From: Nitratidesulfovibrio liaohensis
GTDB taxonomy: Bacteria; Desulfobacterota; Desulfovibrionia; Desulfovibrionales; Desulfovibrionaceae
Assembly (NCBI RefSeq): GCF_011682075.1
Contig: NZ_VSMK01000111.1
Location: forward strand, 1 to 55,820
Direction of reading: 5' to 3'
DNA length: 55,820 bases
Below are positions 1 through 55,820 of this stretch, piece by piece. A program made the position numbers and the translations under genes. The stretch's first letter is position 1; each line of letters starts with the position of its first letter. The notes beneath the pieces are model-generated. The model made no database searches and was not told the DNA's origin. It saw only the letters and a program-made list of their open reading frames with translations.

Positions 1-2
1 CC

Positions 3-1544
3 ATGGCGCCCGCCGAAATCCATGGCGAGGCCCTGCCCGACGCCATGGCCGTGGAAGGCGGGCGCATCGTGGCCGTGGGCCGCGCGGCGGAACTGGCCCC
101 CTTTGCCGACCGGGGCTTCGTCCGCACCGACATGGGCGGGGCCACGGTGCTGCCCGGCTTCATCGACTGCCATTCGCACCTGCTGCTTACCGGCATCATG
201 GACCTGGGCATGGACCTTTCCGTGGCGGAAACCCTGGGCGACGTGCTGGACATGGTGGCCGACGCCGTTCGCAACGCGCCCTTCGGCGCCATGGTCTACG
301 GCTTCCGGCTGGAGGAACTGGACCTTGCGGAACGGCGCATGCCCACCAAGGCGGAACTGGATGCCGTAGCGCCGGGCCGGGCGGTGCTGCTGATGCACGC
401 CACCTGCCACCGCTGCATCATGAATACTCCGGCACTCCGCCAACTGGCGGTGCCGCGCGGGCTGCCCGGCGCGGATACCGAGGGCGGACGCGGCAACGCG
501 CCCTTCACCGGCGTGGTGCGCGACCCCGGCATTCTCACCTGGGTCTTTCCGGCCATCCTGCGCTCCATGGACCGGGCCCATCTGGACGCTGCCGCCCTGG
601 TGGCCGCCCGGTCGGCCCTGCGGGTGGGCATCACCACCGTGCATTCCATGGAAGGTGGCGAACTGACCCCCGGCGGCTCACCCGTGCTGCTGGACAACGC
701 CACGCGTCTGCCGCTGCGCGTGGTGTGCTGGAACCAGAGCATGGATCTGGCCGAAGTGGAACAACTGGCCCTGCCCCGCGTGGGCGGGTGCATCTGCGCC
801 GACGGCGAACTGGACGCCCGCACCGCCGCGCTGTTCGAACCCTACAGCGACGACCCGGGCAACGACGGTACCCTGCTGTACTCCCAGCAGGAGATGGACG
901 ACTTCGTGCTGACCGCCCATGCGCGCGGGTTGCAGGTTGCGGTGCACTGCGAGTCGGAACGGGCCATCGACCAGGTGCTGCGGGCCATGGAACGCGCCCA
1001 GCGGCTGGAGCCGCGCAGTGACAGCCGCCACCGCATCGAGCACTTCGAACTGCCCACCTGGGACCAGATCGACCGCATGGCCCGCGCCGGGGTGGTGGCC
1101 TCCATGCAGCCCGCCTTCGTGGAGTCCTATTTCGGCGATGACCGCATGGCCCATCTCGCATCGCTGTTCGGGCCACACCGCATGCGCCGCCTGCACCCCT
1201 ACCGCGCCATCCTCGACGCCGGGGTACGCGTGTGCGGCGGCTCGGACAGCCCGGTGACCAACTACACTCCGCTACGCGGGATGGCCGCCGCCGTGCACCA
1301 TCCCTTTGCCGAGCAGTCGGTGAGCATGGCCGAAGCCCTGCGCATGTTCACCACCGAGGCGGCGTTCTCGGCCTTCGAAGAGGCGGACAAGGGGCGCCTG
1401 CTGCCCGGCATGCTGGCCGACCTCGTGATGCTGGGGCGTGATCCGCTGGATGGTCGGGATGGCCCGACGGGCATGGCTTCCGTTGCCGACATCCCCGTGC
1501 TGGGCACCTGGGTGGACGGCCAGCCGGTAACTCCGGAACCATAA
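3..1544 (+). CDS. Amidohydrolase (metal-dependent hydrolase, YtcJ-like), 5'-partial
   Basis: Predicted zinc-type amidohydrolase of the amidohydrolase-3 (YtcJ) family, hydrolysing an unknown C-N bond in the cytoplasm. The visible 513 residues carry the family marks: GFIDCHSHL with the metal-binding HxH at about residues 57-59, AVHCES near 314, HRIEHFE near 346 and GGSDSP near 415, ending in the small beta domain (GMLADLVMLGRDPL). The N-terminal beta strand that normally precedes the first visible residues is missing and the frame is open to the window edge, so the true start probably lies upstream; the first ATG here is not credible as a start. Substrate cannot be told. It is followed by 580 bases without a convincing gene, so it is probably not in the ABC operon downstream. 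Confidence 0.85.
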   Translation: MAPAEIHGEALPDAMAVEGGRIVAVGRAAELAPFADRGFVRTDMGGATVLPGFIDCHSHLLLTGIMDLGMDLSVAETLGDVLDMVADAVRNAPFGAMVYGFRLEELDLAERRMPTKAELDAVAPGRAVLLMHATCHRCIMNTPALRQLAVPRGLPGADTEGGRGNAPFTGVVRDPGILTWVFPAILRSMDRAHLDAAALVAARSALRVGITTVHSMEGGELTPGGSPVLLDNATRLPLRVVCWNQSMDLAEVEQLALPRVGGCICADGELDARTAALFEPYSDDPGNDGTLLYSQQEMDDFVLTAHARGLQVAVHCESERAIDQVLRAMERAQRLEPRSDSRHRIEHFELPTWDQIDRMARAGVVASMQPAFVESYFGDDRMAHLASLFGPHRMRRLHPYRAILDAGVRVCGGSDSPVTNYTPLRGMAAAVHHPFAEQSVSMAEALRMFTTEAAFSAFEEADKGRLLPGMLADLVMLGRDPLDGRDGPTGMASVADIPVLGTWVDGQPVTPEP

Positions 1545-2124
1545 CACGGGCTGCCCACGACGGAGCGACGGGACGACGGGGCGGCTGCCCATCACCCATG
1601 GGCGCATGCGCTGCCGTGCATCAGCCATCGGGCACGAAACCGCACACGGCCCGCACCAACGCTCCCCCCTCAGGCCATCGTGCCTGCAAATCCACGTGTT
1701 CCCTGCCGCCACGGCCCCATGCGCCGAGTGTACAGATTCCGACGGCATGTCCTGCCGCAACGGACGACGGCCCGTGCCCCGAAGACACACCCCCCGGAAT
1801 CCACGCATCCGAGGACGGCACCGTTGCTTCACGGTGCCACGCCCGGCCAAGTCCGCTCCATCCGCGATGCAGAACCCCCTGCCCGCCACGGCTCACGCCA
1901 CCGATACGCCACACCATTGTCACCATATCGGACTGCATGACTGGTTAATCATACAATTTCGGAATGTTGACGTGAAACCGCAACTATGTGAAACATATCT
2001 TGTCCATAACAGTGCCATTTTTCCGGCAGCCCATGTGGCTGCATGTAACAGTGAGCATATTCCCGGCAGCCACCGCGCCGGTCCGCACCGTGCCCCACCC
2101 AACCCCAAGCGACAGGGGGTCGCA
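1545..2124. other. 580-base non-coding region upstream of the ABC operon
   Basis: I see no credible gene here. It holds a perfect 8-bp hairpin at 1817-1838 (GGCACCGT / ACGGTGCC, 6-base loop), a 6-bp hairpin at 2026-2042 (GCAGCC / GGCTGC), and an AT-richer stretch from about 1915 to 2020. A TTGACG at 1967-1972 could be a -35 box, but no good -10 box lies at 16-18 bases, so the promoter is uncertain. An open frame running into the ATPase gene from 1606 is out of character (His/Pro/Arg-rich) and is read as non-coding. Confidence 0.5.
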
Positions 2125-3177
2125 TTGTCCGCCATTCAACTTCTGAACGTCAGCAGGCACTGGGGCGACGTCCGCGCCGTGGACGACGTCTCCTTTGAAG
2201 TGGAACAGGGCACCATGCTGGTGCTGCTGGGGCCTTCGGGCTGCGGCAAGTCCACCACCCTGCGGCTCATCGCGGGCCTGGAATCCGTCACCTCGGGCCG
2301 CATCATGATCGGCGAGCGCGACGTCACCCACCTGCCCCCTGCCCAGCGCCAGTTGGCCATGGTCTTCCAGTCGTACGCGCTGTTCCCGCACCTGACGGTG
2401 CGCGAGAACATCCTGTTCGGGCTCACCGTGCGCAAGGTGCCGGAGGCGGAGCGCGAAAAACGCCTGACCCGCGCCGTGGACATCCTGGGGCTTTCCGCCC
2501 TGCTGCAACGCAAGCCGGGCGAACTTTCCGGCGGGCAGCAGCAGCGCGTGGCCCTGGGCCGCGCCCTGGTGGCAGAGGCAGCCGTGTGCCTGATGGACGA
2601 GCCGCTCTCCAATCTGGACGCCAAGCTGCGCCACGAGATGCGGCGTGAAATCCGCGCCTTGCAGCAGACCCTGGGCATGACCATGGTGTACGTCACCCAC
2701 GACCAGACCGAGGCCATGAGCATGGCCGACCGCATCATCCTGATGCAGGGCGGGCGGATCGTGCAGAATGCCACGCCGTCCGAACTGTATTCCCGCCCGG
2801 CCACCACCTTTGCGGGCAACTTCATCGGCACGCCGCCCATGAACCTGGTGCGGCTGGACGATGCGCGCGGCAGCGTGTGCGTGGCGGGCAGCCGGTCCGG
2901 CAAGGTGGGCGTGGTGGACAGCGCGAACTATGTGCTGGGCATCCGCCCGGAGCACGTCCGCATCGTGCCCGACGGCTGGCGCGCCGTGGTGGAAAGCGTG
3001 GAATACCTGGGGTCCAGTTCCGTTCTTGGCTGCCGCGTGGGGGGCGAAGAGCTTTCCGTCGTGGTGGACGGCGTGTCGGACATTGCCGTGGGAGCCGAGA
3101 TATATCTGCACTGCCCGGACGAGCACATCCACATCTTTGACGCACAAACCGGTGAGCGGCGCGGCACCTGCCGCTGA
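2125..3177 (+). CDS. ABC importer ATPase (UgpC/MalK-like)
   Basis: ATP-binding subunit of a binding-protein-dependent importer, cytoplasmic face of the inner membrane, 350 aa, normal for the MalK/UgpC family. Visible motifs: Walker A GPSGCGKST at 36-44, Q-loop MVFQSYALFPHL, signature LSGGQQQR near 134, Walker B CLMDEPLSNLD near 155 and the H-loop VTHD near 190. The C-terminal third (from about 240, with GIRPEHVRI) is the TOBE-like regulatory domain. The TTG at 2125 is chosen because AGGGGG lies about 6 bases upstream and the family N-terminus aligns there; the open frame extends upstream without family similarity. It is first in a run with a binding protein and two permeases. Substrate: sugar or glycerol-3-phosphate type, not resolved. 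Confidence 0.9.
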   Translation: MSAIQLLNVSRHWGDVRAVDDVSFEVEQGTMLVLLGPSGCGKSTTLRLIAGLESVTSGRIMIGERDVTHLPPAQRQLAMVFQSYALFPHLTVRENILFGLTVRKVPEAEREKRLTRAVDILGLSALLQRKPGELSGGQQQRVALGRALVAEAAVCLMDEPLSNLDAKLRHEMRREIRALQQTLGMTMVYVTHDQTEAMSMADRIILMQGGRIVQNATPSELYSRPATTFAGNFIGTPPMNLVRLDDARGSVCVAGSRSGKVGVVDSANYVLGIRPEHVRIVPDGWRAVVESVEYLGSSSVLGCRVGGEELSVVVDGVSDIAVGAEIYLHCPDEHIHIFDAQTGERRGTCR

Positions 3178-3273
3178 CACACCCTCGCGGCGCAACGGAC
3201 ACATTCGCCCCGTATTGGTGATTTCGGCGGGTTACGCCCCACATCCCAACGCAACATCGCAGGAGGCATCACA

Positions 3274-4569
3274 ATGACCGGTTTCAGGAAAACGTGCACT
3301 CTGGCGGCGGCGGCCCTGCTGTCGCTGACGCTGCTTGCGGGCACCGCTCTGGCGGAAAAGGTGAATCTCACCTTCTACTTCCCCGTTTCCGTCGGCGGCC
3401 CCATCACCAAGATCGTGGAAGGCATGACCGAGCAGTTCATGAAGGAACACCCGGACATCCAGGTCACCCCGGTGTACGCGGGCATCTACCGCGAAACCCT
3501 CACCAAGGCCCTTACCGCCCTGCGCGGGGGCGAGCCGCCGCATGTGGCGGTGCTGCTGTCCACCGACATGTACACCCTCATCGACGAAGACGCGGTGGTG
3601 GCCTACGACGACATCCTGAAGCCGGAGGAAATGGGCTTCACCAAGGCGTATTTTCCCGGTTTCATGCGCAACAGCCAGACCGGCGGCAAGACCTGGGGCA
3701 TTCCCTTCCAGCGCTCCACCATCGTGATGTACTGGAACAAGGAGGCCTTCAAGGCCGCCGGGCTGGACCCCGAAAAAGGCCCCGCCAACTGGAACGAACT
3801 GGTGGAAATGGGCAAGAAGCTGACCGTCCGCGACGCCTCCGGCAAGGTCACCCAGTGGGGCGTGGCCATTCCCTCCACCGGGTACGCCTACTGGATGTTC
3901 CAGGCCCTGGCCATCCAGAACGGTGTTGAACTGATGAACGCCGAAGGCACCAAGACCTACTTCGACGCGCCCAAGGCCGTCGAGGCCCTGCAATTTCTGG
4001 TGGACCTGGCCTACAAGCACGAGGTGTCGCCCAAGGGCACCATCGACTGGGCCACCACCCCGCGCGATTTCTTCGAGCGCAAATCCGCCATCATGTGGAC
4101 CACCACCGGCAACCTGACCAACGTGCGCACCAACGCGCCCTTCCCCTTCGGCGTGGGCATGCTGCCCGCCAGCGCGCGCCCCGGCTCGCCCACGGGCGGC
4201 GGCAACTTCTACATCTTCAAGAAGGCCACCCCCGCCGAGCGCAAGGCTGCCGTCACCTTCGTGCAGTGGATGACCAGCGCGGACCGCGCCGCCCAGTGGG
4301 GCATCGACACCGGCTACGTGGCCGTGCGCCCCGACGCCTGGGAAACCCCGGCCATGAAGGACTATGTGGCCAAGTTCCCCGTGGCGGCCGTGGCCCGCGA
4401 CCAGCTGGCCCACGCCGTGCCGGAACTGTCCACCCACGACAACCAGCGCGTGACCAAGGCGCTGGACGACGCCATCCAGGCCGCCGTGACCGGCTCCAAG
4501 AAGCCAGCCGACGCCCTGAAGGACGCCCAGAAGGAAGCGGAACGCATCCTGCGCCGTTACGGCAAGTAG
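3274..4569 (+). CDS. ABC importer periplasmic substrate-binding protein (UgpB/MalE-type, family 1)
   Basis: Secreted solute-binding protein, 431 aa. It has a clear Sec signal peptide (MTGFRKTC, hydrophobic core, cleavage after LAGTALA) and no lipobox cysteine, so it should be free in the periplasm. The mature part begins with the family-1 pattern (VNLTFYFPV, then a KIVEGMTEQFMKEHPDIQV helix) and carries GIPFQRSTIVMYWNKEAFKAAG, typical of sugar or glycerol-phosphate binders. AGGAGG sits 7 bases before the ATG. It lies between the ATPase and the permease genes; a stem-loop follows it, which may let it be made in excess over the membrane subunits. Ligand unknown. Confidence 0.9.
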   Translation: MTGFRKTCTLAAAALLSLTLLAGTALAEKVNLTFYFPVSVGGPITKIVEGMTEQFMKEHPDIQVTPVYAGIYRETLTKALTALRGGEPPHVAVLLSTDMYTLIDEDAVVAYDDILKPEEMGFTKAYFPGFMRNSQTGGKTWGIPFQRSTIVMYWNKEAFKAAGLDPEKGPANWNELVEMGKKLTVRDASGKVTQWGVAIPSTGYAYWMFQALAIQNGVELMNAEGTKTYFDAPKAVEALQFLVDLAYKHEVSPKGTIDWATTPRDFFERKSAIMWTTTGNLTNVRTNAPFPFGVGMLPASARPGSPTGGGNFYIFKKATPAERKAAVTFVQWMTSADRAAQWGIDTGYVAVRPDAWETPAMKDYVAKFPVAAVARDQLAHAVPELSTHDNQRVTKALDDAIQAAVTGSKKPADALKDAQKEAERILRRYGK

Positions 4570-4643
4570 GACTGCCCGTTCGCTGGCTGGGCACCGGGCC
4601 GGGCGACTGAAAGGCTGCGTTGCCCATTGACGAATGAATGCCC

Positions 4644-4678
4644 CTGCCGGGGCGGGGCCGTGTGCTCCGTCCCGGCAG
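4644..4678 (+). other. Stem-loop between binding-protein and permease genes
   Basis: CTGCCGGG (4644-4651) pairs with CCCGGCAG (4671-4678) across a 19-base GC-rich loop. An A-run, not a T-run, follows, so this is more likely an mRNA-stabilising or attenuating stem-loop than an intrinsic terminator, as often found after binding-protein genes in ABC operons. Confidence 0.4.
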
Positions 4679-4780
4679 GAAAAAACGCATGGCGCAACGG
4701 CGGCATGCACCATGGGCGGCGCACGGCATCGCCGTTCACTGCCTCGCCGTGACAGCTTGTGCGCCGTCACGGTCCGGCCG

Positions 4781-4831
4781 CCCTCACTGTTCACCCGCCC
4801 TCGCTGTTCACCCGCCCTCATTGTTCACCCG
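4781..4831 (+). repeat. Three tandem copies of a 17-bp repeat just before the permease ribosome site
   Basis: Units at 4781-4797, 4798-4814 and 4815-4831 read CCCTC(A/G)(C/T)TGTTCACCCG, differing only at the sixth and seventh bases. The last unit ends in the first G of the GGAGG ribosome site of the next gene. Confidence 0.85.
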
Positions 4832-4842
4832 GAGGTCCATCC

Positions 4843-5736
4843 GTGCCCCCAGCCTTTCGCAATCCCGCCACAATGCGCACCATCCACGCCTGGCTCCTGC
4901 TGCTGCCCGCCCTGGCGTTCATCGCCGCATTCACCCACTATCCGGCGGTGAACACCTTCATCCACAGCTTCTTTCTGGATGGACGGGGCGGCGCGCCCGC
5001 GCAGTTCGTGGGATTGGAACACTACCAGTACCTGCTGGAAGACGAGGTGTTCCGCAAGGCGCTGGTGAACAACCTGTTGTTCGCCAGCGGCACCATTCCG
5101 CTGTCCATCGGGCTGGCCATGACCATGGCCTTTCTGGTCAACGCGGGGCTGGCCGGGCAGTCGGTGCTGCGGCTGTGCTACTTCGTGCCCACGGTGCTGC
5201 CCATGATCGCCGTGGCCAACATCTGGCTGTTCTTCTACACGCCGGAATACGGCTTGCTGGAACAGATTCGCGGGGCGCTGGGCCTTGCCGGGGTGAACTG
5301 GCTGGGCAGCGAATCCACGGCGCTGCCGTGCGTCATCGCCGTTGCGGTGTGGAAGGATGCGGGCTTCTTCATGATCTTCTACCTTGCGGCATTGCAGCAG
5401 ATACCGCCTTCGCTGGGCGAAGCGGCCATGCTGGAGGGTGCATCGCGCCTGTACTACTACCGCCGGGTGGTCATACCATTGCTGATGCCCACCACCCTGT
5501 TCGTGCTGGTGAACGCCACCATCAACGCCTTCCGCATGGTGGACCACCTGTTCGTGCTCACCCAGGGCGGCCCCAACAACGCAAGCTCGCTGCTGCTCTA
5601 CTACATCTACGAAGTCAGCTTCAAATACTGGGATACCGGCTACGGCGCGGCGCTGACCATGGTGTTGCTGGGCTTTCTGGCGCTGGCCTCCATCGGCCAG
5701 TTCGGCTTTCTCGATCGCAAGGTGCACTACAGATGA
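4843..5736 (+). CDS. ABC importer permease 1 (UgpA/MalF-like)
   Basis: Inner-membrane permease subunit, 297 aa, with about six hydrophobic segments starting at WLLLLPALAFIAAF. The EAA loop that docks on the ATPase is present: SLGEAAMLEGASRLYYYRRV, followed by VIPLLMP. GTG 4843 is chosen because GGAGG at 4831-4835 lies 7 bases upstream; ATG 4873 is a weaker alternative, and the open frame further upstream is repeat sequence. Its stop overlaps the start of the second permease by ATGA, so the two are translationally coupled. Confidence 0.9.
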   Translation: MPPAFRNPATMRTIHAWLLLLPALAFIAAFTHYPAVNTFIHSFFLDGRGGAPAQFVGLEHYQYLLEDEVFRKALVNNLLFASGTIPLSIGLAMTMAFLVNAGLAGQSVLRLCYFVPTVLPMIAVANIWLFFYTPEYGLLEQIRGALGLAGVNWLGSESTALPCVIAVAVWKDAGFFMIFYLAALQQIPPSLGEAAMLEGASRLYYYRRVVIPLLMPTTLFVLVNATINAFRMVDHLFVLTQGGPNNASSLLLYYIYEVSFKYWDTGYGAALTMVLLGFLALASIGQFGFLDRKVHYR

Positions 5737-6566
5737 GCCAGACCAATATTTACGACAGCCGGGGCCTTGCCCGCGTGCTGGACACCGCCGCCGCGTGGAC
5801 CCTGGCCGTGCTGTGGGCGCTGCCGCTGCTGTACGCCGTGTGGACGGCCTTTCACCCCTCTGAATTTTCCACCCGGTTCACGCTGGCCGCGCCGCTGACG
5901 CTGGACAACTTCCGCGCGGCGTGGGACGCGGCCCCCTTTGCCCGCTATCTGGTCAACACCGTGCTGCTGGTCACCCTGGTGCTGTCCGGACAACTGGTGC
6001 TGTGCACGCTGGCGGCCTATGCCTTCGCCAAGTACGACTTTCCCGGCAAGGGCATATTGTTCGCGCTGGTGCTGATGCAACTGATGATCATGCCCGACGT
6101 GCTGGTGGTGGAAAACTACCGCACCATGTCGGCCATCGGCGTGCTGGATTCCACGCTGGCCATCGGCCTGCCGTACATGGCGTCGGCCTTCGGCATCTTT
6201 CTGCTGCGCCAGACCTTCAAGAGCATACCCAAGGAACTGGACGAGGCCGCCGCCGTGGAAGGCGCCAGCACCCTGCAAATTCTCTGGAAGGTTTACGTAC
6301 CGCTGGGCAAGCCGGTGTACCTGGCCTACGCGCTGGTTTCGGTCAGCTATCACTGGAACAACTTCCTGTGGCCGCTCATCGTCACCAACACCACCAATTC
6401 GCGCCCGCTCACCGTGGGCTTGCAGGTGTTCTCGTCCACCGAGCAGGGGGTGGACTGGTCGATCATCACGGCGGCCACGCTGATGACCTCCGGCCCGCTG
6501 CTGATCGGGTTCCTGCTGTTCCAGCGGCAGTTCGTGCAGTCGTTCATGCGGGCGGGGATCAAGTAG
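5733..6566 (+). CDS. ABC importer permease 2 (UgpE/MalG-like)
   Basis: Second inner-membrane permease, 277 aa, six predicted membrane segments, with the EAA loop ELDEAAAVEGASTLQILWKV and the MalG-type C-terminus (FVQSFMRAGIK). The ATG at 5733 overlaps the stop of permease 1 (ATGA); upstream codons in this frame belong to no gene. It forms the channel with permease 1 and should bind the ATPase encoded first in this operon. Confidence 0.9.
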   Translation: MSQTNIYDSRGLARVLDTAAAWTLAVLWALPLLYAVWTAFHPSEFSTRFTLAAPLTLDNFRAAWDAAPFARYLVNTVLLVTLVLSGQLVLCTLAAYAFAKYDFPGKGILFALVLMQLMIMPDVLVVENYRTMSAIGVLDSTLAIGLPYMASAFGIFLLRQTFKSIPKELDEAAAVEGASTLQILWKVYVPLGKPVYLAYALVSVSYHWNNFLWPLIVTNTTNSRPLTVGLQVFSSTEQGVDWSIITAATLMTSGPLLIGFLLFQRQFVQSFMRAGIK

Positions 6567-6660
6567 GGACCGGGGGACCGGCGGGCGAGAAGCCGCCAGC
6601 AAATGCAGACACGGCGGCGCAGAGAGCATGCAACCGGGAGCCGCCAAGCAGGACACAGCC

Positions 6661-7530
6661 ATGCCGCAACTCGACATCATTCCGCCGCACGAGCTTTGGC
6701 GGCTGGCCCGTTTTCAGGGCGAACCCGCACTGGCCGCCATCCGCCGTGAATTCGTGCCCGCCGTGACCAACCCGGTGTGGCGCGGGCTGGTGGAAGAATT
6801 CATGGAACTGGACGAACCGCTGACGCCCTATGCCCACCCCCGCTACCCCGCATGGAGCTTTGCCGCCTCGCCAGGATCCGGAGCGCACCACGGTCACATC
6901 GGCGGGCTGGCCCTGCACGTGCTGCAGGACCTGCGCAACGCCCGCGCCCTGGGCGATGCGCACGAGGCGCGCGGCCTGCCGCTGGACCGGGGCCTGCTGT
7001 ACGCCGCCATCCTGCTGCACGACTGCCTGAAACGCTTCGTGTACGCCTTTGACGCGGACTACACCCTGCACAAGTCCGAGGATCCGTTCATCGCCCGCAA
7101 CGAAGACCACCACTCATGGGTGCTGCGCGAACTGACCGCGCGCGGGGCGGACGAAGAGATCATCCTGGCCACCGCCGCCATGCACGGGCTGGACGACGTG
7201 AGCCTGGCCGAAGGGGTGAAGCCGCTGGCCGTGGTCAACCACTACCTGGACATCGGCCTGACCGGCCTGACCATGCGGCCCGAGCACGTGCGGGCGGAGC
7301 ACACCATCGGCTTCCTGGCCGATTCCGACTGGCCCTGGAGCGGACGCGCCCAGCAGCGCACCCGCGAACTGGCCGAGGCCATGGCACCGCACTGCGGTGT
7401 GCCCGCCAGGTACATGCACCTGTACCTTGGCTCGCGCTTCAGCTTCGAGCACGTCGATGGGCTGCTGCAGGACATGGGCAGGGAACTGGCCATGGCACGG
7501 CTGATGGAAAGACTTGAGCAAGCGAGGTAG
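6661..7530 (+). CDS. HD-domain metal-dependent phosphohydrolase-like protein
   Basis: Soluble protein of 289 aa (300 if ATG 6628 is used; GAGAG precedes that one, AGGA precedes 6661, and I cannot decide firmly). HD-superfamily metal ligands are visible: HHGHIGGLALHVLQDL, then LLHDCLKRF (the HD pair) and NEDHHSW, then AAMHGLDD. Such proteins are often phosphohydrolases or nucleotide hydrolases; the substrate is unknown. It starts about 95 bases after the permease gene on the same strand and may be read from the ABC operon. A long inverted repeat follows. Confidence 0.7.
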   Translation: MPQLDIIPPHELWRLARFQGEPALAAIRREFVPAVTNPVWRGLVEEFMELDEPLTPYAHPRYPAWSFAASPGSGAHHGHIGGLALHVLQDLRNARALGDAHEARGLPLDRGLLYAAILLHDCLKRFVYAFDADYTLHKSEDPFIARNEDHHSWVLRELTARGADEEIILATAAMHGLDDVSLAEGVKPLAVVNHYLDIGLTGLTMRPEHVRAEHTIGFLADSDWPWSGRAQQRTRELAEAMAPHCGVPARYMHLYLGSRFSFEHVDGLLQDMGRELAMARLMERLEQAR

Positions 7531-7559
7531 GGGCCCGGCCTCCTTCGTCTGGAATCCCT

Positions 7560-7613
7560 CCTCGGAACAACGAAACTCGCAGGTTTGCGCTTGTGGGTTT
7601 CGTTGTTCCGAGG
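7560..7613. terminator. Large perfect inverted repeat between converging genes
   Basis: CCTCGGAACAACGAAAC (7560-7576) and GTTTCGTTGTTCCGAGG (7597-7613) are perfect 17-bp arms. The 20-base loop contains a smaller CGCA/TGCG hairpin. It lies between the 3' ends of the HD gene (plus) and the PilZ gene (minus), so a two-way transcription end is likely. There is no T-run, so a dispersed intergenic palindrome is an alternative. Confidence 0.5.
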
Positions 7614-7655
7614 GGGGCGCGGGTTTGAACCGACGCCACCGGGGTAGGTATGGCC

Positions 7656-8069
7656 TTAGAACAATTCTGCCGGGGGCATTTCCCTGTATGAAATGCGGAG
7701 GCGCTTCAAAAAGGCGAAGACGGATGCCAAATCCAAAAAAAGCTCTGGCTCCAAGGCAATCCCCACAAACTTTCTGTACACCCACTCGACGCGCCCGGTA
7801 ACTTCATGCAGTGCGTGAAAGCCTTCCGGCATCATGTCTGTAAGTACGCATGGGCACCCTTCAGAAATTTCGGAAAGTCCAAGCTCTGTCTGAAACTCCA
7901 CGAGAACCCCCCCGATGCCGATATTGCGCACAACGCCGATTATTCCTTCTCCTCCGTTGAAGCATGTCGTACAGATAAAGGGGCTCATGAGCTCTATTCT
8001 ATCAGAATTTCGCCTTTCATCTCTTGAGCGCATGACTTTCTTAACGCCGCTCAGCTTTCCTTTCCACAT
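7656..8069 (-). CDS. PilZ-domain protein (cyclic-di-GMP receptor-like)
   Basis: Small soluble protein of 137 aa. A PilZ fold is indicated by the arginine motif DERRNSDR at about 17-24, followed by RNIGIGGVLVEF at 48-59, which fits the (D/N)xSxxG motif except that the serine is glycine. Later, GRVEWVYRKFVGIALE matches the closing strands. PilZ domains bind cyclic-di-GMP and often switch on polysaccharide synthesis. The Ser-to-Gly change could weaken binding. An internal ATG at 8033 (MRSRDER) is an alternative start. It lies downstream of the 40-kb exopolysaccharide unit, separated by 198 AT-richer bases with no clear promoter consensus. Confidence 0.7.
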   Translation of the reverse strand: MWKGKLSGVKKVMRSRDERRNSDRIELMSPFICTTCFNGGEGIIGVVRNIGIGGVLVEFQTELGLSEISEGCPCVLTDMMPEGFHALHEVTGRVEWVYRKFVGIALEPELFLDLASVFAFLKRLRISYREMPPAELF

Positions 8070-8267
8070 CTCGCAGCACCACCTTTACAAGACTCTTTGC
8101 GTTACGAAGCAGAACGAATCAATCCTGTCACGGCAAAATCAGAAAACATCGAAGAACATGCGCATGCCAAATACCTCACGCGCATACAATATATACAATA
8201 ATTTATCGGCCGGTTTCCTCGCGCTGACATTGCCTGGCTACAACCAGATAGCGCATTACCACAACCT

Positions 8268-9233
8268 TCAGCAATGCTTGCCGCTTGCAATGAAGGCCTC
8301 GATACAGCGATCGCCGCTGGCGATAAGACTCCCCACAACATCCCTGCCTATATGGAAATCTGTCGAGCGAACGCCAAGCGCATCGATCAAGGCCGTACGT
8401 TTCCAATCCGCCTCTGACAGATATGCGCTGTGCATGCTGTCCGTTATAAAACCCAGTATGGATCGCAAATACGTGCGAAAATCCGTTATCTGACCACTGT
8501 CCCGAACAACCCGTTCACTGCCGCTTCGCGTTTCCACCATCAAGCCAAGCGTTTTACGGTTCAGCACAACGGCGTCTTCATCCCGGATTTCCGGATGCAC
8601 CTCGCGCGCGACATCAGGCGCTACATATCTGGCCTTGTCATACAACGAGATCGGGTAATTCCAGACAACGCTGCCGTCCACGAGCAACTCCCCCTTGTGA
8701 TTGCGAACAGCCTTGAAAAACAGGGGAATGCTCATGGAGACGCGCAGCGCCTCATGGATGGGAACTTCGGGTGTCCGTTCCGCGTTGAACAATTCGGGCG
8801 TCTGAATCGACAGATTGGCCCCGATGATGGTGAGTTCCAGGTACCTGCCCGGATTCGCCTCGACCATGCGCTGGTGCTCGGCGAACGTCATGTGCGGGTT
8901 GCCGGTCAATGCCGCGATGTTCGCGCGGGCCCAACGTTCCAGCATCTCGCCCTTGAACCATCCAAAATCGCGCACCAGCCGTTGCAGGTCGCCCCCCACC
9001 CAGCGCGAGGCGTCCATGAACTTGTGGAACGGGGTCCGCAGCAGGATGTCCACCATTTCATCGGGGGAAGCCCCAAGGGCGAGAAAGACGGCAGCCATGG
9101 CTCCCGACGATGTCCCGGCCACCCGGCGCACTCCCCGCAGCAAACCATGCCTGGCAAGAGCCCGCAATGCCCCTGCGTAGGCCACCCCCTTTATGCCTCC
9201 CCCCTTGAATACGACATTGCAGTACAGGGACAT
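8268..9233 (-). CDS. Patatin-like phospholipase
   Basis: Serine lipid acyl hydrolase with a Ser-Asp dyad, 321 aa, cytoplasmic (no signal peptide). The N-terminus has the oxyanion loop FKGGGIKGVAYAGAL (residues 9-23), the nucleophile elbow GTSSG at 40-44 (Ser42), and later the catalytic Asp in LLVDGSVVWNYP. ATG 9233 is preceded by GGGAGGTGGAAAGGCG, a good ribosome site; the frame runs open upstream but without family similarity. It starts 53 bases after prsK on the same strand and is the last gene of the long unit. It may remodel membrane lipids or release fatty acids; a link to the acyltransferase fusion at 49882 is speculation. Confidence 0.85.
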   Translation of the reverse strand: MSLYCNVVFKGGGIKGVAYAGALRALARHGLLRGVRRVAGTSSGAMAAVFLALGASPDEMVDILLRTPFHKFMDASRWVGGDLQRLVRDFGWFKGEMLERWARANIAALTGNPHMTFAEHQRMVEANPGRYLELTIIGANLSIQTPELFNAERTPEVPIHEALRVSMSIPLFFKAVRNHKGELLVDGSVVWNYPISLYDKARYVAPDVAREVHPEIRDEDAVVLNRKTLGLMVETRSGSERVVRDSGQITDFRTYLRSILGFITDSMHSAYLSEADWKRTALIDALGVRSTDFHIGRDVVGSLIASGDRCIEAFIASGKHC

Positions 9234-9286
9234 CGCCTTTCCACCTCCCGCGTCTTGCCCGACAGCGGCATCACCACAGGCCCGCA

Positions 9287-11347
9287 TCACGTCCTGACGT
9301 CCGTAGCCGCATCCCCCGCCGCAGCCGCCTCGAACCGGACGGTAAACGTGGTGCCCTTGCCGGGATGCGACTCCGCACTGATCGTACCGCCATGCGCCTC
9401 GATGATCTTCCGGCAATGATACAGACCGATGCCCATGCCCCGCGCCTTGGTGGTGCGAAACGGCTTGAACAGGCCATCGCGAAGCAGGGCCGGGTCAATG
9501 CCGCCAGCAGAGTCCACCACATGGAAGAAAGGCCTGCCGTCATCACCCACGTGCACGGCCACCCGTTTGTTTCCGCCCGCCTCGATGGCGTTGAGGCACA
9601 GATTGACGAAGACTTTGGCCACCTGCTCGGCATCGACCCGCACCTTCACTCCGGTGCCTATGAACTGTATGTCCGCATTGGGCAGTTGACCGCATGCAGT
9701 CCGGGCCAGTTCCATCAGGTCCACGTCCTCCATCTGCAGATTCTCGCGCCCCGGCAGCCGCGTCAGTTGGGAGATGAGATTGCGCATGTTGGCAACGCTG
9801 TTGGTCAACGTTTCCACAAGATCACGCTGGAAGTCCGGTTCGCTGATGTATTCCCGCGCATTGTCGACCAAAAGCGACAACGCGTAGACCTGGTTCTTGA
9901 GGTCGTGCATGACCAGCGCCGCGAACCGGCCGAGCACCTCCATTTCCCGCGCCACGGCCAGTTCGTCGCCAAGTCGAAAACTGCGGACGCACAAGGCTAT
10001 CTGCCGCCCCATGGCCTCCAGCAGCTCGAAGTCCTCGATGTCGTGTGCCTCATGCGTGTCGATGGGGCGGGCCAACAGCACGATCCCCTCGCTGCCCTCC
10101 ACGGTACGGACCGGCAGCACGACACTTACCCCGGCATTGCACAGCGCCTCGAAGGATTCGGTGGGCACGCTTTCCGCAATGTCGGCAACCGGACACGGGC
10201 CTCCCTCCCGCTCGAACAGCGCGGCAAAGCCGGTGGCGGGCAGCACGGGCAACGGCTCCATCTCGTAGAACACGCCTTCCCTCATGCCACCGGGGTGTTC
10301 AAGGTCGGCCGGAATGAATGCCCCGCCAACGAAGCCGAAGGCGTCGCACAGGCCTATGAGCAGTACGTTGACGAACTCTTTCGTGCCCCGTGCATGCGAC
10401 AGCATGTCCGTGAAATTGATCCACTGCGTTCGGTAGTCGTACTTTTCGTTGTAGAACGTCCGGTGCATCCAGATGCTGAAGCGCCTGCGCAGGTGGTCGG
10501 ACAGCAGGGTGAGCAGGACAGCCAGGCTGATGACGAAGGCGATGGCAAGAGCGAAATGCCGCTCGAAATCCGGTCCCATCAGCCGCATTCCTTCGCGCAG
10601 CACCCCCAGCCCCAAAAGGTAACCGCCAGCGATGACGGCGACAACCGATCGGAATGCCAACCTGCGGGCGATGTATACCCTGTCGCTTCCGCGGCGCGCC
10701 TCGGAATACAGGAAAAGCCCGAACCCGAGCACAACGGCACTGTTGCGCAACCCCGTGTAGCCGAAATCCAGGGTGCGCACGACCAGCCCCTGTCCGTATT
10801 GCAGGCACAAGGCGGCCAATACGACACCCGCACCAACCAGCGCGAGCTTGATGCGCCAGCGTTCGCTGTGCCGGCTGCTGCGCAAGGTGCTTTCCAGAAT
10901 GCCTGCGGACAGCAACAGGCAAAGCAGGAGTTGCAGATAGAAGAAGAAAGCGTGCGGTTCGAGATAGAACACCCGGTCCGCCGTGAAGTCGGCAAGATAG
11001 AACAAATCCCCCGGGCTCATGAACAGGGCCATGAACAGGGGGGAAAGAGCCAGGGCAAGCAAGAACTTGCCGCTGCGGGGCAGCATGCGCCACGAGCATT
11101 CCCGTCCGTAGCACAATGCGAAGACGGTCCACGCCGGCGCAAGCAGGGCCTGCAACAGCAGCACCAGCGTCAGGAGCCAGTCCGGCACGTCGCTCGCCAC
11201 GGCAAGGTGGCTTTCACACACCACCAGCGCCGCAGTGACCACCGGTGCCGCAACCCGACAAAAGGCCACCCGGCCCGCCTCGCAAACAGCGCGGCCCGTG
11301 ATCACCACCGCCAGCACCAGCGCGATTCCCGCCAGAGCAATTACCAT
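9287..11347 (-). CDS. prsK: PEP-CTERM system sensor histidine kinase PrsK
   Basis: Membrane sensor kinase, 686 aa, matching the PrsK type always found with exosortase loci. About eight N-terminal hydrophobic segments (to about residue 310) are followed by a GAF-like region and the kinase core: phospho-acceptor HDLKNQ with His near 481, N-box NLCLNAIEAG near 583, G1 box DSAGGID and G2 box GMGIGLYHC near 637. It should phosphorylate PrsR, encoded 11 kb upstream in the same unit. ATG 11347 follows an AGAGGGCGAG ribosome site; the longer frame is not needed. The gap before it (138 bases) is the largest in the unit and could hold an internal promoter, but I see only a poor sigma-54 match there. 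Confidence 0.9.
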   Translation of the reverse strand: MVIALAGIALVLAVVITGRAVCEAGRVAFCRVAAPVVTAALVVCESHLAVASDVPDWLLTLVLLLQALLAPAWTVFALCYGRECSWRMLPRSGKFLLALALSPLFMALFMSPGDLFYLADFTADRVFYLEPHAFFFYLQLLLCLLLSAGILESTLRSSRHSERWRIKLALVGAGVVLAALCLQYGQGLVVRTLDFGYTGLRNSAVVLGFGLFLYSEARRGSDRVYIARRLAFRSVVAVIAGGYLLGLGVLREGMRLMGPDFERHFALAIAFVISLAVLLTLLSDHLRRRFSIWMHRTFYNEKYDYRTQWINFTDMLSHARGTKEFVNVLLIGLCDAFGFVGGAFIPADLEHPGGMREGVFYEMEPLPVLPATGFAALFEREGGPCPVADIAESVPTESFEALCNAGVSVVLPVRTVEGSEGIVLLARPIDTHEAHDIEDFELLEAMGRQIALCVRSFRLGDELAVAREMEVLGRFAALVMHDLKNQVYALSLLVDNAREYISEPDFQRDLVETLTNSVANMRNLISQLTRLPGRENLQMEDVDLMELARTACGQLPNADIQFIGTGVKVRVDAEQVAKVFVNLCLNAIEAGGNKRVAVHVGDDGRPFFHVVDSAGGIDPALLRDGLFKPFRTTKARGMGIGLYHCRKIIEAHGGTISAESHPGKGTTFTVRFEAAAAGDAATDVRT

Positions 11348-11485
11348 GCTCGCCCTCTTTATCCTGGCCGAAGCACCATCCGGACAGCAGCCCCACTTCC
11401 GGAGCACGTTCCGCTCTCCGCCGCACCGCAGTACCGCAAGCCCGGGGCCTGCACCGACGCCGTGAAATCTCCGCCGGGCACCATT

Positions 11486-12781
11486 TCAGTCCGACGCGCG
11501 CCCACCGGCCACTGGCGCGGCCATCCGGTCATCGCCACGTGCAACGCTGAACGAGAGTCCGGGATACGCCGTTCCTCCGGCTTGCCTGCAGAATCCCTCC
11601 ACCCGTTCCAGGGCCGCAGCGTCTCCGGTTGTCACAAGAACCCGGACCTCGCCGGGTGCCCATTGCCGCAGCCGTACGTCCGCTCCGCCGCACAACCTGG
11701 CGACCTGCGAAACAAAATCGCCGCCAGGCAGATACCGCCCCTCCGCCGTCAGGAACCATGTTTCCGCCGCGCACACCATGCGCATCAGCGGGAAGCCCCG
11801 CCCACACCCGCAATCCCCGTCGACCGGCACGGCGCGGTCTCCCGTGGCGAAACGGATCACCGGCATCGCCTTGTTATTGATGTCCGTGACAAGCACGCAA
11901 GGAGCACCGCACCACGGGTCCGGATCGAATTCCACGTACGCGGAATGCGCCAGCAGATGCAGGTTGCCCTCCATGCACTCCATGGCGATGCATGGAACTT
12001 CGGAACACCCGTACAGGTCGTGCACGACGCAGCCGAAGGATGCCTCGATGCGTTGGCGCTGCTCCGCGCTTGCCCTTCCTCCCGGGGTGACCGCTCCGCG
12101 CACGTTGCCCAGGCGGATTCCGGCCTTGTCCAGGTAGTCGGCCATGTCGGACATCACCCACGCATTGCCGAGCAGATAGGACTTGCCGCAACGGCGTATG
12201 GCGCGCACCCACTTGGCCATATCTTCCGGCCTGTGCGTGCGCACGTCTACCGAAAGGGTACCGGCCAACCATTCACGCACCCCTGGCTGCACCAGGTTGC
12301 CCGCCTCCGCGCCCGAAGCAGTGTACAGTCTGACCACCATGTCAGCCAGGGTCCACCCCGCGAACGTAAGGCAAAGCAGCCAGTTGGCTTGTGTTTCATC
12401 GCGGGCCGCCTTGTCGCGCGGCACCTGCGTCGGAACACATCCCTCGGCCATGCCACGCAGTGCGGCAACCACCTTGCGCGGCATGGCCGAGGAAACAAGG
12501 TCTGCCTTGCGTTCCCGTATCACTTCCCGCGTCAGCACGGGCAGCTTGCCGTATTCCGCAAAGCTGCGCACGTGTTCCGGCCGCAGGCCCAATTCGTCCA
12601 TGGCGTTCCTGTAATAGGGAACCGTTTCATACGCGTGCTTCAGAAAGGTTGCCGCAAGCCAGAACTGCCTGTGCCGCAGTTCATCGTGCGGCAGGCGTTC
12701 CAGCGCCAGATGTTCGCGCATCCGCGCGTGGCACCCGTTGTTGCTCAACTTGTGAAGCATCATGCGCGCATAGCCGATCAT
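11486..12781 (-). CDS. CapK/PaaK-like adenylate-forming enzyme homologue
   Basis: Protein of 431 aa resembling the PaaK/CapK branch of acyl-adenylate-forming enzymes, which activate a carboxylate with ATP. Recognisable parts: YYRNAMDELGLRPEHVRSF and LPVLTREVIR near the N-terminus, HDLYGCSEVPCIAMECMEG in the middle, and TDINNKAMPVIRFATGD with the hinge region after it. The usual serine/glycine-rich phosphate loop (SSGTTGxP type) is not seen where expected; that stretch reads ALRGMAEGCVPTQVPRD. So it may not adenylate in the normal way. ATG 12781 has GGAGG 7 bases upstream. It sits among amide-forming and acyl-transfer genes, which suggests tailoring of the polysaccharide or a linked molecule. 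Confidence 0.7.
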   Translation of the reverse strand: MIGYARMMLHKLSNNGCHARMREHLALERLPHDELRHRQFWLAATFLKHAYETVPYYRNAMDELGLRPEHVRSFAEYGKLPVLTREVIRERKADLVSSAMPRKVVAALRGMAEGCVPTQVPRDKAARDETQANWLLCLTFAGWTLADMVVRLYTASGAEAGNLVQPGVREWLAGTLSVDVRTHRPEDMAKWVRAIRRCGKSYLLGNAWVMSDMADYLDKAGIRLGNVRGAVTPGGRASAEQRQRIEASFGCVVHDLYGCSEVPCIAMECMEGNLHLLAHSAYVEFDPDPWCGAPCVLVTDINNKAMPVIRFATGDRAVPVDGDCGCGRGFPLMRMVCAAETWFLTAEGRYLPGGDFVSQVARLCGGADVRLRQWAPGEVRVLVTTGDAAALERVEGFCRQAGGTAYPGLSFSVARGDDRMAAPVAGGRASD

Positions 12782-12844
12782 GCCGCCGCCTCCAGTCGCG
12801 GGCATGCGCCCCGCTCGCTGGCCCTGCCGTCCATTATCGCGGCC

Positions 12845-13843
12845 TCATACCCTGCCAAGCCGCCGCTTGAGCCACGGATAGGCCCCCCGCATGAGCCTGG
12901 CCAAACGGGAAGGAGCCGCCTCGATGCACCAGTACTCATGCAGCATGCCGCCGAAACTCTGCTTGAACTTCGCGATTCTCGGAATGTCCGACCCCACGAA
13001 GTCGTACCTGTTCACGCCCCTCGCCATGGCAAGCCGGATGGCCTCCCATTGCAGGATGTTGTTGGGCGAAACCCGCCCTGCGTCGGACACCGAAGCGCCG
13101 CTTATGTAGTACGCGTCGTGCGGGTCCATGACGAACAGCGCCCCGGCTATGTCCCTTCCTTCGTGAACCGCCATCAGCCCGATGATTTCGCGCCCCCCGA
13201 ACATGCTCCACATTTCGCGGTAGAATGGCCGGGCATTGGGCGAGGCAAGGCCCTGCCTTGCGTAGACGCCCTCCAGCATGTCCACGTACCTGTCGATGAA
13301 CCCGTCGTCGGCAGCCTCGCCCACGGTGACGCCATCCTTCAGGGCCTTGCGCACCGCCGTCCGGCAACGTCCTTCCATGCCTTCCCAGAGGGCGTCCTCA
13401 CCCAGGGTCAAATCGAGGACATGGGTGGTTTTCCGCTGCACGCTGGCCAGGGCCGGATCGATATCGGGCAAGGGAACCCCCACCCGGGTGAACATGCGCA
13501 AAAAGTCCATGCCCCCGTTGCGGGCATGGGAGAGCAGTGTCGACCACAGCTCCCTGTCGGGCACGTCCGCGCGGACCAGCGGCCCGAGATACGGCGTATC
13601 GGTGACCACGTAGGGCGACGAGAATACCCTGGCCACCACGTAATTGCGGCTGAAAACCGGAAAGATGCCCGCAACTCCCCGCGTGTCCTCGATCAGGTAC
13701 ATGTCCAGCCGGGCGGCCTGATGCCGGGCCAGCAGGTTCAGCCATGGCCGTGAATGAAACAGGGGGCAGGCGGGATGTTCCTCGCGGAAGCGATCCCATT
13801 CCCCGTAACGCTCCGGTCCGCATGGCACCATGCGCAGGCTCAT
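12845..13843 (-). CDS. FemAB/GNAT-like acyltransferase
   Basis: Soluble 332-aa protein of the FemAB/GNAT fold, which transfers aminoacyl or acyl groups to amines. The pattern FRKxxRxG-like region appears as CRTAVRKALKDGVTV, followed by the second GNAT half: GLMAVHEGRDIAGALFVMD, YYISGAS, SPNNILQWEAIRLAMARGVNRYDFVG and KFKQSFGG, all typical of exosortase-locus FemAB proteins. ATG 13843 overlaps the stop of the upstream decarboxylase gene (ATGA) and has GGAGG 7 bases before it. It is a paralogue in type of the gene at 36824. Substrate is probably an amino sugar or amide on the polysaccharide, by analogy only. Confidence 0.8.
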   Translation of the reverse strand: MSLRMVPCGPERYGEWDRFREEHPACPLFHSRPWLNLLARHQAARLDMYLIEDTRGVAGIFPVFSRNYVVARVFSSPYVVTDTPYLGPLVRADVPDRELWSTLLSHARNGGMDFLRMFTRVGVPLPDIDPALASVQRKTTHVLDLTLGEDALWEGMEGRCRTAVRKALKDGVTVGEAADDGFIDRYVDMLEGVYARQGLASPNARPFYREMWSMFGGREIIGLMAVHEGRDIAGALFVMDPHDAYYISGASVSDAGRVSPNNILQWEAIRLAMARGVNRYDFVGSDIPRIAKFKQSFGGMLHEYWCIEAAPSRLARLMRGAYPWLKRRLGRV

Positions 13844-15264
13844 CGCTCGCCTCCGTCCCAGGTCACGTCCGCCAGAGCGACATCGTCCATCCCGACGAGA
13901 TGCCGGAAGTCCTCGCGCCGGCGCAGCACCCGTGCCGTTCCTTCCTCCACGGCAACCACCGCAGCCCGGGGAAAGGCGAAATTCATGGCGTAGGACGAAA
14001 AGTAGGCCCCCGCATCCATCACCGCCAGCACGTCGCCGGAGGCCAGTTCGGGCAGCAACTTGCCCCTGTAGAGCCAGTCCGATCTCGTGCAGACCCTGCC
14101 GGTGACCGTATACGGGCGTGACGGCGGCCTGCGCAGGTCGCTGGCCAGAAACGCCTCGTGCCATTCGAAGTCGCAGGGAAATGCCTGTGACAGCCTGCCA
14201 GCGTCGGTTATGGCAAAGGGCTCCGCCCCCGGTCGTTCCTTCACGGCCTTGACCTGCGTCAGCAGCAATTCGGCCTTGCTGGTAAGCAGCCTGCCCGGTT
14301 CGATGCAGACGCCGGGCACCGGCAGGTCATTTTGGGTGCAGAAGGCCCGCAACGTGTCCGCCAGGTCGCGCAGGTAAAGGCGAAAATCCTGGAACGGGTC
14401 AATCCACGCCGCCCCCGGCTGCACGCCAAACAGGCGATACAGGCCGTATTCCACTCCAGACATGTTCTTGCTCGTCTCCACGCCGAAGCCCCCGCCCACG
14501 TCAAGCAGGCGGATCCGCACCCCGTGCTCCCTGGCCAGCCACGACATCACGTCCAGCGCACGAGACAGGCAGCGGGTGTGATAGCCGCTGTGCCTGGCGT
14601 TGCTGGTGACGTTGAAATGCAGGGCCATCAGGTCCGCATGGTCGGGCGCATCAAGGCAGTTGCGCACCACGTGGGCAAGGTCGCCTCCTTCGGGATCAAG
14701 GCCGAACTGGGCGCTGCGGTTAAGGGCAAGGCGCAGCCCCACCCGCGCAGTGCGGCGCTGTTCGCGGGCTTCGGCAAGCACCACGTCGATCTCGTCCCGG
14801 CTGTCTATGTTGACGAGCGTCCCCCGCGCCACGGCCCTGGCAATGCTTTCGCGCGACTTGTCCACGCCGTTGTAGACCACCTGCCCGCCGTCCACGCCCA
14901 GACTTTCGGACAGCCAGTACTCGTAGGGAGAAATGACCTCGGCCCCAACCCCGGCGTCGTGGAGCATGCGCAGGATGCCGGGAATGCAGTTGGTCTTGTA
15001 CGAATAGGTCAGCATGGCACCGGGCAGCACCTCGTTCAGCACGGCCTGCACGTCCTGCACCCGCCGCAGCAGGGCCGCCGCATCGACCACAAGAAGAGGA
15101 GTGCCGTAATCACGCGCAAGCTGCGTGCACGGCATGCCGCCGACGGCCAGCACACCTCCCTCGTCCGTGACACCCCACAAGGACAACGGGGGCTTGCCCT
15201 GACGTTTCTGCCGCAAGCAGGAAAAATGCCGCAGCACGCCGCCGATGCCACCAAGAACCGACAT
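13840..15264 (-). CDS. PLP-dependent decarboxylase (LysA/Orn-DC fold type III), exosortase-associated
   Basis: Cytoplasmic 474-aa enzyme of the alanine-racemase/diaminopimelate decarboxylase fold. The PLP lysine is in LTYSYKTN (Lys90); HFNVTSN, LLDVGGGFGV and CIEPGRLL (substrate and phosphate sites) follow, and the second domain ends with MDAGAYFSSYAMNF. A decarboxylase of this group is regularly found in exosortase-A loci near adenylate-forming and acyl carrier genes. It probably makes a (di)amine or amino acid used in decoration. ATG 15264 has GGGGGGAG in front; ATGs 6 and 30 bases earlier are less well placed. It overlaps the next gene by ATGA. Confidence 0.85.
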   Translation of the reverse strand: MSVLGGIGGVLRHFSCLRQKRQGKPPLSLWGVTDEGGVLAVGGMPCTQLARDYGTPLLVVDAAALLRRVQDVQAVLNEVLPGAMLTYSYKTNCIPGILRMLHDAGVGAEVISPYEYWLSESLGVDGGQVVYNGVDKSRESIARAVARGTLVNIDSRDEIDVVLAEAREQRRTARVGLRLALNRSAQFGLDPEGGDLAHVVRNCLDAPDHADLMALHFNVTSNARHSGYHTRCLSRALDVMSWLAREHGVRIRLLDVGGGFGVETSKNMSGVEYGLYRLFGVQPGAAWIDPFQDFRLYLRDLADTLRAFCTQNDLPVPGVCIEPGRLLTSKAELLLTQVKAVKERPGAEPFAITDAGRLSQAFPCDFEWHEAFLASDLRRPPSRPYTVTGRVCTRSDWLYRGKLLPELASGDVLAVMDAGAYFSSYAMNFAFPRAAVVAVEEGTARVLRRREDFRHLVGMDDVALADVTWDGGER

Positions 15265-15283
15265 ATCCATCTCCCCCCTTGCT

Positions 15284-16444
15284 TCAGGCGGCATTCCCGC
15301 GCCACGCGGTCAGTCGCACCATGATGTTGCGCAACACGTGGCGCACGGGCCACACGAAAAACGGCAACGGATCATGCGCATCCCAGTCGTCGCAGGCGGC
15401 GATGCCCCTCCCCGCCAGCCCGCCGCCACGGGCGAACATCCGCCGCAGCACCAGGGCAGGATCGCCCCGCAACGCCCGGCTGAGCCATGCGGTGGTCACC
15501 CCGACGGCAGTGGGTTCCACGTCCGCGCATTCCTCTCCGAGCGCCAGCATGCAATGCAGGGAGGGGAAATCTATGCCCCGCGCCGTGCTCTGGATCAGCG
15601 AATTCCAGTAGCGCGCATTGATGTCTATCAGGTAGGGCGCGCCCGTTGCGGGATCGACGATGAAATCCGCCTGGCACGGCCCCGACCACCGCACATGCTC
15701 CAGCAGCCCGCGCAGGGACTCTACGGCGGCGTCGCACCGAACCGTCTCCCGTACCGTGGATTGCCCATGCCTGCTCGGATACGACGTGACGATGCGGAAG
15801 GTGTCGCTGGCGTACACCCTGCCGGCATCGCACAGCATGGCCACGCACACGACGTCGCCCGCCATCCTGCGTTGCACGAAATAGTCCGCGCGCGTCTGTT
15901 CCGGCATGTCCGCGATCAGCGCTGCCAAGGCCTGCGCGTCGTCGCACTCGTGCATGCCATACCCGCCCCACCCCCATACCGGCTTGGCAAGGCACGGGCA
16001 GGGAAAGGCAGCCAGCGCCGCCGGGTCGTCCGCAAGGTCCGCCACCGCCCGGTATTCGGGCACCAGCACGCCCGCCTCGCGCGCCACCCCGTAGGTGCGA
16101 TACTTGTCCGCAAAGATGGCCAGCGTATCGGCGGCGCCCAGCAGCAGCCGCACATCGGAACCCAGGCGATGGCGGTGCCGCGCAATGACCGCCGCCTCGC
16201 CCAGTACCGGAAGCAGCACGGAAACCCGGTTTTCCTCGCAAATGCGCCGCAGGTCGTCGATGAACCCGTCTTCGTCCCGGGTGGGGTCCGCATGAACAAA
16301 AGTACGGCGCACGTACCTGGAATAGGCGCAGATGGGCCACTCCGCGGCGGCGGCCACCAGCACCTCGAATCCCCGGCGGTGCAGGGCCCGGCAGATGACG
16401 CGGGCAAGCATCGTGTCCGCGGCAAGGACAAGGATGACGTTCAT
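15284..16444 (-). CDS. ATP-grasp carboxylate-amine ligase (copy 1)
   Basis: 386-aa ATP-grasp enzyme, expected to join a carboxylate to an amine through an acyl-phosphate. A Rossmann-like start (MNVILVLAADTMLARVICRAL) leads to the pre-ATP-grasp domain (GFIDDLRRICEENRVSVLLP), then the nucleotide-binding part (CLAKPVWGWGGYGMHE; FVQRRMAGDVVCVAML) and the metal site QADFIVDPATGAPYLIDINARYW. It is clearly related to the gene at 18671 (same GFIDDL, VLxPVLxE, ARHRxRL and CxADFIV stretches), so the two look like an old duplication. ATG 16444 overlaps the stop of the upstream acetyltransferase gene (ATGA). Confidence 0.8.
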   Translation of the reverse strand: MNVILVLAADTMLARVICRALHRRGFEVLVAAAAEWPICAYSRYVRRTFVHADPTRDEDGFIDDLRRICEENRVSVLLPVLGEAAVIARHRHRLGSDVRLLLGAADTLAIFADKYRTYGVAREAGVLVPEYRAVADLADDPAALAAFPCPCLAKPVWGWGGYGMHECDDAQALAALIADMPEQTRADYFVQRRMAGDVVCVAMLCDAGRVYASDTFRIVTSYPSRHGQSTVRETVRCDAAVESLRGLLEHVRWSGPCQADFIVDPATGAPYLIDINARYWNSLIQSTARGIDFPSLHCMLALGEECADVEPTAVGVTTAWLSRALRGDPALVLRRMFARGGGLAGRGIAACDDWDAHDPLPFFVWPVRHVLRNIMVRLTAWRGNAA

Positions 16445-17607
16445 GCCGGTGCTCCTCCGCTCATCCGGTACCCACCGGCCCGCCAAAGACCGATCCGTGA
16501 GCACACGGGATAGAGGGCCACGAACACCAGGACGGAAAACGCGACCACGCCCATAGCGCTGAACGATGCACCCCGGATCGGCTCGGGCATGAGCGCCAGC
16601 ACCGCCGCCAGCCCCCTGATGCAGATGATGTGCAGCACGTAATAGGCAAGCGGAGCCCTGCCTGGCACGCAGAGCAACTCCAAACGCCGCCCGCGTTCGA
16701 ACCAGGCCAGCAACAGCCACATGACGCCCAGCGTGAGAAGAGTAAACTGCAATGTTGGCGGATACTTTCCTACATTCACGAAAGACGCCATCGTTCGCCA
16801 CCCCGTGGATTGGGCCATGAAGGATGTGGGGTCGCCATACCCGCCCGAAAGCCGCAGCAGCGCGAACAGCGCAAGACATCCCGCGCCCAGGGCCGAAAGC
16901 AGGCGGCGCCGCCGCTCCACCTCCATCCGGAACACCCCGCCGCACAGGTAGCCCAGCCACATCAGCCCGAACCAGGGCAGTACGGTGTACAAAGCGTATA
17001 CCGCGCCGACGCCGGGCACTTCGAAGTATGTCCGCACGAACGCAAGCCGCCACAACACCGAGGCCATCTCCCCTTCGGGAATGTACCCCCGCAACGCGTC
17101 GTGTCCGGCCACCAGCAGCAACGCCAGGCACCATGACAACGCCCGGGGCAGCCGCACGACGAGGGCCAGCAGCAGCATGGAGCAACCGATGGCCCACAGC
17201 ACGCCGAGCACCAGCAGCCTGGCGGATGAAAATGGCGCGTGCAGCCCGAGTGCCATGTTGATTCCGAGGATCATGGCGCCCCGCGTCAGCAGGTAACGCC
17301 CGACGGAACGCTCTCGGCCATGGCGCAGCATCCAGAAGTTCACGGATGTCCCGGCAAGGAAAACGAAGGTCGGAGCGCACAGGTGGGTCACCCAGCGCAT
17401 CAGGAAGAACGTCGGGGTGGTCGTTTCGAGTTCCAGCGGATTTGCGGGAAGGACGGAAGCGTCACGCCACAGCCTCTGCGCCACGGCGGTAAAGTCTCCC
17501 CGCACATGGTCGAGCGTCATGAGCAGCATGACCAGCCCCCGCATGGCGTCGATGGAGGCGAGCCGCCCTCCAGACCGGCGCGGTGACGCAGCAGTGTCCG
17601 CCATCAT
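16441..17607 (-). CDS. Integral membrane acetyltransferase (DUF1624 / HGSNAT-like)
   Basis: Polytopic inner-membrane protein, 388 aa, about ten hydrophobic segments. The start RLASIDAMRGLVMLLMTLDHVRGDF is the hallmark of the DUF1624/heparan-alpha-glucosaminide N-acetyltransferase group, which moves acetyl groups across the membrane to amino sugars. This would fit acetylation of the exopolysaccharide in the periplasm. ATG 17607 overlaps the stop of the upstream gene (ATGA) and has GGGGAGGG before it. Overlaps the following ATP-grasp gene in the same way. Confidence 0.8.
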   Translation of the reverse strand: MMADTAASPRRSGGRLASIDAMRGLVMLLMTLDHVRGDFTAVAQRLWRDASVLPANPLELETTTPTFFLMRWVTHLCAPTFVFLAGTSVNFWMLRHGRERSVGRYLLTRGAMILGINMALGLHAPFSSARLLVLGVLWAIGCSMLLLALVVRLPRALSWCLALLLVAGHDALRGYIPEGEMASVLWRLAFVRTYFEVPGVGAVYALYTVLPWFGLMWLGYLCGGVFRMEVERRRRLLSALGAGCLALFALLRLSGGYGDPTSFMAQSTGWRTMASFVNVGKYPPTLQFTLLTLGVMWLLLAWFERGRRLELLCVPGRAPLAYYVLHIICIRGLAAVLALMPEPIRGASFSAMGVVAFSVLVFVALYPVCSRIGLWRAGGYRMSGGAPA

Positions 17608-18614
17608 GCCGCCCTCCCCCGCGCGGTGTCCGGCTGTCCGGCCACCAGCGCCGTCAGCCGCACCAGCCCGGCGTACGCCCTTTGCAGCACCCACGCGATG
17701 CCCACGTTCATGCCCAGCACCAGCAGGGAGTCCAGATACGGATTGTCCGCCAGGGGCAGACGAAAATACGTGTGGATGATGTACAGGGGCAGCAGCAGAT
17801 CGCCGCACGCCGCCACCAGCCGGGTAGGCAACAGGGGGTGGATGCCGGTCAGGGCGAACCCCGTGGCCGCATACCCCGCCAGCCCGATGATGGCGTATGC
17901 CACCACCGGCTGGTGCCCGCTCAGGCTGTAACCCACCGCACCGGCAGCGCATGCGGCGGCCGCGAACAGGGCGGCGCGCCCGGCATTGCCGCCCCCGAAA
18001 CGCGCCAGCCAGAAGCCCGCCAGGAACCCCACGGAGGTGGACCATAACGAGTGGCCATACGGCGCGGCCACCTGCATCACGGCGGCCAGCGCGATGCCGC
18101 CCCCCAGCAGCAACCGCCCGCGCGCCGGGCTCGTCACCACCCTGCCGAGCCACGGATAGACGAGGTAGAACAACAACAGCAGCGTCATGAACCACTGGCC
18201 CGCGCCGAAGGGACTTTCATTGCCGAGGTGGAACCAGTTCAGAAATCCGTTGAGCCCGGCAAGGTTGAGCAACGTATCCAGAGTGAACAGTCCGCTGCGC
18301 CCCGTGACCAGGAAAACGCACCCCAGCACCGCGTTCAGGAACAGGAACAACCCGAACAGGCGCGACACCTTGCGCGTCCAGTACCCTTCCATCCTGTCCG
18401 GCGAGGGATAGCGCAACGTGGTGAAATAGCCGGACGTGGCGGTAAAGAAGAACAGGCCCACATCTCCCGGCACCCACCACAAACGCATGGGCAGCGTGTG
18501 CATGAGGGAAGCGCCCGGACCTTCCGCAAAAATGTGCCCGTAGCAGATGCACAGCAGAAACAGCAGCTTCAGCGCCTGCACCGTGGCATTTCTGTCTTGC
18601 GTCGCACGTGTCAT
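17604..18614 (-). CDS. Acyltransferase family 3 membrane protein
   Basis: Polytopic 336-aa membrane O-acyltransferase of the acyltransferase-3 (OafA/NodX) family. Visible: LKLLFLLCICYGHIFAEG with the membrane histidine, VPGDVGLFFFTATSGYF, then RKVSRLF and further membrane helices ending near residue 320. These enzymes add acetyl or succinyl groups to exported sugars. ATG 18614 follows AAGGAGTCGTT; an upstream TTG start is less likely. Operon position between an ATP-grasp gene and a DUF1624 gene supports a polysaccharide-tailoring role. Confidence 0.8.
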   Translation of the reverse strand: MTRATQDRNATVQALKLLFLLCICYGHIFAEGPGASLMHTLPMRLWWVPGDVGLFFFTATSGYFTTLRYPSPDRMEGYWTRKVSRLFGLFLFLNAVLGCVFLVTGRSGLFTLDTLLNLAGLNGFLNWFHLGNESPFGAGQWFMTLLLLFYLVYPWLGRVVTSPARGRLLLGGGIALAAVMQVAAPYGHSLWSTSVGFLAGFWLARFGGGNAGRAALFAAAACAAGAVGYSLSGHQPVVAYAIIGLAGYAATGFALTGIHPLLPTRLVAACGDLLLPLYIIHTYFRLPLADNPYLDSLLVLGMNVGIAWVLQRAYAGLVRLTALVAGQPDTARGRAA

Positions 18615-18670
18615 AACGACTCCTTCCGGCAACCCCCTCTATGATCGATCCAACGCGGTCGTTCCCCCGC

Positions 18671-19852
18671 TCATTCCCACTGGCCGCACAGCCCCTCGCC
18701 CGGCATGGGCATTCCCCAGGCCCGCCGCACCGCCTTCAACGCCTGCCCGCAACACCACGCCAGCATGGGCAGCGGGTCCGAAAGATCGAAATCGTCATAG
18801 GCAGCCGCTCGCCTGTGGCCACGCAACGCCTTGGCGAGAAAGGCCGCCTTGCCGCGCGCGTTCACGAACTGCGCACCAAGGCGCATGACATCTCCGCCCA
18901 GCCAGCGCGTGACCACGCCGGGCGCGGATTCCGGCACCCGGAAGTCCCGCTCGTTCTTCGCCAACTTGTAATAGTAGTAGGAAAAATCGATGCCGCGTGT
19001 CTGGCTGTGTGCCAGCGACCCCCAGAACCTGGGGTTGACGTCGATGAGAAAGGCCTTTCCACTGCCTGGCTCGACAATGAAATCCGCCTCGCACACGCCG
19101 GTCCAGGCCATGGCGTCGAGCAGGGTCCGCAGGCCTTGCTCCGCTGCCGGGCACGAAAACGATTCCCGCAACGTGCCCTGGCCGTAGGGCCACGGGTAGG
19201 CCTCGATCACGCGGTAGGTGTCGCAGGCCACCATTTTCCCGGTGTCGTACAGCATGGCGACGCACACGGTATCACCGTCCACCTTCCGCTGGGCCAGCCC
19301 GCCGCTGGCGGCCCGTTCATGGGCAAGCGCCCGCAGGCGGTCCGGCGTCGTCGCCTCTTCCACGGCCCACCCACCGCCGCCCTGCCGGGGCTTGACCACC
19401 TGCGGATACGCCATCCCGTCGGCCATGCCGGGTGATGCCAGCACGGCGGCCAGGGACACGGTTTCCGGCATGGGCACCCCCAGGCGGTTCGCCAGCGTCC
19501 GCAGCGACTCCTTGTCGTGCAGTTCCACCAGGGCGCGATATCCTGCCAGGCACAATCCCACGCGGGAGGGCAGGCGGTCACGGTGGCGGGCAACCATGTA
19601 CGTTTCCTCCAGCACCGGGACCAGCACGTCGATGCGCTCCTGCTCGACAAGCCGCACCAGATCGTCGATGAAACCATGTTCGTCGACGAAGGGCGAAACA
19701 TACCGGGCCGTCCCCACCGCATGCCGCGAATGGAAGGACATGGCATGCGGCTGGGCATCCGCCACCACCACCTCCACCCCGCGACGGGCCAGGCTCTTGC
19801 AGATGTTGTAGGCAACGCGCGTTCTTGCGGATGTGACCAGCGCCCGTCCCAT
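18671..19852 (-). CDS. ATP-grasp carboxylate-amine ligase (copy 2)
   Basis: 393-aa ATP-grasp ligase, paralogue of the protein at 15284. Seen: MGRALVTSARTRVAYNICKSL at the N-terminus, GFIDDLVRLVEQERIDVLVP, nucleotide-binding stretches PQVVKPRQGGGGWAVEE and AQRKVDGDTVCVAML, and the metal-binding CEADFIVEPGSGKAFLIDVN with PRFWGS. ATG 19852 has CGGAGGA 6 bases upstream and starts 2 bases after the stop of the upstream gene. Likely joins an amino acid or amine to a carboxylate during polysaccharide or side-product tailoring; the exact substrates cannot be told. Confidence 0.8.
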   Translation of the reverse strand: MGRALVTSARTRVAYNICKSLARRGVEVVVADAQPHAMSFHSRHAVGTARYVSPFVDEHGFIDDLVRLVEQERIDVLVPVLEETYMVARHRDRLPSRVGLCLAGYRALVELHDKESLRTLANRLGVPMPETVSLAAVLASPGMADGMAYPQVVKPRQGGGGWAVEEATTPDRLRALAHERAASGGLAQRKVDGDTVCVAMLYDTGKMVACDTYRVIEAYPWPYGQGTLRESFSCPAAEQGLRTLLDAMAWTGVCEADFIVEPGSGKAFLIDVNPRFWGSLAHSQTRGIDFSYYYYKLAKNERDFRVPESAPGVVTRWLGGDVMRLGAQFVNARGKAAFLAKALRGHRRAAAYDDFDLSDPLPMLAWCCGQALKAVRRAWGMPMPGEGLCGQWE

Positions 19853-19854
19853 GA

Positions 19855-22197
19855 CTATTCCTCCGGAAGGATCGGCCCGGACCACACGCCCCCGCCGAAC
19901 GTCGTGACGATCATGCGCTTGCGGTCCGCCGGATCGAACGTGACTCCGGTGATGGCGGCGAAGGGAAAACCGGCGAAATGCCGCCAGGATTCCCCGCCGT
20001 CCCTACTGTAGAGCAGCCCGTGCAGGGTTGTTCCCGCATAGATCAGCCGGGGGTTGTCCGGGTGCACCACCACCGCCATGGTGTGGTCGAAGCTGTCGCC
20101 GCCCGCCGCCTGCATGATGCCCTTGTCGCTGAGCACCTGCTTCCAGCTTCTGCCGCCGTCGGCAGTCTTGTACACGCCGCCCTCCAGCCAGTGGCCCGGC
20201 GCCGTGGCCGCGGAAACGTAGATGACGCGGGCATCGACGGGATCGAACGCCAGGTTGGTGGCCCACCAGGCCAGCGGGCTGCCCGCCGTGAGGTTCTGCC
20301 AGGTGTCACCGCCATCGGGCGACTTCCACAGCCCTCCGGGGATGGTGAAGTTGGTGCCCTTGCCGCTGATGCCGGTGATCAGGCAATACAGCTCGCGCGT
20401 TGCCGGATGGATGCGCAGTCTGTACACATGCAGGTTGCCCGACGTGCCGAGGCCCCGGCTCGCGGTGCGCCAGCTTCTGCCGCCGTCCACCGACTTGTAG
20501 ACACCGGCCCTGTCGTCATCCCCTTCGCCGTAAAGCCCGGCGTACAACACCCGGGCCGCGGGCGGGGACCGATCGTCCAGCGCCACGGTGGTGCAGGTCT
20601 GGCTGGGCAGTGCCTCCCCGCCCTTGGGGTCGTAAGGCACCCGCCACGTGGCCCCGTGGTCGTCGCTTGCCACCACGCCGCCCATGGCGTGAATGGCGAA
20701 CTTCATGTTGGTGGGGAACAGTTCCTGAGCATGGGGAATGTCATGCCGCATGCTGGCGGCGGCGTACATGCGGCCGGGCGTGGCCGGGTCGAACACCACG
20801 TCGTAGAAGGTGTTGGTCCACGGCGACCCCTTGGCCGACCACGTCCAGGAACGTCCCTGGTTCACCGAGCGCGCGAAACCTATGTCCGTATAGGCAATGT
20901 ACTGGCGTTGCGGGTCGTGGGGGTCGTGCAGGTATGCCCAGGCGCTGGTCACCTCCAGCCCGATGGAACTCAGCACCGGCGCCGCGCCGCCATCCGCGGC
21001 ATGCTGCACGGCCGACATGGCCTGCTGCCATGATTCTCCGCCATCGCGGCTGACGTACAGGTCGCCCTGCGTCGCCAGCAGCAGCAGGCCATCGCCCGCC
21101 GGATTCACGGCCAGCGGGTTGGAGGTGAAATAGTAGCCCCATCCCAGTTGCGTCTGCACCCAGGAACGCTCGACGTTGGTGCCGAAGCTCACCTTGTCCC
21201 ACGGCATCGCCATGCGGAAGCACTTGTCCCAGGTCCTGCCGCCGTCGGTGGTGCGCAAGAGCTGCTTGTGCGCCACGCCATTGGTCTGTGCCGCGTAGGC
21301 CACGTCGGTCTGGCCGGGAGCCATGGCCAGATGCCGTTCGTTCTCGAACCCGGCCTTGCCCCTGCTCCAGCTTTGCCCCCCGTCCGTGGACCGCATGATG
21401 CCGACCCCCTCCACGGAGGCCAGCAGGACCATTCCCTTCGCGTCCATGCCGCCAGCAAGCGACGCGACCCGCCCCCCCACCGACGGCTGTCCGCCCGGCG
21501 CGGCGGTCTTCCAGGTTCGCCCCCCGTCCGGACTGGCCAGGAACTCGCCGTTCCTGACGAAGGTGTACAGCCAACCACCCAGCGCCACGATCTCGCTGCT
21601 GCCGCCATCGATCACCTGACGCCAGGCACCCGGCTGGCCGCTGGCGGAAAATTCGCCACGCCACACGGCATCCTGCGTGCTGGCAAGCAGCGCATCGGGC
21701 GATCCCGGCACAGCGGCAAGACGCGTGACAGGCGCATTTTTCCATGGGCCTTCGGGCTGCGTCCGCCAGGTCTTTCCGCCGTCATCGCTCACGGTGACCC
21801 GGTTCCGCTGCGTGATCCAGGCAATGCGGCCAGGAAAATGCGCCATGGGCGGAGAAACCTGCGTGAACTGCAGCCCCTGGCGGTACGGAATCAGCCGCCA
21901 GCTTCCACCACCGTCCTCGGACCGGTACACCCCACCCATGTCCGACGCCACGAACACCAACCTGGCGTCGTACGGAGAAATCGACGGCACATACATGCCC
22001 CCGCCTCCCCCCGGCCCCCGGGGCTGGAAGCCGCTCCGGACATCCTCCTCGGCAGCCGCCGAAGGCATGGCGGGCGCCAGCGCAAGAAGCAGCGCAAAAA
22101 ACAGCCCCGACAAGGCGCGAATTGCCCGGCGCGCCCCGTGCCACCCGGACGTGTCGGGACCCGTCGCGACGTGGGTGCTGGCGTTGGCGAACGACAT
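19855..22197 (-). CDS. Secreted Asp-box (BNR) beta-propeller protein, sortilin/GH74-like
   Basis: Exported protein of 780 aa. A basic N-region of about 28 residues precedes a hydrophobic core and cleavage after PSAAA near residue 50. The rest is a repeat protein with about twelve Asp-box motifs of the type S-x-D-G-G-x-(S/T)-W, for example SEDGGGSWR, SDDGGKTWR, SPDGGRTWK, STDGGQSWS, TTDGGRTWD, SRDGGESWQ and SVDGGRSWR, as in sialidases, xyloglucanases (GH74) and sortilin propellers. It probably binds or cleaves a glycan in the periplasm or outside. ATG 22197 has AGGAGG 7 bases before it. It starts 74 bases after prsR. Confidence 0.8.
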   Translation of the reverse strand: MSFANASTHVATGPDTSGWHGARRAIRALSGLFFALLLALAPAMPSAAAEEDVRSGFQPRGPGGGGGMYVPSISPYDARLVFVASDMGGVYRSEDGGGSWRLIPYRQGLQFTQVSPPMAHFPGRIAWITQRNRVTVSDDGGKTWRTQPEGPWKNAPVTRLAAVPGSPDALLASTQDAVWRGEFSASGQPGAWRQVIDGGSSEIVALGGWLYTFVRNGEFLASPDGGRTWKTAAPGGQPSVGGRVASLAGGMDAKGMVLLASVEGVGIMRSTDGGQSWSRGKAGFENERHLAMAPGQTDVAYAAQTNGVAHKQLLRTTDGGRTWDKCFRMAMPWDKVSFGTNVERSWVQTQLGWGYYFTSNPLAVNPAGDGLLLLATQGDLYVSRDGGESWQQAMSAVQHAADGGAAPVLSSIGLEVTSAWAYLHDPHDPQRQYIAYTDIGFARSVNQGRSWTWSAKGSPWTNTFYDVVFDPATPGRMYAAASMRHDIPHAQELFPTNMKFAIHAMGGVVASDDHGATWRVPYDPKGGEALPSQTCTTVALDDRSPPAARVLYAGLYGEGDDDRAGVYKSVDGGRSWRTASRGLGTSGNLHVYRLRIHPATRELYCLITGISGKGTNFTIPGGLWKSPDGGDTWQNLTAGSPLAWWATNLAFDPVDARVIYVSAATAPGHWLEGGVYKTADGGRSWKQVLSDKGIMQAAGGDSFDHTMAVVVHPDNPRLIYAGTTLHGLLYSRDGGESWRHFAGFPFAAITGVTFDPADRKRMIVTTFGGGVWSGPILPEE

Positions 22198-22271
22198 GGT
22201 GTGCCTCCTGGGCGGCCTTGCCGGGACCGGCTGTCCGTATCCCTCGTTTTCTCCGTTGACCGGACGGGACG

Positions 22272-23633
22272 TCATATCTCTATGCCGTGCTTGCGCAGCA
22301 GGTCGTAAAAAGTAGGACGGCTGACCCCGATGGTCTGTGATGCCTGCACGATGTTGCCGGAGCATTTTTCCAGCGCGGCCAGCACGATGTCCCGCTCCAG
22401 GGCGTTGCGCGCCTCCTTCAGGGTGCCTTCCGGACGCGGCTGGGCGGGTGCCTCTGCGGGCATGGCGTCGTCAAACCCCAGATCGGCCGGTGAAATGTGC
22501 TGGCCGCTGGCGAAAATGACCGCCCGCCGCACCTTGTTTTCCAGCTCGCGCACGTTGCCCGGCCAGTTGTGGCGCAGCATGGTCTGTGTGGCCGCTGGCG
22601 AAAGCGTCTTGACCTGGTGGTTGCCCTCCCTTGCGAAACGCTCCAGGAAATGCTGGGCAAGCAGCAGGATATCGTCGCCACGCGTGCGCAGAGGCGGCAA
22701 CACGACGGGTACGACGCCTATGCGGTAGTACAGGTCTTCACGGAACCTCCCGGAGGCGATTTCGGACTGGATGTCGCGGTTGGTCGCGGCCACTATGCGT
22801 GCGTCCACCCGGATGTCCTTGCGCCCGCCTACCCGCTGGATCACCATTTCCTGCAGAAACCGCAGCAGCTTGACCTGAAGGTTGGGGGGCAGTTCCCCTA
22901 TTTCGTCCAGGAACAGGGTGCCATTGTCCGCGTATTCCACCTTGCCCTGCACACGTTGCGTGGCACCGGTGAACGCGCCCTTCTCGTACCCGAAGAATTC
23001 CGCCTCCAGCAGGTTGTCCGGAATGGCGCCGCAGTTGATGGCCACGAACGGCATGGACGTGCGGCGGCTGAAGGCGTGTATGGCCCGGGCCACCAGTTCC
23101 TTGCCAGTGCCGGATTCGCCGGTGACCAGCACCGGCACGTCCGAGGCCGCCACCTTGTTGATGGTCTCGAATACCGCGAGCATGGCGGGGCATTGTCCCA
23201 CTATGCCCTGGCATTCCCCCTGCCGCTTCACGGGCGCGCCGACATTGTCGCGCAGGCCATGCAGGAAGAACGCCCTGCTGATGACGATCTTCAGCACTTC
23301 CAGGTCGGCGGGCTTGTGGCAGAAGTCATAGGCCCCCCCCTGTATGGCCCGCAGGGCGTTCTCCACATCGTGGTGCCCGGTCACGACGATGACCTGCACG
23401 CGCGGATCCTGCTTCAGCAGCGCGTCCAGCGCCCGAAAGCCTTCGGACGTGCCCTCGGCGTCCGGCGGCAGGCCAAGGTCCAGCGTCACCACGGCTGGCG
23501 AATGCCCGCGCTGCAGGGCAAGCGCCTCTTCCGTGGAGCCGGCCAGATAGAGCGGGTACGGCTCCTTGGACAGGCCCCAGCGCAACTGCTTGCGCACGTC
23601 TTCGTTGTCATCGATGATAAGCAGGCCAGGCAT
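22272..23633 (-). CDS. prsR: PEP-CTERM system response regulator PrsR (sigma-54 activator)
   Basis: NtrC-type activator, 453 aa. Receiver domain 1-120 with phospho-acceptor Asp52 (VVTLDLGLP) and VVTGHHD; AAA+ domain with Walker A GESGTGKE at 172-179, the sigma-54 contact loop GAFTGA at 219-224, Walker B GTLFLDEIGELP and the sensor GNVRELEN; C-terminal FIS-type helix-turn-helix (IVQASQTIGVSRPTFYDLL). This matches PrsR, partner of PrsK in exosortase loci. It should activate the sigma-54 promoters seen at 48573, 49709, 49816 and 53052. ATG 23633 follows AAAGGAAAGCGAC. Confidence 0.93.
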   Translation of the reverse strand: MPGLLIIDDNEDVRKQLRWGLSKEPYPLYLAGSTEEALALQRGHSPAVVTLDLGLPPDAEGTSEGFRALDALLKQDPRVQVIVVTGHHDVENALRAIQGGAYDFCHKPADLEVLKIVISRAFFLHGLRDNVGAPVKRQGECQGIVGQCPAMLAVFETINKVAASDVPVLVTGESGTGKELVARAIHAFSRRTSMPFVAINCGAIPDNLLEAEFFGYEKGAFTGATQRVQGKVEYADNGTLFLDEIGELPPNLQVKLLRFLQEMVIQRVGGRKDIRVDARIVAATNRDIQSEIASGRFREDLYYRIGVVPVVLPPLRTRGDDILLLAQHFLERFAREGNHQVKTLSPAATQTMLRHNWPGNVRELENKVRRAVIFASGQHISPADLGFDDAMPAEAPAQPRPEGTLKEARNALERDIVLAALEKCSGNIVQASQTIGVSRPTFYDLLRKHGIEI

Positions 23634-23714
23634 GTCGCTTTCCTTTCACCCGAAGGCCGCGGCGCCGGTTTTCCGTGAACCCGGCGGCCCCGGTATTTCC
23701 CTTTTTCCCAACAG

Positions 23715-24344
23715 TCATCGCGGCAGGAACAGGCGCAACTGCGGGTATAACTGGGCAATGAAGGCAGCCACGTCCGCGTCGGCTCCTTCGGCCTGGTGCA
23801 CCGGAACATCCAGCCGGATGAACGCGGCATCCCTGCGGCCATACAGAACGGCGTTGCGCAATTCGGCGAGCTTCAGGTCCATGTCGTCGGTCATCGTCTC
23901 GCCCCGCACCTCGTACCAGTAATAGTAGACAGACCCCTCGGCCTCCTTGGCGTACGTGGCCCTGACGAGTTGCACGGCACCCGCCGGGGTCGGCACGTCC
24001 ATACGGGCCGAATCGACCTGCAACCAACCGGCACCGGGCAGGCAGTTGCGCGGCGAATGTATGGCGCCCGCGCCCTTGCCCCCGCCATGAAACCCCACGT
24101 AAAGGCCGATCCTGCGCCCGGCGCCGTTCGTATACAGGCGCACCAGATAATCCGTGGGACGCAGCACGGCCATCGTCTCGCTGTCGAAGAACACCTGCCC
24201 CGTACTGCGCCACTCGCCCAGCGCGAGCGGAAAATCACTCAGGGCCCGTTGCGGCAGCACGGCAGATTCGACACGGGCATGACTGACGTAAGCGCCAGCG
24301 GCAAGAAACAGGAGCACCACCAACACCCTGATGCGCATCTGCAT
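23715..24344 (-). CDS. epsI: EpsI family exosortase-associated protein
   Basis: 209-aa protein with one N-terminal membrane segment (VLVVLLFLAAGAYV) and the EpsI domain. The conserved core IHSPRNCLPGAGW (His96, Cys101) is present. EpsI occurs either fused to the C-terminus of exosortases or as the next gene; here it is separate. The ATG at 24344 abuts the stop of the exosortase gene, with AAAGGAG just ahead; ATG 24338 is a close alternative. Its exact job is not settled in the family; it works with the exosortase at the membrane. Confidence 0.88.
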   Translation of the reverse strand: MQMRIRVLVVLLFLAAGAYVSHARVESAVLPQRALSDFPLALGEWRSTGQVFFDSETMAVLRPTDYLVRLYTNGAGRRIGLYVGFHGGGKGAGAIHSPRNCLPGAGWLQVDSARMDVPTPAGAVQLVRATYAKEAEGSVYYYWYEVRGETMTDDMDLKLAELRNAVLYGRRDAAFIRLDVPVHQAEGADADVAAFIAQLYPQLRLFLPR

Positions 24345-25199
24345 TCACTCCTTTCCGACCTGGTCCTGATGGAAGCGCCCCAAGGCAATGCCCAGACCCC
24401 CGGTGAAGGCCATGGCCACGGCGAAAACGACCATCCCTTCGAATTCATGAAAGAAGCCGCTTGCCGCGCCAGCCCCCATGTACCAGGACAGCACACCCGT
24501 GACGAAAACACGAAGGGTGTTGGCGGCAACGGCAATGGGCACGGTGGCCAGCACCAGCACCCAGCGCCGCCACCCGGCCGGAAGGAACAGGAAGGCGAAG
24601 GCCGTCCCCAGCGCAGCCAGGCTCATGAGGGAACGCAGGCCACTGCAGGCGTCCACCACCTCGAGCGTTATGTTGGGAAAAATGATCACGTTGCCCTCCC
24701 GCAGCACCGGAAGCCCCATGAGGCGGATGCCGCCCGTTGCGACGGCGGACACCAAGCCCTTCAACGGCAGGGCCAGGGCGTCGTAAACGGTGTACGGCAG
24801 GGGCACCATGAACAGCAGGTACGCCACCGGAAAACGCAAGAGGCGGAACACCTCGGTCCCGTAAAGATAGAGTATCGTTCCGGCCAGCAGCACCACCAGC
24901 GAGGCCCGCGACGTGAACAGTTCCAGCGTCACCGAGCCGAACAGCAGCAGCACAAGTCCAAGCCCCAGCAGCGGGAGTCCCCAAAGGGACGGGGTGACCC
25001 CGGCTTCGCGCAGTTGCGGCCACCTGCGCCATGCAAACCACGCTGACAGGCACGGCACCAGGAACCCGTGCGAATAGTTGGGGTCAAAGCTCCAGTCGCC
25101 CACCATGCGCATGACGATGGCGTGGTAGACCACGACGAACATGGCGAGAACCGGCACGAAATGCAGCGGGTGCTGGCGGAACGCGGCGGCAAGCGTCAT
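24345..25199 (-). CDS. xrtA: Exosortase (XrtA-type), PEP-CTERM sorting transpeptidase
   Basis: Polytopic inner-membrane protease/transpeptidase of 284 aa, about eight membrane helices. The three catalytic residues of the family are visible: Cys185 in VVDACSGLRSL, Arg230 in ANTLRVFVTG and His251 in GFFHEFEG. NYSHGFLVP near the N-terminus is also conserved. It should cut the PEP-CTERM tails of the two proteins encoded at 53127 and 54118 and pass them to the envelope. Assignment to the XrtA group rests on the complete exopolysaccharide locus and PrsK/PrsR around it; the sequence alone would only say exosortase. Start preceded by AGGGAG at good spacing. Confidence 0.92.
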   Translation of the reverse strand: MTLAAAFRQHPLHFVPVLAMFVVVYHAIVMRMVGDWSFDPNYSHGFLVPCLSAWFAWRRWPQLREAGVTPSLWGLPLLGLGLVLLLFGSVTLELFTSRASLVVLLAGTILYLYGTEVFRLLRFPVAYLLFMVPLPYTVYDALALPLKGLVSAVATGGIRLMGLPVLREGNVIIFPNITLEVVDACSGLRSLMSLAALGTAFAFLFLPAGWRRWVLVLATVPIAVAANTLRVFVTGVLSWYMGAGAASGFFHEFEGMVVFAVAMAFTGGLGIALGRFHQDQVGKE

Positions 25200-25263
25200 G
25201 GGCGGCTCCCTGTCGGTGCGGCCTGCGCATGCTGCCCACGCGCCACTCTCCTGCTGTGCGTTG

Positions 25264-26379
25264 TCATGTGTGCGCCTCCCCGACGCCGTACAGAGTCAGA
25301 TAGCCGCGCAACATGGCTTCGTCGCTGCAACGCGAGCGGACCATTTCCATGGCCTTCTCGCGCATGGCCTGCCTGTGCGCCGGATTGTCGGCCATCCAGC
25401 GCATGGCCGAGGCCAGGGCCTGCACGTCATGCGGGGGCACCACGCGGGCCGTCTCGCCATCCGTCACCAATTCCCCGATGCCGCCCACTTCGGTCGTCAC
25501 CACGGGAATGCCGCAGGCCATCGCCTCCAGTACGGCCACCGGCATGCCCTCGTACCGGGACGACAGGACGAAGACATCCATCGCGCGCAGCAATTCGGGA
25601 ATGTCACGCCGCGTGCCGGTGAAATGCACGGCCCCTTCAAGCCCGAGTTCACCACACAGGCGTTCCGCCTCGTCGCGCCGCTCACCGTCGCCCACGAGCA
25701 GCAGGCGTGCGTCCGGATGGGTGGCCCGAACGGCGGCAAAGGCCCGCAACAGGCCCGGATGGTCCTTGGCATCACAGAACCGGGCCACGTTTCCGTAGAC
25801 CAGGCCACCTTCCGCCCAGCCCGGGGGCAGTTCCGCCACCTGTTCCCCTGGCCCGGCGGGCGAGAAACGCACGGTATCCACCCCGTTGCGGATCACCCGC
25901 AGCCGATGAGGGGCAACACCCAGCACATCGACCATATAGTTGCGCAATGTTTCCGTGACGCACGAAATGCCCCCCAGAAACGGCGCCAGCAGCCGCACCA
26001 GCAGCCGGGCGCGAGGCTGCGTCTCGAAACCGTGCGTCGCATGCTCGGTGTAGACCAGCCGCACACCGGTGAGCCACGCCGCCGGGACCGCCCATTGCAA
26101 CAGATAGGAGTCCTGCGCGTGCAGAATGTCCACCTTTTCGCGGCGCAGCAGGGCGGCAAGCCGCGCGATGCCCGTCAGCCTCGGCCTTCCGATGACGTCC
26201 AGCGTGCGCCAGGCAAGGCCCCGGGCCTCTATTTCGGGCACAAGCGGCCCCTCCCCGCCGAACAGGCCGCAGACCGTCCCCCGCACATGGGGACTCGCCT
26301 TCTCCAGCGTGGTCAGGGCAAGCCGCTCCGCGCCCCCCGGGAACATCCGGAAGATGAGCTGCATCACATGGGGTTTCAT
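25264..26379 (-). CDS. Glycosyltransferase family 4
   Basis: 371-aa GT-B glycosyltransferase. The N-terminal acceptor domain carries FRMFPGGAERL and VDILHAQDSYLLQW; the donor domain carries NGVDTVRFSP, VGDGERRDE and the GT4 signature SSRYEGMPVAVLEAMACGIPVV with the nucleotide-sugar glutamates. It should add a sugar to the lipid-linked repeat unit on the cytoplasmic side. ATG 26379 overlaps the stop of the preceding acetyltransferase gene (ATGA). A 64-base gap separates it from the exosortase gene. Confidence 0.88.
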   Translation of the reverse strand: MKPHVMQLIFRMFPGGAERLALTTLEKASPHVRGTVCGLFGGEGPLVPEIEARGLAWRTLDVIGRPRLTGIARLAALLRREKVDILHAQDSYLLQWAVPAAWLTGVRLVYTEHATHGFETQPRARLLVRLLAPFLGGISCVTETLRNYMVDVLGVAPHRLRVIRNGVDTVRFSPAGPGEQVAELPPGWAEGGLVYGNVARFCDAKDHPGLLRAFAAVRATHPDARLLLVGDGERRDEAERLCGELGLEGAVHFTGTRRDIPELLRAMDVFVLSSRYEGMPVAVLEAMACGIPVVTTEVGGIGELVTDGETARVVPPHDVQALASAMRWMADNPAHRQAMREKAMEMVRSRCSDEAMLRGYLTLYGVGEAHT

Positions 26380-26972
26380 GCCGCCTCCCGTTCCCGGCGC
26401 TCACCGCGCCTGCCCAGCACCCTCGCCGGAATGCCCGCCGCGATGCTGTACGGCGGCAACGCCTCCGCCACCACGCTGCCCGCCGCCACCACGCACCCGT
26501 CACCGACATCGGCCATGACGATGGCGCCATTTCCTATCCAGCAGTCCCTGCCGATGCGCACGCACTCGTCCCGCCCGCCCTGAAGCCTGATGGGCACGTC
26601 GGGATCGTCGAAAAAGTGGGTCTGCTTGCCGCTGGTGACCATGACGTGGGTGCCCAGAAGGCTGTCGTCGCCAATGTCGGCATGCCCGATGTTGCAGTAA
26701 GCCCCGATGTACACGTTGCGGCCAATGACCGTTTGCGGCGTCACGAAGGTGGTCATGAACTCCACCACACATGCCGGCGTGCATCCGTGCAGCGCCAGAC
26801 GCAGGAACGCCACGCGCAACAGCACGCCGTACACGCCTGGAAGCAGGGCCAGCAGTTGCGTCATGCCCGCGAAGGATCGTTCGCGCCCCAGCGCGAGCGC
26901 CTCAAGCCGGTGCAGCACGTAGAATGGCACGGCACATACGAGCACGAATGCTTTCAGCATGTTTCTGACCAT
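26376..26972 (-). CDS. Left-handed beta-helix (hexapeptide-repeat) acyltransferase
   Basis: 198-aa acetyltransferase of the serine-acetyltransferase/WcaF-like type. An N-terminal hydrophobic stretch (MLKAFVLVCAVPFYVL) could tether it to the membrane. Hexapeptide repeats run from about residue 85: VIGRNVYIGAYCNIGHADIG, VRIGRDCWIGNGAIVMADVG, ending with the typical GSVVAEALPPYSIAAGIPARVLG. Probably O-acetylates a sugar. ATG 26972 is chosen from the family length; its ribosome site is poor. Partner gene at 27029 encodes a second enzyme of the same fold. Confidence 0.8.
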   Translation of the reverse strand: MVRNMLKAFVLVCAVPFYVLHRLEALALGRERSFAGMTQLLALLPGVYGVLLRVAFLRLALHGCTPACVVEFMTTFVTPQTVIGRNVYIGAYCNIGHADIGDDSLLGTHVMVTSGKQTHFFDDPDVPIRLQGGRDECVRIGRDCWIGNGAIVMADVGDGCVVAAGSVVAEALPPYSIAAGIPARVLGRRGERREREAA

Positions 26973-27028
26973 CGTCACACCATCCCGCCACAGGGTCGCG
27001 TTTCCGCCGTCGGAGCGGTTTCCCGCCG

Positions 27029-27832
27029 TTACGCATCCAGCACCACGGCATCCTGAGCCTTGCGCCAAGCCTGCACACGCTCTTCCCCGAACACTTCCGT
27101 CAGATCGTCGTTGATGGGGAGCTTGCCCACGATGCGGCACGGGTTGCCTTCGATGAGGCAGAATGGAGGAATCTCGCCCATGATGTGCGTGCCTACCTTC
27201 GCCACCACCCCGTCACCCACCGTGGTGCCGGGATAGATGACGCTGGCCTCCCCGAGAAAGCACAGGGCGCCTATGCGCACCGGCCGCACCCCGTTCTTCG
27301 AGGGATGCCCGCCCCCCGGCATCATGCGGGCGCGCGCATCCGCCACGGGGTGTCCGGAGTTGTCCATGATGATGTGGCAGCCGACCATGCTGTAATCCCC
27401 AACATCTATACGCTTTGCCACCATGAAGCGCACGAATGGCGCTATGTACACATTGTTTCCGATATGCAATTCAGGGTCATCATAAACTGTAAGTCCAACA
27501 AGAGACACCTTATCGAACATTGCAACGTTGTCACCTATGTATATTCCAAGATTTCCAAGAATACGCGTTGTCCCGTTTCCGGAATACCACATTCTGAAAT
27601 TCTTACCCACGCGCCTGCACTGCGACTTGAACATCGGCTCATAGTACACGACGCGCCAGAAATTGTGCCAGATGGACGTCCTGGTTGCCCATTCGTTGTA
27701 GAGAAAGGAATGCAGCCCCGGCACCACAGGCATGGAAATGCCGAAGATGAACTTCGCCATGTCGTACAATCGCGCATGAAAGGGCGTTTCGCGTTTTCTG
27801 ATGGCTACCTTGAATGCCGCCCAGCCTCCCAT
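27029..27832 (-). CDS. Hexapeptide-repeat acyltransferase
   Basis: 267-aa left-handed beta-helix acyltransferase. The repeat region includes LGIYIGDNVAMFDKVSLVG, LHIGNNVYIAPFVRFMV, IDVGDYSMVG and VRIGALCFLGEASVIYPGTTVGDG, closing with PPFCLIEGNPCRIVGK. A catalytic histidine may lie in IIMDNSGHP. Start has AAGGAG 6 bases upstream. The middle of the gene (about 27400-27600) is visibly AT-richer than its neighbours, suggesting a foreign origin. Role: acyl decoration of a sugar in the polysaccharide, inferred from context. Confidence 0.82.
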   Translation of the reverse strand: MGGWAAFKVAIRKRETPFHARLYDMAKFIFGISMPVVPGLHSFLYNEWATRTSIWHNFWRVVYYEPMFKSQCRRVGKNFRMWYSGNGTTRILGNLGIYIGDNVAMFDKVSLVGLTVYDDPELHIGNNVYIAPFVRFMVAKRIDVGDYSMVGCHIIMDNSGHPVADARARMMPGGGHPSKNGVRPVRIGALCFLGEASVIYPGTTVGDGVVAKVGTHIMGEIPPFCLIEGNPCRIVGKLPINDDLTEVFGEERVQAWRKAQDAVVLDA

Positions 27833-27842
27833 TTCCGACTCC

Positions 27843-28967
27843 TTATGCCCGAACCGCCGACGTCAGATGTTGATAGAGATGCACGATGCGCTCCGCCCGC
27901 CGCCCCGGCGTGAAGCATGCCATCACCCGTTCCCGGCCCGCCTCTCCGTAGCGGGCGCGCAAGGCGGGGTCGTCCGCCAGGCCCGTAACGGCTTCGGCCA
28001 GGCGTTCCGCATCGGCGGCGGGCACGAGGGCACCCGTACGCCCGTCCTGCACGACCTCCGGCACGCCGCCGACCCTTGTGGCCACCACGGGCAGGGAGCA
28101 CATCATGGCCTCCAGCGCGGCAAGCGGCATCCCCTCGCTGAGCGACGGCAGCACGACCATGTCCAGCGCCCTGTACACGCTCAATGGCTCCCCCACGTGA
28201 CCGAGGAAATGAACGGAACCGTTCAGCCCCAGCCGCCGCGCCTCTTCGCGCAGCGACATCGCGTCCGGGCCGTCTCCCGCCAGAATGCCCTGCAAGGCAG
28301 GCTGCCTCCCCCGCGCAAGGGCCAGCGCACGAAGGAAGTGCAGTTGCCCCTTTTCCGGGCTCAGGCGCCCCACCACCCCGGCCACGACGGCATCTTCCGG
28401 AATGCCGCATTCCTTCCGGATGTTTCGCCCGGGCGTGCCATCGAATTCTTCCGGATCCGCCGCGTTGGGGATGACCACCATCCGGCGCCGCGCCCCTGCC
28501 CACAGCTGGTTGCCCAGCGATTCCGAAACCGCCACCACCCGCGTGGCCAGTGGCAGCACCAGCTGGTCCAGCACACGGTATGCCCGGATCTTCCAGCTTT
28601 CCGCGGTCCAGCCATGCACGAAGGCCACCCACGGCAAACCGGTCAGCAGGTGCAGACAGGCGCACACCACGTGGCTCTTGTAGCCGTGCGACTCAAGCAT
28701 GGCGCACCCGCTCTCGCGCACGATCCGCAACGCCTGCGCCACCAGCGTCGGATCGTAGCGCCAGCGCTGGTGCAGGCAGGCCATGGGCGCGCCCGACTCC
28801 CGGACGGCCGACGTGAACTCCGTCTCGCACGGTTCGCCGAAGGAGTAGGCCACCACCACGGGATCGCACATGGCCAGCCCCCCGGTGCGCAGAAACTGCA
28901 CCAGGGCCTTTCCCATGCCGCCCAGAGTGGCGGTGGCCAGAAACACGCACACCTTCGGCCGGCTCAT
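27843..28967 (-). CDS. Glycosyltransferase family 4
   Basis: 374-aa GT-B enzyme. N-terminal domain with FLATATLGGMGKALVQFL (glycine-rich acceptor loop) and MLESHGYKSHVV; C-terminal donor domain with IPNAADPEEFDG, GVVGRLSPEKGQLHFL, GDGPDAMSL and PSLSEGMPLAALEAMMCSLPVV. Adds a sugar to the growing unit. ATG 28967 overlaps the stop of the upstream glycosyltransferase gene (ATGA), so the two are probably made together. Confidence 0.88.
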   Translation of the reverse strand: MSRPKVCVFLATATLGGMGKALVQFLRTGGLAMCDPVVVAYSFGEPCETEFTSAVRESGAPMACLHQRWRYDPTLVAQALRIVRESGCAMLESHGYKSHVVCACLHLLTGLPWVAFVHGWTAESWKIRAYRVLDQLVLPLATRVVAVSESLGNQLWAGARRRMVVIPNAADPEEFDGTPGRNIRKECGIPEDAVVAGVVGRLSPEKGQLHFLRALALARGRQPALQGILAGDGPDAMSLREEARRLGLNGSVHFLGHVGEPLSVYRALDMVVLPSLSEGMPLAALEAMMCSLPVVATRVGGVPEVVQDGRTGALVPAADAERLAEAVTGLADDPALRARYGEAGRERVMACFTPGRRAERIVHLYQHLTSAVRA

Positions 28968-30157
28968 GTCGTCCCCTCCAACGGCCGTGGCGCCCCGCTC
29001 GCGGCCAACGCCTCTTCGATCCAGCAGGAAACAAGTTCCGCCTTGTCCTTCCAGGTTTCTCCCTCAAGCACCTCCCACCGGGAGGCCGCCGGAGTGGGGC
29101 TGCGCAATTCGTCCTCGATGGCGGCCACGAAGGCATCGCTGGAAGCCGCGATGCGCACCACGCCGTCAAAGCGCAGCACCTCCGTCATGGGCGTTGCCAC
29201 CACAGGCTTGCCGGTGGCCAGGTACTCGCGCAACTTCAAGGGGTTCGCCGTGCAGGTGTGCTCGTTCACCACATACGGAATCACGGCCACGTCGAACCGT
29301 GCGGCATACCTGGGCAATTCGCCGTACGGCACTGCCGGCAACCAGAGAAAGTTGGGGAACCGCTCCAGAGCGTCCAGCGGAATGCGCCGGGTTCCGATGA
29401 GCACAACGTTCCAGTGCGGACGGGCCGCAAGCAGATCCGCAAGAAGATCGATGTCCAGATGACTGTCGATGAGCCCGTAGAAACCGATGACAGGCCCTTC
29501 CAGCCAACGCAGTGCTTCGGGCAGGCCCGCCGCGGAAACCGGACCGATGGCCGCGCTGAAGTGCTCGAAATCCACGCCGTGGGTCAGAAGGTGCGTGGGT
29601 CCGCGCCCGTTGGATTTGCGGGCGACCAGTTCGTCCGAAACCGCCATGACCAGGTCGGCCTTGCGCAGCAGGTCGGCTTCCAGTTCGCGCACCATCTCCG
29701 GCAGGTTCATGCCCGGCCACACGCTGAACTCGTCCACGCAATAGTAGACCACCAGCGACTCTCCACACAGGCCCGCGTAGTCCGCCGCGTTGGGCACGGT
29801 GGCCAGCAGGATGGGATCGCGCAGGTCGAGATCGCGCGATGCCCGCGCCACCGCGCCCAGCACGCTGCGCCGGTTGAAGGCCCGCACCGACGCCAGCGGG
29901 GACAGGGGGACCATTACCGGCGAGATGACGCGCAGCCCCAGCGGCAACGCCACCGGAGGTGCGGGATCCGCCCAGGAGCGCACCTTCTCGAAGGCCCGCT
30001 TCACGTCGTAAAGACACAGGCGGGGCAGGCGCATGCCTATGGTGTTGACCCACAGGATGCGGTTGCCGGGCAGAAAGTGGCGCATGATATGCTGGCAACT
30101 GAAAGGATGCCTCCCCCAGTCGTCGGAAAAGACGATGAAGTCGCGGCCCTTGATCAT
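28964..30157 (-). CDS. GT-B glycosyltransferase (family 1/4-like)
   Basis: 397-aa glycosyltransferase. The start MIKGRDFIVFSDDWGRHPF and ILWVNTIG are typical of exopolysaccharide GTs in exosortase loci. VVYYCVDEFSVWPGM and VMAVSDELVARK close the acceptor domain; LTHGVDFEHF, IGFYGLIDSHLDIDLL, LIGTRRIPLDAL and VVNEHTCTANPLKLREYLATGKPVV make the donor domain. ATG 30157 overlaps the flippase stop (ATGA) and has GGGGAGGG before it. Sugar specificity unknown. Confidence 0.85.
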   Translation of the reverse strand: MIKGRDFIVFSDDWGRHPFSCQHIMRHFLPGNRILWVNTIGMRLPRLCLYDVKRAFEKVRSWADPAPPVALPLGLRVISPVMVPLSPLASVRAFNRRSVLGAVARASRDLDLRDPILLATVPNAADYAGLCGESLVVYYCVDEFSVWPGMNLPEMVRELEADLLRKADLVMAVSDELVARKSNGRGPTHLLTHGVDFEHFSAAIGPVSAAGLPEALRWLEGPVIGFYGLIDSHLDIDLLADLLAARPHWNVVLIGTRRIPLDALERFPNFLWLPAVPYGELPRYAARFDVAVIPYVVNEHTCTANPLKLREYLATGKPVVATPMTEVLRFDGVVRIAASSDAFVAAIEDELRSPTPAASRWEVLEGETWKDKAELVSCWIEEALAASGAPRPLEGTT

Positions 30158-31653
30158 GCCGCCCTCCCCTGGGCCGTCGCGACCAGCGGGCTCTTGCCGC
30201 CCCAGCGCAGCAGCGCCACCTGAATGGCCACCGCAATGCCCGCCTGGACGCAGCAGTAGAACAGCAGTTGCCAGTACCCCTGCCCCAATGCATCGTGGAT
30301 GAGCAGGAAACACAGCACCTGCGGCAGGACATGGGTGACGCCCAACTCCGCCAGCAGCCGCAGGTAGACGAGCAGCGACATGCCCGCATGGGTAAAGACC
30401 AGCCACGGCACGATTCCCGCGCGGAACAGGGCCGACGCGAGCAGATAGGCCCAGGCCACGCCCACTATGCCGTACGGGGTGACCAGCAGCAGCGAAAGCA
30501 GGACGATCAGCACGCCTTCGGCCATGGCGCAACGCGCCAGGGTCCGGTGGGTGGCTGTTCCCAGCAGGTACCCGTCGGCGGGCAGCATGCCCAGGGAAAG
30601 CGCCGCGCCCAGGCTCAACGGCACCAGTGCGTCATACGAAGGGGAAAACCCCTCGCCGAGCCAGAGCAGGATGAAGGGCCTGCCGTAGAAGATGAGACAG
30701 GCCGCGATCAGGGAGGACGCCATGTAGCTGAGCCGCAGGGAGAACAACAGGGTCGCGCGGGTTCCCTCGCCGTCGCCATCGGCCTGAAGACGGCTGAAGT
30801 ACGGCACCATGATCCCGAACGCGCTCTGCATCAGGCTCAGGAAATACCCCACGAACTGCATGGCGATGGAAAACACCGCCACCTCGCGCACGCCCATGAA
30901 CCACGCGATGATGTAGTTCTGCGACCGGTAGCGCATGGACTCGCCGATCTGGGTCACGGTGAAGGCCCATCCGTAGCCGAGCATCTCCCAGGCCAGGGCA
31001 CGGTTGAACAGACGCGGACGGAACCGGGCGCTCCCGCACCTTTTGACGATCAGGACGCACAGCAGCGATTCCAGCAGAAAGCCGCCGCCGTTCACGGCGG
31101 AAAGCAGCACCAGACCGTTCGACTCGTTGATCGAGAACAGCACCACCAGGCTGGTGATCGTGCTGCGGAGCATGGCCAGCATGGCGATAAGCGTCCAGCG
31201 CATCTCGGCCATGATGATGCCCATGTGGCTCCGGAACAGGAACATCGCCGCGAGGCAACTGCTGTAGATCAACAGGCACAGGCGCAGGCGTCCGGGGGAA
31301 ACATGCCGGGCATCGAAGAAATCGGCGCCGTAGACGAGGGCGGCGGTAACCAGCAGCGACACGCAGCAGGAAAGCCCGTGCAGGGCCACGCCCACCGTGA
31401 AGACCCGGTCCACCTCCTGCTGGTCGTTCCGGCCGTGCGCCGCCGCAGCGTACTTTGAAACCGCCTGCATCACCCCGCCTTCCAGCAGCAGGAAATAGCA
31501 GACAATGGAACTTACCAGCACCCACACCCCGTACTGGGCCTTGCCCATGGCCCCCACGACGGTCGGAGTGACAAGCAGGGCGAACGCCACCCCCACCGCG
31601 AAGGACAGGATGCGGATCACGGAATTGCGGGCAAAATAGCCGAGCGTGCTCAT
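30154..31653 (-). CDS. Polysaccharide flippase (Wzx/MATE-like)
   Basis: Integral membrane protein of 499 aa with about fourteen hydrophobic segments, matching the polysaccharide-transporter/Wzx family that moves lipid-linked repeat units to the periplasmic side. The start MSTLGYFARNSVIRILSFAVG and later GKAQYGVWVLVSSI are typical. ATG 31653 overlaps the stop of the polymerase gene (ATGA). Pairing of a flippase with a polymerase points to Wzx/Wzy-dependent assembly. Confidence 0.85.
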   Translation of the reverse strand: MSTLGYFARNSVIRILSFAVGVAFALLVTPTVVGAMGKAQYGVWVLVSSIVCYFLLLEGGVMQAVSKYAAAAHGRNDQQEVDRVFTVGVALHGLSCCVSLLVTAALVYGADFFDARHVSPGRLRLCLLIYSSCLAAMFLFRSHMGIIMAEMRWTLIAMLAMLRSTITSLVVLFSINESNGLVLLSAVNGGGFLLESLLCVLIVKRCGSARFRPRLFNRALAWEMLGYGWAFTVTQIGESMRYRSQNYIIAWFMGVREVAVFSIAMQFVGYFLSLMQSAFGIMVPYFSRLQADGDGEGTRATLLFSLRLSYMASSLIAACLIFYGRPFILLWLGEGFSPSYDALVPLSLGAALSLGMLPADGYLLGTATHRTLARCAMAEGVLIVLLSLLLVTPYGIVGVAWAYLLASALFRAGIVPWLVFTHAGMSLLVYLRLLAELGVTHVLPQVLCFLLIHDALGQGYWQLLFYCCVQAGIAVAIQVALLRWGGKSPLVATAQGRAA

Positions 31654-32963
31654 ACGTCCTGCCCCGCCTTGCCTGCCCTGCGCAGCGGCGGCAAACCGTT
31701 CCAGCGGGTGTCCGCCAGCGGCGACCGGCGCGACCGGGTGCGTGTGTCGCGTCCCTTCCGGTCCCGCCGTCGGCTTCCGGCCGATGCCGGCTCGGCCTGC
31801 ACGGCCACCGGGACGTCAAGTGCCTGTTGCCCGGACCGCATGGCCGATACCATGGCCATGAAGCCGTAGAACGATATGGCGAACGCCTGGGAAACGAAGA
31901 AAATCCCCACCATGAACGCGGTAATGCCGTAGCGCACGCCCAGCCAGCGCATGCGCGCCGCCTCGTCGAGGCTTGGAGATGCGGCGCCTTCCCTTGCGAA
32001 CGCGATGATGTTCCGCAACAGGCAAACATAGACCCACAGGGCGAACACGCCCATTTCCGTCGCCACCTGAATGTACGTGTTGTGCGCCGTCAGGTATGCG
32101 CCGTTGCCGAACGTGTAGTTGGCCGCCGCGAACTGTCCCACGCCAACGCCGAGCACCGGGTTGCGCAGCAGCATCGAAAGACCGCTTTTCCACAGTTGCA
32201 GGCGCCCGGTGTCGGCTGTCATGTTGTAGTCGTCGCTGGCATCGCCGACGAGGGCGAAGCGGTCCCAGTAGGCCGTGTCCGCGCTCAGGTAGAAGATGGC
32301 GCCCGCCACGCCCAGGGCCAGCAACAGCAGCCCCCTGCGCCGCGATGACAACACCATCTGCAGGGCAACCACGGCCAATGCGATGACCCCGCCGCGGGAC
32401 TGGGTCATGGCCATGCCCAGCAGGGCTATGCACGCCCCGCCCCACGCGACGAGTCGCATGATGCCCCGCTGGGCCATTCCCTCCGCGGCAAGCACGGGCA
32501 GGAACATGGCGAACAACAGCGCTATGTCATTGGCATCGTACGTGGAACTCACGAAGGCGCGGCCCGAGCCCTTTTCCACGACCATCATCCCGCCCAGCAC
32601 CACCACCCCGATCAGCAGCGCGAGCCGGACGGAATTCCCCCCCGTGCGAGCCCCGGCAAAGGAGAGCACGGCGAAAATGAATATCGTCTTGGTCACCCCC
32701 TCGAAGCTTTCGAGCGCACCCGAACGCCATACGCTGAGGGGCACGCTCAATGCCGCGAGCAGAAACAGCAGCAGCACGGGCTTCAGGAGCGGCAGATCGA
32801 AAAGGCTCCCTGGCCCCCTGTGGCGGCTCAGGCAGGCGGCCAGAACCACGGCGCCGAGCGCGAAGGCGATCTTGCCCAGTTGCAACGGCGCCAGCACGGG
32901 GAACAGTTCCGCTATCCGCGTGAACCCCACCAGCGTCAGGAGATGTATGGCGACCAGTTCCAC
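31650..32963 (-). CDS. O-antigen ligase/polymerase-like (Wzy)
   Basis: Polytopic 437-aa membrane protein with the Wzy_C/O-antigen-ligase pattern: FPVLAPLQLGKI at the N-terminus (as in exosortase-locus polymerases), TQSRGG in mid protein, the periplasmic loop with GRLQLWKSGLSMLLRNPVLG and HNTYIQVATEMG. A basic, disordered tail follows from about residue 380. I place the start at GTG 32963, which has GAAGG about 10 bases ahead and begins at the first helix; GTG 33002 is possible. It should join repeat units into the polymer. Confidence 0.82.
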   Translation of the reverse strand: MELVAIHLLTLVGFTRIAELFPVLAPLQLGKIAFALGAVVLAACLSRHRGPGSLFDLPLLKPVLLLFLLAALSVPLSVWRSGALESFEGVTKTIFIFAVLSFAGARTGGNSVRLALLIGVVVLGGMMVVEKGSGRAFVSSTYDANDIALLFAMFLPVLAAEGMAQRGIMRLVAWGGACIALLGMAMTQSRGGVIALAVVALQMVLSSRRRGLLLLALGVAGAIFYLSADTAYWDRFALVGDASDDYNMTADTGRLQLWKSGLSMLLRNPVLGVGVGQFAAANYTFGNGAYLTAHNTYIQVATEMGVFALWVYVCLLRNIIAFAREGAASPSLDEAARMRWLGVRYGITAFMVGIFFVSQAFAISFYGFMAMVSAMRSGQQALDVPVAVQAEPASAGSRRRDRKGRDTRTRSRRSPLADTRWNGLPPLRRAGKAGQDV

Positions 32964-33026
32964 AGGATGATGCCTTCTGGGCCGTCTCCCGCCCCCGCAC
33001 ACCGGGCGCGGGAAGGAGCGCGGCGG

Positions 33027-34346
33027 TTAGTGAACGGCGGCGACCGCCCCCAGCCTTTCGCAATGGGCAAGGATGAAATTGGCGAACCGTTCGTCGTCCA
33101 TCCCCTCGCCAGCCGGAAAACGCGCTATGTCGATGGCGGGGGCCGGGCTGCCGCCAAGCAGGCGCAGCTCGCTGGTGCCGATGACGATGTCCCAGGCCAT
33201 GACCGGGTAGTCGGGCATCCTGCGGTGAGCTTCGGCGGCCAGGCTTTTGGCCCTGTCCCACAGCGGCAGGCACAGTCCGGCGATCACTTCGCCCGTTTCC
33301 GGGTGCCGCCGCCAACGGTGCGGAGAACGTGGCTTCACGGCATCGCCGAGTTCCCCGGTCTCAAGGTTCACGACGCGCGCGGTAAGCCCGAACTCGGGGC
33401 CGCACTCCGCCCTCCACCAGCCGCCGGGGATCCGCATGGCCGCGGCGATGAAGTGCGGCTCGCCCCCGAGGGCCGCAAGGGTAAAGCAACGCACCGAGCA
33501 GGAACCAAGCAGCCCGAGCGGGCGCAATGTCGGATGCGCGGGCTCGAACGGCTGCAACAGCATGGTCCTTCCGGCTGCCAGTTCCACCCCGCGTTCAGCG
33601 ATGTCGTCCAGCGTGGCCTTGTTGCCGTGCCGCTGCCAGCAGCCCTGTCCTCCGTGCCACTGCCACAGTTCGCCGCAGGGTCCGTCGCTCCAGTCGGCGG
33701 GCTTGAGATAGAGATCGCGGCCGCAGGCGGCCTGCGCGGCTCCATCGGTCCACGCGGCCTTGCCGTCGGTGCCGAACCGGGCAAGGACGGGAACGCACGG
33801 CAGGCCCAGTTCCTCGCAACGCTGGAGAAAGGCGATACGCGTGGAAATGTCGGGCGCCATGCTGGTCGAGGACAGCACTTCGGCTATGATCTTGAGTTCA
33901 TGCGGCATGATGAAGCTGCCGGGGCTAGGAGCATCCGCCCTGAACAGGTCGAACCCGTAGAACAGCCTGGCGTTCATGTTGTGCCGCATCGCGGCCGCGT
34001 AGCTCATGCACACCTGCTTCCAGCGGGGCACGCGGTACCGCCGCGCCACATCGCCTCCCTGGCTCACGGCGTGGAACATGCTGGACGCCAGCGAACTGCA
34101 CGGCCATGACAACGTGCTGATCATCACGCGCACCCACGAGGCCGCAGTGACGCAACGGGCCATGCCGAAACGCTGGCAGGCGCGGTGTAACCGGGCCATG
34201 TCCCCCTCGCCCCTGACGAACGCGAACGCGGGAAGCGGCAGCGGGCAATGTTCGGCGCGCATGGCGCGTACCACCTTGCGCCCCATCCTCCAGGCAAGGC
34301 GGGTTCCCCGCCCGATCAAGGACATCACGGTCCTGGCCTTCGTCAT
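33027..34346 (-). CDS. Sugar-transfer-associated ATP-grasp protein
   Basis: 439-aa protein of the ATP-grasp group found beside glycosyltransferases. Visible: HELKIIAEVLSS and CVPVLARFG before the grasp core, LYLKPADWSDGPCGELWQW (first lysine site), MLLQPFEPAHP, then AMRIPGGWWRAECGPEF and MAWDIVIGTSELRLLGGSPAP (metal-binding end, where the usual asparagine site reads GGSPAP). About 100 N-terminal residues are of unknown function. ATG 34346 has GGGGAGG 7 bases upstream. It may attach an amino acid or other acid to a sugar. Confidence 0.7.
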   Translation of the reverse strand: MTKARTVMSLIGRGTRLAWRMGRKVVRAMRAEHCPLPLPAFAFVRGEGDMARLHRACQRFGMARCVTAASWVRVMISTLSWPCSSLASSMFHAVSQGGDVARRYRVPRWKQVCMSYAAAMRHNMNARLFYGFDLFRADAPSPGSFIMPHELKIIAEVLSSTSMAPDISTRIAFLQRCEELGLPCVPVLARFGTDGKAAWTDGAAQAACGRDLYLKPADWSDGPCGELWQWHGGQGCWQRHGNKATLDDIAERGVELAAGRTMLLQPFEPAHPTLRPLGLLGSCSVRCFTLAALGGEPHFIAAAMRIPGGWWRAECGPEFGLTARVVNLETGELGDAVKPRSPHRWRRHPETGEVIAGLCLPLWDRAKSLAAEAHRRMPDYPVMAWDIVIGTSELRLLGGSPAPAIDIARFPAGEGMDDERFANFILAHCERLGAVAAVH

Positions 34347-34365
34347 GGCATACCTCCCCGTGGTC

Positions 34366-35505
34366 CTAGCTGCCCCGCGGGGTCCACGTCACGAAGACAT
34401 GGCCGCGCAGCAGCCGGACCAACCCGTTGACCGCCGCAAGATGCAGCACGACGAACAGCCACGCCGTGCGGGCAAGCCCGCCCCGGCCCAACGCGCCAGC
34501 CAGCGCCACCAGTCCTCCCGCCCCCATCGCCAGGGCCGCGGCCACATACGCCCCCCCCCGGGATGACAGAAAGAGGGCGCTTGCCGCGCACACCGCAAGC
34601 AGGGGCAGCGTGGCCCAGCGCAACATCTTGTGCGACAGCATCTGCCAGGCAAATCCCCAATGTCCCTCGCGCACCAGCACCGGCAGCATCCGAAGGCAGA
34701 TGAGCCAGGATTGGGCCATGATCCTGGTCTGGCGGCACATCTCGACGGAGGCGTCGGCGTCATCCGCCTCTTCCTCCACCACGGCGCGCGGCTCGCTGAC
34801 GGCGCGCCCGCCCACCAGAAGCACTTGCATGGGATGCAGGAGGTCGTTGATGTATTCCGGCTCCAGCGGAACGTAGAACTCCCGGCGCATGGCGTAGGCC
34901 GCTCCATCGGCCCCCACGATGGAAAAGAGGTCGCTCTCGCGCGCCTTGATCCACTCCTCGTAACGCCGGTAGACGCCGCCAGTCGAAGGCGCACCGGAGG
35001 CATCCACGTACACGCTCACGCCGCTCACAAGGCCGATGGCCGGATCCGCCAGCCTCTCGACCAGCCGCCGTATGCAGTCGGGCCGGAACATGGCGTTGGC
35101 GTCGGTGAAGACGAAGATGTCGCCATCGGCCTCGGCCGCCGCGCGGTTCAGCGCCCTGGTCTTGCCGCCCCGCTCCGTTTGCCGCAGCAACCGCACGCGC
35201 GGCGAGCCGCACCGTTCCGTCAGGGTTTCGGTGGCGTCGGTACAACCGTCGGAGACCACGTACAGGTCGATCCGGTCCTCCGGGTACTCCATCTGAAGGA
35301 AATTCCGTATCTTGCGTTCGATGACCGCTTCTTCGTTGTGAACCGCGAGCAGCACGCTGACCTTTGGCGTCCATGCATTGTCCGCCGCCTGAACCGACGC
35401 ACGGCCGCGCCGCCGCGCCAACCGCACCTGCGCCACCAGCAGCAGCGGATACCCCGCGAACGCGTAGGCCAGCAGAAGGGCCGAACCCCAGAACAGCATG
35501 GTCAT
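34366..35505 (-). CDS. Membrane-bound glycosyltransferase family 2
   Basis: 379-aa GT-A glycosyltransferase. One N-terminal helix (LFWGSALLLAYAFAGYPLLL), then the GT2 domain: VSVLLAVHNEEAVIERKI, YVVSDGCTDAT, RGGKTRALNRA, the DxD-type FVFTDANAMF and GADGAAYAMRREFY; three more helices at the C-terminus. The Q/RxxRW-type site of synthases reads RQTRI. It could extend the polymer or add a branch. ATG 35505 overlaps the stop of the aminotransferase gene (ATGA). Confidence 0.87.
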   Translation of the reverse strand: MTMLFWGSALLLAYAFAGYPLLLVAQVRLARRRGRASVQAADNAWTPKVSVLLAVHNEEAVIERKIRNFLQMEYPEDRIDLYVVSDGCTDATETLTERCGSPRVRLLRQTERGGKTRALNRAAAEADGDIFVFTDANAMFRPDCIRRLVERLADPAIGLVSGVSVYVDASGAPSTGGVYRRYEEWIKARESDLFSIVGADGAAYAMRREFYVPLEPEYINDLLHPMQVLLVGGRAVSEPRAVVEEEADDADASVEMCRQTRIMAQSWLICLRMLPVLVREGHWGFAWQMLSHKMLRWATLPLLAVCAASALFLSSRGGAYVAAALAMGAGGLVALAGALGRGGLARTAWLFVVLHLAAVNGLVRLLRGHVFVTWTPRGS

Positions 35506-36827
35506 CGGGCGCCTCCCTTCTGTGGCGCCGCGTCCATGGCGTCCGGCCTGTTGCGGCCCGCCCCGCTGGCCAGCGCGTCCATCATGGCGTCCATGTCGCT
35601 TTCCGTGACCCGGGTGTGGGTGGGAAGGGTCAGCAGCGTCGCCGCAAGCCAGCGCGCGGTGGGGCAATCGGGGCCCGGCAGCAGGTATGGCGCCAGCGGC
35701 GGGAGGTCCTGCAAGGACTCCGGGTAGGAGCGGACCATGCCAAGGCGGGGCACCTCCGGCACGGCGTCCCCCGGCCAGTCCCCCCCTTCCGGCAGTACGG
35801 GAAACCGCAGATACACGGGGTTTGCGCCGGGCTGCACACGCACCGTGCGAAGGCCGCCCACATGCCGGGCACGCTGTTCGAGTTCCCCGGCCACCTGGCC
35901 GCGCCCGGCATTTATGGAGGGCAGCCGGGAGACGCCGCGTGAGGCCATGGTCGCCTGCAACGGCCGCAACGCCTCGATGTCGAAGTCGGGGGCGAAACGT
36001 GACGTGCCGATTCCGAGAAAGGGCAGCGACGCGGGCAGCCAGTAAAGGCGTGGATTCAGGAACAGCCAGAGCGCGACGCACTTCGCAAGCAACCGCACGT
36101 CGTTGACGATATCCGCGTGTGCCGGGGCAACGCTGCCGGAAATTGCAGCCCACGGGGCCAGCGATGCGATGTTCGCGGCAAGGGCGGCATCGTCCGTGAC
36201 GATGAGCCCCCCGTTCACGGATGTGATGTTCTTGCCCCGGGCAAGGCTGAACAGTCCGACATCCCCGGTGGTCCCGGCCTGTCCGTCCTCGGACCGCGCC
36301 CCCATGGCCTGCGCGGCGTCGTCCAGCAGCATGGCCCCCGCCGCGCGGCACAGCGTTCGCAGTTCGGCGGTGCGCACCGGATATCCGTACAGGTGGCAGA
36401 CCACCACGCACAGCACGGCATCGTCGAGCTGCGCCGCCACATCCCCGGTGTTTGGCGCCAGCGTCTCCGCGTCGAGATCGTACAGGCGTATCCGCAGGCC
36501 CGCGTGCACCGCCGCCGCCGCCACGGAATAGGAGGTGAAGGCGGGCAGCAGTACCACGTCGCGGTCCGGCGACAGTGCGCGCATGGCGCGTAACGCCACC
36601 GACATCCCGGCCCGACCCGACCCGAAGGCGAAGGCATGGCGGCAACCGGTCATGCGGCCCACTGCGGTTCCCAGATGCTCAAGCTCTTCCTGACCGGCCA
36701 GGGCGCCCTGGCGCCATGTTGCCCAGACTGTTCCGCAGGCGGCCAGCATGTCGCCCGGCGACAGGGGCACCCCACCAGGCGGCAGATGGCGGAACGGTGC
36801 CGAGAACGCCTGCGCCAACGAGGTCAT
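35502..36827 (-). CDS. DegT/DnrJ/EryC1/StrS-family aminotransferase
   Basis: PLP-dependent sugar aminotransferase type, 441 aa. Seen: FAFGSGRAGMSVALRAM, VLLPAFTSYSVAAA, VCHLYGYP, the cofactor aspartate in MLLDDAAQAMGA (about 167-177) and the PLP lysine in SLARGKNITSVNGG (Lys199). It probably makes an amino sugar (keto-sugar to amino sugar), giving the amine later acylated by FemAB-like, GNAT or ATP-grasp enzymes of this locus. ATG 36827 overlaps the stop of the FemAB gene (ATGA), with AGGAG ahead. Confidence 0.87.
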   Translation of the reverse strand: MTSLAQAFSAPFRHLPPGGVPLSPGDMLAACGTVWATWRQGALAGQEELEHLGTAVGRMTGCRHAFAFGSGRAGMSVALRAMRALSPDRDVVLLPAFTSYSVAAAAVHAGLRIRLYDLDAETLAPNTGDVAAQLDDAVLCVVVCHLYGYPVRTAELRTLCRAAGAMLLDDAAQAMGARSEDGQAGTTGDVGLFSLARGKNITSVNGGLIVTDDAALAANIASLAPWAAISGSVAPAHADIVNDVRLLAKCVALWLFLNPRLYWLPASLPFLGIGTSRFAPDFDIEALRPLQATMASRGVSRLPSINAGRGQVAGELEQRARHVGGLRTVRVQPGANPVYLRFPVLPEGGDWPGDAVPEVPRLGMVRSYPESLQDLPPLAPYLLPGPDCPTARWLAATLLTLPTHTRVTESDMDAMMDALASGAGRNRPDAMDAAPQKGGAR

Positions 36828-37870
36828 GGGATGCTCCTGACGATGTGGGGACCGATGAGGCGGGTCAATCCCACGGGCAGATGCTGCCACACCCGTATCG
36901 CAAGGCCGAACCGGGAATTGGACGGGTTCAGGTCCGGCAGCGGCGCGCCGTCGGCCAACAGGTATTCCCAACTCAGGGGAACTTCGCGCGCGCCCCACTG
37001 CACCTTGAAGCGCCAGGGGCCGCTGTCGCGCGATGAGCGACCGAAGTCGAACACGGGGAACCCCTCGCGGCATGCCGTGCGCAGACACTCCCAGTAGAGC
37101 AGATTGTTGGGGCAGCACTGCCGGTGCGAGCGCAGCGACGAGGCCCACGGCACCTCGAAGACGGAACCGTGGGCATAGCAGAATGCCGCGGCCACGGCGC
37201 GGGCACCGTCCCGGACGACGGCGATGTGCGTTTCGTCGGGGAACTCGTCCATGATGGTCTCGAAAAAGCGCCGTGAGTACACGGGGGTGCCAAGGTCGCG
37301 CATGTTCACTGCGAACACGTCGTAGAAGGCGGGCAGCAGTTCCCTTCCCCCCCGTTCCGCCACGAGGCCGCATTTTTCGGCCTTGCGGACCTGGTTGCGC
37401 ACCTTGTCGCGCAGGCTGCGCCACAGCTCGTCCGGGTCGCGCGGCAGGTCGAGCAGCATCGTCACCTTGTGGCACTTGGCGGAAAGCCCAAGCCGGGGTT
37501 GGCCGACGTGGCGCAGTTCGATACTGCACGCGCCAAGGCTGCGCATCAACGCATCGGCTTCTTCGATGAGGGCTTGCGAGGCCTCTTGCGTATCCGACAA
37601 CATGCCGCCGTAGTTGACGAAGGGCAGGGACACGAGAAAACGGCCGAACAACCGGCTGCGGATGTGGACCAGCGGCAGAATCCCCGTCAGTTCACCATCC
37701 GCGAAGGCGGCAAGCGGGTAGACCGCATGGTTGAAGGCACGCTCGGCCACACGCAGCCATCCCATGTGGTGGTACCCCGAGGCGTCCCCCCGTGACGCCA
37801 CGTAGGCGTCCCACCCGGCTGCGTCACCCGGCGCGTGGGGTGACAAGCGCACGACATCGATTTCAGACAT
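36824..37870 (-). CDS. FemAB-like protein, XrtA/PEP-CTERM-associated
   Basis: 348-aa double-GNAT protein of the FemAB group that regularly accompanies exosortase loci. Seen: GYHHMGWLRVAERAFNH, FVNYGGMLSD, LWRSLRDKVRNQVRKAEKCGL, YSRRFFETIMDEFP and the closing FDFGRSSRDSGPWRFKVQWGA. It may transfer an amino acid or acyl group to the polysaccharide. The start overlaps the stop of the deacetylase gene by 8 bases, so the order deacetylase-FemAB is fixed, as in other exosortase clusters. Confidence 0.87.
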   Translation of the reverse strand: MSEIDVVRLSPHAPGDAAGWDAYVASRGDASGYHHMGWLRVAERAFNHAVYPLAAFADGELTGILPLVHIRSRLFGRFLVSLPFVNYGGMLSDTQEASQALIEEADALMRSLGACSIELRHVGQPRLGLSAKCHKVTMLLDLPRDPDELWRSLRDKVRNQVRKAEKCGLVAERGGRELLPAFYDVFAVNMRDLGTPVYSRRFFETIMDEFPDETHIAVVRDGARAVAAAFCYAHGSVFEVPWASSLRSHRQCCPNNLLYWECLRTACREGFPVFDFGRSSRDSGPWRFKVQWGAREVPLSWEYLLADGAPLPDLNPSNSRFGLAIRVWQHLPVGLTRLIGPHIVRSIP

Positions 37871-38714
37871 TGGCCACCGTCCCGAACAGCACGGAACTCA
37901 TGGTGGAAAACCGCAGCGTGGAAAAGAGATGGCGCAGCTTCGATTCCGTGGTGGCAAGATTCAGGTAGTGGCGGAACCGGGACCGCAGGGCCGCCCGGAT
38001 GCGTGGCTGCGCGGGGTCGATCTCCCACGGATGGAAGTACAGGACGCAAGGCTTGCCCAGGGCGTTCAGCCGCCTGAAGGCCCCACTTATCCACGATGCC
38101 GGCAACAGCCGCAGGTATCCGCCGCCGGCCACCGGCAGGTTCACGCGGCGGCCCAGCATTTCCACCTGGTAGGTCGTGGGCGGGAACTCCTCTATGATGC
38201 CGCTGTCCCGCGTGATGGCATGCGGAAAGCGTTGGCTTCCGGGCATGCCGTAGATATCGTGATTGATCGGAAATATGCTGGAATCGTAGGTGAATCCCTC
38301 TTCGATAAGCACATCGAGAGCCCAGATGGTGTCCTGGGTGATGGTGTAGCTGGGCGCGCGGTAACCGTTCACGGGCTGCCCTGAAAGGTCCTGCAACAGC
38401 AGGCGCGAACGATGTATGTCATCGCGGAACGTCTTGGGGTTCATGGTCGTGATGCGGCGGTGCGAGTATCCGTGGCAGGCCACCTCGTGCCCCGCCGAGG
38501 CCATGCGCCGCACCAGTTCGGGGTGACGCTTGGCCACCCAGCCCAGCGTGAAGAAGGTCGCGCGCAACCCCCACTTGTCCAGCAGGTCGAGAACGTGGTT
38601 GGTATTGCGCAACGCACGTTGGGGCAACGAATCCCACTGACCGGGATCGACGGCCTTTTCAAAGGCGCTCACGTGGAAATAGTCTTCCACATCGACGGTA
38701 AGGGCGTTCCGCAT
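37863..38714 (-). CDS. Polysaccharide deacetylase (NodB), XrtA-associated
   Basis: 283-aa NodB-type de-N-acetylase. Metal and catalytic residues visible: TVDVEDYFHV (Asp8, Asp11 region), HGYSH (His81, His85), GYRAPSYTI, and the closing FHPWEID. No signal peptide, so it may act in the cytoplasm on precursors, as is usual for exosortase-locus members. ATG 38714 has GGGAGGG before it. Removing N-acetyl groups would leave free amines for the tailoring enzymes in the same operon. Confidence 0.9.
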   Translation of the reverse strand: MRNALTVDVEDYFHVSAFEKAVDPGQWDSLPQRALRNTNHVLDLLDKWGLRATFFTLGWVAKRHPELVRRMASAGHEVACHGYSHRRITTMNPKTFRDDIHRSRLLLQDLSGQPVNGYRAPSYTITQDTIWALDVLIEEGFTYDSSIFPINHDIYGMPGSQRFPHAITRDSGIIEEFPPTTYQVEMLGRRVNLPVAGGGYLRLLPASWISGAFRRLNALGKPCVLYFHPWEIDPAQPRIRAALRSRFRHYLNLATTESKLRHLFSTLRFSTMSSVLFGTVANV

Positions 38715-38726
38715 GGCTCCCTCCCC

Positions 38727-38743
38727 TGCGGCACCGTGCCGCA
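38727..38743. other. Short palindrome between outer-membrane and deacetylase genes
   Basis: TGCGGCAC and GTGCCGCA around a single C. The real fold is probably a 5-bp stem with a 7-base loop. It lies 13 bases before the deacetylase start and may tune translation or transcription; no T-run. Confidence 0.3.
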
Positions 38744-38768
38744 TCAGCTTTCCTGGCGTCTTACGATA

Positions 38769-40091
38769 TCAAAATGTCATTCCCCATTCGATCATGATTC
38801 TGTTCACGGTAAACGACGATGCGTCATCACTGGAGTCCACGGACTTGTATCTGTATGTCAGTGCAAGCCACGAAGACTCCGTGAGCTCATAGTTGAGCCC
38901 CGCACTTGCGTAGTAGCGGTCTGAGGTTATGCTGGACGTTGATCCTGCATCCAGTTCCGCGTTGATGCCTGCGCTGGCTTTCAGGCGATCCGTGAGTTCG
39001 TAAGTGTAGTTGATGCCCGGCCTCCAGAACTTGTTGCCACCCCCCTGCAACGAGCTTTCATATTCGGCGTATCCCAGCGTGGCGCTCAGCGTGGAGCGGT
39101 CGAACTGAAAGGATATGCCCGCCGTGTTCAGGTCGCGCAGAATGCTCTGGCCTGTTTCGGGGTCGTTGGTATAGTCGCGCTCGCTGGAAAGGGTCAGTGT
39201 TTTCCGGTCCAGGGCATGCGACAGGTCGGCGGAATAATACAACCGTACGGACTGGTCCCCGGCGTCCGTTTCCGTGAGCATGGGCCCCGCCTTGACGCGC
39301 ACCATGCTCTTTTCCGCATACTCGTAGCGGACGCCCACATAGGGGCGGTGCCGGTAGAAGTCCTGCTGTTCCTCCGCTTCCTGGCGCATCAGGTCATAGC
39401 CGGTGAGCATCGTGATAGTTTCGCTCGCTTCATGTTCCAGGTCTCCAAACAGTTCGTGCTGTTGCCGCACGTTCCTGTTCAGGGATGCTTCCCCGCTGCT
39501 CCACCCCGGAACCAACTTGCGCGAGCCGCTGCCGGGTTCTTCTTCCTCGGCGTAGCGGATGTCCGAAAAGCGGTAGCCGGTCTTCAGGCTGGTGCGTTCG
39601 CCCGGCTTGAAGGAAAAATACGGTGAGACCGTGAACGTGTTCTGGTCCGTCTGGTCTCGCGTGGTATCGCCCTCGACCAGGTCGCCACGGGCCGCCTGCC
39701 GGTAGACCGGACGCAGATTCTCGGCGATGTCCAGAAAGAACCTGTCCTCGGCCAGTTCCAGCAGCACCCGTGCATCCAGCGTGTGGCTGTAGTTGTCCGG
39801 CGCCTCGCCCTGCATGTAGTAGGAGTAGTCGCCCTTGTAATCGACCTTCGCCGTCACCCGCTCGGCCTCGTACTGGTATCGGAGGCCAGGCTTGACGTGC
39901 GAAACGAAATCTCCTTTACCGTTGCGGGTTTCCCTGACGTTGTCGTTGTATTCGCCGCCAAGGCCGAACGTTGCCTCCACGGTCTGGTCCGCAAGGGCGC
40001 CGCCTGCGGAGACGGCCAAGAGCCCCACGGCGCCCAACACCGCGACAAATCTTATGAAGCTACGTTCAGAAACGGGTTTCCCGGAAGCCAT
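38769..40091 (-). CDS. Outer-membrane beta-barrel protein, PEP-CTERM-associated
   Basis: 440-aa exported protein. A signal peptide (FIRFVAVLGAVGLLAVSAGGALA) precedes a sequence of alternating strands rich in Tyr, Asp and Ser, and ends in aromatic Phe (RIMIEWGMTF), as outer-membrane barrels do. Roughly fourteen to eighteen strands fit the length. It matches the uncharacterised barrel common in XrtA loci and is probably the outer-membrane exit for the polysaccharide, since the export protein at 43729 is small. Start has GGGGAG ahead. Confidence 0.85.
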   Translation of the reverse strand: MASGKPVSERSFIRFVAVLGAVGLLAVSAGGALADQTVEATFGLGGEYNDNVRETRNGKGDFVSHVKPGLRYQYEAERVTAKVDYKGDYSYYMQGEAPDNYSHTLDARVLLELAEDRFFLDIAENLRPVYRQAARGDLVEGDTTRDQTDQNTFTVSPYFSFKPGERTSLKTGYRFSDIRYAEEEEPGSGSRKLVPGWSSGEASLNRNVRQQHELFGDLEHEASETITMLTGYDLMRQEAEEQQDFYRHRPYVGVRYEYAEKSMVRVKAGPMLTETDAGDQSVRLYYSADLSHALDRKTLTLSSERDYTNDPETGQSILRDLNTAGISFQFDRSTLSATLGYAEYESSLQGGGNKFWRPGINYTYELTDRLKASAGINAELDAGSTSSITSDRYYASAGLNYELTESSWLALTYRYKSVDSSDDASSFTVNRIMIEWGMTF

Positions 40092-40134
40092 CTGTCACTC
40101 CCCGTGTCTCCGCACCGTTGGCGCGACGTTCTGC

Positions 40135-41322
40135 CTAGTCGCCGGCAAACCACCGCCACAGCCAGCCATGCCGGGGGCGGATATCCGTGTCCGTCCCCTG
40201 CGGCTGTTCCTGCCGCACCTGCACCAGCCACTGCGCCTGCGCGAAACCCAGCCGGTCCACCCTTTCCGAAAGTTGCGACAGGGTCCGCTCCATCGCCTTC
40301 TGCCGTTCCAGCATGTCGAGATAGGCGTTCTCGCCCATACGCGACTGCATTTCCTCAAGTTCGCCTACCCGGCGTGACAACCCGAGCAGCAGCGAGGCCA
40401 ACCCCTGTGCCGTACCGGACGAACGGGCATCGGCCTTCTTCGATGCATCCGGGAGCGGCTGTGCCCGCACATCCTCGCCAGCGGGCTCCACGGCGGGGGA
40501 CTCGGGCCAGAATTGCCGTTCGAAATCCATCGACCGCAAAAGATCCTGCATCTGCGTCAGGGAAACGCTTCTCCTGTCTGCAGCGTAGGCATCCAGCAAC
40601 GCATAGCCGCACAGGACGTTCACCAGGCGAGGAATCCCTCTCGTTTCCCGGTGTATTTCATCCAGCACTCCTTCCTCGAACTGCAATGCGTCCCTGTTTC
40701 CGGCACGTTCCATTCTGCATGCGATGTATTCCGCAGTTTCCTGAACCGTCAGCGGTTCCAGATGGCATTGCACCAGTATGCGCTGCCGCAGTTGAAGCAG
40801 TTGCGGCGACCGGATGCGCTCCCGCAGTTCCGGCTGACCCACCAGGATGATCTGGAGCAACTTGGCGTTGTCCGTTTCAAGATTGGAAAGCATGCGGATT
40901 TCTTCGAGCACCTCCGGGGCAAGGTTCTGGGCCTCGTCGATGATGAGCACCGGGCGGCGGCGTTCCGCATATTGGTCGATGAGGAACTCGTTCAGCTCGC
41001 GCAGCATCGTGACCTTGTCCTTGCCCTCCGTCTCCAGTCCGAAATCGTCGTTGATCATTGCCACCAGCTGCTCGGCATCCACGCTGGTGTTGAACACCTT
41101 CGAGATGAGCACGTCGCCGAGATTGCGCTTCAGCAGATCCCGGATAAGCGTGGTTTTGCCCGCGCCCACCTCGCCCGTGATCAGGATGAAGCCGGCCCGT
41201 TCACGCACCCCGTATTCCAGGTAGGCGGACGCCTTGCGATACGCCCGGCTCGGATAGAGAAAGTCGGGGTTGGGCAGCAGGTCGAACGGCTTGACCCTGA
41301 AGCGGAAGAATTCGGCGTACAC
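40135..41322 (-). CDS. XrtA-associated AAA ATPase (GspA/ExeA-like)
   Basis: 395-aa cytoplasmic ATPase. Walker A GEVGAGKTT at 50-58 and Walker B VLIIDEAQ near 125-132, then the sensor VGQPELRE and GIPRLVNVLC, as in ExeA/GspA-type ATPases. The N-terminal MYAEFFRFRVKPFDLLPNPDF is typical of the exosortase-locus form. A coiled-coil C-terminal part (about 310-370) ends in a tryptophan-rich tail. It sits directly after the tyrosine kinase gene, 11 bases away, and may power assembly or control chain synthesis. Confidence 0.9.
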   Translation of the reverse strand: MYAEFFRFRVKPFDLLPNPDFLYPSRAYRKASAYLEYGVRERAGFILITGEVGAGKTTLIRDLLKRNLGDVLISKVFNTSVDAEQLVAMINDDFGLETEGKDKVTMLRELNEFLIDQYAERRRPVLIIDEAQNLAPEVLEEIRMLSNLETDNAKLLQIILVGQPELRERIRSPQLLQLRQRILVQCHLEPLTVQETAEYIACRMERAGNRDALQFEEGVLDEIHRETRGIPRLVNVLCGYALLDAYAADRRSVSLTQMQDLLRSMDFERQFWPESPAVEPAGEDVRAQPLPDASKKADARSSGTAQGLASLLLGLSRRVGELEEMQSRMGENAYLDMLERQKAMERTLSQLSERVDRLGFAQAQWLVQVRQEQPQGTDTDIRPRHGWLWRWFAGD

Positions 41323-41333
41323 CTATATCACCA

Positions 41334-42215
41334 TCACTCGACCCCGTTCCGTCCGGAGCGGTGGTTGCCATACCCGTAGCGATTGCTGCCATACCTGTTG
41401 CCGTAACCGGGAAAGCTCGGCCACGCGGGGTGGCTTGCGTCGTTGTAGATGACGCCCAACACGTTGGCGCCCTCTATGGCCTCCTGCGTCTTGCCCAGCC
41501 CGCTGATCGTCGCCAGATTTTCCCGCGCCACCAACAGCACGCCATCCACCATGCGGCTGAGCACCCGGGTTTCGGCAAACGGCAGCACCGGCGCGGTGTC
41601 CACGATGATGTACCGGTCTGCGTAGCGGCGCTTCATTTCCAACAGCATGTCGCGCATCATCGAGGAGGCAAACAGTTCCCCGGGGTTGGCAAGCTGCCGC
41701 CCCGCGGGAAGAAACGACAAACGCCCCACCCCGGTGGGCACAAGGGCCTCGTGCAGGGGAACCCCGTCCATCAGGCAGTCCGACAGCCCCGGCGAGGCAT
41801 CGACGCCGAACAGTTCGTGCCCGCACGGGGCGCGCAGATCGGCGTCGATGTACAGAACCGTGTTGTCGTATTCCTGCGCGAGGCTTAAGGCCAGGTTCGC
41901 CGAAACCAGCGTCTTCCCCTCGCCCATCACCGAACTGGTGACCATGAACAGGTTCATTCCCTTCTGGCGGGCCAGGGAGACGAGCTTCTCCTTGACCTTG
42001 CGGTATTCCTCGCTCACGGGGTTATCGAAACCCGATGCCGCGATGAGCTTGGGATCAAGCGTCACCGAGCGTGTGACCGATGCGGGCCGGGGAGTATCCC
42101 CTGGCGGCACGGACACGGCGAGAGAAGAGCCGAAAGCCCCCCCCGCCTCCGCAGGTGCACCATCGGCCTTCCGCTCCCTGTTCGCTCGTGCGAGCGCCTC
42201 CTCGATCCTGCTCAT
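41334..42215 (-). CDS. Exopolysaccharide tyrosine autokinase (BY-kinase), XrtA-associated
   Basis: 293-aa bacterial tyrosine kinase, the cytoplasmic partner of the chain-length regulator encoded just upstream. Walker A SSVMGEGKT (Lys101), Walker A' VLYIDADLR (120-128) and Walker B YIIVDTAP (202-209) are present. The tail holds a tyrosine cluster (Tyr271, 275, 280, 282 in GYGNRYGSNRYGYGN), the likely autophosphorylation site. The start MSRIEEALARA is the family's usual start; ATG 42215 has AGGA 7 bases ahead and is preferred over ATG 42221. Confidence 0.92.
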   Translation of the reverse strand: MSRIEEALARANRERKADGAPAEAGGAFGSSLAVSVPPGDTPRPASVTRSVTLDPKLIAASGFDNPVSEEYRKVKEKLVSLARQKGMNLFMVTSSVMGEGKTLVSANLALSLAQEYDNTVLYIDADLRAPCGHELFGVDASPGLSDCLMDGVPLHEALVPTGVGRLSFLPAGRQLANPGELFASSMMRDMLLEMKRRYADRYIIVDTAPVLPFAETRVLSRMVDGVLLVARENLATISGLGKTQEAIEGANVLGVIYNDASHPAWPSFPGYGNRYGSNRYGYGNHRSGRNGVE

Positions 42216-42225
42216 GGCCATATCC

Positions 42226-43668
42226 TCACAACCACGTGGAAAGAATGTTGCGAACCCTGGCAAACAACATATCCAACCCTTCGAAACCACTGTACTCCAC
42301 CCCGGCAAGCCCCGCGATGCACAGCATCGCCAGCAGGGCCAGGGCGATGGCGGTCCGCCTGCGTCTCGCGACGCGCGCGTCCGCGGCGGTGGCTATGCGC
42401 GGCAGCGCGCCAAGCACCAGAAATCCCCTGGATGTCAGGTCCTCCAACGAGCGAACCCGGCGGAAAAACTGATCGGACAGGATGATCCCCCCAGCGGCCA
42501 CGATTATGCCCACCACCATCGAACCCAGCATGATCAGCGGTCTGTTGGGGCTGCTGGGCCGCAGGGGAAGGATTGCGGGGTCGATGATACGAAAGCTCAC
42601 TGCCTTGTCCTGCAATTCCATCTGCTTCGAGACCTCCGACTGCCCGTAGCGCGACACGAGCTGCTCGTAGATCAACGTCTCGTTCTTGCGCGCCTGCTGC
42701 AGAGCCTGAAGCTCTGTCTGCACGGCGGGAAGTTCTTGCAACAGCCGCTTGTCCTTCTCTATGAGCGCCTGCTGGACCTGCTCTATCTCGTTCAGCGACT
42801 CCAGCTCCACCTTGAGGCGCTGATACTCCATGCTGCTCTTGCGGCGTTCCGTCCCGCTCCCGCCAGAGCGCAGGGCTTCAAGCTCCTCCCGGGCCCTGAC
42901 GACGTCCGGATGCTGGTCGGTGTAGGTGCGCAGCAACGTCTTGTAGGATGCTTCCTTCTCCGCAAGCCGCCCCCCACCGCTTCCTTTTTCGAGAATATTG
43001 AGCTGGGCAAGACGTTCGTTCTTGCGAATGCGCGTCTCCTCCAGCCGATGTTCCGTTTCCTTGATTTCCTCGCGGAGTATGTTCTCATTCAGACTGAGGA
43101 TCATACCCTTCTCAGACTTGTACGCATCAATCGCCTGCTGTGCAGAGTCGATGCGCTTCTGGAATACGGATATCTGGTCTGAGAGGAACCTTGTCGCTTC
43201 GTACGACTCCTCTCGCTTCGATGACGTACTTTCTTCGATGTATCTCCTCGTCAATGCATTGACGAAGTCGCGCGCTTTTTCCGGAGACGAATTCGCGTAT
43301 CGAATGTAGAATAGACCTTTTCTTTCTTCATGCGTTATTTCAACATTTGATCGCGTTGTTTCTATCAAACGCTCAAGCCCCTCACCTTGCAGCCCCAAAT
43401 CCATGTCCAGGTCCTTGATCACCCTCAGCAACATCTTGCGGCTGAGTATGGAGACCTTGAGAATCCGCAGCTTTGCCTCCAACGAGGGCGTAATGGCAAT
43501 GCCCTTTACCAGCTCGTTGACCACGTTCTCCTCGATGGAGACGGACGACTGAGCCTGATACCGCTTGGGGAGCACGTAGCTTACCGCGACCCCGAGCACC
43601 GCCACGAGCACCGCCACCACGCAGAACGACACGACGCTCTCGTCCAGCAGCACGAGGTAACGCTTCAT
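42226..43668 (-). CDS. Polysaccharide chain-length determinant (Wzz/PCP), XrtA-associated
   Basis: 480-aa inner-membrane co-polymerase. Membrane helices at about 12-33 (VVSFCVVAVLVAVLGVAV) and near 390-410 (PLIMLGSMVVGIIVAAGG), with a further hydrophobic stretch near 440; between them a long periplasmic coiled coil (about 150-330) with many Glu, Lys and Leu. The proline-rich site before the second helix reads PAILPLRPSSPNRP, as in Wzz proteins. ATG 43668 has GAGGGG ahead. Works with the tyrosine kinase at 41334. Parts around 43050-43350 are AT-richer than the rest. Confidence 0.9.
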   Translation of the reverse strand: MKRYLVLLDESVVSFCVVAVLVAVLGVAVSYVLPKRYQAQSSVSIEENVVNELVKGIAITPSLEAKLRILKVSILSRKMLLRVIKDLDMDLGLQGEGLERLIETTRSNVEITHEERKGLFYIRYANSSPEKARDFVNALTRRYIEESTSSKREESYEATRFLSDQISVFQKRIDSAQQAIDAYKSEKGMILSLNENILREEIKETEHRLEETRIRKNERLAQLNILEKGSGGGRLAEKEASYKTLLRTYTDQHPDVVRAREELEALRSGGSGTERRKSSMEYQRLKVELESLNEIEQVQQALIEKDKRLLQELPAVQTELQALQQARKNETLIYEQLVSRYGQSEVSKQMELQDKAVSFRIIDPAILPLRPSSPNRPLIMLGSMVVGIIVAAGGIILSDQFFRRVRSLEDLTSRGFLVLGALPRIATAADARVARRRRTAIALALLAMLCIAGLAGVEYSGFEGLDMLFARVRNILSTWL

Positions 43669-43728
43669 ATCCGGCCCCTCAGACGACTGCCCGCCTGACT
43701 TCACCGGCCGATGTCCCCCCTGCGCCAT

Positions 43729-44535
43729 CTAGAACATCCCCTTTTTGGCGATCACGTAATCGCCCGCCTGCAGCTGCACGTTCTGGCTAAGGTCACCCTT
43801 GTCGACCAGGTCGCCCGCGCGCACGACGATGACTTCCGGACGCCCGTCATGCTCGCGCACGATTTCCGTCCGATTCCGGTCGGCAAACCGCGTAAACCCT
43901 TCGGCGGCCAGCAGCGCCTCAAGCAGCGTCATGCCGTCGTGGTGGGCTACGGTCTTCGGGGTGTTCACGGCACCAACGACGTACACCGCCCATTTCGCAC
44001 GGAAAGGAATGAACACCCTGTCGCCCGGCTTGAGCTCCACATCGTCCGAGGCAACACCCCGTTCGTAGAGATCGCGAAAACCGGTCCTCAGCACGTCCTC
44101 TCCACGCGACAGTGTTGCGCCATCAAGATCCGCCGTGGCTTCGGGAGCCACGCGGGTGAGCACTTGCAAAAGCGTAGTCCGCCCCACAAGGGGAACCATG
44201 CCCGGCTTCACGCCAGGCCCATGCACGATCACGCTGTTGTTCTGCGACGTATCCACACTCACGGTAACAACCGGATTGCGCACGATTTCGCCGTATTTCC
44301 CGGCTATCTTCGTCTGCAATTGCTCCGGGGTTTGCCCGGCGGCATCCACATCGCCAACACCCGGCAGCGTCACCTTGCCGTCCGGCCTGACCGTCACCTT
44401 GACAGACAGTTCCTTTTCACCCCACACATTGACGTTGATCACGTCTCCGTATCCGACTACATACTCGAACGAGTAACCGACAGACGCGCACACAAGCACA
44501 GCAACAACAGCTACGACTCCAGCAAAATATTTCAC
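43729..44535 (-). CDS. Polysaccharide export protein (Wza-type), XrtA-associated
   Basis: 268-aa exported protein with the polysaccharide-export domain (YVVGYGDVINVNVWGEKELSV, TVRPDGKVTLPGVGDV) and two SLBB-like repeats (VIVHGPGVKPGMVPL; VYVVGAVNTPKTVAHHDG). The signal peptide is clear but there is no lipobox cysteine, so it is probably periplasmic rather than a lipoprotein, and needs a separate outer-membrane exit. The start is GTG 44535, sharing its G with the stop of the sugar transferase gene; GGAGCAGGAG lies ahead. Confidence 0.88.
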   Translation of the reverse strand: MKYFAGVVAVVAVLVCASVGYSFEYVVGYGDVINVNVWGEKELSVKVTVRPDGKVTLPGVGDVDAAGQTPEQLQTKIAGKYGEIVRNPVVTVSVDTSQNNSVIVHGPGVKPGMVPLVGRTTLLQVLTRVAPEATADLDGATLSRGEDVLRTGFRDLYERGVASDDVELKPGDRVFIPFRAKWAVYVVGAVNTPKTVAHHDGMTLLEALLAAEGFTRFADRNRTEIVREHDGRPEVIVVRAGDLVDKGDLSQNVQLQAGDYVIAKKGMF

Positions 44536-45866
44536 TATCGTGCTCCTGCTCCTAAAAGTACAACGGAGAATGTTCTCGCAAGAATCTCCATATCCAGCAT
44601 CAGCGTACGGTTCTTGATGTAATAGAGGTCATAGCGCAGCTTTTCGAGCGCATCAGACTTGCTGGCCCCATAGGGGAAGCACACTTGCGCCCAGCCGGTA
44701 AGCCCGGGCTTCACGGCGTGGCGCTGATCATAGAAAGGCACTTCGCGCACCAGTTCGGAAACGAATTCGGGGCGTTCCGGGCGGGGCCCGATGAACCCCA
44801 TGTCCCCGCGCAGCACGTTGAAAAGCTGCGGAAGTTCATCGATGCGGCAGCGGCGCAGAAAACCGCCAAGGCGGGTCACCCGGCTGTCATTGACACGGGC
44901 CCATACCGGCCCGGTGTCCCTTTCCGCGCCATCGCGCATGGTTCTGAACTTGTAGAGCGCAAACGGCTTGCCTCCCCGCCCCACCCGAACCTGCCGGAAC
45001 AGTATGGGCCCGAGTGAATCGAGGGATATGGCAAGCGCCACGACGGGCAGAAACGGGGCCACCAGGAAAAGCGCCAGGAGCGCCAGCACGATATCCGCAA
45101 GCCGCCTGGCGCATTCTTCCCAACGCGCCCCACCGAAGCCCGGCGCGAAAATGAACCAGCCGGGGGTGATGCCCTCGATGTTCAGCTTGCGCGTGACAAG
45201 CTCGTAGAAGGTGGGCGCATCAAGCACCCGCACCCCGCGCAACCGGCACCTCAGCACGGCATCGAGGGGGAACGTGCCACGCCGTTCCGACAGGCTGACC
45301 ACGATGATCCGCACGCCTTCCCGGTGGGCGAGATCCGCCAGCCAGTCCGCATCGCGCTCCGCCGCCTCCGCCCCCGGATCAGGGCACTGGACGACTGCTT
45401 TCACCCGGTACCGCCCGTCGGCATCGGCCACCAGAGCCGTCACCCTGCGGATGCCCTCGGCATTGCCAAGCACGAGAACACCCCGCACCAGCGCGGGAAA
45501 TACGTGCCAGTAAGAGGATGCAAGAACGCACCCCCCCCGCAGCAGGGCAAACCAGAGGAGCGCCCACAGAGCCAGGCTTTCGCGTTGCAGCAATAGGCCG
45601 GTGCCGAAATGCAGCGGCACCAGCACCACCGCTGCCGCAAACACGGCAAGGACGGTTCCGCCCACACCCGGGGAGACTTCGTCCCCTCTGGCCTCCAGCG
45701 CTTCCACCGTGGCCGCGCACAGCAGCAGGACGACAGCCAACGCCAGCAGGTCGCGCAACGGCGGCGCCGCCACACCGTGCGGTGACGACGACAGCACGGC
45801 AAAAAGCAGCGCCAGCGCCACCCAGGCGGAATCACGCAACAGATGGATGATGGACAGGCGGCTCAT
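44535..45866 (-). CDS. Initiating sugar transferase (polyprenyl-phosphate sugar-phosphotransferase), PEP-CTERM-associated
   Basis: 443-aa membrane enzyme that starts the repeat unit by moving sugar-1-phosphate to undecaprenyl phosphate. N-terminal hydrophobic helices (about 10-130), a Rossmann-like middle (VLVLGNAEGIRRV) and the C-terminal catalytic domain: LADIVLALLALFLVAPFLP, FRQVRVGRGGKPFALYKFRTM, CRIDELPQLFNVLRGDMGF, IGPRPERPEF and VKPGLTGWAQV. Start at ATG 45866 with GAGG ahead. Second gene of the long unit, 11 bases after prsT. Confidence 0.92.
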   Translation of the reverse strand: MSRLSIIHLLRDSAWVALALLFAVLSSSPHGVAAPPLRDLLALAVVLLLCAATVEALEARGDEVSPGVGGTVLAVFAAAVVLVPLHFGTGLLLQRESLALWALLWFALLRGGCVLASSYWHVFPALVRGVLVLGNAEGIRRVTALVADADGRYRVKAVVQCPDPGAEAAERDADWLADLAHREGVRIIVVSLSERRGTFPLDAVLRCRLRGVRVLDAPTFYELVTRKLNIEGITPGWFIFAPGFGGARWEECARRLADIVLALLALFLVAPFLPVVALAISLDSLGPILFRQVRVGRGGKPFALYKFRTMRDGAERDTGPVWARVNDSRVTRLGGFLRRCRIDELPQLFNVLRGDMGFIGPRPERPEFVSELVREVPFYDQRHAVKPGLTGWAQVCFPYGASKSDALEKLRYDLYYIKNRTLMLDMEILARTFSVVLLGAGAR

Positions 45867-45877
45867 TCCCAACCTCG

Positions 45878-48529
45878 CTAGTTGCCAGCCTTGCGCAGCA
45901 GTTCCCTGGCTTGGGCCGCCTCGGGGAAGTCGGGGGTCTGAAGAGCCACGCGCAGTTCTTCCGCGGCCTTGTCCTTGCGCCCGGCCTTGAAGTGCGCCTC
46001 CGCATGGTGGTAGCGCAACGTGGGATTGTCAGGTGCCGCAGCCACCGCGCGACCGTATGCCCGCGAGGCCTCGTCGGCCCTGCCGTTGGCCATCATGCAG
46101 GCGCCAAGGGTATCAAGCACATCGGGATTCTCGGGAGAATGCGTGTACGCCTGGAGGGCCAACCGCAAGGCCATCTGCGCCCGCCCGTTCTGGTGCAAAT
46201 AGGCCATGGCCAGGTTGTTCATGGCCACGACATTGGCCGGAGCCAGGCGCAATGCCTTTTCGTAGACGGGAATGGACTGGGAGTACGCCTTGCGGCGCAT
46301 CTGCAGCGTGCCCATGGCCAGCAGGGCAGGCACATCGTCGGGCTGGGCCTTCAGGGCTTCCTTGTAGCAGGCCTCCGCCCGTGCAAGGTCCCCGCCCCGC
46401 TCAAGCATCCCCCCCATCGCCAGCAGCAGGTCCGCGCTTCCCTTCTGGCGATACGCCGCATCAAGGAGCTGGATTCCCTGTTCGCGCTGCTGCATGCGTT
46501 CAAGCGCATAGGCTTCGAGCATGGTCGGCAACGACGATCCGCCATCCCGCAGGCCAAGCGTGCGCGCCGTCTCGGCGGCCTCCTGGTTGCGCCGCATGTG
46601 GGTAAGCAGGCGATAGCGGCCAATCAGGGCCTCGCGCGGTCGTTGCGCCTCGATGCTGCTGTAAAGGGCGAGCGCGGCATCCGGCTTGTTCTCGCGCACC
46701 AGCAGCACGGCGAGAGCCTCGCGCAGGGCTTCCTGGTTGTCGGCCTGCAGCGCCGCCTCCAGTATCTGCTTCGCCTTGTCCGTGCGCCCTGTCGCGGCGG
46801 CCCGATTGGCCACCACGAGCACAACCTGGAAGTCCTTGCTCGCGAGCGCCTTGTCGAACCGCGCATCCGCCTCGGCCGTTCTGCCCAGCAGATCAAGCAG
46901 CGCCCCGGACGCCACAAGGAAGCCCGGGGAGTCGGGTGAAACGGCAAGATACGCCTCACTCTCGGCCAGCGCCTGCTCCACCCTGCCTGCCCCGGCATGG
47001 ACGCGCAGCCCGGCAAGATATGCATCGGCAAATGCCGGATCGGCCCGGTGGGCTTTCGCCACCGCGTCAAGCGCCTTGGCCTCCTTGCCCGCATTGGCAT
47101 AGAGAGGAACCAGCATCGTATACAGCACGGCGTCCTGCGGGGTGTTGTTCATCCCTTCGAGGACGGCCTTCTCCGCCTTGTCCATCTCTCCGCGCCCCAA
47201 ATGAAAGGCATACAGCGCATTGCGGGCGATGACGTTGTCCGGGGCCGCGACCACGGCGGTGCGCAGGTCGGCCAGGGCCTCGTCCATCCTTCCTTCGGAC
47301 TGCTTCAGCGTGCTGAGCTGCAACAGGGCGCCGACATGCGCCGGCTCCTGGGCCAGACCGGCCTCCAACTCCTTCTCGGCGCCTCTCTTGTCCTTTCCGG
47401 CCAGGAGCACCCCGGCCATCAGGAAATGCGCATTGGCGTCTCCCGGATTCCTGTCGAGAAGCTTCCGGGCCTCCTGCATCGCCTCATCCAGGCGGCGCTG
47501 GGCCAGCAGGATGGTGCACACCATCCGCCGGGCCGCGTCATGGTCCGGGGTGGACGCCAGCACCGTATTGAACTGGCTCAGGGCCATTTCCAGGTCGCCC
47601 TTGGCATAAAGCGCCATCCCCAGCTTGTAGTAGCCCTCGACGCTGGGGCGCAGCGCGACGCTGCGCTGCAGAAGGGTCGCCGCTTCGGCGTAGTTCTTCC
47701 TGGTGGCGGCCAGGGCGCCCTCCAACAGGAACACCAGGGCGCTGTCCTTGAAGTCCGCGCGCATGGCGGCGGCCGTCTGCGCGGCCTCGGCCTCGTTGCC
47801 AAGCTGCAGTTGGAGCACGCCCATCATGTACCGGGCGTTTTCATCACGGGGGGTCAACTGGGTGATCTTGCGAAACGCGGAAAGCGCCTTGTCCGCCTCT
47901 CCCTGCCGCAACAGGATGTCGCCCTGAAGCGCGAGGGCCGCCGTATCATCGGGGGCGACGGAAAGGGCCTCTTGCAGCACGGATGAAGCCGCGCGCAGAT
48001 CGCCCCGATACAGGAAAAGGCGCCCCAGCGCCAAACGAGCAGATATGCGTTTGGGATCAAGGCCGAAGGACTGTTCCAGGGCCTTGCGCGCTTCGTCCGG
48101 GCGCCTGGCCTGGCCATACGCAAGTCCGGCCAGCTCGCGCGAGGCAGCGGTGGCACCCGCATGCTCCTCGAACTTCTGGACATGAACAAGCGCCTGCTCC
48201 GGCAGGTTGCGCGCAACGTACACTTCACCCAAGGCAAGGTTCAGCGTCGGGTCATTTGGCTGCTGCCGGTAGCACTTCTGAAGCTCGTTCTCGGCCAGAT
48301 CAATCTTGCCAAGGGCATAGTAGGCGCGGCCCAGTTCAAGATGCAGCGTGTAATCACCGGGGTTCTTTTCCAGCGCATTTTTGAAAAGCACCACGGCGCC
48401 AGCCGGGTTGCCTTGCCCCATCAGCTTGCGCCCTTCGGACAGGAAGTCCCCTGCCTTGTCGGTTCCGCAGCCAGAGATGGGCAGCAGGATCATGACCAAG
48501 CAAACGAGCCAGCGAAGATTGTTCCACAC
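45878..48529 (-). CDS. prsT: PEP-CTERM system TPR lipoprotein PrsT
   Basis: 883-aa lipoprotein. The signal peptide ends in a lipobox (LPISGC, Cys21). Then about twenty tetratricopeptide repeats cover nearly the whole length (for example NPAGAVVLFKNALEKNPGDY; LGKIDLAENELQKCYRQQP). This is PrsT, a marker of exosortase loci; it probably organises the secretion/export complex at the membrane. GTG 48529 is chosen because GGAGG lies 7 bases ahead. It is the first gene of the 40-kb unit and has a sigma-54 promoter about 45-60 bases upstream. Confidence 0.92.
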   Translation of the reverse strand: MWNNLRWLVCLVMILLPISGCGTDKAGDFLSEGRKLMGQGNPAGAVVLFKNALEKNPGDYTLHLELGRAYYALGKIDLAENELQKCYRQQPNDPTLNLALGEVYVARNLPEQALVHVQKFEEHAGATAASRELAGLAYGQARRPDEARKALEQSFGLDPKRISARLALGRLFLYRGDLRAASSVLQEALSVAPDDTAALALQGDILLRQGEADKALSAFRKITQLTPRDENARYMMGVLQLQLGNEAEAAQTAAAMRADFKDSALVFLLEGALAATRKNYAEAATLLQRSVALRPSVEGYYKLGMALYAKGDLEMALSQFNTVLASTPDHDAARRMVCTILLAQRRLDEAMQEARKLLDRNPGDANAHFLMAGVLLAGKDKRGAEKELEAGLAQEPAHVGALLQLSTLKQSEGRMDEALADLRTAVVAAPDNVIARNALYAFHLGRGEMDKAEKAVLEGMNNTPQDAVLYTMLVPLYANAGKEAKALDAVAKAHRADPAFADAYLAGLRVHAGAGRVEQALAESEAYLAVSPDSPGFLVASGALLDLLGRTAEADARFDKALASKDFQVVLVVANRAAATGRTDKAKQILEAALQADNQEALREALAVLLVRENKPDAALALYSSIEAQRPREALIGRYRLLTHMRRNQEAAETARTLGLRDGGSSLPTMLEAYALERMQQREQGIQLLDAAYRQKGSADLLLAMGGMLERGGDLARAEACYKEALKAQPDDVPALLAMGTLQMRRKAYSQSIPVYEKALRLAPANVVAMNNLAMAYLHQNGRAQMALRLALQAYTHSPENPDVLDTLGACMMANGRADEASRAYGRAVAAAPDNPTLRYHHAEAHFKAGRKDKAAEELRVALQTPDFPEAAQARELLRKAGN

Positions 48530-48572
48530 GGGGGCCTCCGATTTCTCGAAAAACGGATGTGCCCCCCATAAG

Positions 48573-48588
48573 AGCCAATACCATGCCA
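48573..48588 (-). promoter_or_regulatory. Sigma-54 promoter of the prsT operon
   Basis: On the minus strand 48588 to 48573 reads TGGCATGGTATTGGCT, against consensus TGGCACRNNNNTTGCW. The invariant GG (-24) and GC (-12) are present at the right spacing; two bases differ (C6 to T and T13 to G). Transcription should begin about 12 bases on, near 48561, leaving about 32 bases before the GTG of prsT. Confidence 0.75.
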
Positions 48589-49025
48589 GCGGGCCGCGCC
48601 GAATCTGAGCAAAAAAACATTATGTATTTTACAATATTATAAAAAAATACACGCGAACCCTTCGGGCAATACGTATTGATAACCAAGACCCGCATGATAA
48701 ACTGGACACTGGTCGTGATAGTTTGGACAAAAAAAGTGTCTGCCCGCACCTGTTGATTCCGCGTGAAACCAACACGGTGAAGACAAACACATCCATGACC
48801 ATTCCGATCAATAACGAACGCACCGGAGCCCACCTACCGGGTGCAGGGCATCCCATGCACGCCACGCAACGCATCCGGTCACCCACATGCCACGCGCTAC
48901 CGGGCACTGGGCAATGCCGCACACGCCTGCAGCTCATGCATCTTGCGAATCTGGAGGGGCTGCCCCTGCTACCTCCCTCCCCCCGTGCAATGGTTACAAT
49001 ATGGAACCGGCTCGATGTAGAATGT
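48589..49025. other. Upstream control region of the prsT operon
   Basis: No credible gene. 48617-48655 is strongly AT-rich, well placed for DNA bending between the sigma-54 promoter and distant sites. Two palindromic sites (48701-48712 and 48725-48741) lie further up. The rest (to 49025) is ordinary GC-rich sequence between prsT and the second PilZ gene. Confidence 0.5.
48701..48741. promoter_or_regulatory. Candidate activator (PrsR?) sites upstream of prsT
   Basis: GGACACTGG in 48701-48712 and GGACA-N7-TGTCT at 48725-48741. They lie about 113-153 bases upstream of the -24 box, a normal distance for an NtrC-type activator. The first shares ACyGGACACTGG with 52986-52997 upstream of the first PEP-CTERM gene. 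Confidence 0.35.
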
Positions 49026-49589
49026 TCATGCCGTTCCGCTTGTCGGAAAATCCGACACCTGTAAATTCTCTCGACACACCACGGCGTCGTGTCCACTTTC
49101 TGTTTGCTGTGACAAAAGGAACCTCACCAACGCACGAAGTGAAATGATATCAGGCGTTACAAACGCTCCACCCACGACAAGCCTGTCACCAACAGCCATG
49201 TAACGTATCTGGCAATTGAACGTCACAACCTCTTCATCCGAAGGAAATGTAAACATCAATTCGAAAATGCCTGCCTCTCTCATGGCCCTTTCGTATTCTA
49301 CACACGCATGATGTATCTCAGCCCTGACACCACATAAAGATATATTCCTTATGACAGTCGGAGTACATCTGTACTGATTTTCGCCTTCTGAAACATGCGC
49401 TATGGCATCAATTTTTGCAAACTTGCGATGAACCCTCCTTTTTTCAATATCATTATTCATATAGCTAACATAACCACTTTCGAAGAATGTGTTCAGTATT
49501 CCGGAAGCAATTTGTCCAGGAGAACACTTCAGACATTCAGAAACATTTGCGAGGCGCGACCCTGCTTGCATATCTACTTCAACACTCAT
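49026..49589 (-). CDS. PilZ-domain protein (cyclic-di-GMP receptor-like)
   Basis: 187-aa soluble protein. A PilZ domain follows about 48 residues of unknown function: arginine motif EKRRVHRK at 49-56, then VIRNISLCGVRAEI with the NxSxxG motif at Asn82-Gly87, then FNCQIRYMAVGDRLVVGGAFV. Both cyclic-di-GMP motifs are intact. ATG 49589 has GAGGG about 10 bases ahead; TTG 49643 gives a longer form without a ribosome site, and ATG 49460 a shorter one. It is divergent from the fusion gene and has its own sigma-54 match at 49709-49724, so it may belong to the PrsR regulon. Confidence 0.78.
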   Translation of the reverse strand: MSVEVDMQAGSRLANVSECLKCSPGQIASGILNTFFESGYVSYMNNDIEKRRVHRKFAKIDAIAHVSEGENQYRCTPTVIRNISLCGVRAEIHHACVEYERAMREAGIFELMFTFPSDEEVVTFNCQIRYMAVGDRLVVGGAFVTPDIISLRALVRFLLSQQTESGHDAVVCRENLQVSDFPTSGTA

Positions 49590-49708
49590 CACAACAGCGC
49601 CCTCACTTGCGGGATTCCCGCCTTTAAGTGGTTCGCATACCAATCATACTGTACATCATTACACTCCGCGAACAGAACCTTGGCGCACCGCGTTGCCACC
49701 AGACTCCA

Positions 49709-49724
49709 TGCCACATTCATGCCA
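49709..49724 (-). promoter_or_regulatory. Sigma-54 promoter match upstream of the PilZ gene
   Basis: Minus strand 49724 to 49709 reads TGGCATGAATGTGGCA: GG and GC at correct spacing, with the same two departures from consensus as the promoters at 48573 and 49816. The start would be near 49697, about 110 bases before the ATG at 49589. Confidence 0.62.
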
Positions 49725-49775
49725 AACAAAAATCAAACAACAACAGCATATTATAAAAACACAGCCACGCAGGCG

Positions 49776-49791
49776 CGACACACTTCTGTCG
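49776..49791. promoter_or_regulatory. Candidate activator site: CGACA-N6-TGTCG palindrome
   Basis: Perfect 5-bp arms, 25 bases upstream of the -24 box of the fusion gene's promoter and about 52 bases upstream of the divergent PilZ promoter. Similar GACA/TGTC pairs lie upstream of prsT. Confidence 0.3.
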
Positions 49792-49815
49792 AAAAACCTC
49801 GCACCGGCACTCCGC

Positions 49816-49831
49816 TGGCATGAAACTGGCT
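49816..49831 (+). promoter_or_regulatory. Sigma-54 promoter of the acyltransferase-ThiF-nitroreductase gene
   Basis: TGGCATGAAACTGGCT: GG at -24 and GC at -12, correct spacing, two departures from consensus shared with the prsT and PilZ promoters. The expected start is near 49843, about 40 bases before the ATG at 49882. Confidence 0.75.
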
Positions 49832-49852
49832 TGAGCCTCACCAAAGGCTCAA
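49831..49852 (+). other. Inverted repeat at the transcript start of the fusion gene
   Basis: TTGAGCCT (49831-49838) and AGGCTCAA (49845-49852), 6-base loop, overlapping the predicted transcription start. Could be a 5'-UTR hairpin or an operator. Confidence 0.5.
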
Positions 49853-49881
49853 CCGCGCAGATCAGCCACACAGAGGCCACC

Positions 49882-52788
49882 ATGCTCGCAATCGCCGACA
49901 AAAGACGCACCATTCGCATCAAGCGGTCTTCCCTGCTCCAGTGCAAACTGGACTCCCTGGACAGGCCAGCCATAAAAATCGCGGAAACGCCCGACGAATA
50001 TACGCGGGCGTTTCGGCTTGTGTATGAAGAGTACCTGCGCTCTGGTTACACCAGGCCGCACCCTTCTCTCATGCACTACACCATCTGGAGCATGCTGCCG
50101 CAAACGTCCGTCTTCGTCTTCAAGAGTTACCACGACGTGCTATGCACGCTATCGCACATACCAGATTCGGACATGTTCGGGCTCCCTCTGGACTCCTTGT
50201 ACAAGCCTGAAGTCGACAAGCTTCGAGACAAAGGAAGAAGCATTGTCGAAGTAGGTGCTCTTGCGACGCAATACACGCGCAGATGGACAAACCTCATGGT
50301 CTATCTTGCAAAGGCCATGTTCCAGTATTCCATCATGTCCCATGTCGATGACATCGTCATTACCGTAAACCCCAAGCATGTAAATTTCTATACACAGATA
50401 TTCCTGTTCAAGCCTTTTGGAGAAGTTCGCCATTACGGCTCCGTGAATGCCCCTGCGGTGGCATTGCGCATAAATCTTTCCGAGACCGTGGATGAACTCA
50501 AGGAAAAGTATGACAACACCGACGACTTCGACACCAACCTTTTCACATTCTTCGTCCGCATGAACAGCGGCGAGACGGACACCAAGGACAACCCCGTCAA
50601 GCGGGACCAGCCCCTTGATCCGTACACCGCCTATCATCTGTTGCGCCAGCGCCCGGAACTTCTGGACCAATTGGCCGAAGAGCAACGCGACTTCATTGAA
50701 ACGATCTACCACCGGGCTCTGTTCAACCACTTCTCGACACACCCCGCCCACCCCGAAACGCCCAGCGGTGTCCCGTTGGACATGCTCAAGCTCGAAAACC
50801 GGGACGCGTACACCGATGTGGCCTTCTGCAGAAACCTGGGCCTGGTGGACTACGCCGGACAGCGCAAGCTGCTCGGCTCCCGCGTGGCCATTGCGGGGCT
50901 GGGCGGCGTGGGCGGCGTGCACCTGATGACGCTTGCCCGCACCGGAATCGGCAATTTCAACCTGGCCGACTTCGACGCGTACTCGCCCGTCAACATCAAT
51001 AGACAGTACGGAGCGAGCATCGCCAGCTTCGGGAGAAACAAGCTCGACGTCATGACCGAGCGCGCGCTCAGCGTGAATCCGTTCATGGACATCCGCGCCT
51101 TTCCCGGAGGCGTCACCGCCTCCTCGCTCGACGACTTCCTCAAGGATGTCGACCTGGTGGTGGATGGCATAGACTTTTTTGCGCTTGACGTGCGCCGCCA
51201 GCTGTTCAACCGCGCCCTTGCGCTGGGCATTCCCGTCATTACCGCCGCGCCGCTCGGGTTCTCTTGCGCACTGCTCGTATTCACACCGGGCGGCATGAAC
51301 TTTGACGACTACTTCGACATCACGGAACACACCGAAAAAATGGAGGCCTACCTGCGCTTCGGCATGGGGTTGGCGCCCCGCCCGGCTCACCTTGGCTACA
51401 TGGACAGGCGGTTCGTCAGCCTGCACGATCGCCGGGGTCCTTCGCTGGACATCGCCTGCCACATGTGCGCGGGCATGGCCGCCACGGAGGCGGTCCGCCT
51501 GCTGTTGGGCAAAAAAGGGATCAGGCCGACGCCGTACTTTCGTCAGTTCGACCCACTCACGGGGCGATTCACGACCGGGAAGCTGCGCCAGGGCCTGCGG
51601 TCGCCCCTGCAACGGCTGAAGCTTGCCATCGCCCGACGGTTCTTTCTCGGCACGCCGCGCACCGGCGCCCTGCGCCCCCCCGATCCGGAAATGGTGGGCC
51701 TGCGCCAGGACATCCCCCCCGCAACGCTGGAATACATCGCGCAGGCAGCCACCCGGGCGCCATCGGGCGACAACGTGCAGCCATGGCGCATCGCTATGCA
51801 CGAGACCGGCATACACATCCACGCGGCAAGACAGGCGGACGACTCATTCTTCAATTACCGGCAGGTCGCCACCCTGCTTGCCTGCGGGGCGGCCGTGCAG
51901 AATGCCGTCTTCGCCGCCGGCAGTGTCGGGCTGGACGCCGACCTTTCGCTGTTCCCGGACGAACAGGAGCACGACCGCGTGGCGTCGCTTCATTGCACCC
52001 CCATTGGAGTGCAAAGCCACGAGATCATGGCGGCGGCCCTCTGGCGGCGGCACACCAACCGGCGCATGTATTCGGCCAGCCCCATACCGCCCGCCGTGCG
52101 CGACCGGGTTGATCACATCGTCGGCGAACAGCAGGATGCGGCACTGGTCTGGGCGACCGCCATGGCGCAGCGCAAGACTCTGGCCAAGGCCGTCTACCTT
52201 GCCGACAGGGTACGCGTGGAGCGGCCCGACCTGCACGAGCACCTGATGCGCTTCATCCGCTTCGAACCACAGAAGGGGCCATACGGCGACGGGCTGCCCC
52301 TGGGCAACCTGGAGGCGGGTCCACTGGGCGAGATGTACCTGCGCGGCCTACGGCCATGGCACGCCATGCATGCGGCGAACCTGATCGGGCTCGGCAGGCT
52401 CATGCCGCTGCACGGCGCGCTCAGCGTTCTGCGAAGTGGTGGCGTGGCGCTGCTGCTGGCCAACGGAGAGGCCGAGGCGGACATTGTCCGCGCGGGCATG
52501 GCCTGGCAACGCGCATGGTGCGCCCTGGAGCACATGGGCTACGCATTGCAGCCTCTTGCAGCCCTGCCGCTGCTGCACCTGCGCATTCGCCTGGGAGACG
52601 CGGAAACACTTTCGCCTTTCCATGTATCCCTGCTGGAAAAGGCGTGGAACCTGCTTGCCGAGGCATTGCCGCATCCATCGGACAAACTGCCGGTCATGCT
52701 GTTCCGGACGGGCATCGGGTCCGCCATTCGGCATGGCACCTATCGACTGGCACTGTCGGAAATCCTGATTCCCGACAACCTGGCCTGA
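49882..52788 (+). CDS. Fusion: N-acyl amino acid synthase (FeeM-like) - ThiF/E1-like - nitroreductase-like
   Basis: 968-aa soluble protein with three recognisable parts. (a) 1-225: GNAT-type N-acyl amino acid synthase like FeeM and the PEP-CTERM-associated acyltransferases (LVYEEYLRSGYTRPHPS; VFKSYHDVLCTLSHIPDSD; RSIVEVGALA). (b) About 315-560: ThiF/MoeB/E1-like adenylating domain, with the ATP loop AIAGLGGVGGVHL at 336-348, INRQYG (Arg374), DLVVDGID (Asp430) and HMCAGMAATEAVRLL. (c) About 605-965: nitroreductase-like FMN domain (ATRAPSGDNVQPWRI). The ThiF-nitroreductase pair recalls the Rv1355c family. A likely role is to make an N-acyl amino acid, activate its carboxylate and oxidise or reduce the product; this is inferred. 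ATG 49882 has GAGG 6 bases ahead. The first part of the gene is AT-richer than the rest. Confidence 0.85.
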   Translation: MLAIADKRRTIRIKRSSLLQCKLDSLDRPAIKIAETPDEYTRAFRLVYEEYLRSGYTRPHPSLMHYTIWSMLPQTSVFVFKSYHDVLCTLSHIPDSDMFGLPLDSLYKPEVDKLRDKGRSIVEVGALATQYTRRWTNLMVYLAKAMFQYSIMSHVDDIVITVNPKHVNFYTQIFLFKPFGEVRHYGSVNAPAVALRINLSETVDELKEKYDNTDDFDTNLFTFFVRMNSGETDTKDNPVKRDQPLDPYTAYHLLRQRPELLDQLAEEQRDFIETIYHRALFNHFSTHPAHPETPSGVPLDMLKLENRDAYTDVAFCRNLGLVDYAGQRKLLGSRVAIAGLGGVGGVHLMTLARTGIGNFNLADFDAYSPVNINRQYGASIASFGRNKLDVMTERALSVNPFMDIRAFPGGVTASSLDDFLKDVDLVVDGIDFFALDVRRQLFNRALALGIPVITAAPLGFSCALLVFTPGGMNFDDYFDITEHTEKMEAYLRFGMGLAPRPAHLGYMDRRFVSLHDRRGPSLDIACHMCAGMAATEAVRLLLGKKGIRPTPYFRQFDPLTGRFTTGKLRQGLRSPLQRLKLAIARRFFLGTPRTGALRPPDPEMVGLRQDIPPATLEYIAQAATRAPSGDNVQPWRIAMHETGIHIHAARQADDSFFNYRQVATLLACGAAVQNAVFAAGSVGLDADLSLFPDEQEHDRVASLHCTPIGVQSHEIMAAALWRRHTNRRMYSASPIPPAVRDRVDHIVGEQQDAALVWATAMAQRKTLAKAVYLADRVRVERPDLHEHLMRFIRFEPQKGPYGDGLPLGNLEAGPLGEMYLRGLRPWHAMHAANLIGLGRLMPLHGALSVLRSGGVALLLANGEAEADIVRAGMAWQRAWCALEHMGYALQPLAALPLLHLRIRLGDAETLSPFHVSLLEKAWNLLAEALPHPSDKLPVMLFRTGIGSAIRHGTYRLALSEILIPDNLA

Positions 52789-52801
52789 TCCTGCCGCCCA
52801 A

Positions 52802-52844
52802 GCCCGGAACCGTGCTGCGGTTCCGGGCCGAAGGCACGCCTTCG
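52802..52844 (+). terminator. Double stem-loop after the fusion gene
   Basis: GCCCGGAACCG (52802-52812) pairs with CGGTTCCGGGC (52818-52828), 5-base loop, followed at once by CGAAGGC/GCCTTCG (52829-52844). No T-run, so either an atypical terminator or a 3'-end stabiliser. Confidence 0.5.
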
Positions 52845-52985
52845 CCACCCCGCCTCCGTCCCCCCCGCATGTCGGAAAAGACAACACACCGTCGGCGGCC
52901 TCATGCCGCACGAAACGCTCATCCCGGCCCCCTCTCGCGCACCGTTCCGCGTTGCTTGTCGGATAGGTTAACATTCCGCCTTCCA

Positions 52986-52997
52986 ACCGGACACTGG
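52986..52997. promoter_or_regulatory. Candidate activator site upstream of the first PEP-CTERM gene
   Basis: ACCGGACACTGG, 55 bases before the -24 box; 11 of 12 bases match 48701-48712 upstream of prsT. It also lies in TTCCA-N9-TGGAA (52981-52999). A further TGTC-N6-GACA palindrome lies at 52870-52883. Confidence 0.35.
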
Positions 52998-53051
52998 AAT
53001 CAAGGCCAAAAATTATCGCAAAATGCTATAACAAAAAAACTAAACACCAAT

Positions 53052-53067
53052 TGGCACAACGCTTGCT
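53052..53067 (+). promoter_or_regulatory. Consensus sigma-54 promoter of the PEP-CTERM genes
   Basis: TGGCACAACGCTTGCT fits TGGCACRNNNNTTGCW at every defined base, preceded by T (Y at the next position). The start should be near 53079, giving about 48 bases of leader. AT-rich DNA (52998-53050) lies directly upstream. Confidence 0.88.
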
Positions 53068-53126
53068 TATTTCAGGCCATCGACCTTGGCGGCCGTCCTC
53101 AATTTTCGAGACAAGGAGCAAATGAG

Positions 53127-53990
53127 ATGAAGCGCATAGTATCAACGATTTGCAGCACTATCATCATCTCTACACTGATGATGTCCAGTGCCTGGGCGTC
53201 CCCCATCGCGTCGTGGGACTACACGGTCGATGGTGCTTTCATCAACTGGTCAACCACCGTGGGCACCAGCGGCGATTACAGTTCGCCGGTGCAGGGCATC
53301 ACCACCAATGTGGCCGACTACAAGTATCTGACATATGACCTGGATGCGGGCGTCCCCGTCCCTCCGGGCACGTATGCTGAAGGATACTCGAAGCTTTCCT
53401 GGGGCGACTACATCTGGAGCGGTCCGGGTCCCGTCTACTCGCAGGTACCGGGCGCCTCACTGAGTTCCATCGGGATCATCGCAAGCAGCGGTACGCTCAT
53501 CACCGACGGTCCGGCCTCGCTCGGCATGCAGTTGTACCATGACAACAACGTGATCCTCGGCGGTTCGATCCAGCTTGAATCCGGCATGGTTCGGGCCATT
53601 CTGCAGCTTACCCCTTCGGGCTTCCCCCCGCTGCCCGTCTTTTCCACCACGCTGGACTTCCTGTTCTTTGAAACCCCGAACGGCACGCCCACCGAAAGCG
53701 ACGTGTTCGTCCTGCTGAACCCGGAAGTAACCGAAGAGACGTTCCACTACTACGGCGTCGACTACGTGTTCAGCTTCGGCGGCTCGTTCGGCCTGATACC
53801 CGATGCATACCTTGCCCTGCTCGGCCTGCCTGCCGGGTCCGTGGGCTGGATCACCACCGAAAACGCACTCACCACGCACGACACGTTCGTCAGCATCACG
53901 GCGCTGCCCACTCCGGAGCCCTCCTCCATCATCCTGATGGGGCTCGGCCTCCTGGGCCTCTTCGGCCTCCGGCGGCACGCCCGAGCCTAA
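53127..53990 (+). CDS. PEP-CTERM protein 1 (exosortase substrate)
   Basis: 287-aa secreted protein. N-terminal signal peptide with cleavage after SSAWA; C-terminal exosortase signal at about 260-287: LPTPEPSS, a hydrophobic stretch (IILMGLGLLGLFGL) and the basic end RRHARA. Between them lies a Gly/Ser/Tyr-rich body (SWDYTVDGAFINWS; YSKLSWGDYIW) with YHDNNVI in a position that resembles the THxN-family PEP-CTERM motif. It should be processed by the exosortase at 24345 and end at the surface or in the matrix. ATG 53127 has AAGGAG 8 bases before it. It is paralogous to the next gene. Confidence 0.9.
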   Translation: MKRIVSTICSTIIISTLMMSSAWASPIASWDYTVDGAFINWSTTVGTSGDYSSPVQGITTNVADYKYLTYDLDAGVPVPPGTYAEGYSKLSWGDYIWSGPGPVYSQVPGASLSSIGIIASSGTLITDGPASLGMQLYHDNNVILGGSIQLESGMVRAILQLTPSGFPPLPVFSTTLDFLFFETPNGTPTESDVFVLLNPEVTEETFHYYGVDYVFSFGGSFGLIPDAYLALLGLPAGSVGWITTENALTTHDTFVSITALPTPEPSSIILMGLGLLGLFGLRRHARA

Positions 53991-54050
53991 CCCGCCCGCG
54001 GACGACCTGTCGGAATTCCTGACAGTCGATCGCCTCAACCTTTGCACAAT

Positions 54051-54077
54051 CAGGAGCCCTCGAACGGAGGGCTCCTG
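54051..54077 (+). terminator. Stem-loop between the two PEP-CTERM genes
   Basis: CAGGAGCCCTC (54051-54061) and GAGGGCTCCTG (54067-54077), perfect 11-bp stem, 5-base loop. Only GTTC follows, so read-through is likely; it may lower expression of the second gene relative to the first. Confidence 0.6.
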
Positions 54078-54117
54078 TTCAAACGACGGCTCGGTATATC
54101 CAGCAGGAGTTCATGCC

Positions 54118-54972
54118 ATGAAACGCCTTGCCACATTCTTCCTGACACTGCTTATCCCCCTGTTGCTCCAGACATCAGCATCGGCCAGCATCGTCACCCA
54201 GTGGAACTATACCGTCGATGGGGTATTCGTTGAGTGGGCCAACACGCTGAACGACAGCAACGTATACGGTGACAGCACCAACGGCATAACCGGCAGCAGC
54301 GCAAAGACCCTGACCTACAACTATGACGGCGGTGTCCTTGTCGATCCTGCGAAAAGCGTCACAGGCTATTCCAAGCTCAGCTGGGGCGACTACTACTACA
54401 ACGGCAGACGGTACGTAAGAGAGAACGTCAACCCACTGAGTTCCATCGTCCTTGCCGCGACCAGTGGCGTAATAGACACCAACGGCGCCGCCAAGGTCGG
54501 CCTTGTTCTCACGCACAACAATAACGCAATCCCGGCAAGCAACCTGGATCTGGCGAGCGGCATCGTCCGCGCTATCTTGAAGCTTACGCCCGTGGGCGGC
54601 AGCGCGCTGCCGGTATTCTCCACGTCCCTCGACTTCGCCTTCTATGAAACCCCCAACAACAGCAGCACCCCCAATGACGTCTTCGTGCTGCTGAATCCCG
54701 AAGTCACCCAGGAAGCCTTCCACTTTTACGGCATCGATTACGTGATGGACTTCACCAAGTCCTTCTCCCCCATTCCCGTCGCATACCGCACCGCCCTTGG
54801 CCTTGCCGCGGATGCCGTGGGTTGGGTGACATCCGAAGGCGCCACCACCATCCACGAAACGCTGCTGACCATCCGTGCTCTTCCGACGCCCGAACCCACT
54901 TCGGCGCTGCTGATGGGCATCGGGCTCGGTGGCTTGGCCCTGCTATCGCGGCGTGCAAGGCGCACTGCCTAG
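54118..54972 (+). CDS. PEP-CTERM protein 2 (exosortase substrate)
   Basis: 284-aa secreted protein, paralogue of the one at 53127: same length, same layout and many shared stretches (QWNYTVDGVFVEWANTL; GYSKLSWGDYYY; VFSTSLDFAFYETPN; NDVFVLLNPEVTQEAFHFYG). Signal peptide ends at QTSASA. The exosortase tail is at 255-284: LPTPEPTS, hydrophobic stretch, then RRARRTA. LTHNNNAIP carries the THxN motif intact. AGGAG lies 5-6 bases before ATG 54118. No sigma-54 site lies in the 127-base gap, so it is probably read from the promoter at 53052 through the stem-loop. Confidence 0.9.
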   Translation: MKRLATFFLTLLIPLLLQTSASASIVTQWNYTVDGVFVEWANTLNDSNVYGDSTNGITGSSAKTLTYNYDGGVLVDPAKSVTGYSKLSWGDYYYNGRRYVRENVNPLSSIVLAATSGVIDTNGAAKVGLVLTHNNNAIPASNLDLASGIVRAILKLTPVGGSALPVFSTSLDFAFYETPNNSSTPNDVFVLLNPEVTQEAFHFYGIDYVMDFTKSFSPIPVAYRTALGLAADAVGWVTSEGATTIHETLLTIRALPTPEPTSALLMGIGLGGLALLSRRARRTA

Positions 54973-54990
54973 TTCCCCCCTCCGACAAAC

Positions 54991-55024
54991 AAAAGCGGAG
55001 TCCCCTGATGGGGGCTCCGCTTTT
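54991..55024. terminator. Strong intrinsic terminator after the PEP-CTERM genes
   Basis: AAAAGCGGAG-T-CCCC, loop TGAT, GGGG-G-CTCCGCTTTT. An 11-bp stem with A-run and T-run, so it can work in both directions: for the PEP-CTERM genes and for transcripts from the convergent protease gene. Confidence 0.9.
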
Positions 55025-55081
55025 CATTTCACGAAAAGGCGGGGGCGCCTGGAATCAAACGTCACCATGCCCATCGCCAGT

Positions 55082-55161
55082 CACACGAAGCGACTGGCAT
55101 ACGAAGCGAACAGCACACGGAACGACTGGCACACGAAGCGATTGGCACACGGAGCGATTGG
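55082..55161. repeat. Five tandem copies of a 16-bp repeat
   Basis: Units at 55082, 55098, 55114, 55130 and 55146, each 16 bp, consensus CACACGRAGCGAYTGG; unit 2 is the most diverged (ending GAACAG). They lie 15 bases beyond the stop codon of the protease gene. The period is not a multiple of three and there are no spacers, so it is neither coding nor CRISPR. Confidence 0.9.
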
Positions 55162-55176
55162 CAACGCAAGGTGCAG

Positions 55177-55704
55177 CTACCACAACTCCCATGCACCCGC
55201 ATACAACACCCACAAGCCGAGCAGCCCATTGGTCACGGCATGCGCCAGAACGCAGCACCCGAGGCTTCCTGTCCGCAAGGCCACCATGTTGTACGCTGCC
55301 CCGGCCAGCATTCCCGCCACCACAAGGTGATGTTCCAGACCGAAGAGTATGGCCACGGCAAGGAACGACAAGGGGTGGAAACGGGACAACGGCACCCGGC
55401 GAAAATCCCCGCCCTGAAGATGGCGCATCAGGAAAGAACGCCAGAACAGTTCCTCTGCCAGGGGAACCAGTACCGCTGCCCCAATGAACCGGATGGCGAG
55501 CAGCAGGGGACGTGCCGCATCTCCCCAGGCCCGATGCGGAAAGGCAACGGGCGTTCCCACACGGCCCCACGGCACATCAAGGGCCAGCCACGCCGCAAAT
55601 ACCGCCACGCCCACCATGGATGCGAACAGAATGCCACGCCCGGTCATATCCGCCAGTCTGAGTTCCGGGCACTTCGGCAGGCACACCCCCAACGTAAGCG
55701 TCAC
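55177..55704 (-). CDS. CPBP-type intramembrane protease (PEP-CTERM-associated CAAX-protease-like)
   Basis: 175-aa membrane protein with the CPBP glutamic-protease motifs: EELFWRSF (EExxxR), FGLEHH and HAVTN. Four to five hydrophobic segments are seen. The start of the visible sequence (PELRLADMTGRGILFASMVGVAVFAAW) looks like the middle of the exosortase-locus CAAX-protease-like family, which normally carries further membrane helices before it; so this may be a shortened form. GTG 55704 follows AAGGAGGTGAT closely, arguing that this short form is translated. Upstream bases to the window edge give no clear extension. Confidence 0.7.
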   Translation of the reverse strand: MTLTLGVCLPKCPELRLADMTGRGILFASMVGVAVFAAWLALDVPWGRVGTPVAFPHRAWGDAARPLLLAIRFIGAAVLVPLAEELFWRSFLMRHLQGGDFRRVPLSRFHPLSFLAVAILFGLEHHLVVAGMLAGAAYNMVALRTGSLGCCVLAHAVTNGLLGLWVLYAGAWELW

Positions 55705-55820
55705 ATCACCTCCTTCTACCGCCCTCGTTTGAAATCCTGCATGCTCATCCTCCAATCAAGGAGGTGCGGGTATGCCGTCGAATCGCAGGCGAAGGTCGAA
55801 AAAGGAGTCTTATTGGCGGG

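Follow-up and report, generated by a model that had tools for sequence, protein, structure and literature searches.

A FeeM–ThiF–nitroreductase fusion protein in an exosortase cluster of Nitratidesulfovibrio liaohensis, a probable acyl-oxazolone synthase

What does a protein make that carries an N-acyltransferase, an E1-like domain and a flavin-dependent oxidase in one chain, and why does its gene lie among exosortase genes? We addressed this question for a 55,820-nucleotide stretch of DNA from Nitratidesulfovibrio liaohensis, referred to below as the window. The reading frame in question (49882..52788, forward strand) starts with an ATG at 49882, encodes 968 amino acids and has its stop codon ending at 52788. 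Its start codon is kept in N. vulgaris (identical MLAIADKRRTIRIKRSSLLQ), and in a homologue of 94% identity (genome G004) the frame is blocked about 20 codons upstream of this start. The encoded protein is called the synthase in the following.

The synthase comprises, in approximate residue numbers, a FeeM-type N-acyltransferase (1–284), a disordered linker (283–305), a ThiF-type cyclase (305–575) and an Acg-type flavin oxidase (607–967). In Pfam, the FeeM family PF21926 matched residues 43–198 with E-values of 1.8e-44 to 1.2e-45, and the FeeM structure 2g0b_A matched with an E-value of 1.9e-15; the core of this N-acyl amino acid synthase domain is encoded at 50008..50475 (forward). PF00899 (ThiF) covers residues 316–568 with an E-value of 2.3e-50, corresponding to an adenylating domain at 50827..51585 (forward). 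The ATP site of this domain is formed by the loop GLGGVGG (residues 339–345) together with R374, K387 and D431, all of which are kept across all relatives aligned. PF00881 (nitroreductase) matched residues 609–639 (E-value 4.8e-7). The complete Acg-type nitroreductase domain, residues 599–968 (51676..52785, forward), was assigned with the help of 2ymv and of invariant columns, which include APSGDN (in APSGDNVQPW at 626), R776 and Q890.

An AlphaFold2 model calculated from an input of 44 homologues reached a mean pLDDT of 86.6. Its sole long low-confidence stretch comprises residues 283–305 between the acyltransferase and ThiF parts; this disordered linker coincides with what would be a former gene boundary. 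Structure comparison of the model placed FeeM (2g0b) on residues 25–207 (Z 21.7), ThiF (1zud) on residues 303–574 (Z 25.6; about 25 for 1zud/1zfn) and the Acg homologue 2ymv on residues 607–967 (Z 33.6, over 303 residues). The E1-like protein AclA (9egb) is also a PDB neighbour of the synthase. The VIA-align list consists mostly of rows for the ThiF domain, and missing rows for the other domains carry no meaning. Profiles and predicted structure thus confirm a single frame with FeeM-type synthase, ThiF/E1 and Acg-type nitroreductase domains. The preliminary description, made from the sequence without searches, had named these three domains, the ATP loop and the APSGDNVQPW motif, and was right on each count: the N-terminal part is an acyltransferase, and the residues of the ATP and FMN sites are present.

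The architecture itself has been catalogued before. The NCBIfam model NF011425 (PRK14852.1) matches residues 1–965 with 1794.8 bits, against a curated cut-off of 1337, and already covers all three domains; its label is 'hypothetical protein', with no function assigned. The ThiF-nitroreductase family NF011424 gave a weaker match. The score for the Rv1355c family (NF005901) was 231 bits and therefore under its curated cut-off of 476, and NF047509 matched the nitroreductase domain with an E-value of 2e-42, likewise under its cut-off. In the literature we found a measured product for no member of NF011425, nor for the two-gene version in Desulfobacterota.

Among 59 genomes of the genus Nitratidesulfovibrio, its family and its order, three encode the three-domain chain: that of the window, G004 (94% identity) and G006 (67–68%). 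It is also encoded on three N. vulgaris plasmids at 76–77% identity; these are closer than G006, which belongs to the window's own genus, and so place that genus as Nitratidesulfovibrio. Other species retain the fusion at 94%, 67–68% and about 76% identity, which rules out chance as well as a frame or assembly artefact. Searched with the full-length protein, named genomes gave zero matches; searched with a ThiF-nitroreductase profile, they gave 80 loci. ThiF and nitroreductase share one frame in 48 of the 77 named loci belonging to the ThiF-nitroreductase clade, and the acyltransferase is in the same frame in none of the 77. A FeeM gene lies within 5 kb in 52 of these loci and within 150 bp on the same strand in 18. 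A phylum sample of 394 genomes contained a frame of the fusion's length only at the window's own match, the next longest having 843 amino acids. Within the genomes searched, the three-domain chain is confined to Nitratidesulfovibrio.

Relatives in the order often have the two parts as neighbouring genes, acyltransferase followed by ThiF-nitroreductase, which is the order of the domains in the fusion. In phylogenies of either part, ThiF-nitroreductase or FeeM, the fusions formed one clade, located near pairs of Desulfovibrionaceae genes with FeeM directly 5' of ThiF-nitroreductase. The simplest history would be a single fusion event at the boundary of neighbouring genes.

The synthase gene belongs to a complete XrtA-type exosortase cluster. 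On the reverse strand, the window contains the PEP-CTERM-box sigma-54 response regulator PrsR (22272..23633; TIGR02915, 605.5 bits), EpsI (23715..24344; TIGR02914) and an EpsH/XrtA-like exosortase (24345..25199; PF09721). The exosortase passes TIGR02602 with 273.8 bits and misses the XrtA model TIGR03109 by 3 bits (205.3 vs 208). They are followed on the same strand by an XrtA-system FemAB protein and a polysaccharide deacetylase (36824..38744; TIGR03019, TIGR03006) and by the exopolysaccharide (EPS) genes of the XrtA system (38769..45872), which encode a sugar transferase (TIGR03013), export (TIGR03027), chain-length (TIGR03007) and outer-membrane (TIGR03016) proteins and an ATPase (TIGR03015). 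The TPR lipoprotein PrsT of the XrtA system (45878..48529, reverse; TIGR02917) comes next, and then a gene divergent from the synthase gene (49026..49643, reverse) that can at most be called PilZ-like, with a PilZ E-value of 0.012, below the cut-off, for its counterpart in N. vulgaris. Downstream of the synthase lie two THxN family PEP-CTERM proteins (53124..53990 and 54118..54972, both forward; NF038125) and a CAAX protease-related PEP-CTERM system protein (55177..55755, reverse; TIGR03008, 233.8 bits).

The plasmid counterparts in N. vulgaris DP4 and RCH1, DVUL_RS15680 and DEVAL_RS15845, have, like the synthase gene in the window, PrsT/EPS genes on one side and two THxN PEP-CTERM genes on the other. 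For DVUA0034 of N. (Desulfovibrio) vulgaris, a passage in PMC12654214 gives two digital-PCR primers. Both match inside DVUL_RS15680 with zero mismatches and in facing orientation, which by sequence identifies DVUA0034 as the megaplasmid ortholog of the synthase in D. vulgaris Hildenborough. DVUA0034 (WP_011176612.1) is a member of NF011425 and shares both architecture and cluster with the synthase; the N. vulgaris cluster differs in being on a megaplasmid. The published passages list DVUA0034 as a plasmid 'dinucleotide-utilizing enzyme involved in molybdopterin and thiamine biosynthesis' (PMC5646257), and describe its repression in biofilm cells dispersed by rhamnolipid as well as a significant effect of its production on biofilm formation (PMC6170446). 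Loss of the megaplasmid is described as lowering biofilm about threefold (PMC3333781). We found no connection to lipid chemistry in the literature passages on DVUA0034.

The association with exosortases extends beyond the fusion. In the order, an exosortase is present in 13/13 genomes with ThiF-nitroreductase vs 11/46 without it (Fisher P 6e-7), and in the phylum sample in 20/22 vs 126/372 (P 1e-7); these tests count related genomes as independent, so that kinship inflates the P values. The two genes are 12–52 kb apart in all 11 genomes that have both on one contig. Within the genus Nitratidesulfovibrio, three genomes have both and five lack both. In the wider ThiF-nitroreductase clade, which ranges from Alphaproteobacteria to Omnitrophota, 37 of 48 genomes, many of them incomplete, have an exosortase. 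The preliminary description had named homologues occurring mainly without exosortases as a refuting result; in all three samples the relatives mostly occur with one, a strong tie between exosortases and the ThiF-nitroreductase clade. A link between N-acyl amino acid synthases and exosortases was published in 2011, according to passages in PMC4897644 and PMC7293339; we did not find its extension to ThiF-nitroreductase stated in the literature searched. Since no exosortase context is described for the mycobacterial systems discussed below, the link is a property of this clade and not of the chemistry.

A sigma-54 element in front of PEP-CTERM genes, together with its regulator PrsR, was reported by Haft et al. 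(2006; PMC1569441). DVUA0057, the PrsR counterpart of D. vulgaris, binds DNA ahead of genes for PEP-CTERM proteins and EPS (PMC4641369, PMC3333781). By pattern match and conservation we located a sigma-54-like −24/−12 element, TGGCATGAAACTGGCT (TGGCAYGAAACTGGCT), upstream of the synthase gene (49816..49831, forward). It precedes the start codon by about 50 bases and, one T/C position aside, is the same in four Nitratidesulfovibrio species; mean column identity over the intergenic stretch is 68%. Immediately upstream of the −24 site there is a conserved TGTCGAAAAA. Similar elements precede the divergent gene at 49026–49643 (49709..49724, reverse; pattern match and conservation), prsT (48573..48588, reverse; in the same place in N. 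vulgaris) and the first THxN PEP-CTERM gene (53052..53067, forward; perfect consensus, with one mismatch in the N. vulgaris counterpart). Over the whole window the pattern is not enriched (6 found, 5 expected); as its count does not exceed chance, the argument is one from conserved positions only. These conserved DNA sites suggest that the synthase apparently shares sigma-54/PrsR control with the exosortase cluster. Membership of DVUA0034 in the DVUA0057 regulon is a prediction, as the published target list of DVUA0057 does not name it.

The closest biochemical precedents are acyl-oxazolone pathways. Later papers present OxzAB of Pseudoalteromonas rubra as the first case; by their description OxzA is an N-acyltransferase and OxzB a ThiF-flavin oxidase fusion, so that the activities reside in two proteins, and the products are acyl-tyrazolones and phenazolones. 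In TyzACB of M. tuberculosis (Rv2336-2338c), the acyltransferase acylates L-Tyr, an oxidase of the nitroreductase family desaturates the product with O2 and a ThiF homologue cyclises it with ATP (PMC10404671). These are the three activities of the synthase's domains, in TyzACB distributed over three separate proteins of an aerobic host with no described exosortase context. TrzAS of M. tuberculosis and M. smegmatis (Rv1356c-Rv1355c) resembles the synthase in combining an N-acyltransferase with a ThiF-flavin oxidase fusion of the same domain order, ThiF before oxidase. The fusion cyclises first and desaturates second, and without O2 the saturated ring compound builds up (PMC12856293). TrzAS differs in that the acyltransferase has its own gene, the substrate is a short-chain acyl-tryptophan and the host is aerobic, again with no exosortase context described. 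At the loci of the N-acyl amino acid synthase described in 2011 and of NasY/stieleriacine, a FeeM-type synthase adjoins PEP-CTERM/exosortase genes; there, however, the synthase stands alone, and partners of the ThiF and oxidase types are either encoded by genes of their own or missing.

Replacement of D217, R540 or Q651 impaired TrzS (PMC12856293). These residues would correspond to D431, R776 and Q890 of the synthase, all three invariant in the relatives aligned; the equivalence is partly inference, as the numbering was passed via D202, R525 and Q638 of a mycobacterial Rv1355c-family homologue (offsets 15, 15 and 13). The ThiF-nitroreductase part is distant from the TrzS family, with about 26% identity to the one family member compared.

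We propose that the synthase is probably a single-chain acyl-oxazolone synthase, and infer its individual chemical steps from homologues. The FeeM domain would N-acylate an amino acid, for which our guess is an aromatic one, with a fatty acyl chain whose donor is probably acyl-ACP or acyl-CoA. ATP-driven adenylation of the N-acyl amino acid carboxylate by the ThiF domain would then allow the amide oxygen to close an oxazolone (azlactone) ring. After ring closure, the Acg-type flavin domain would desaturate the α-β bond. The resulting lipid would be made under the sigma-54/PrsR control common to the exosortase, PEP-CTERM and exopolysaccharide genes and might serve the biofilm matrix or its regulation. 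The biological role is guessed, as are the amino acid, the chain length and the electron acceptor of the last step. The preliminary description had put forward acylation, cyclisation and oxidation as a scheme, which fits the biochemistry of OxzAB, TyzACB and TrzAS. Its designation as a candidate new system is unsupported, because the pathway was described between 2021 and 2025, the exosortase link dates from 2011 and the fusion is catalogued, unnamed, as NF011425. What is new here is not the kind of system but the physical fusion of the parts for oxazolone synthesis, in an anaerobic host, within an exosortase cluster and apparently co-regulated with it.

The weakest link of the acyl-oxazolone proposal is the desaturation. 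Desulfovibrionales are anaerobes. The desaturases characterised so far require O2 (PMC10404671, PMC12856293), so the last step may stop in this order or use another acceptor. We consider it possible, though rather doubtful, that the obligate anaerobe either desaturates with an acceptor other than O2 or halts at a saturated, reactive oxazolone until O2 arrives, the product being a chemical switch or acyl-aminoacyl donor that couples the building of the biofilm matrix by the exosortase system to contact with O2.

The oxazolone may also be a passing intermediate, with surfactant-like N-acyl (dehydro)amino acids comparable to stieleriacines, thalassotalic and kyonggic acids as the real products. 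In Stieleria, Thalassotalea and Massilia the same trio of gene types accompanies N-acyl dehydro-amino acids, and an oxazolone was not found with the stieleriacine, thalassotalic and kyonggic acid clusters; the stieleriacine study reports only N-acyl dehydrotyrosines for the shared gene set (PMC12479983). Oxazolones are easily hydrolysed (PMC12856293), and stieleriacine genes, too, adjoin EPS and PEP-CTERM genes. However, the products of TrzAS and TyzACB were detected intact in acid-free cell extracts (PMC10404671, PMC12856293), and the absence of oxazolones in other studies may stem from the extraction. We regard hydrolysed end products, the main rival to an oxazolone, as unlikely.

A very unlikely variant sees the azlactone as an activated donor from which the N-acyl-aminoacyl group is passed to an amine on a polysaccharide or a PEP-CTERM protein, making the locus a lipidation system. 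Scarcity of O2, the normal state of the host, makes saturated oxazolones accumulate (PMC12856293), and the deacetylase and FemAB genes of the cluster could make or use amines. Nevertheless, this variant follows purely from chemical reasoning: an acceptor enzyme was not identified, and the known oxazolones are free small molecules.

The ThiF domain matches the ThiF and MoeB fold well, but it is highly improbable that it serves as an E1 of the sulfur-carrier or ubiquitin-like kind, with a protein or peptide as its target and the remaining domains as modifiers. The synthase scores far under the cut-offs of the ThiF/MoeB equivalogs (78 vs 275 bits for TIGR02356, 69.8 vs 376 for TIGR02355), the single CxxC pair (C526/C529) in the ThiF domain leaves it without the double-CxxC zinc site, and an N-acyltransferase is the partner in most of the clade; on these grounds we rejected this assignment. 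A thiazole/oxazole-forming (TOMM-like) peptide modification system, whose pair of an E1-like and a flavin enzyme the preliminary description had pointed out, was rejected as improbable in the extreme, since the genes annotated in the cluster include neither a YcaO protein nor a precursor peptide, the flavin domain is Acg-type and a FeeM partner is, to our knowledge, not part of TOMM systems.

With the reading as an acyl-oxazolone synthase, a question that has stood since 2011, the reason for the frequent occurrence of N-acyl amino acid synthases at exosortase loci, becomes testable in a genetically tractable laboratory bacterium. DVUA0034 gains a concrete chemical prediction, an acyl-oxazolone, beside a biofilm phenotype hitherto without explanation, and both a transposon library and a megaplasmid-cured strain of D. 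vulgaris exist. If the proposal is true, acyl-oxazolones, described from aerobes in the literature cited, would reach anaerobes, which raises the question how a step requiring O2 elsewhere proceeds anaerobically. The biofilms of D. vulgaris bear on the corrosion of steel.

Comparison of the upstream regions revealed a second conserved element just 5' of the -24 site that precedes the synthase start. The motif TGTCGAAAAA, followed by CTC.CAC (49787–49796), is nearly invariant across four species and may be a regulator site. The divergently transcribed gene (49026–49643, reverse strand) has its own conserved sigma-54 site. Its product is PilZ-like at best: the PilZ match of the N. vulgaris counterpart was weak (E = 0.012, below the cut-off), a likeness in sequence that hints at c-di-GMP control. 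Near the exosortase cluster, genes on the reverse strand (12845–19885) resemble a small amino-acid ligase set: besides a second FemAB/GNAT protein, they encode a PLP decarboxylase along with two ATP-grasp proteins.

In N. vulgaris (L097, L099) the entire exosortase/synthase cluster is located on a 200-kb megaplasmid, adjoining nif genes, whereas in G004, a close relative of the organism studied here, it lies on a 1.65-Mb contig (C2). The cluster therefore seems mobile between replicons. A Pro-to-Arg change in the megaplasmid-borne synthase ortholog DVUA0034 (plasmid position 40,114) is listed among the sequence variants of D. vulgaris Hildenborough laboratory cultures (PMC5646257).

FeeM, ThiF and nitroreductase genes were also observed on a contig labelled Candidatus Pacearchaeota (L090), reflecting either gene transfer or mis-binning. 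Close FeeM homologues are present in G017 (L015) and G038 (L014); a ThiF-nitroreductase partner was not found in either genome, and G017 gave no exosortase match. At several loci from Desulfovibrionales and at related loci (L017, L018, L019, L020 and L023), two different FeeM genes are located near a single ThiF-nitroreductase gene, so that the same cyclase may act on two acyl-amino acids.
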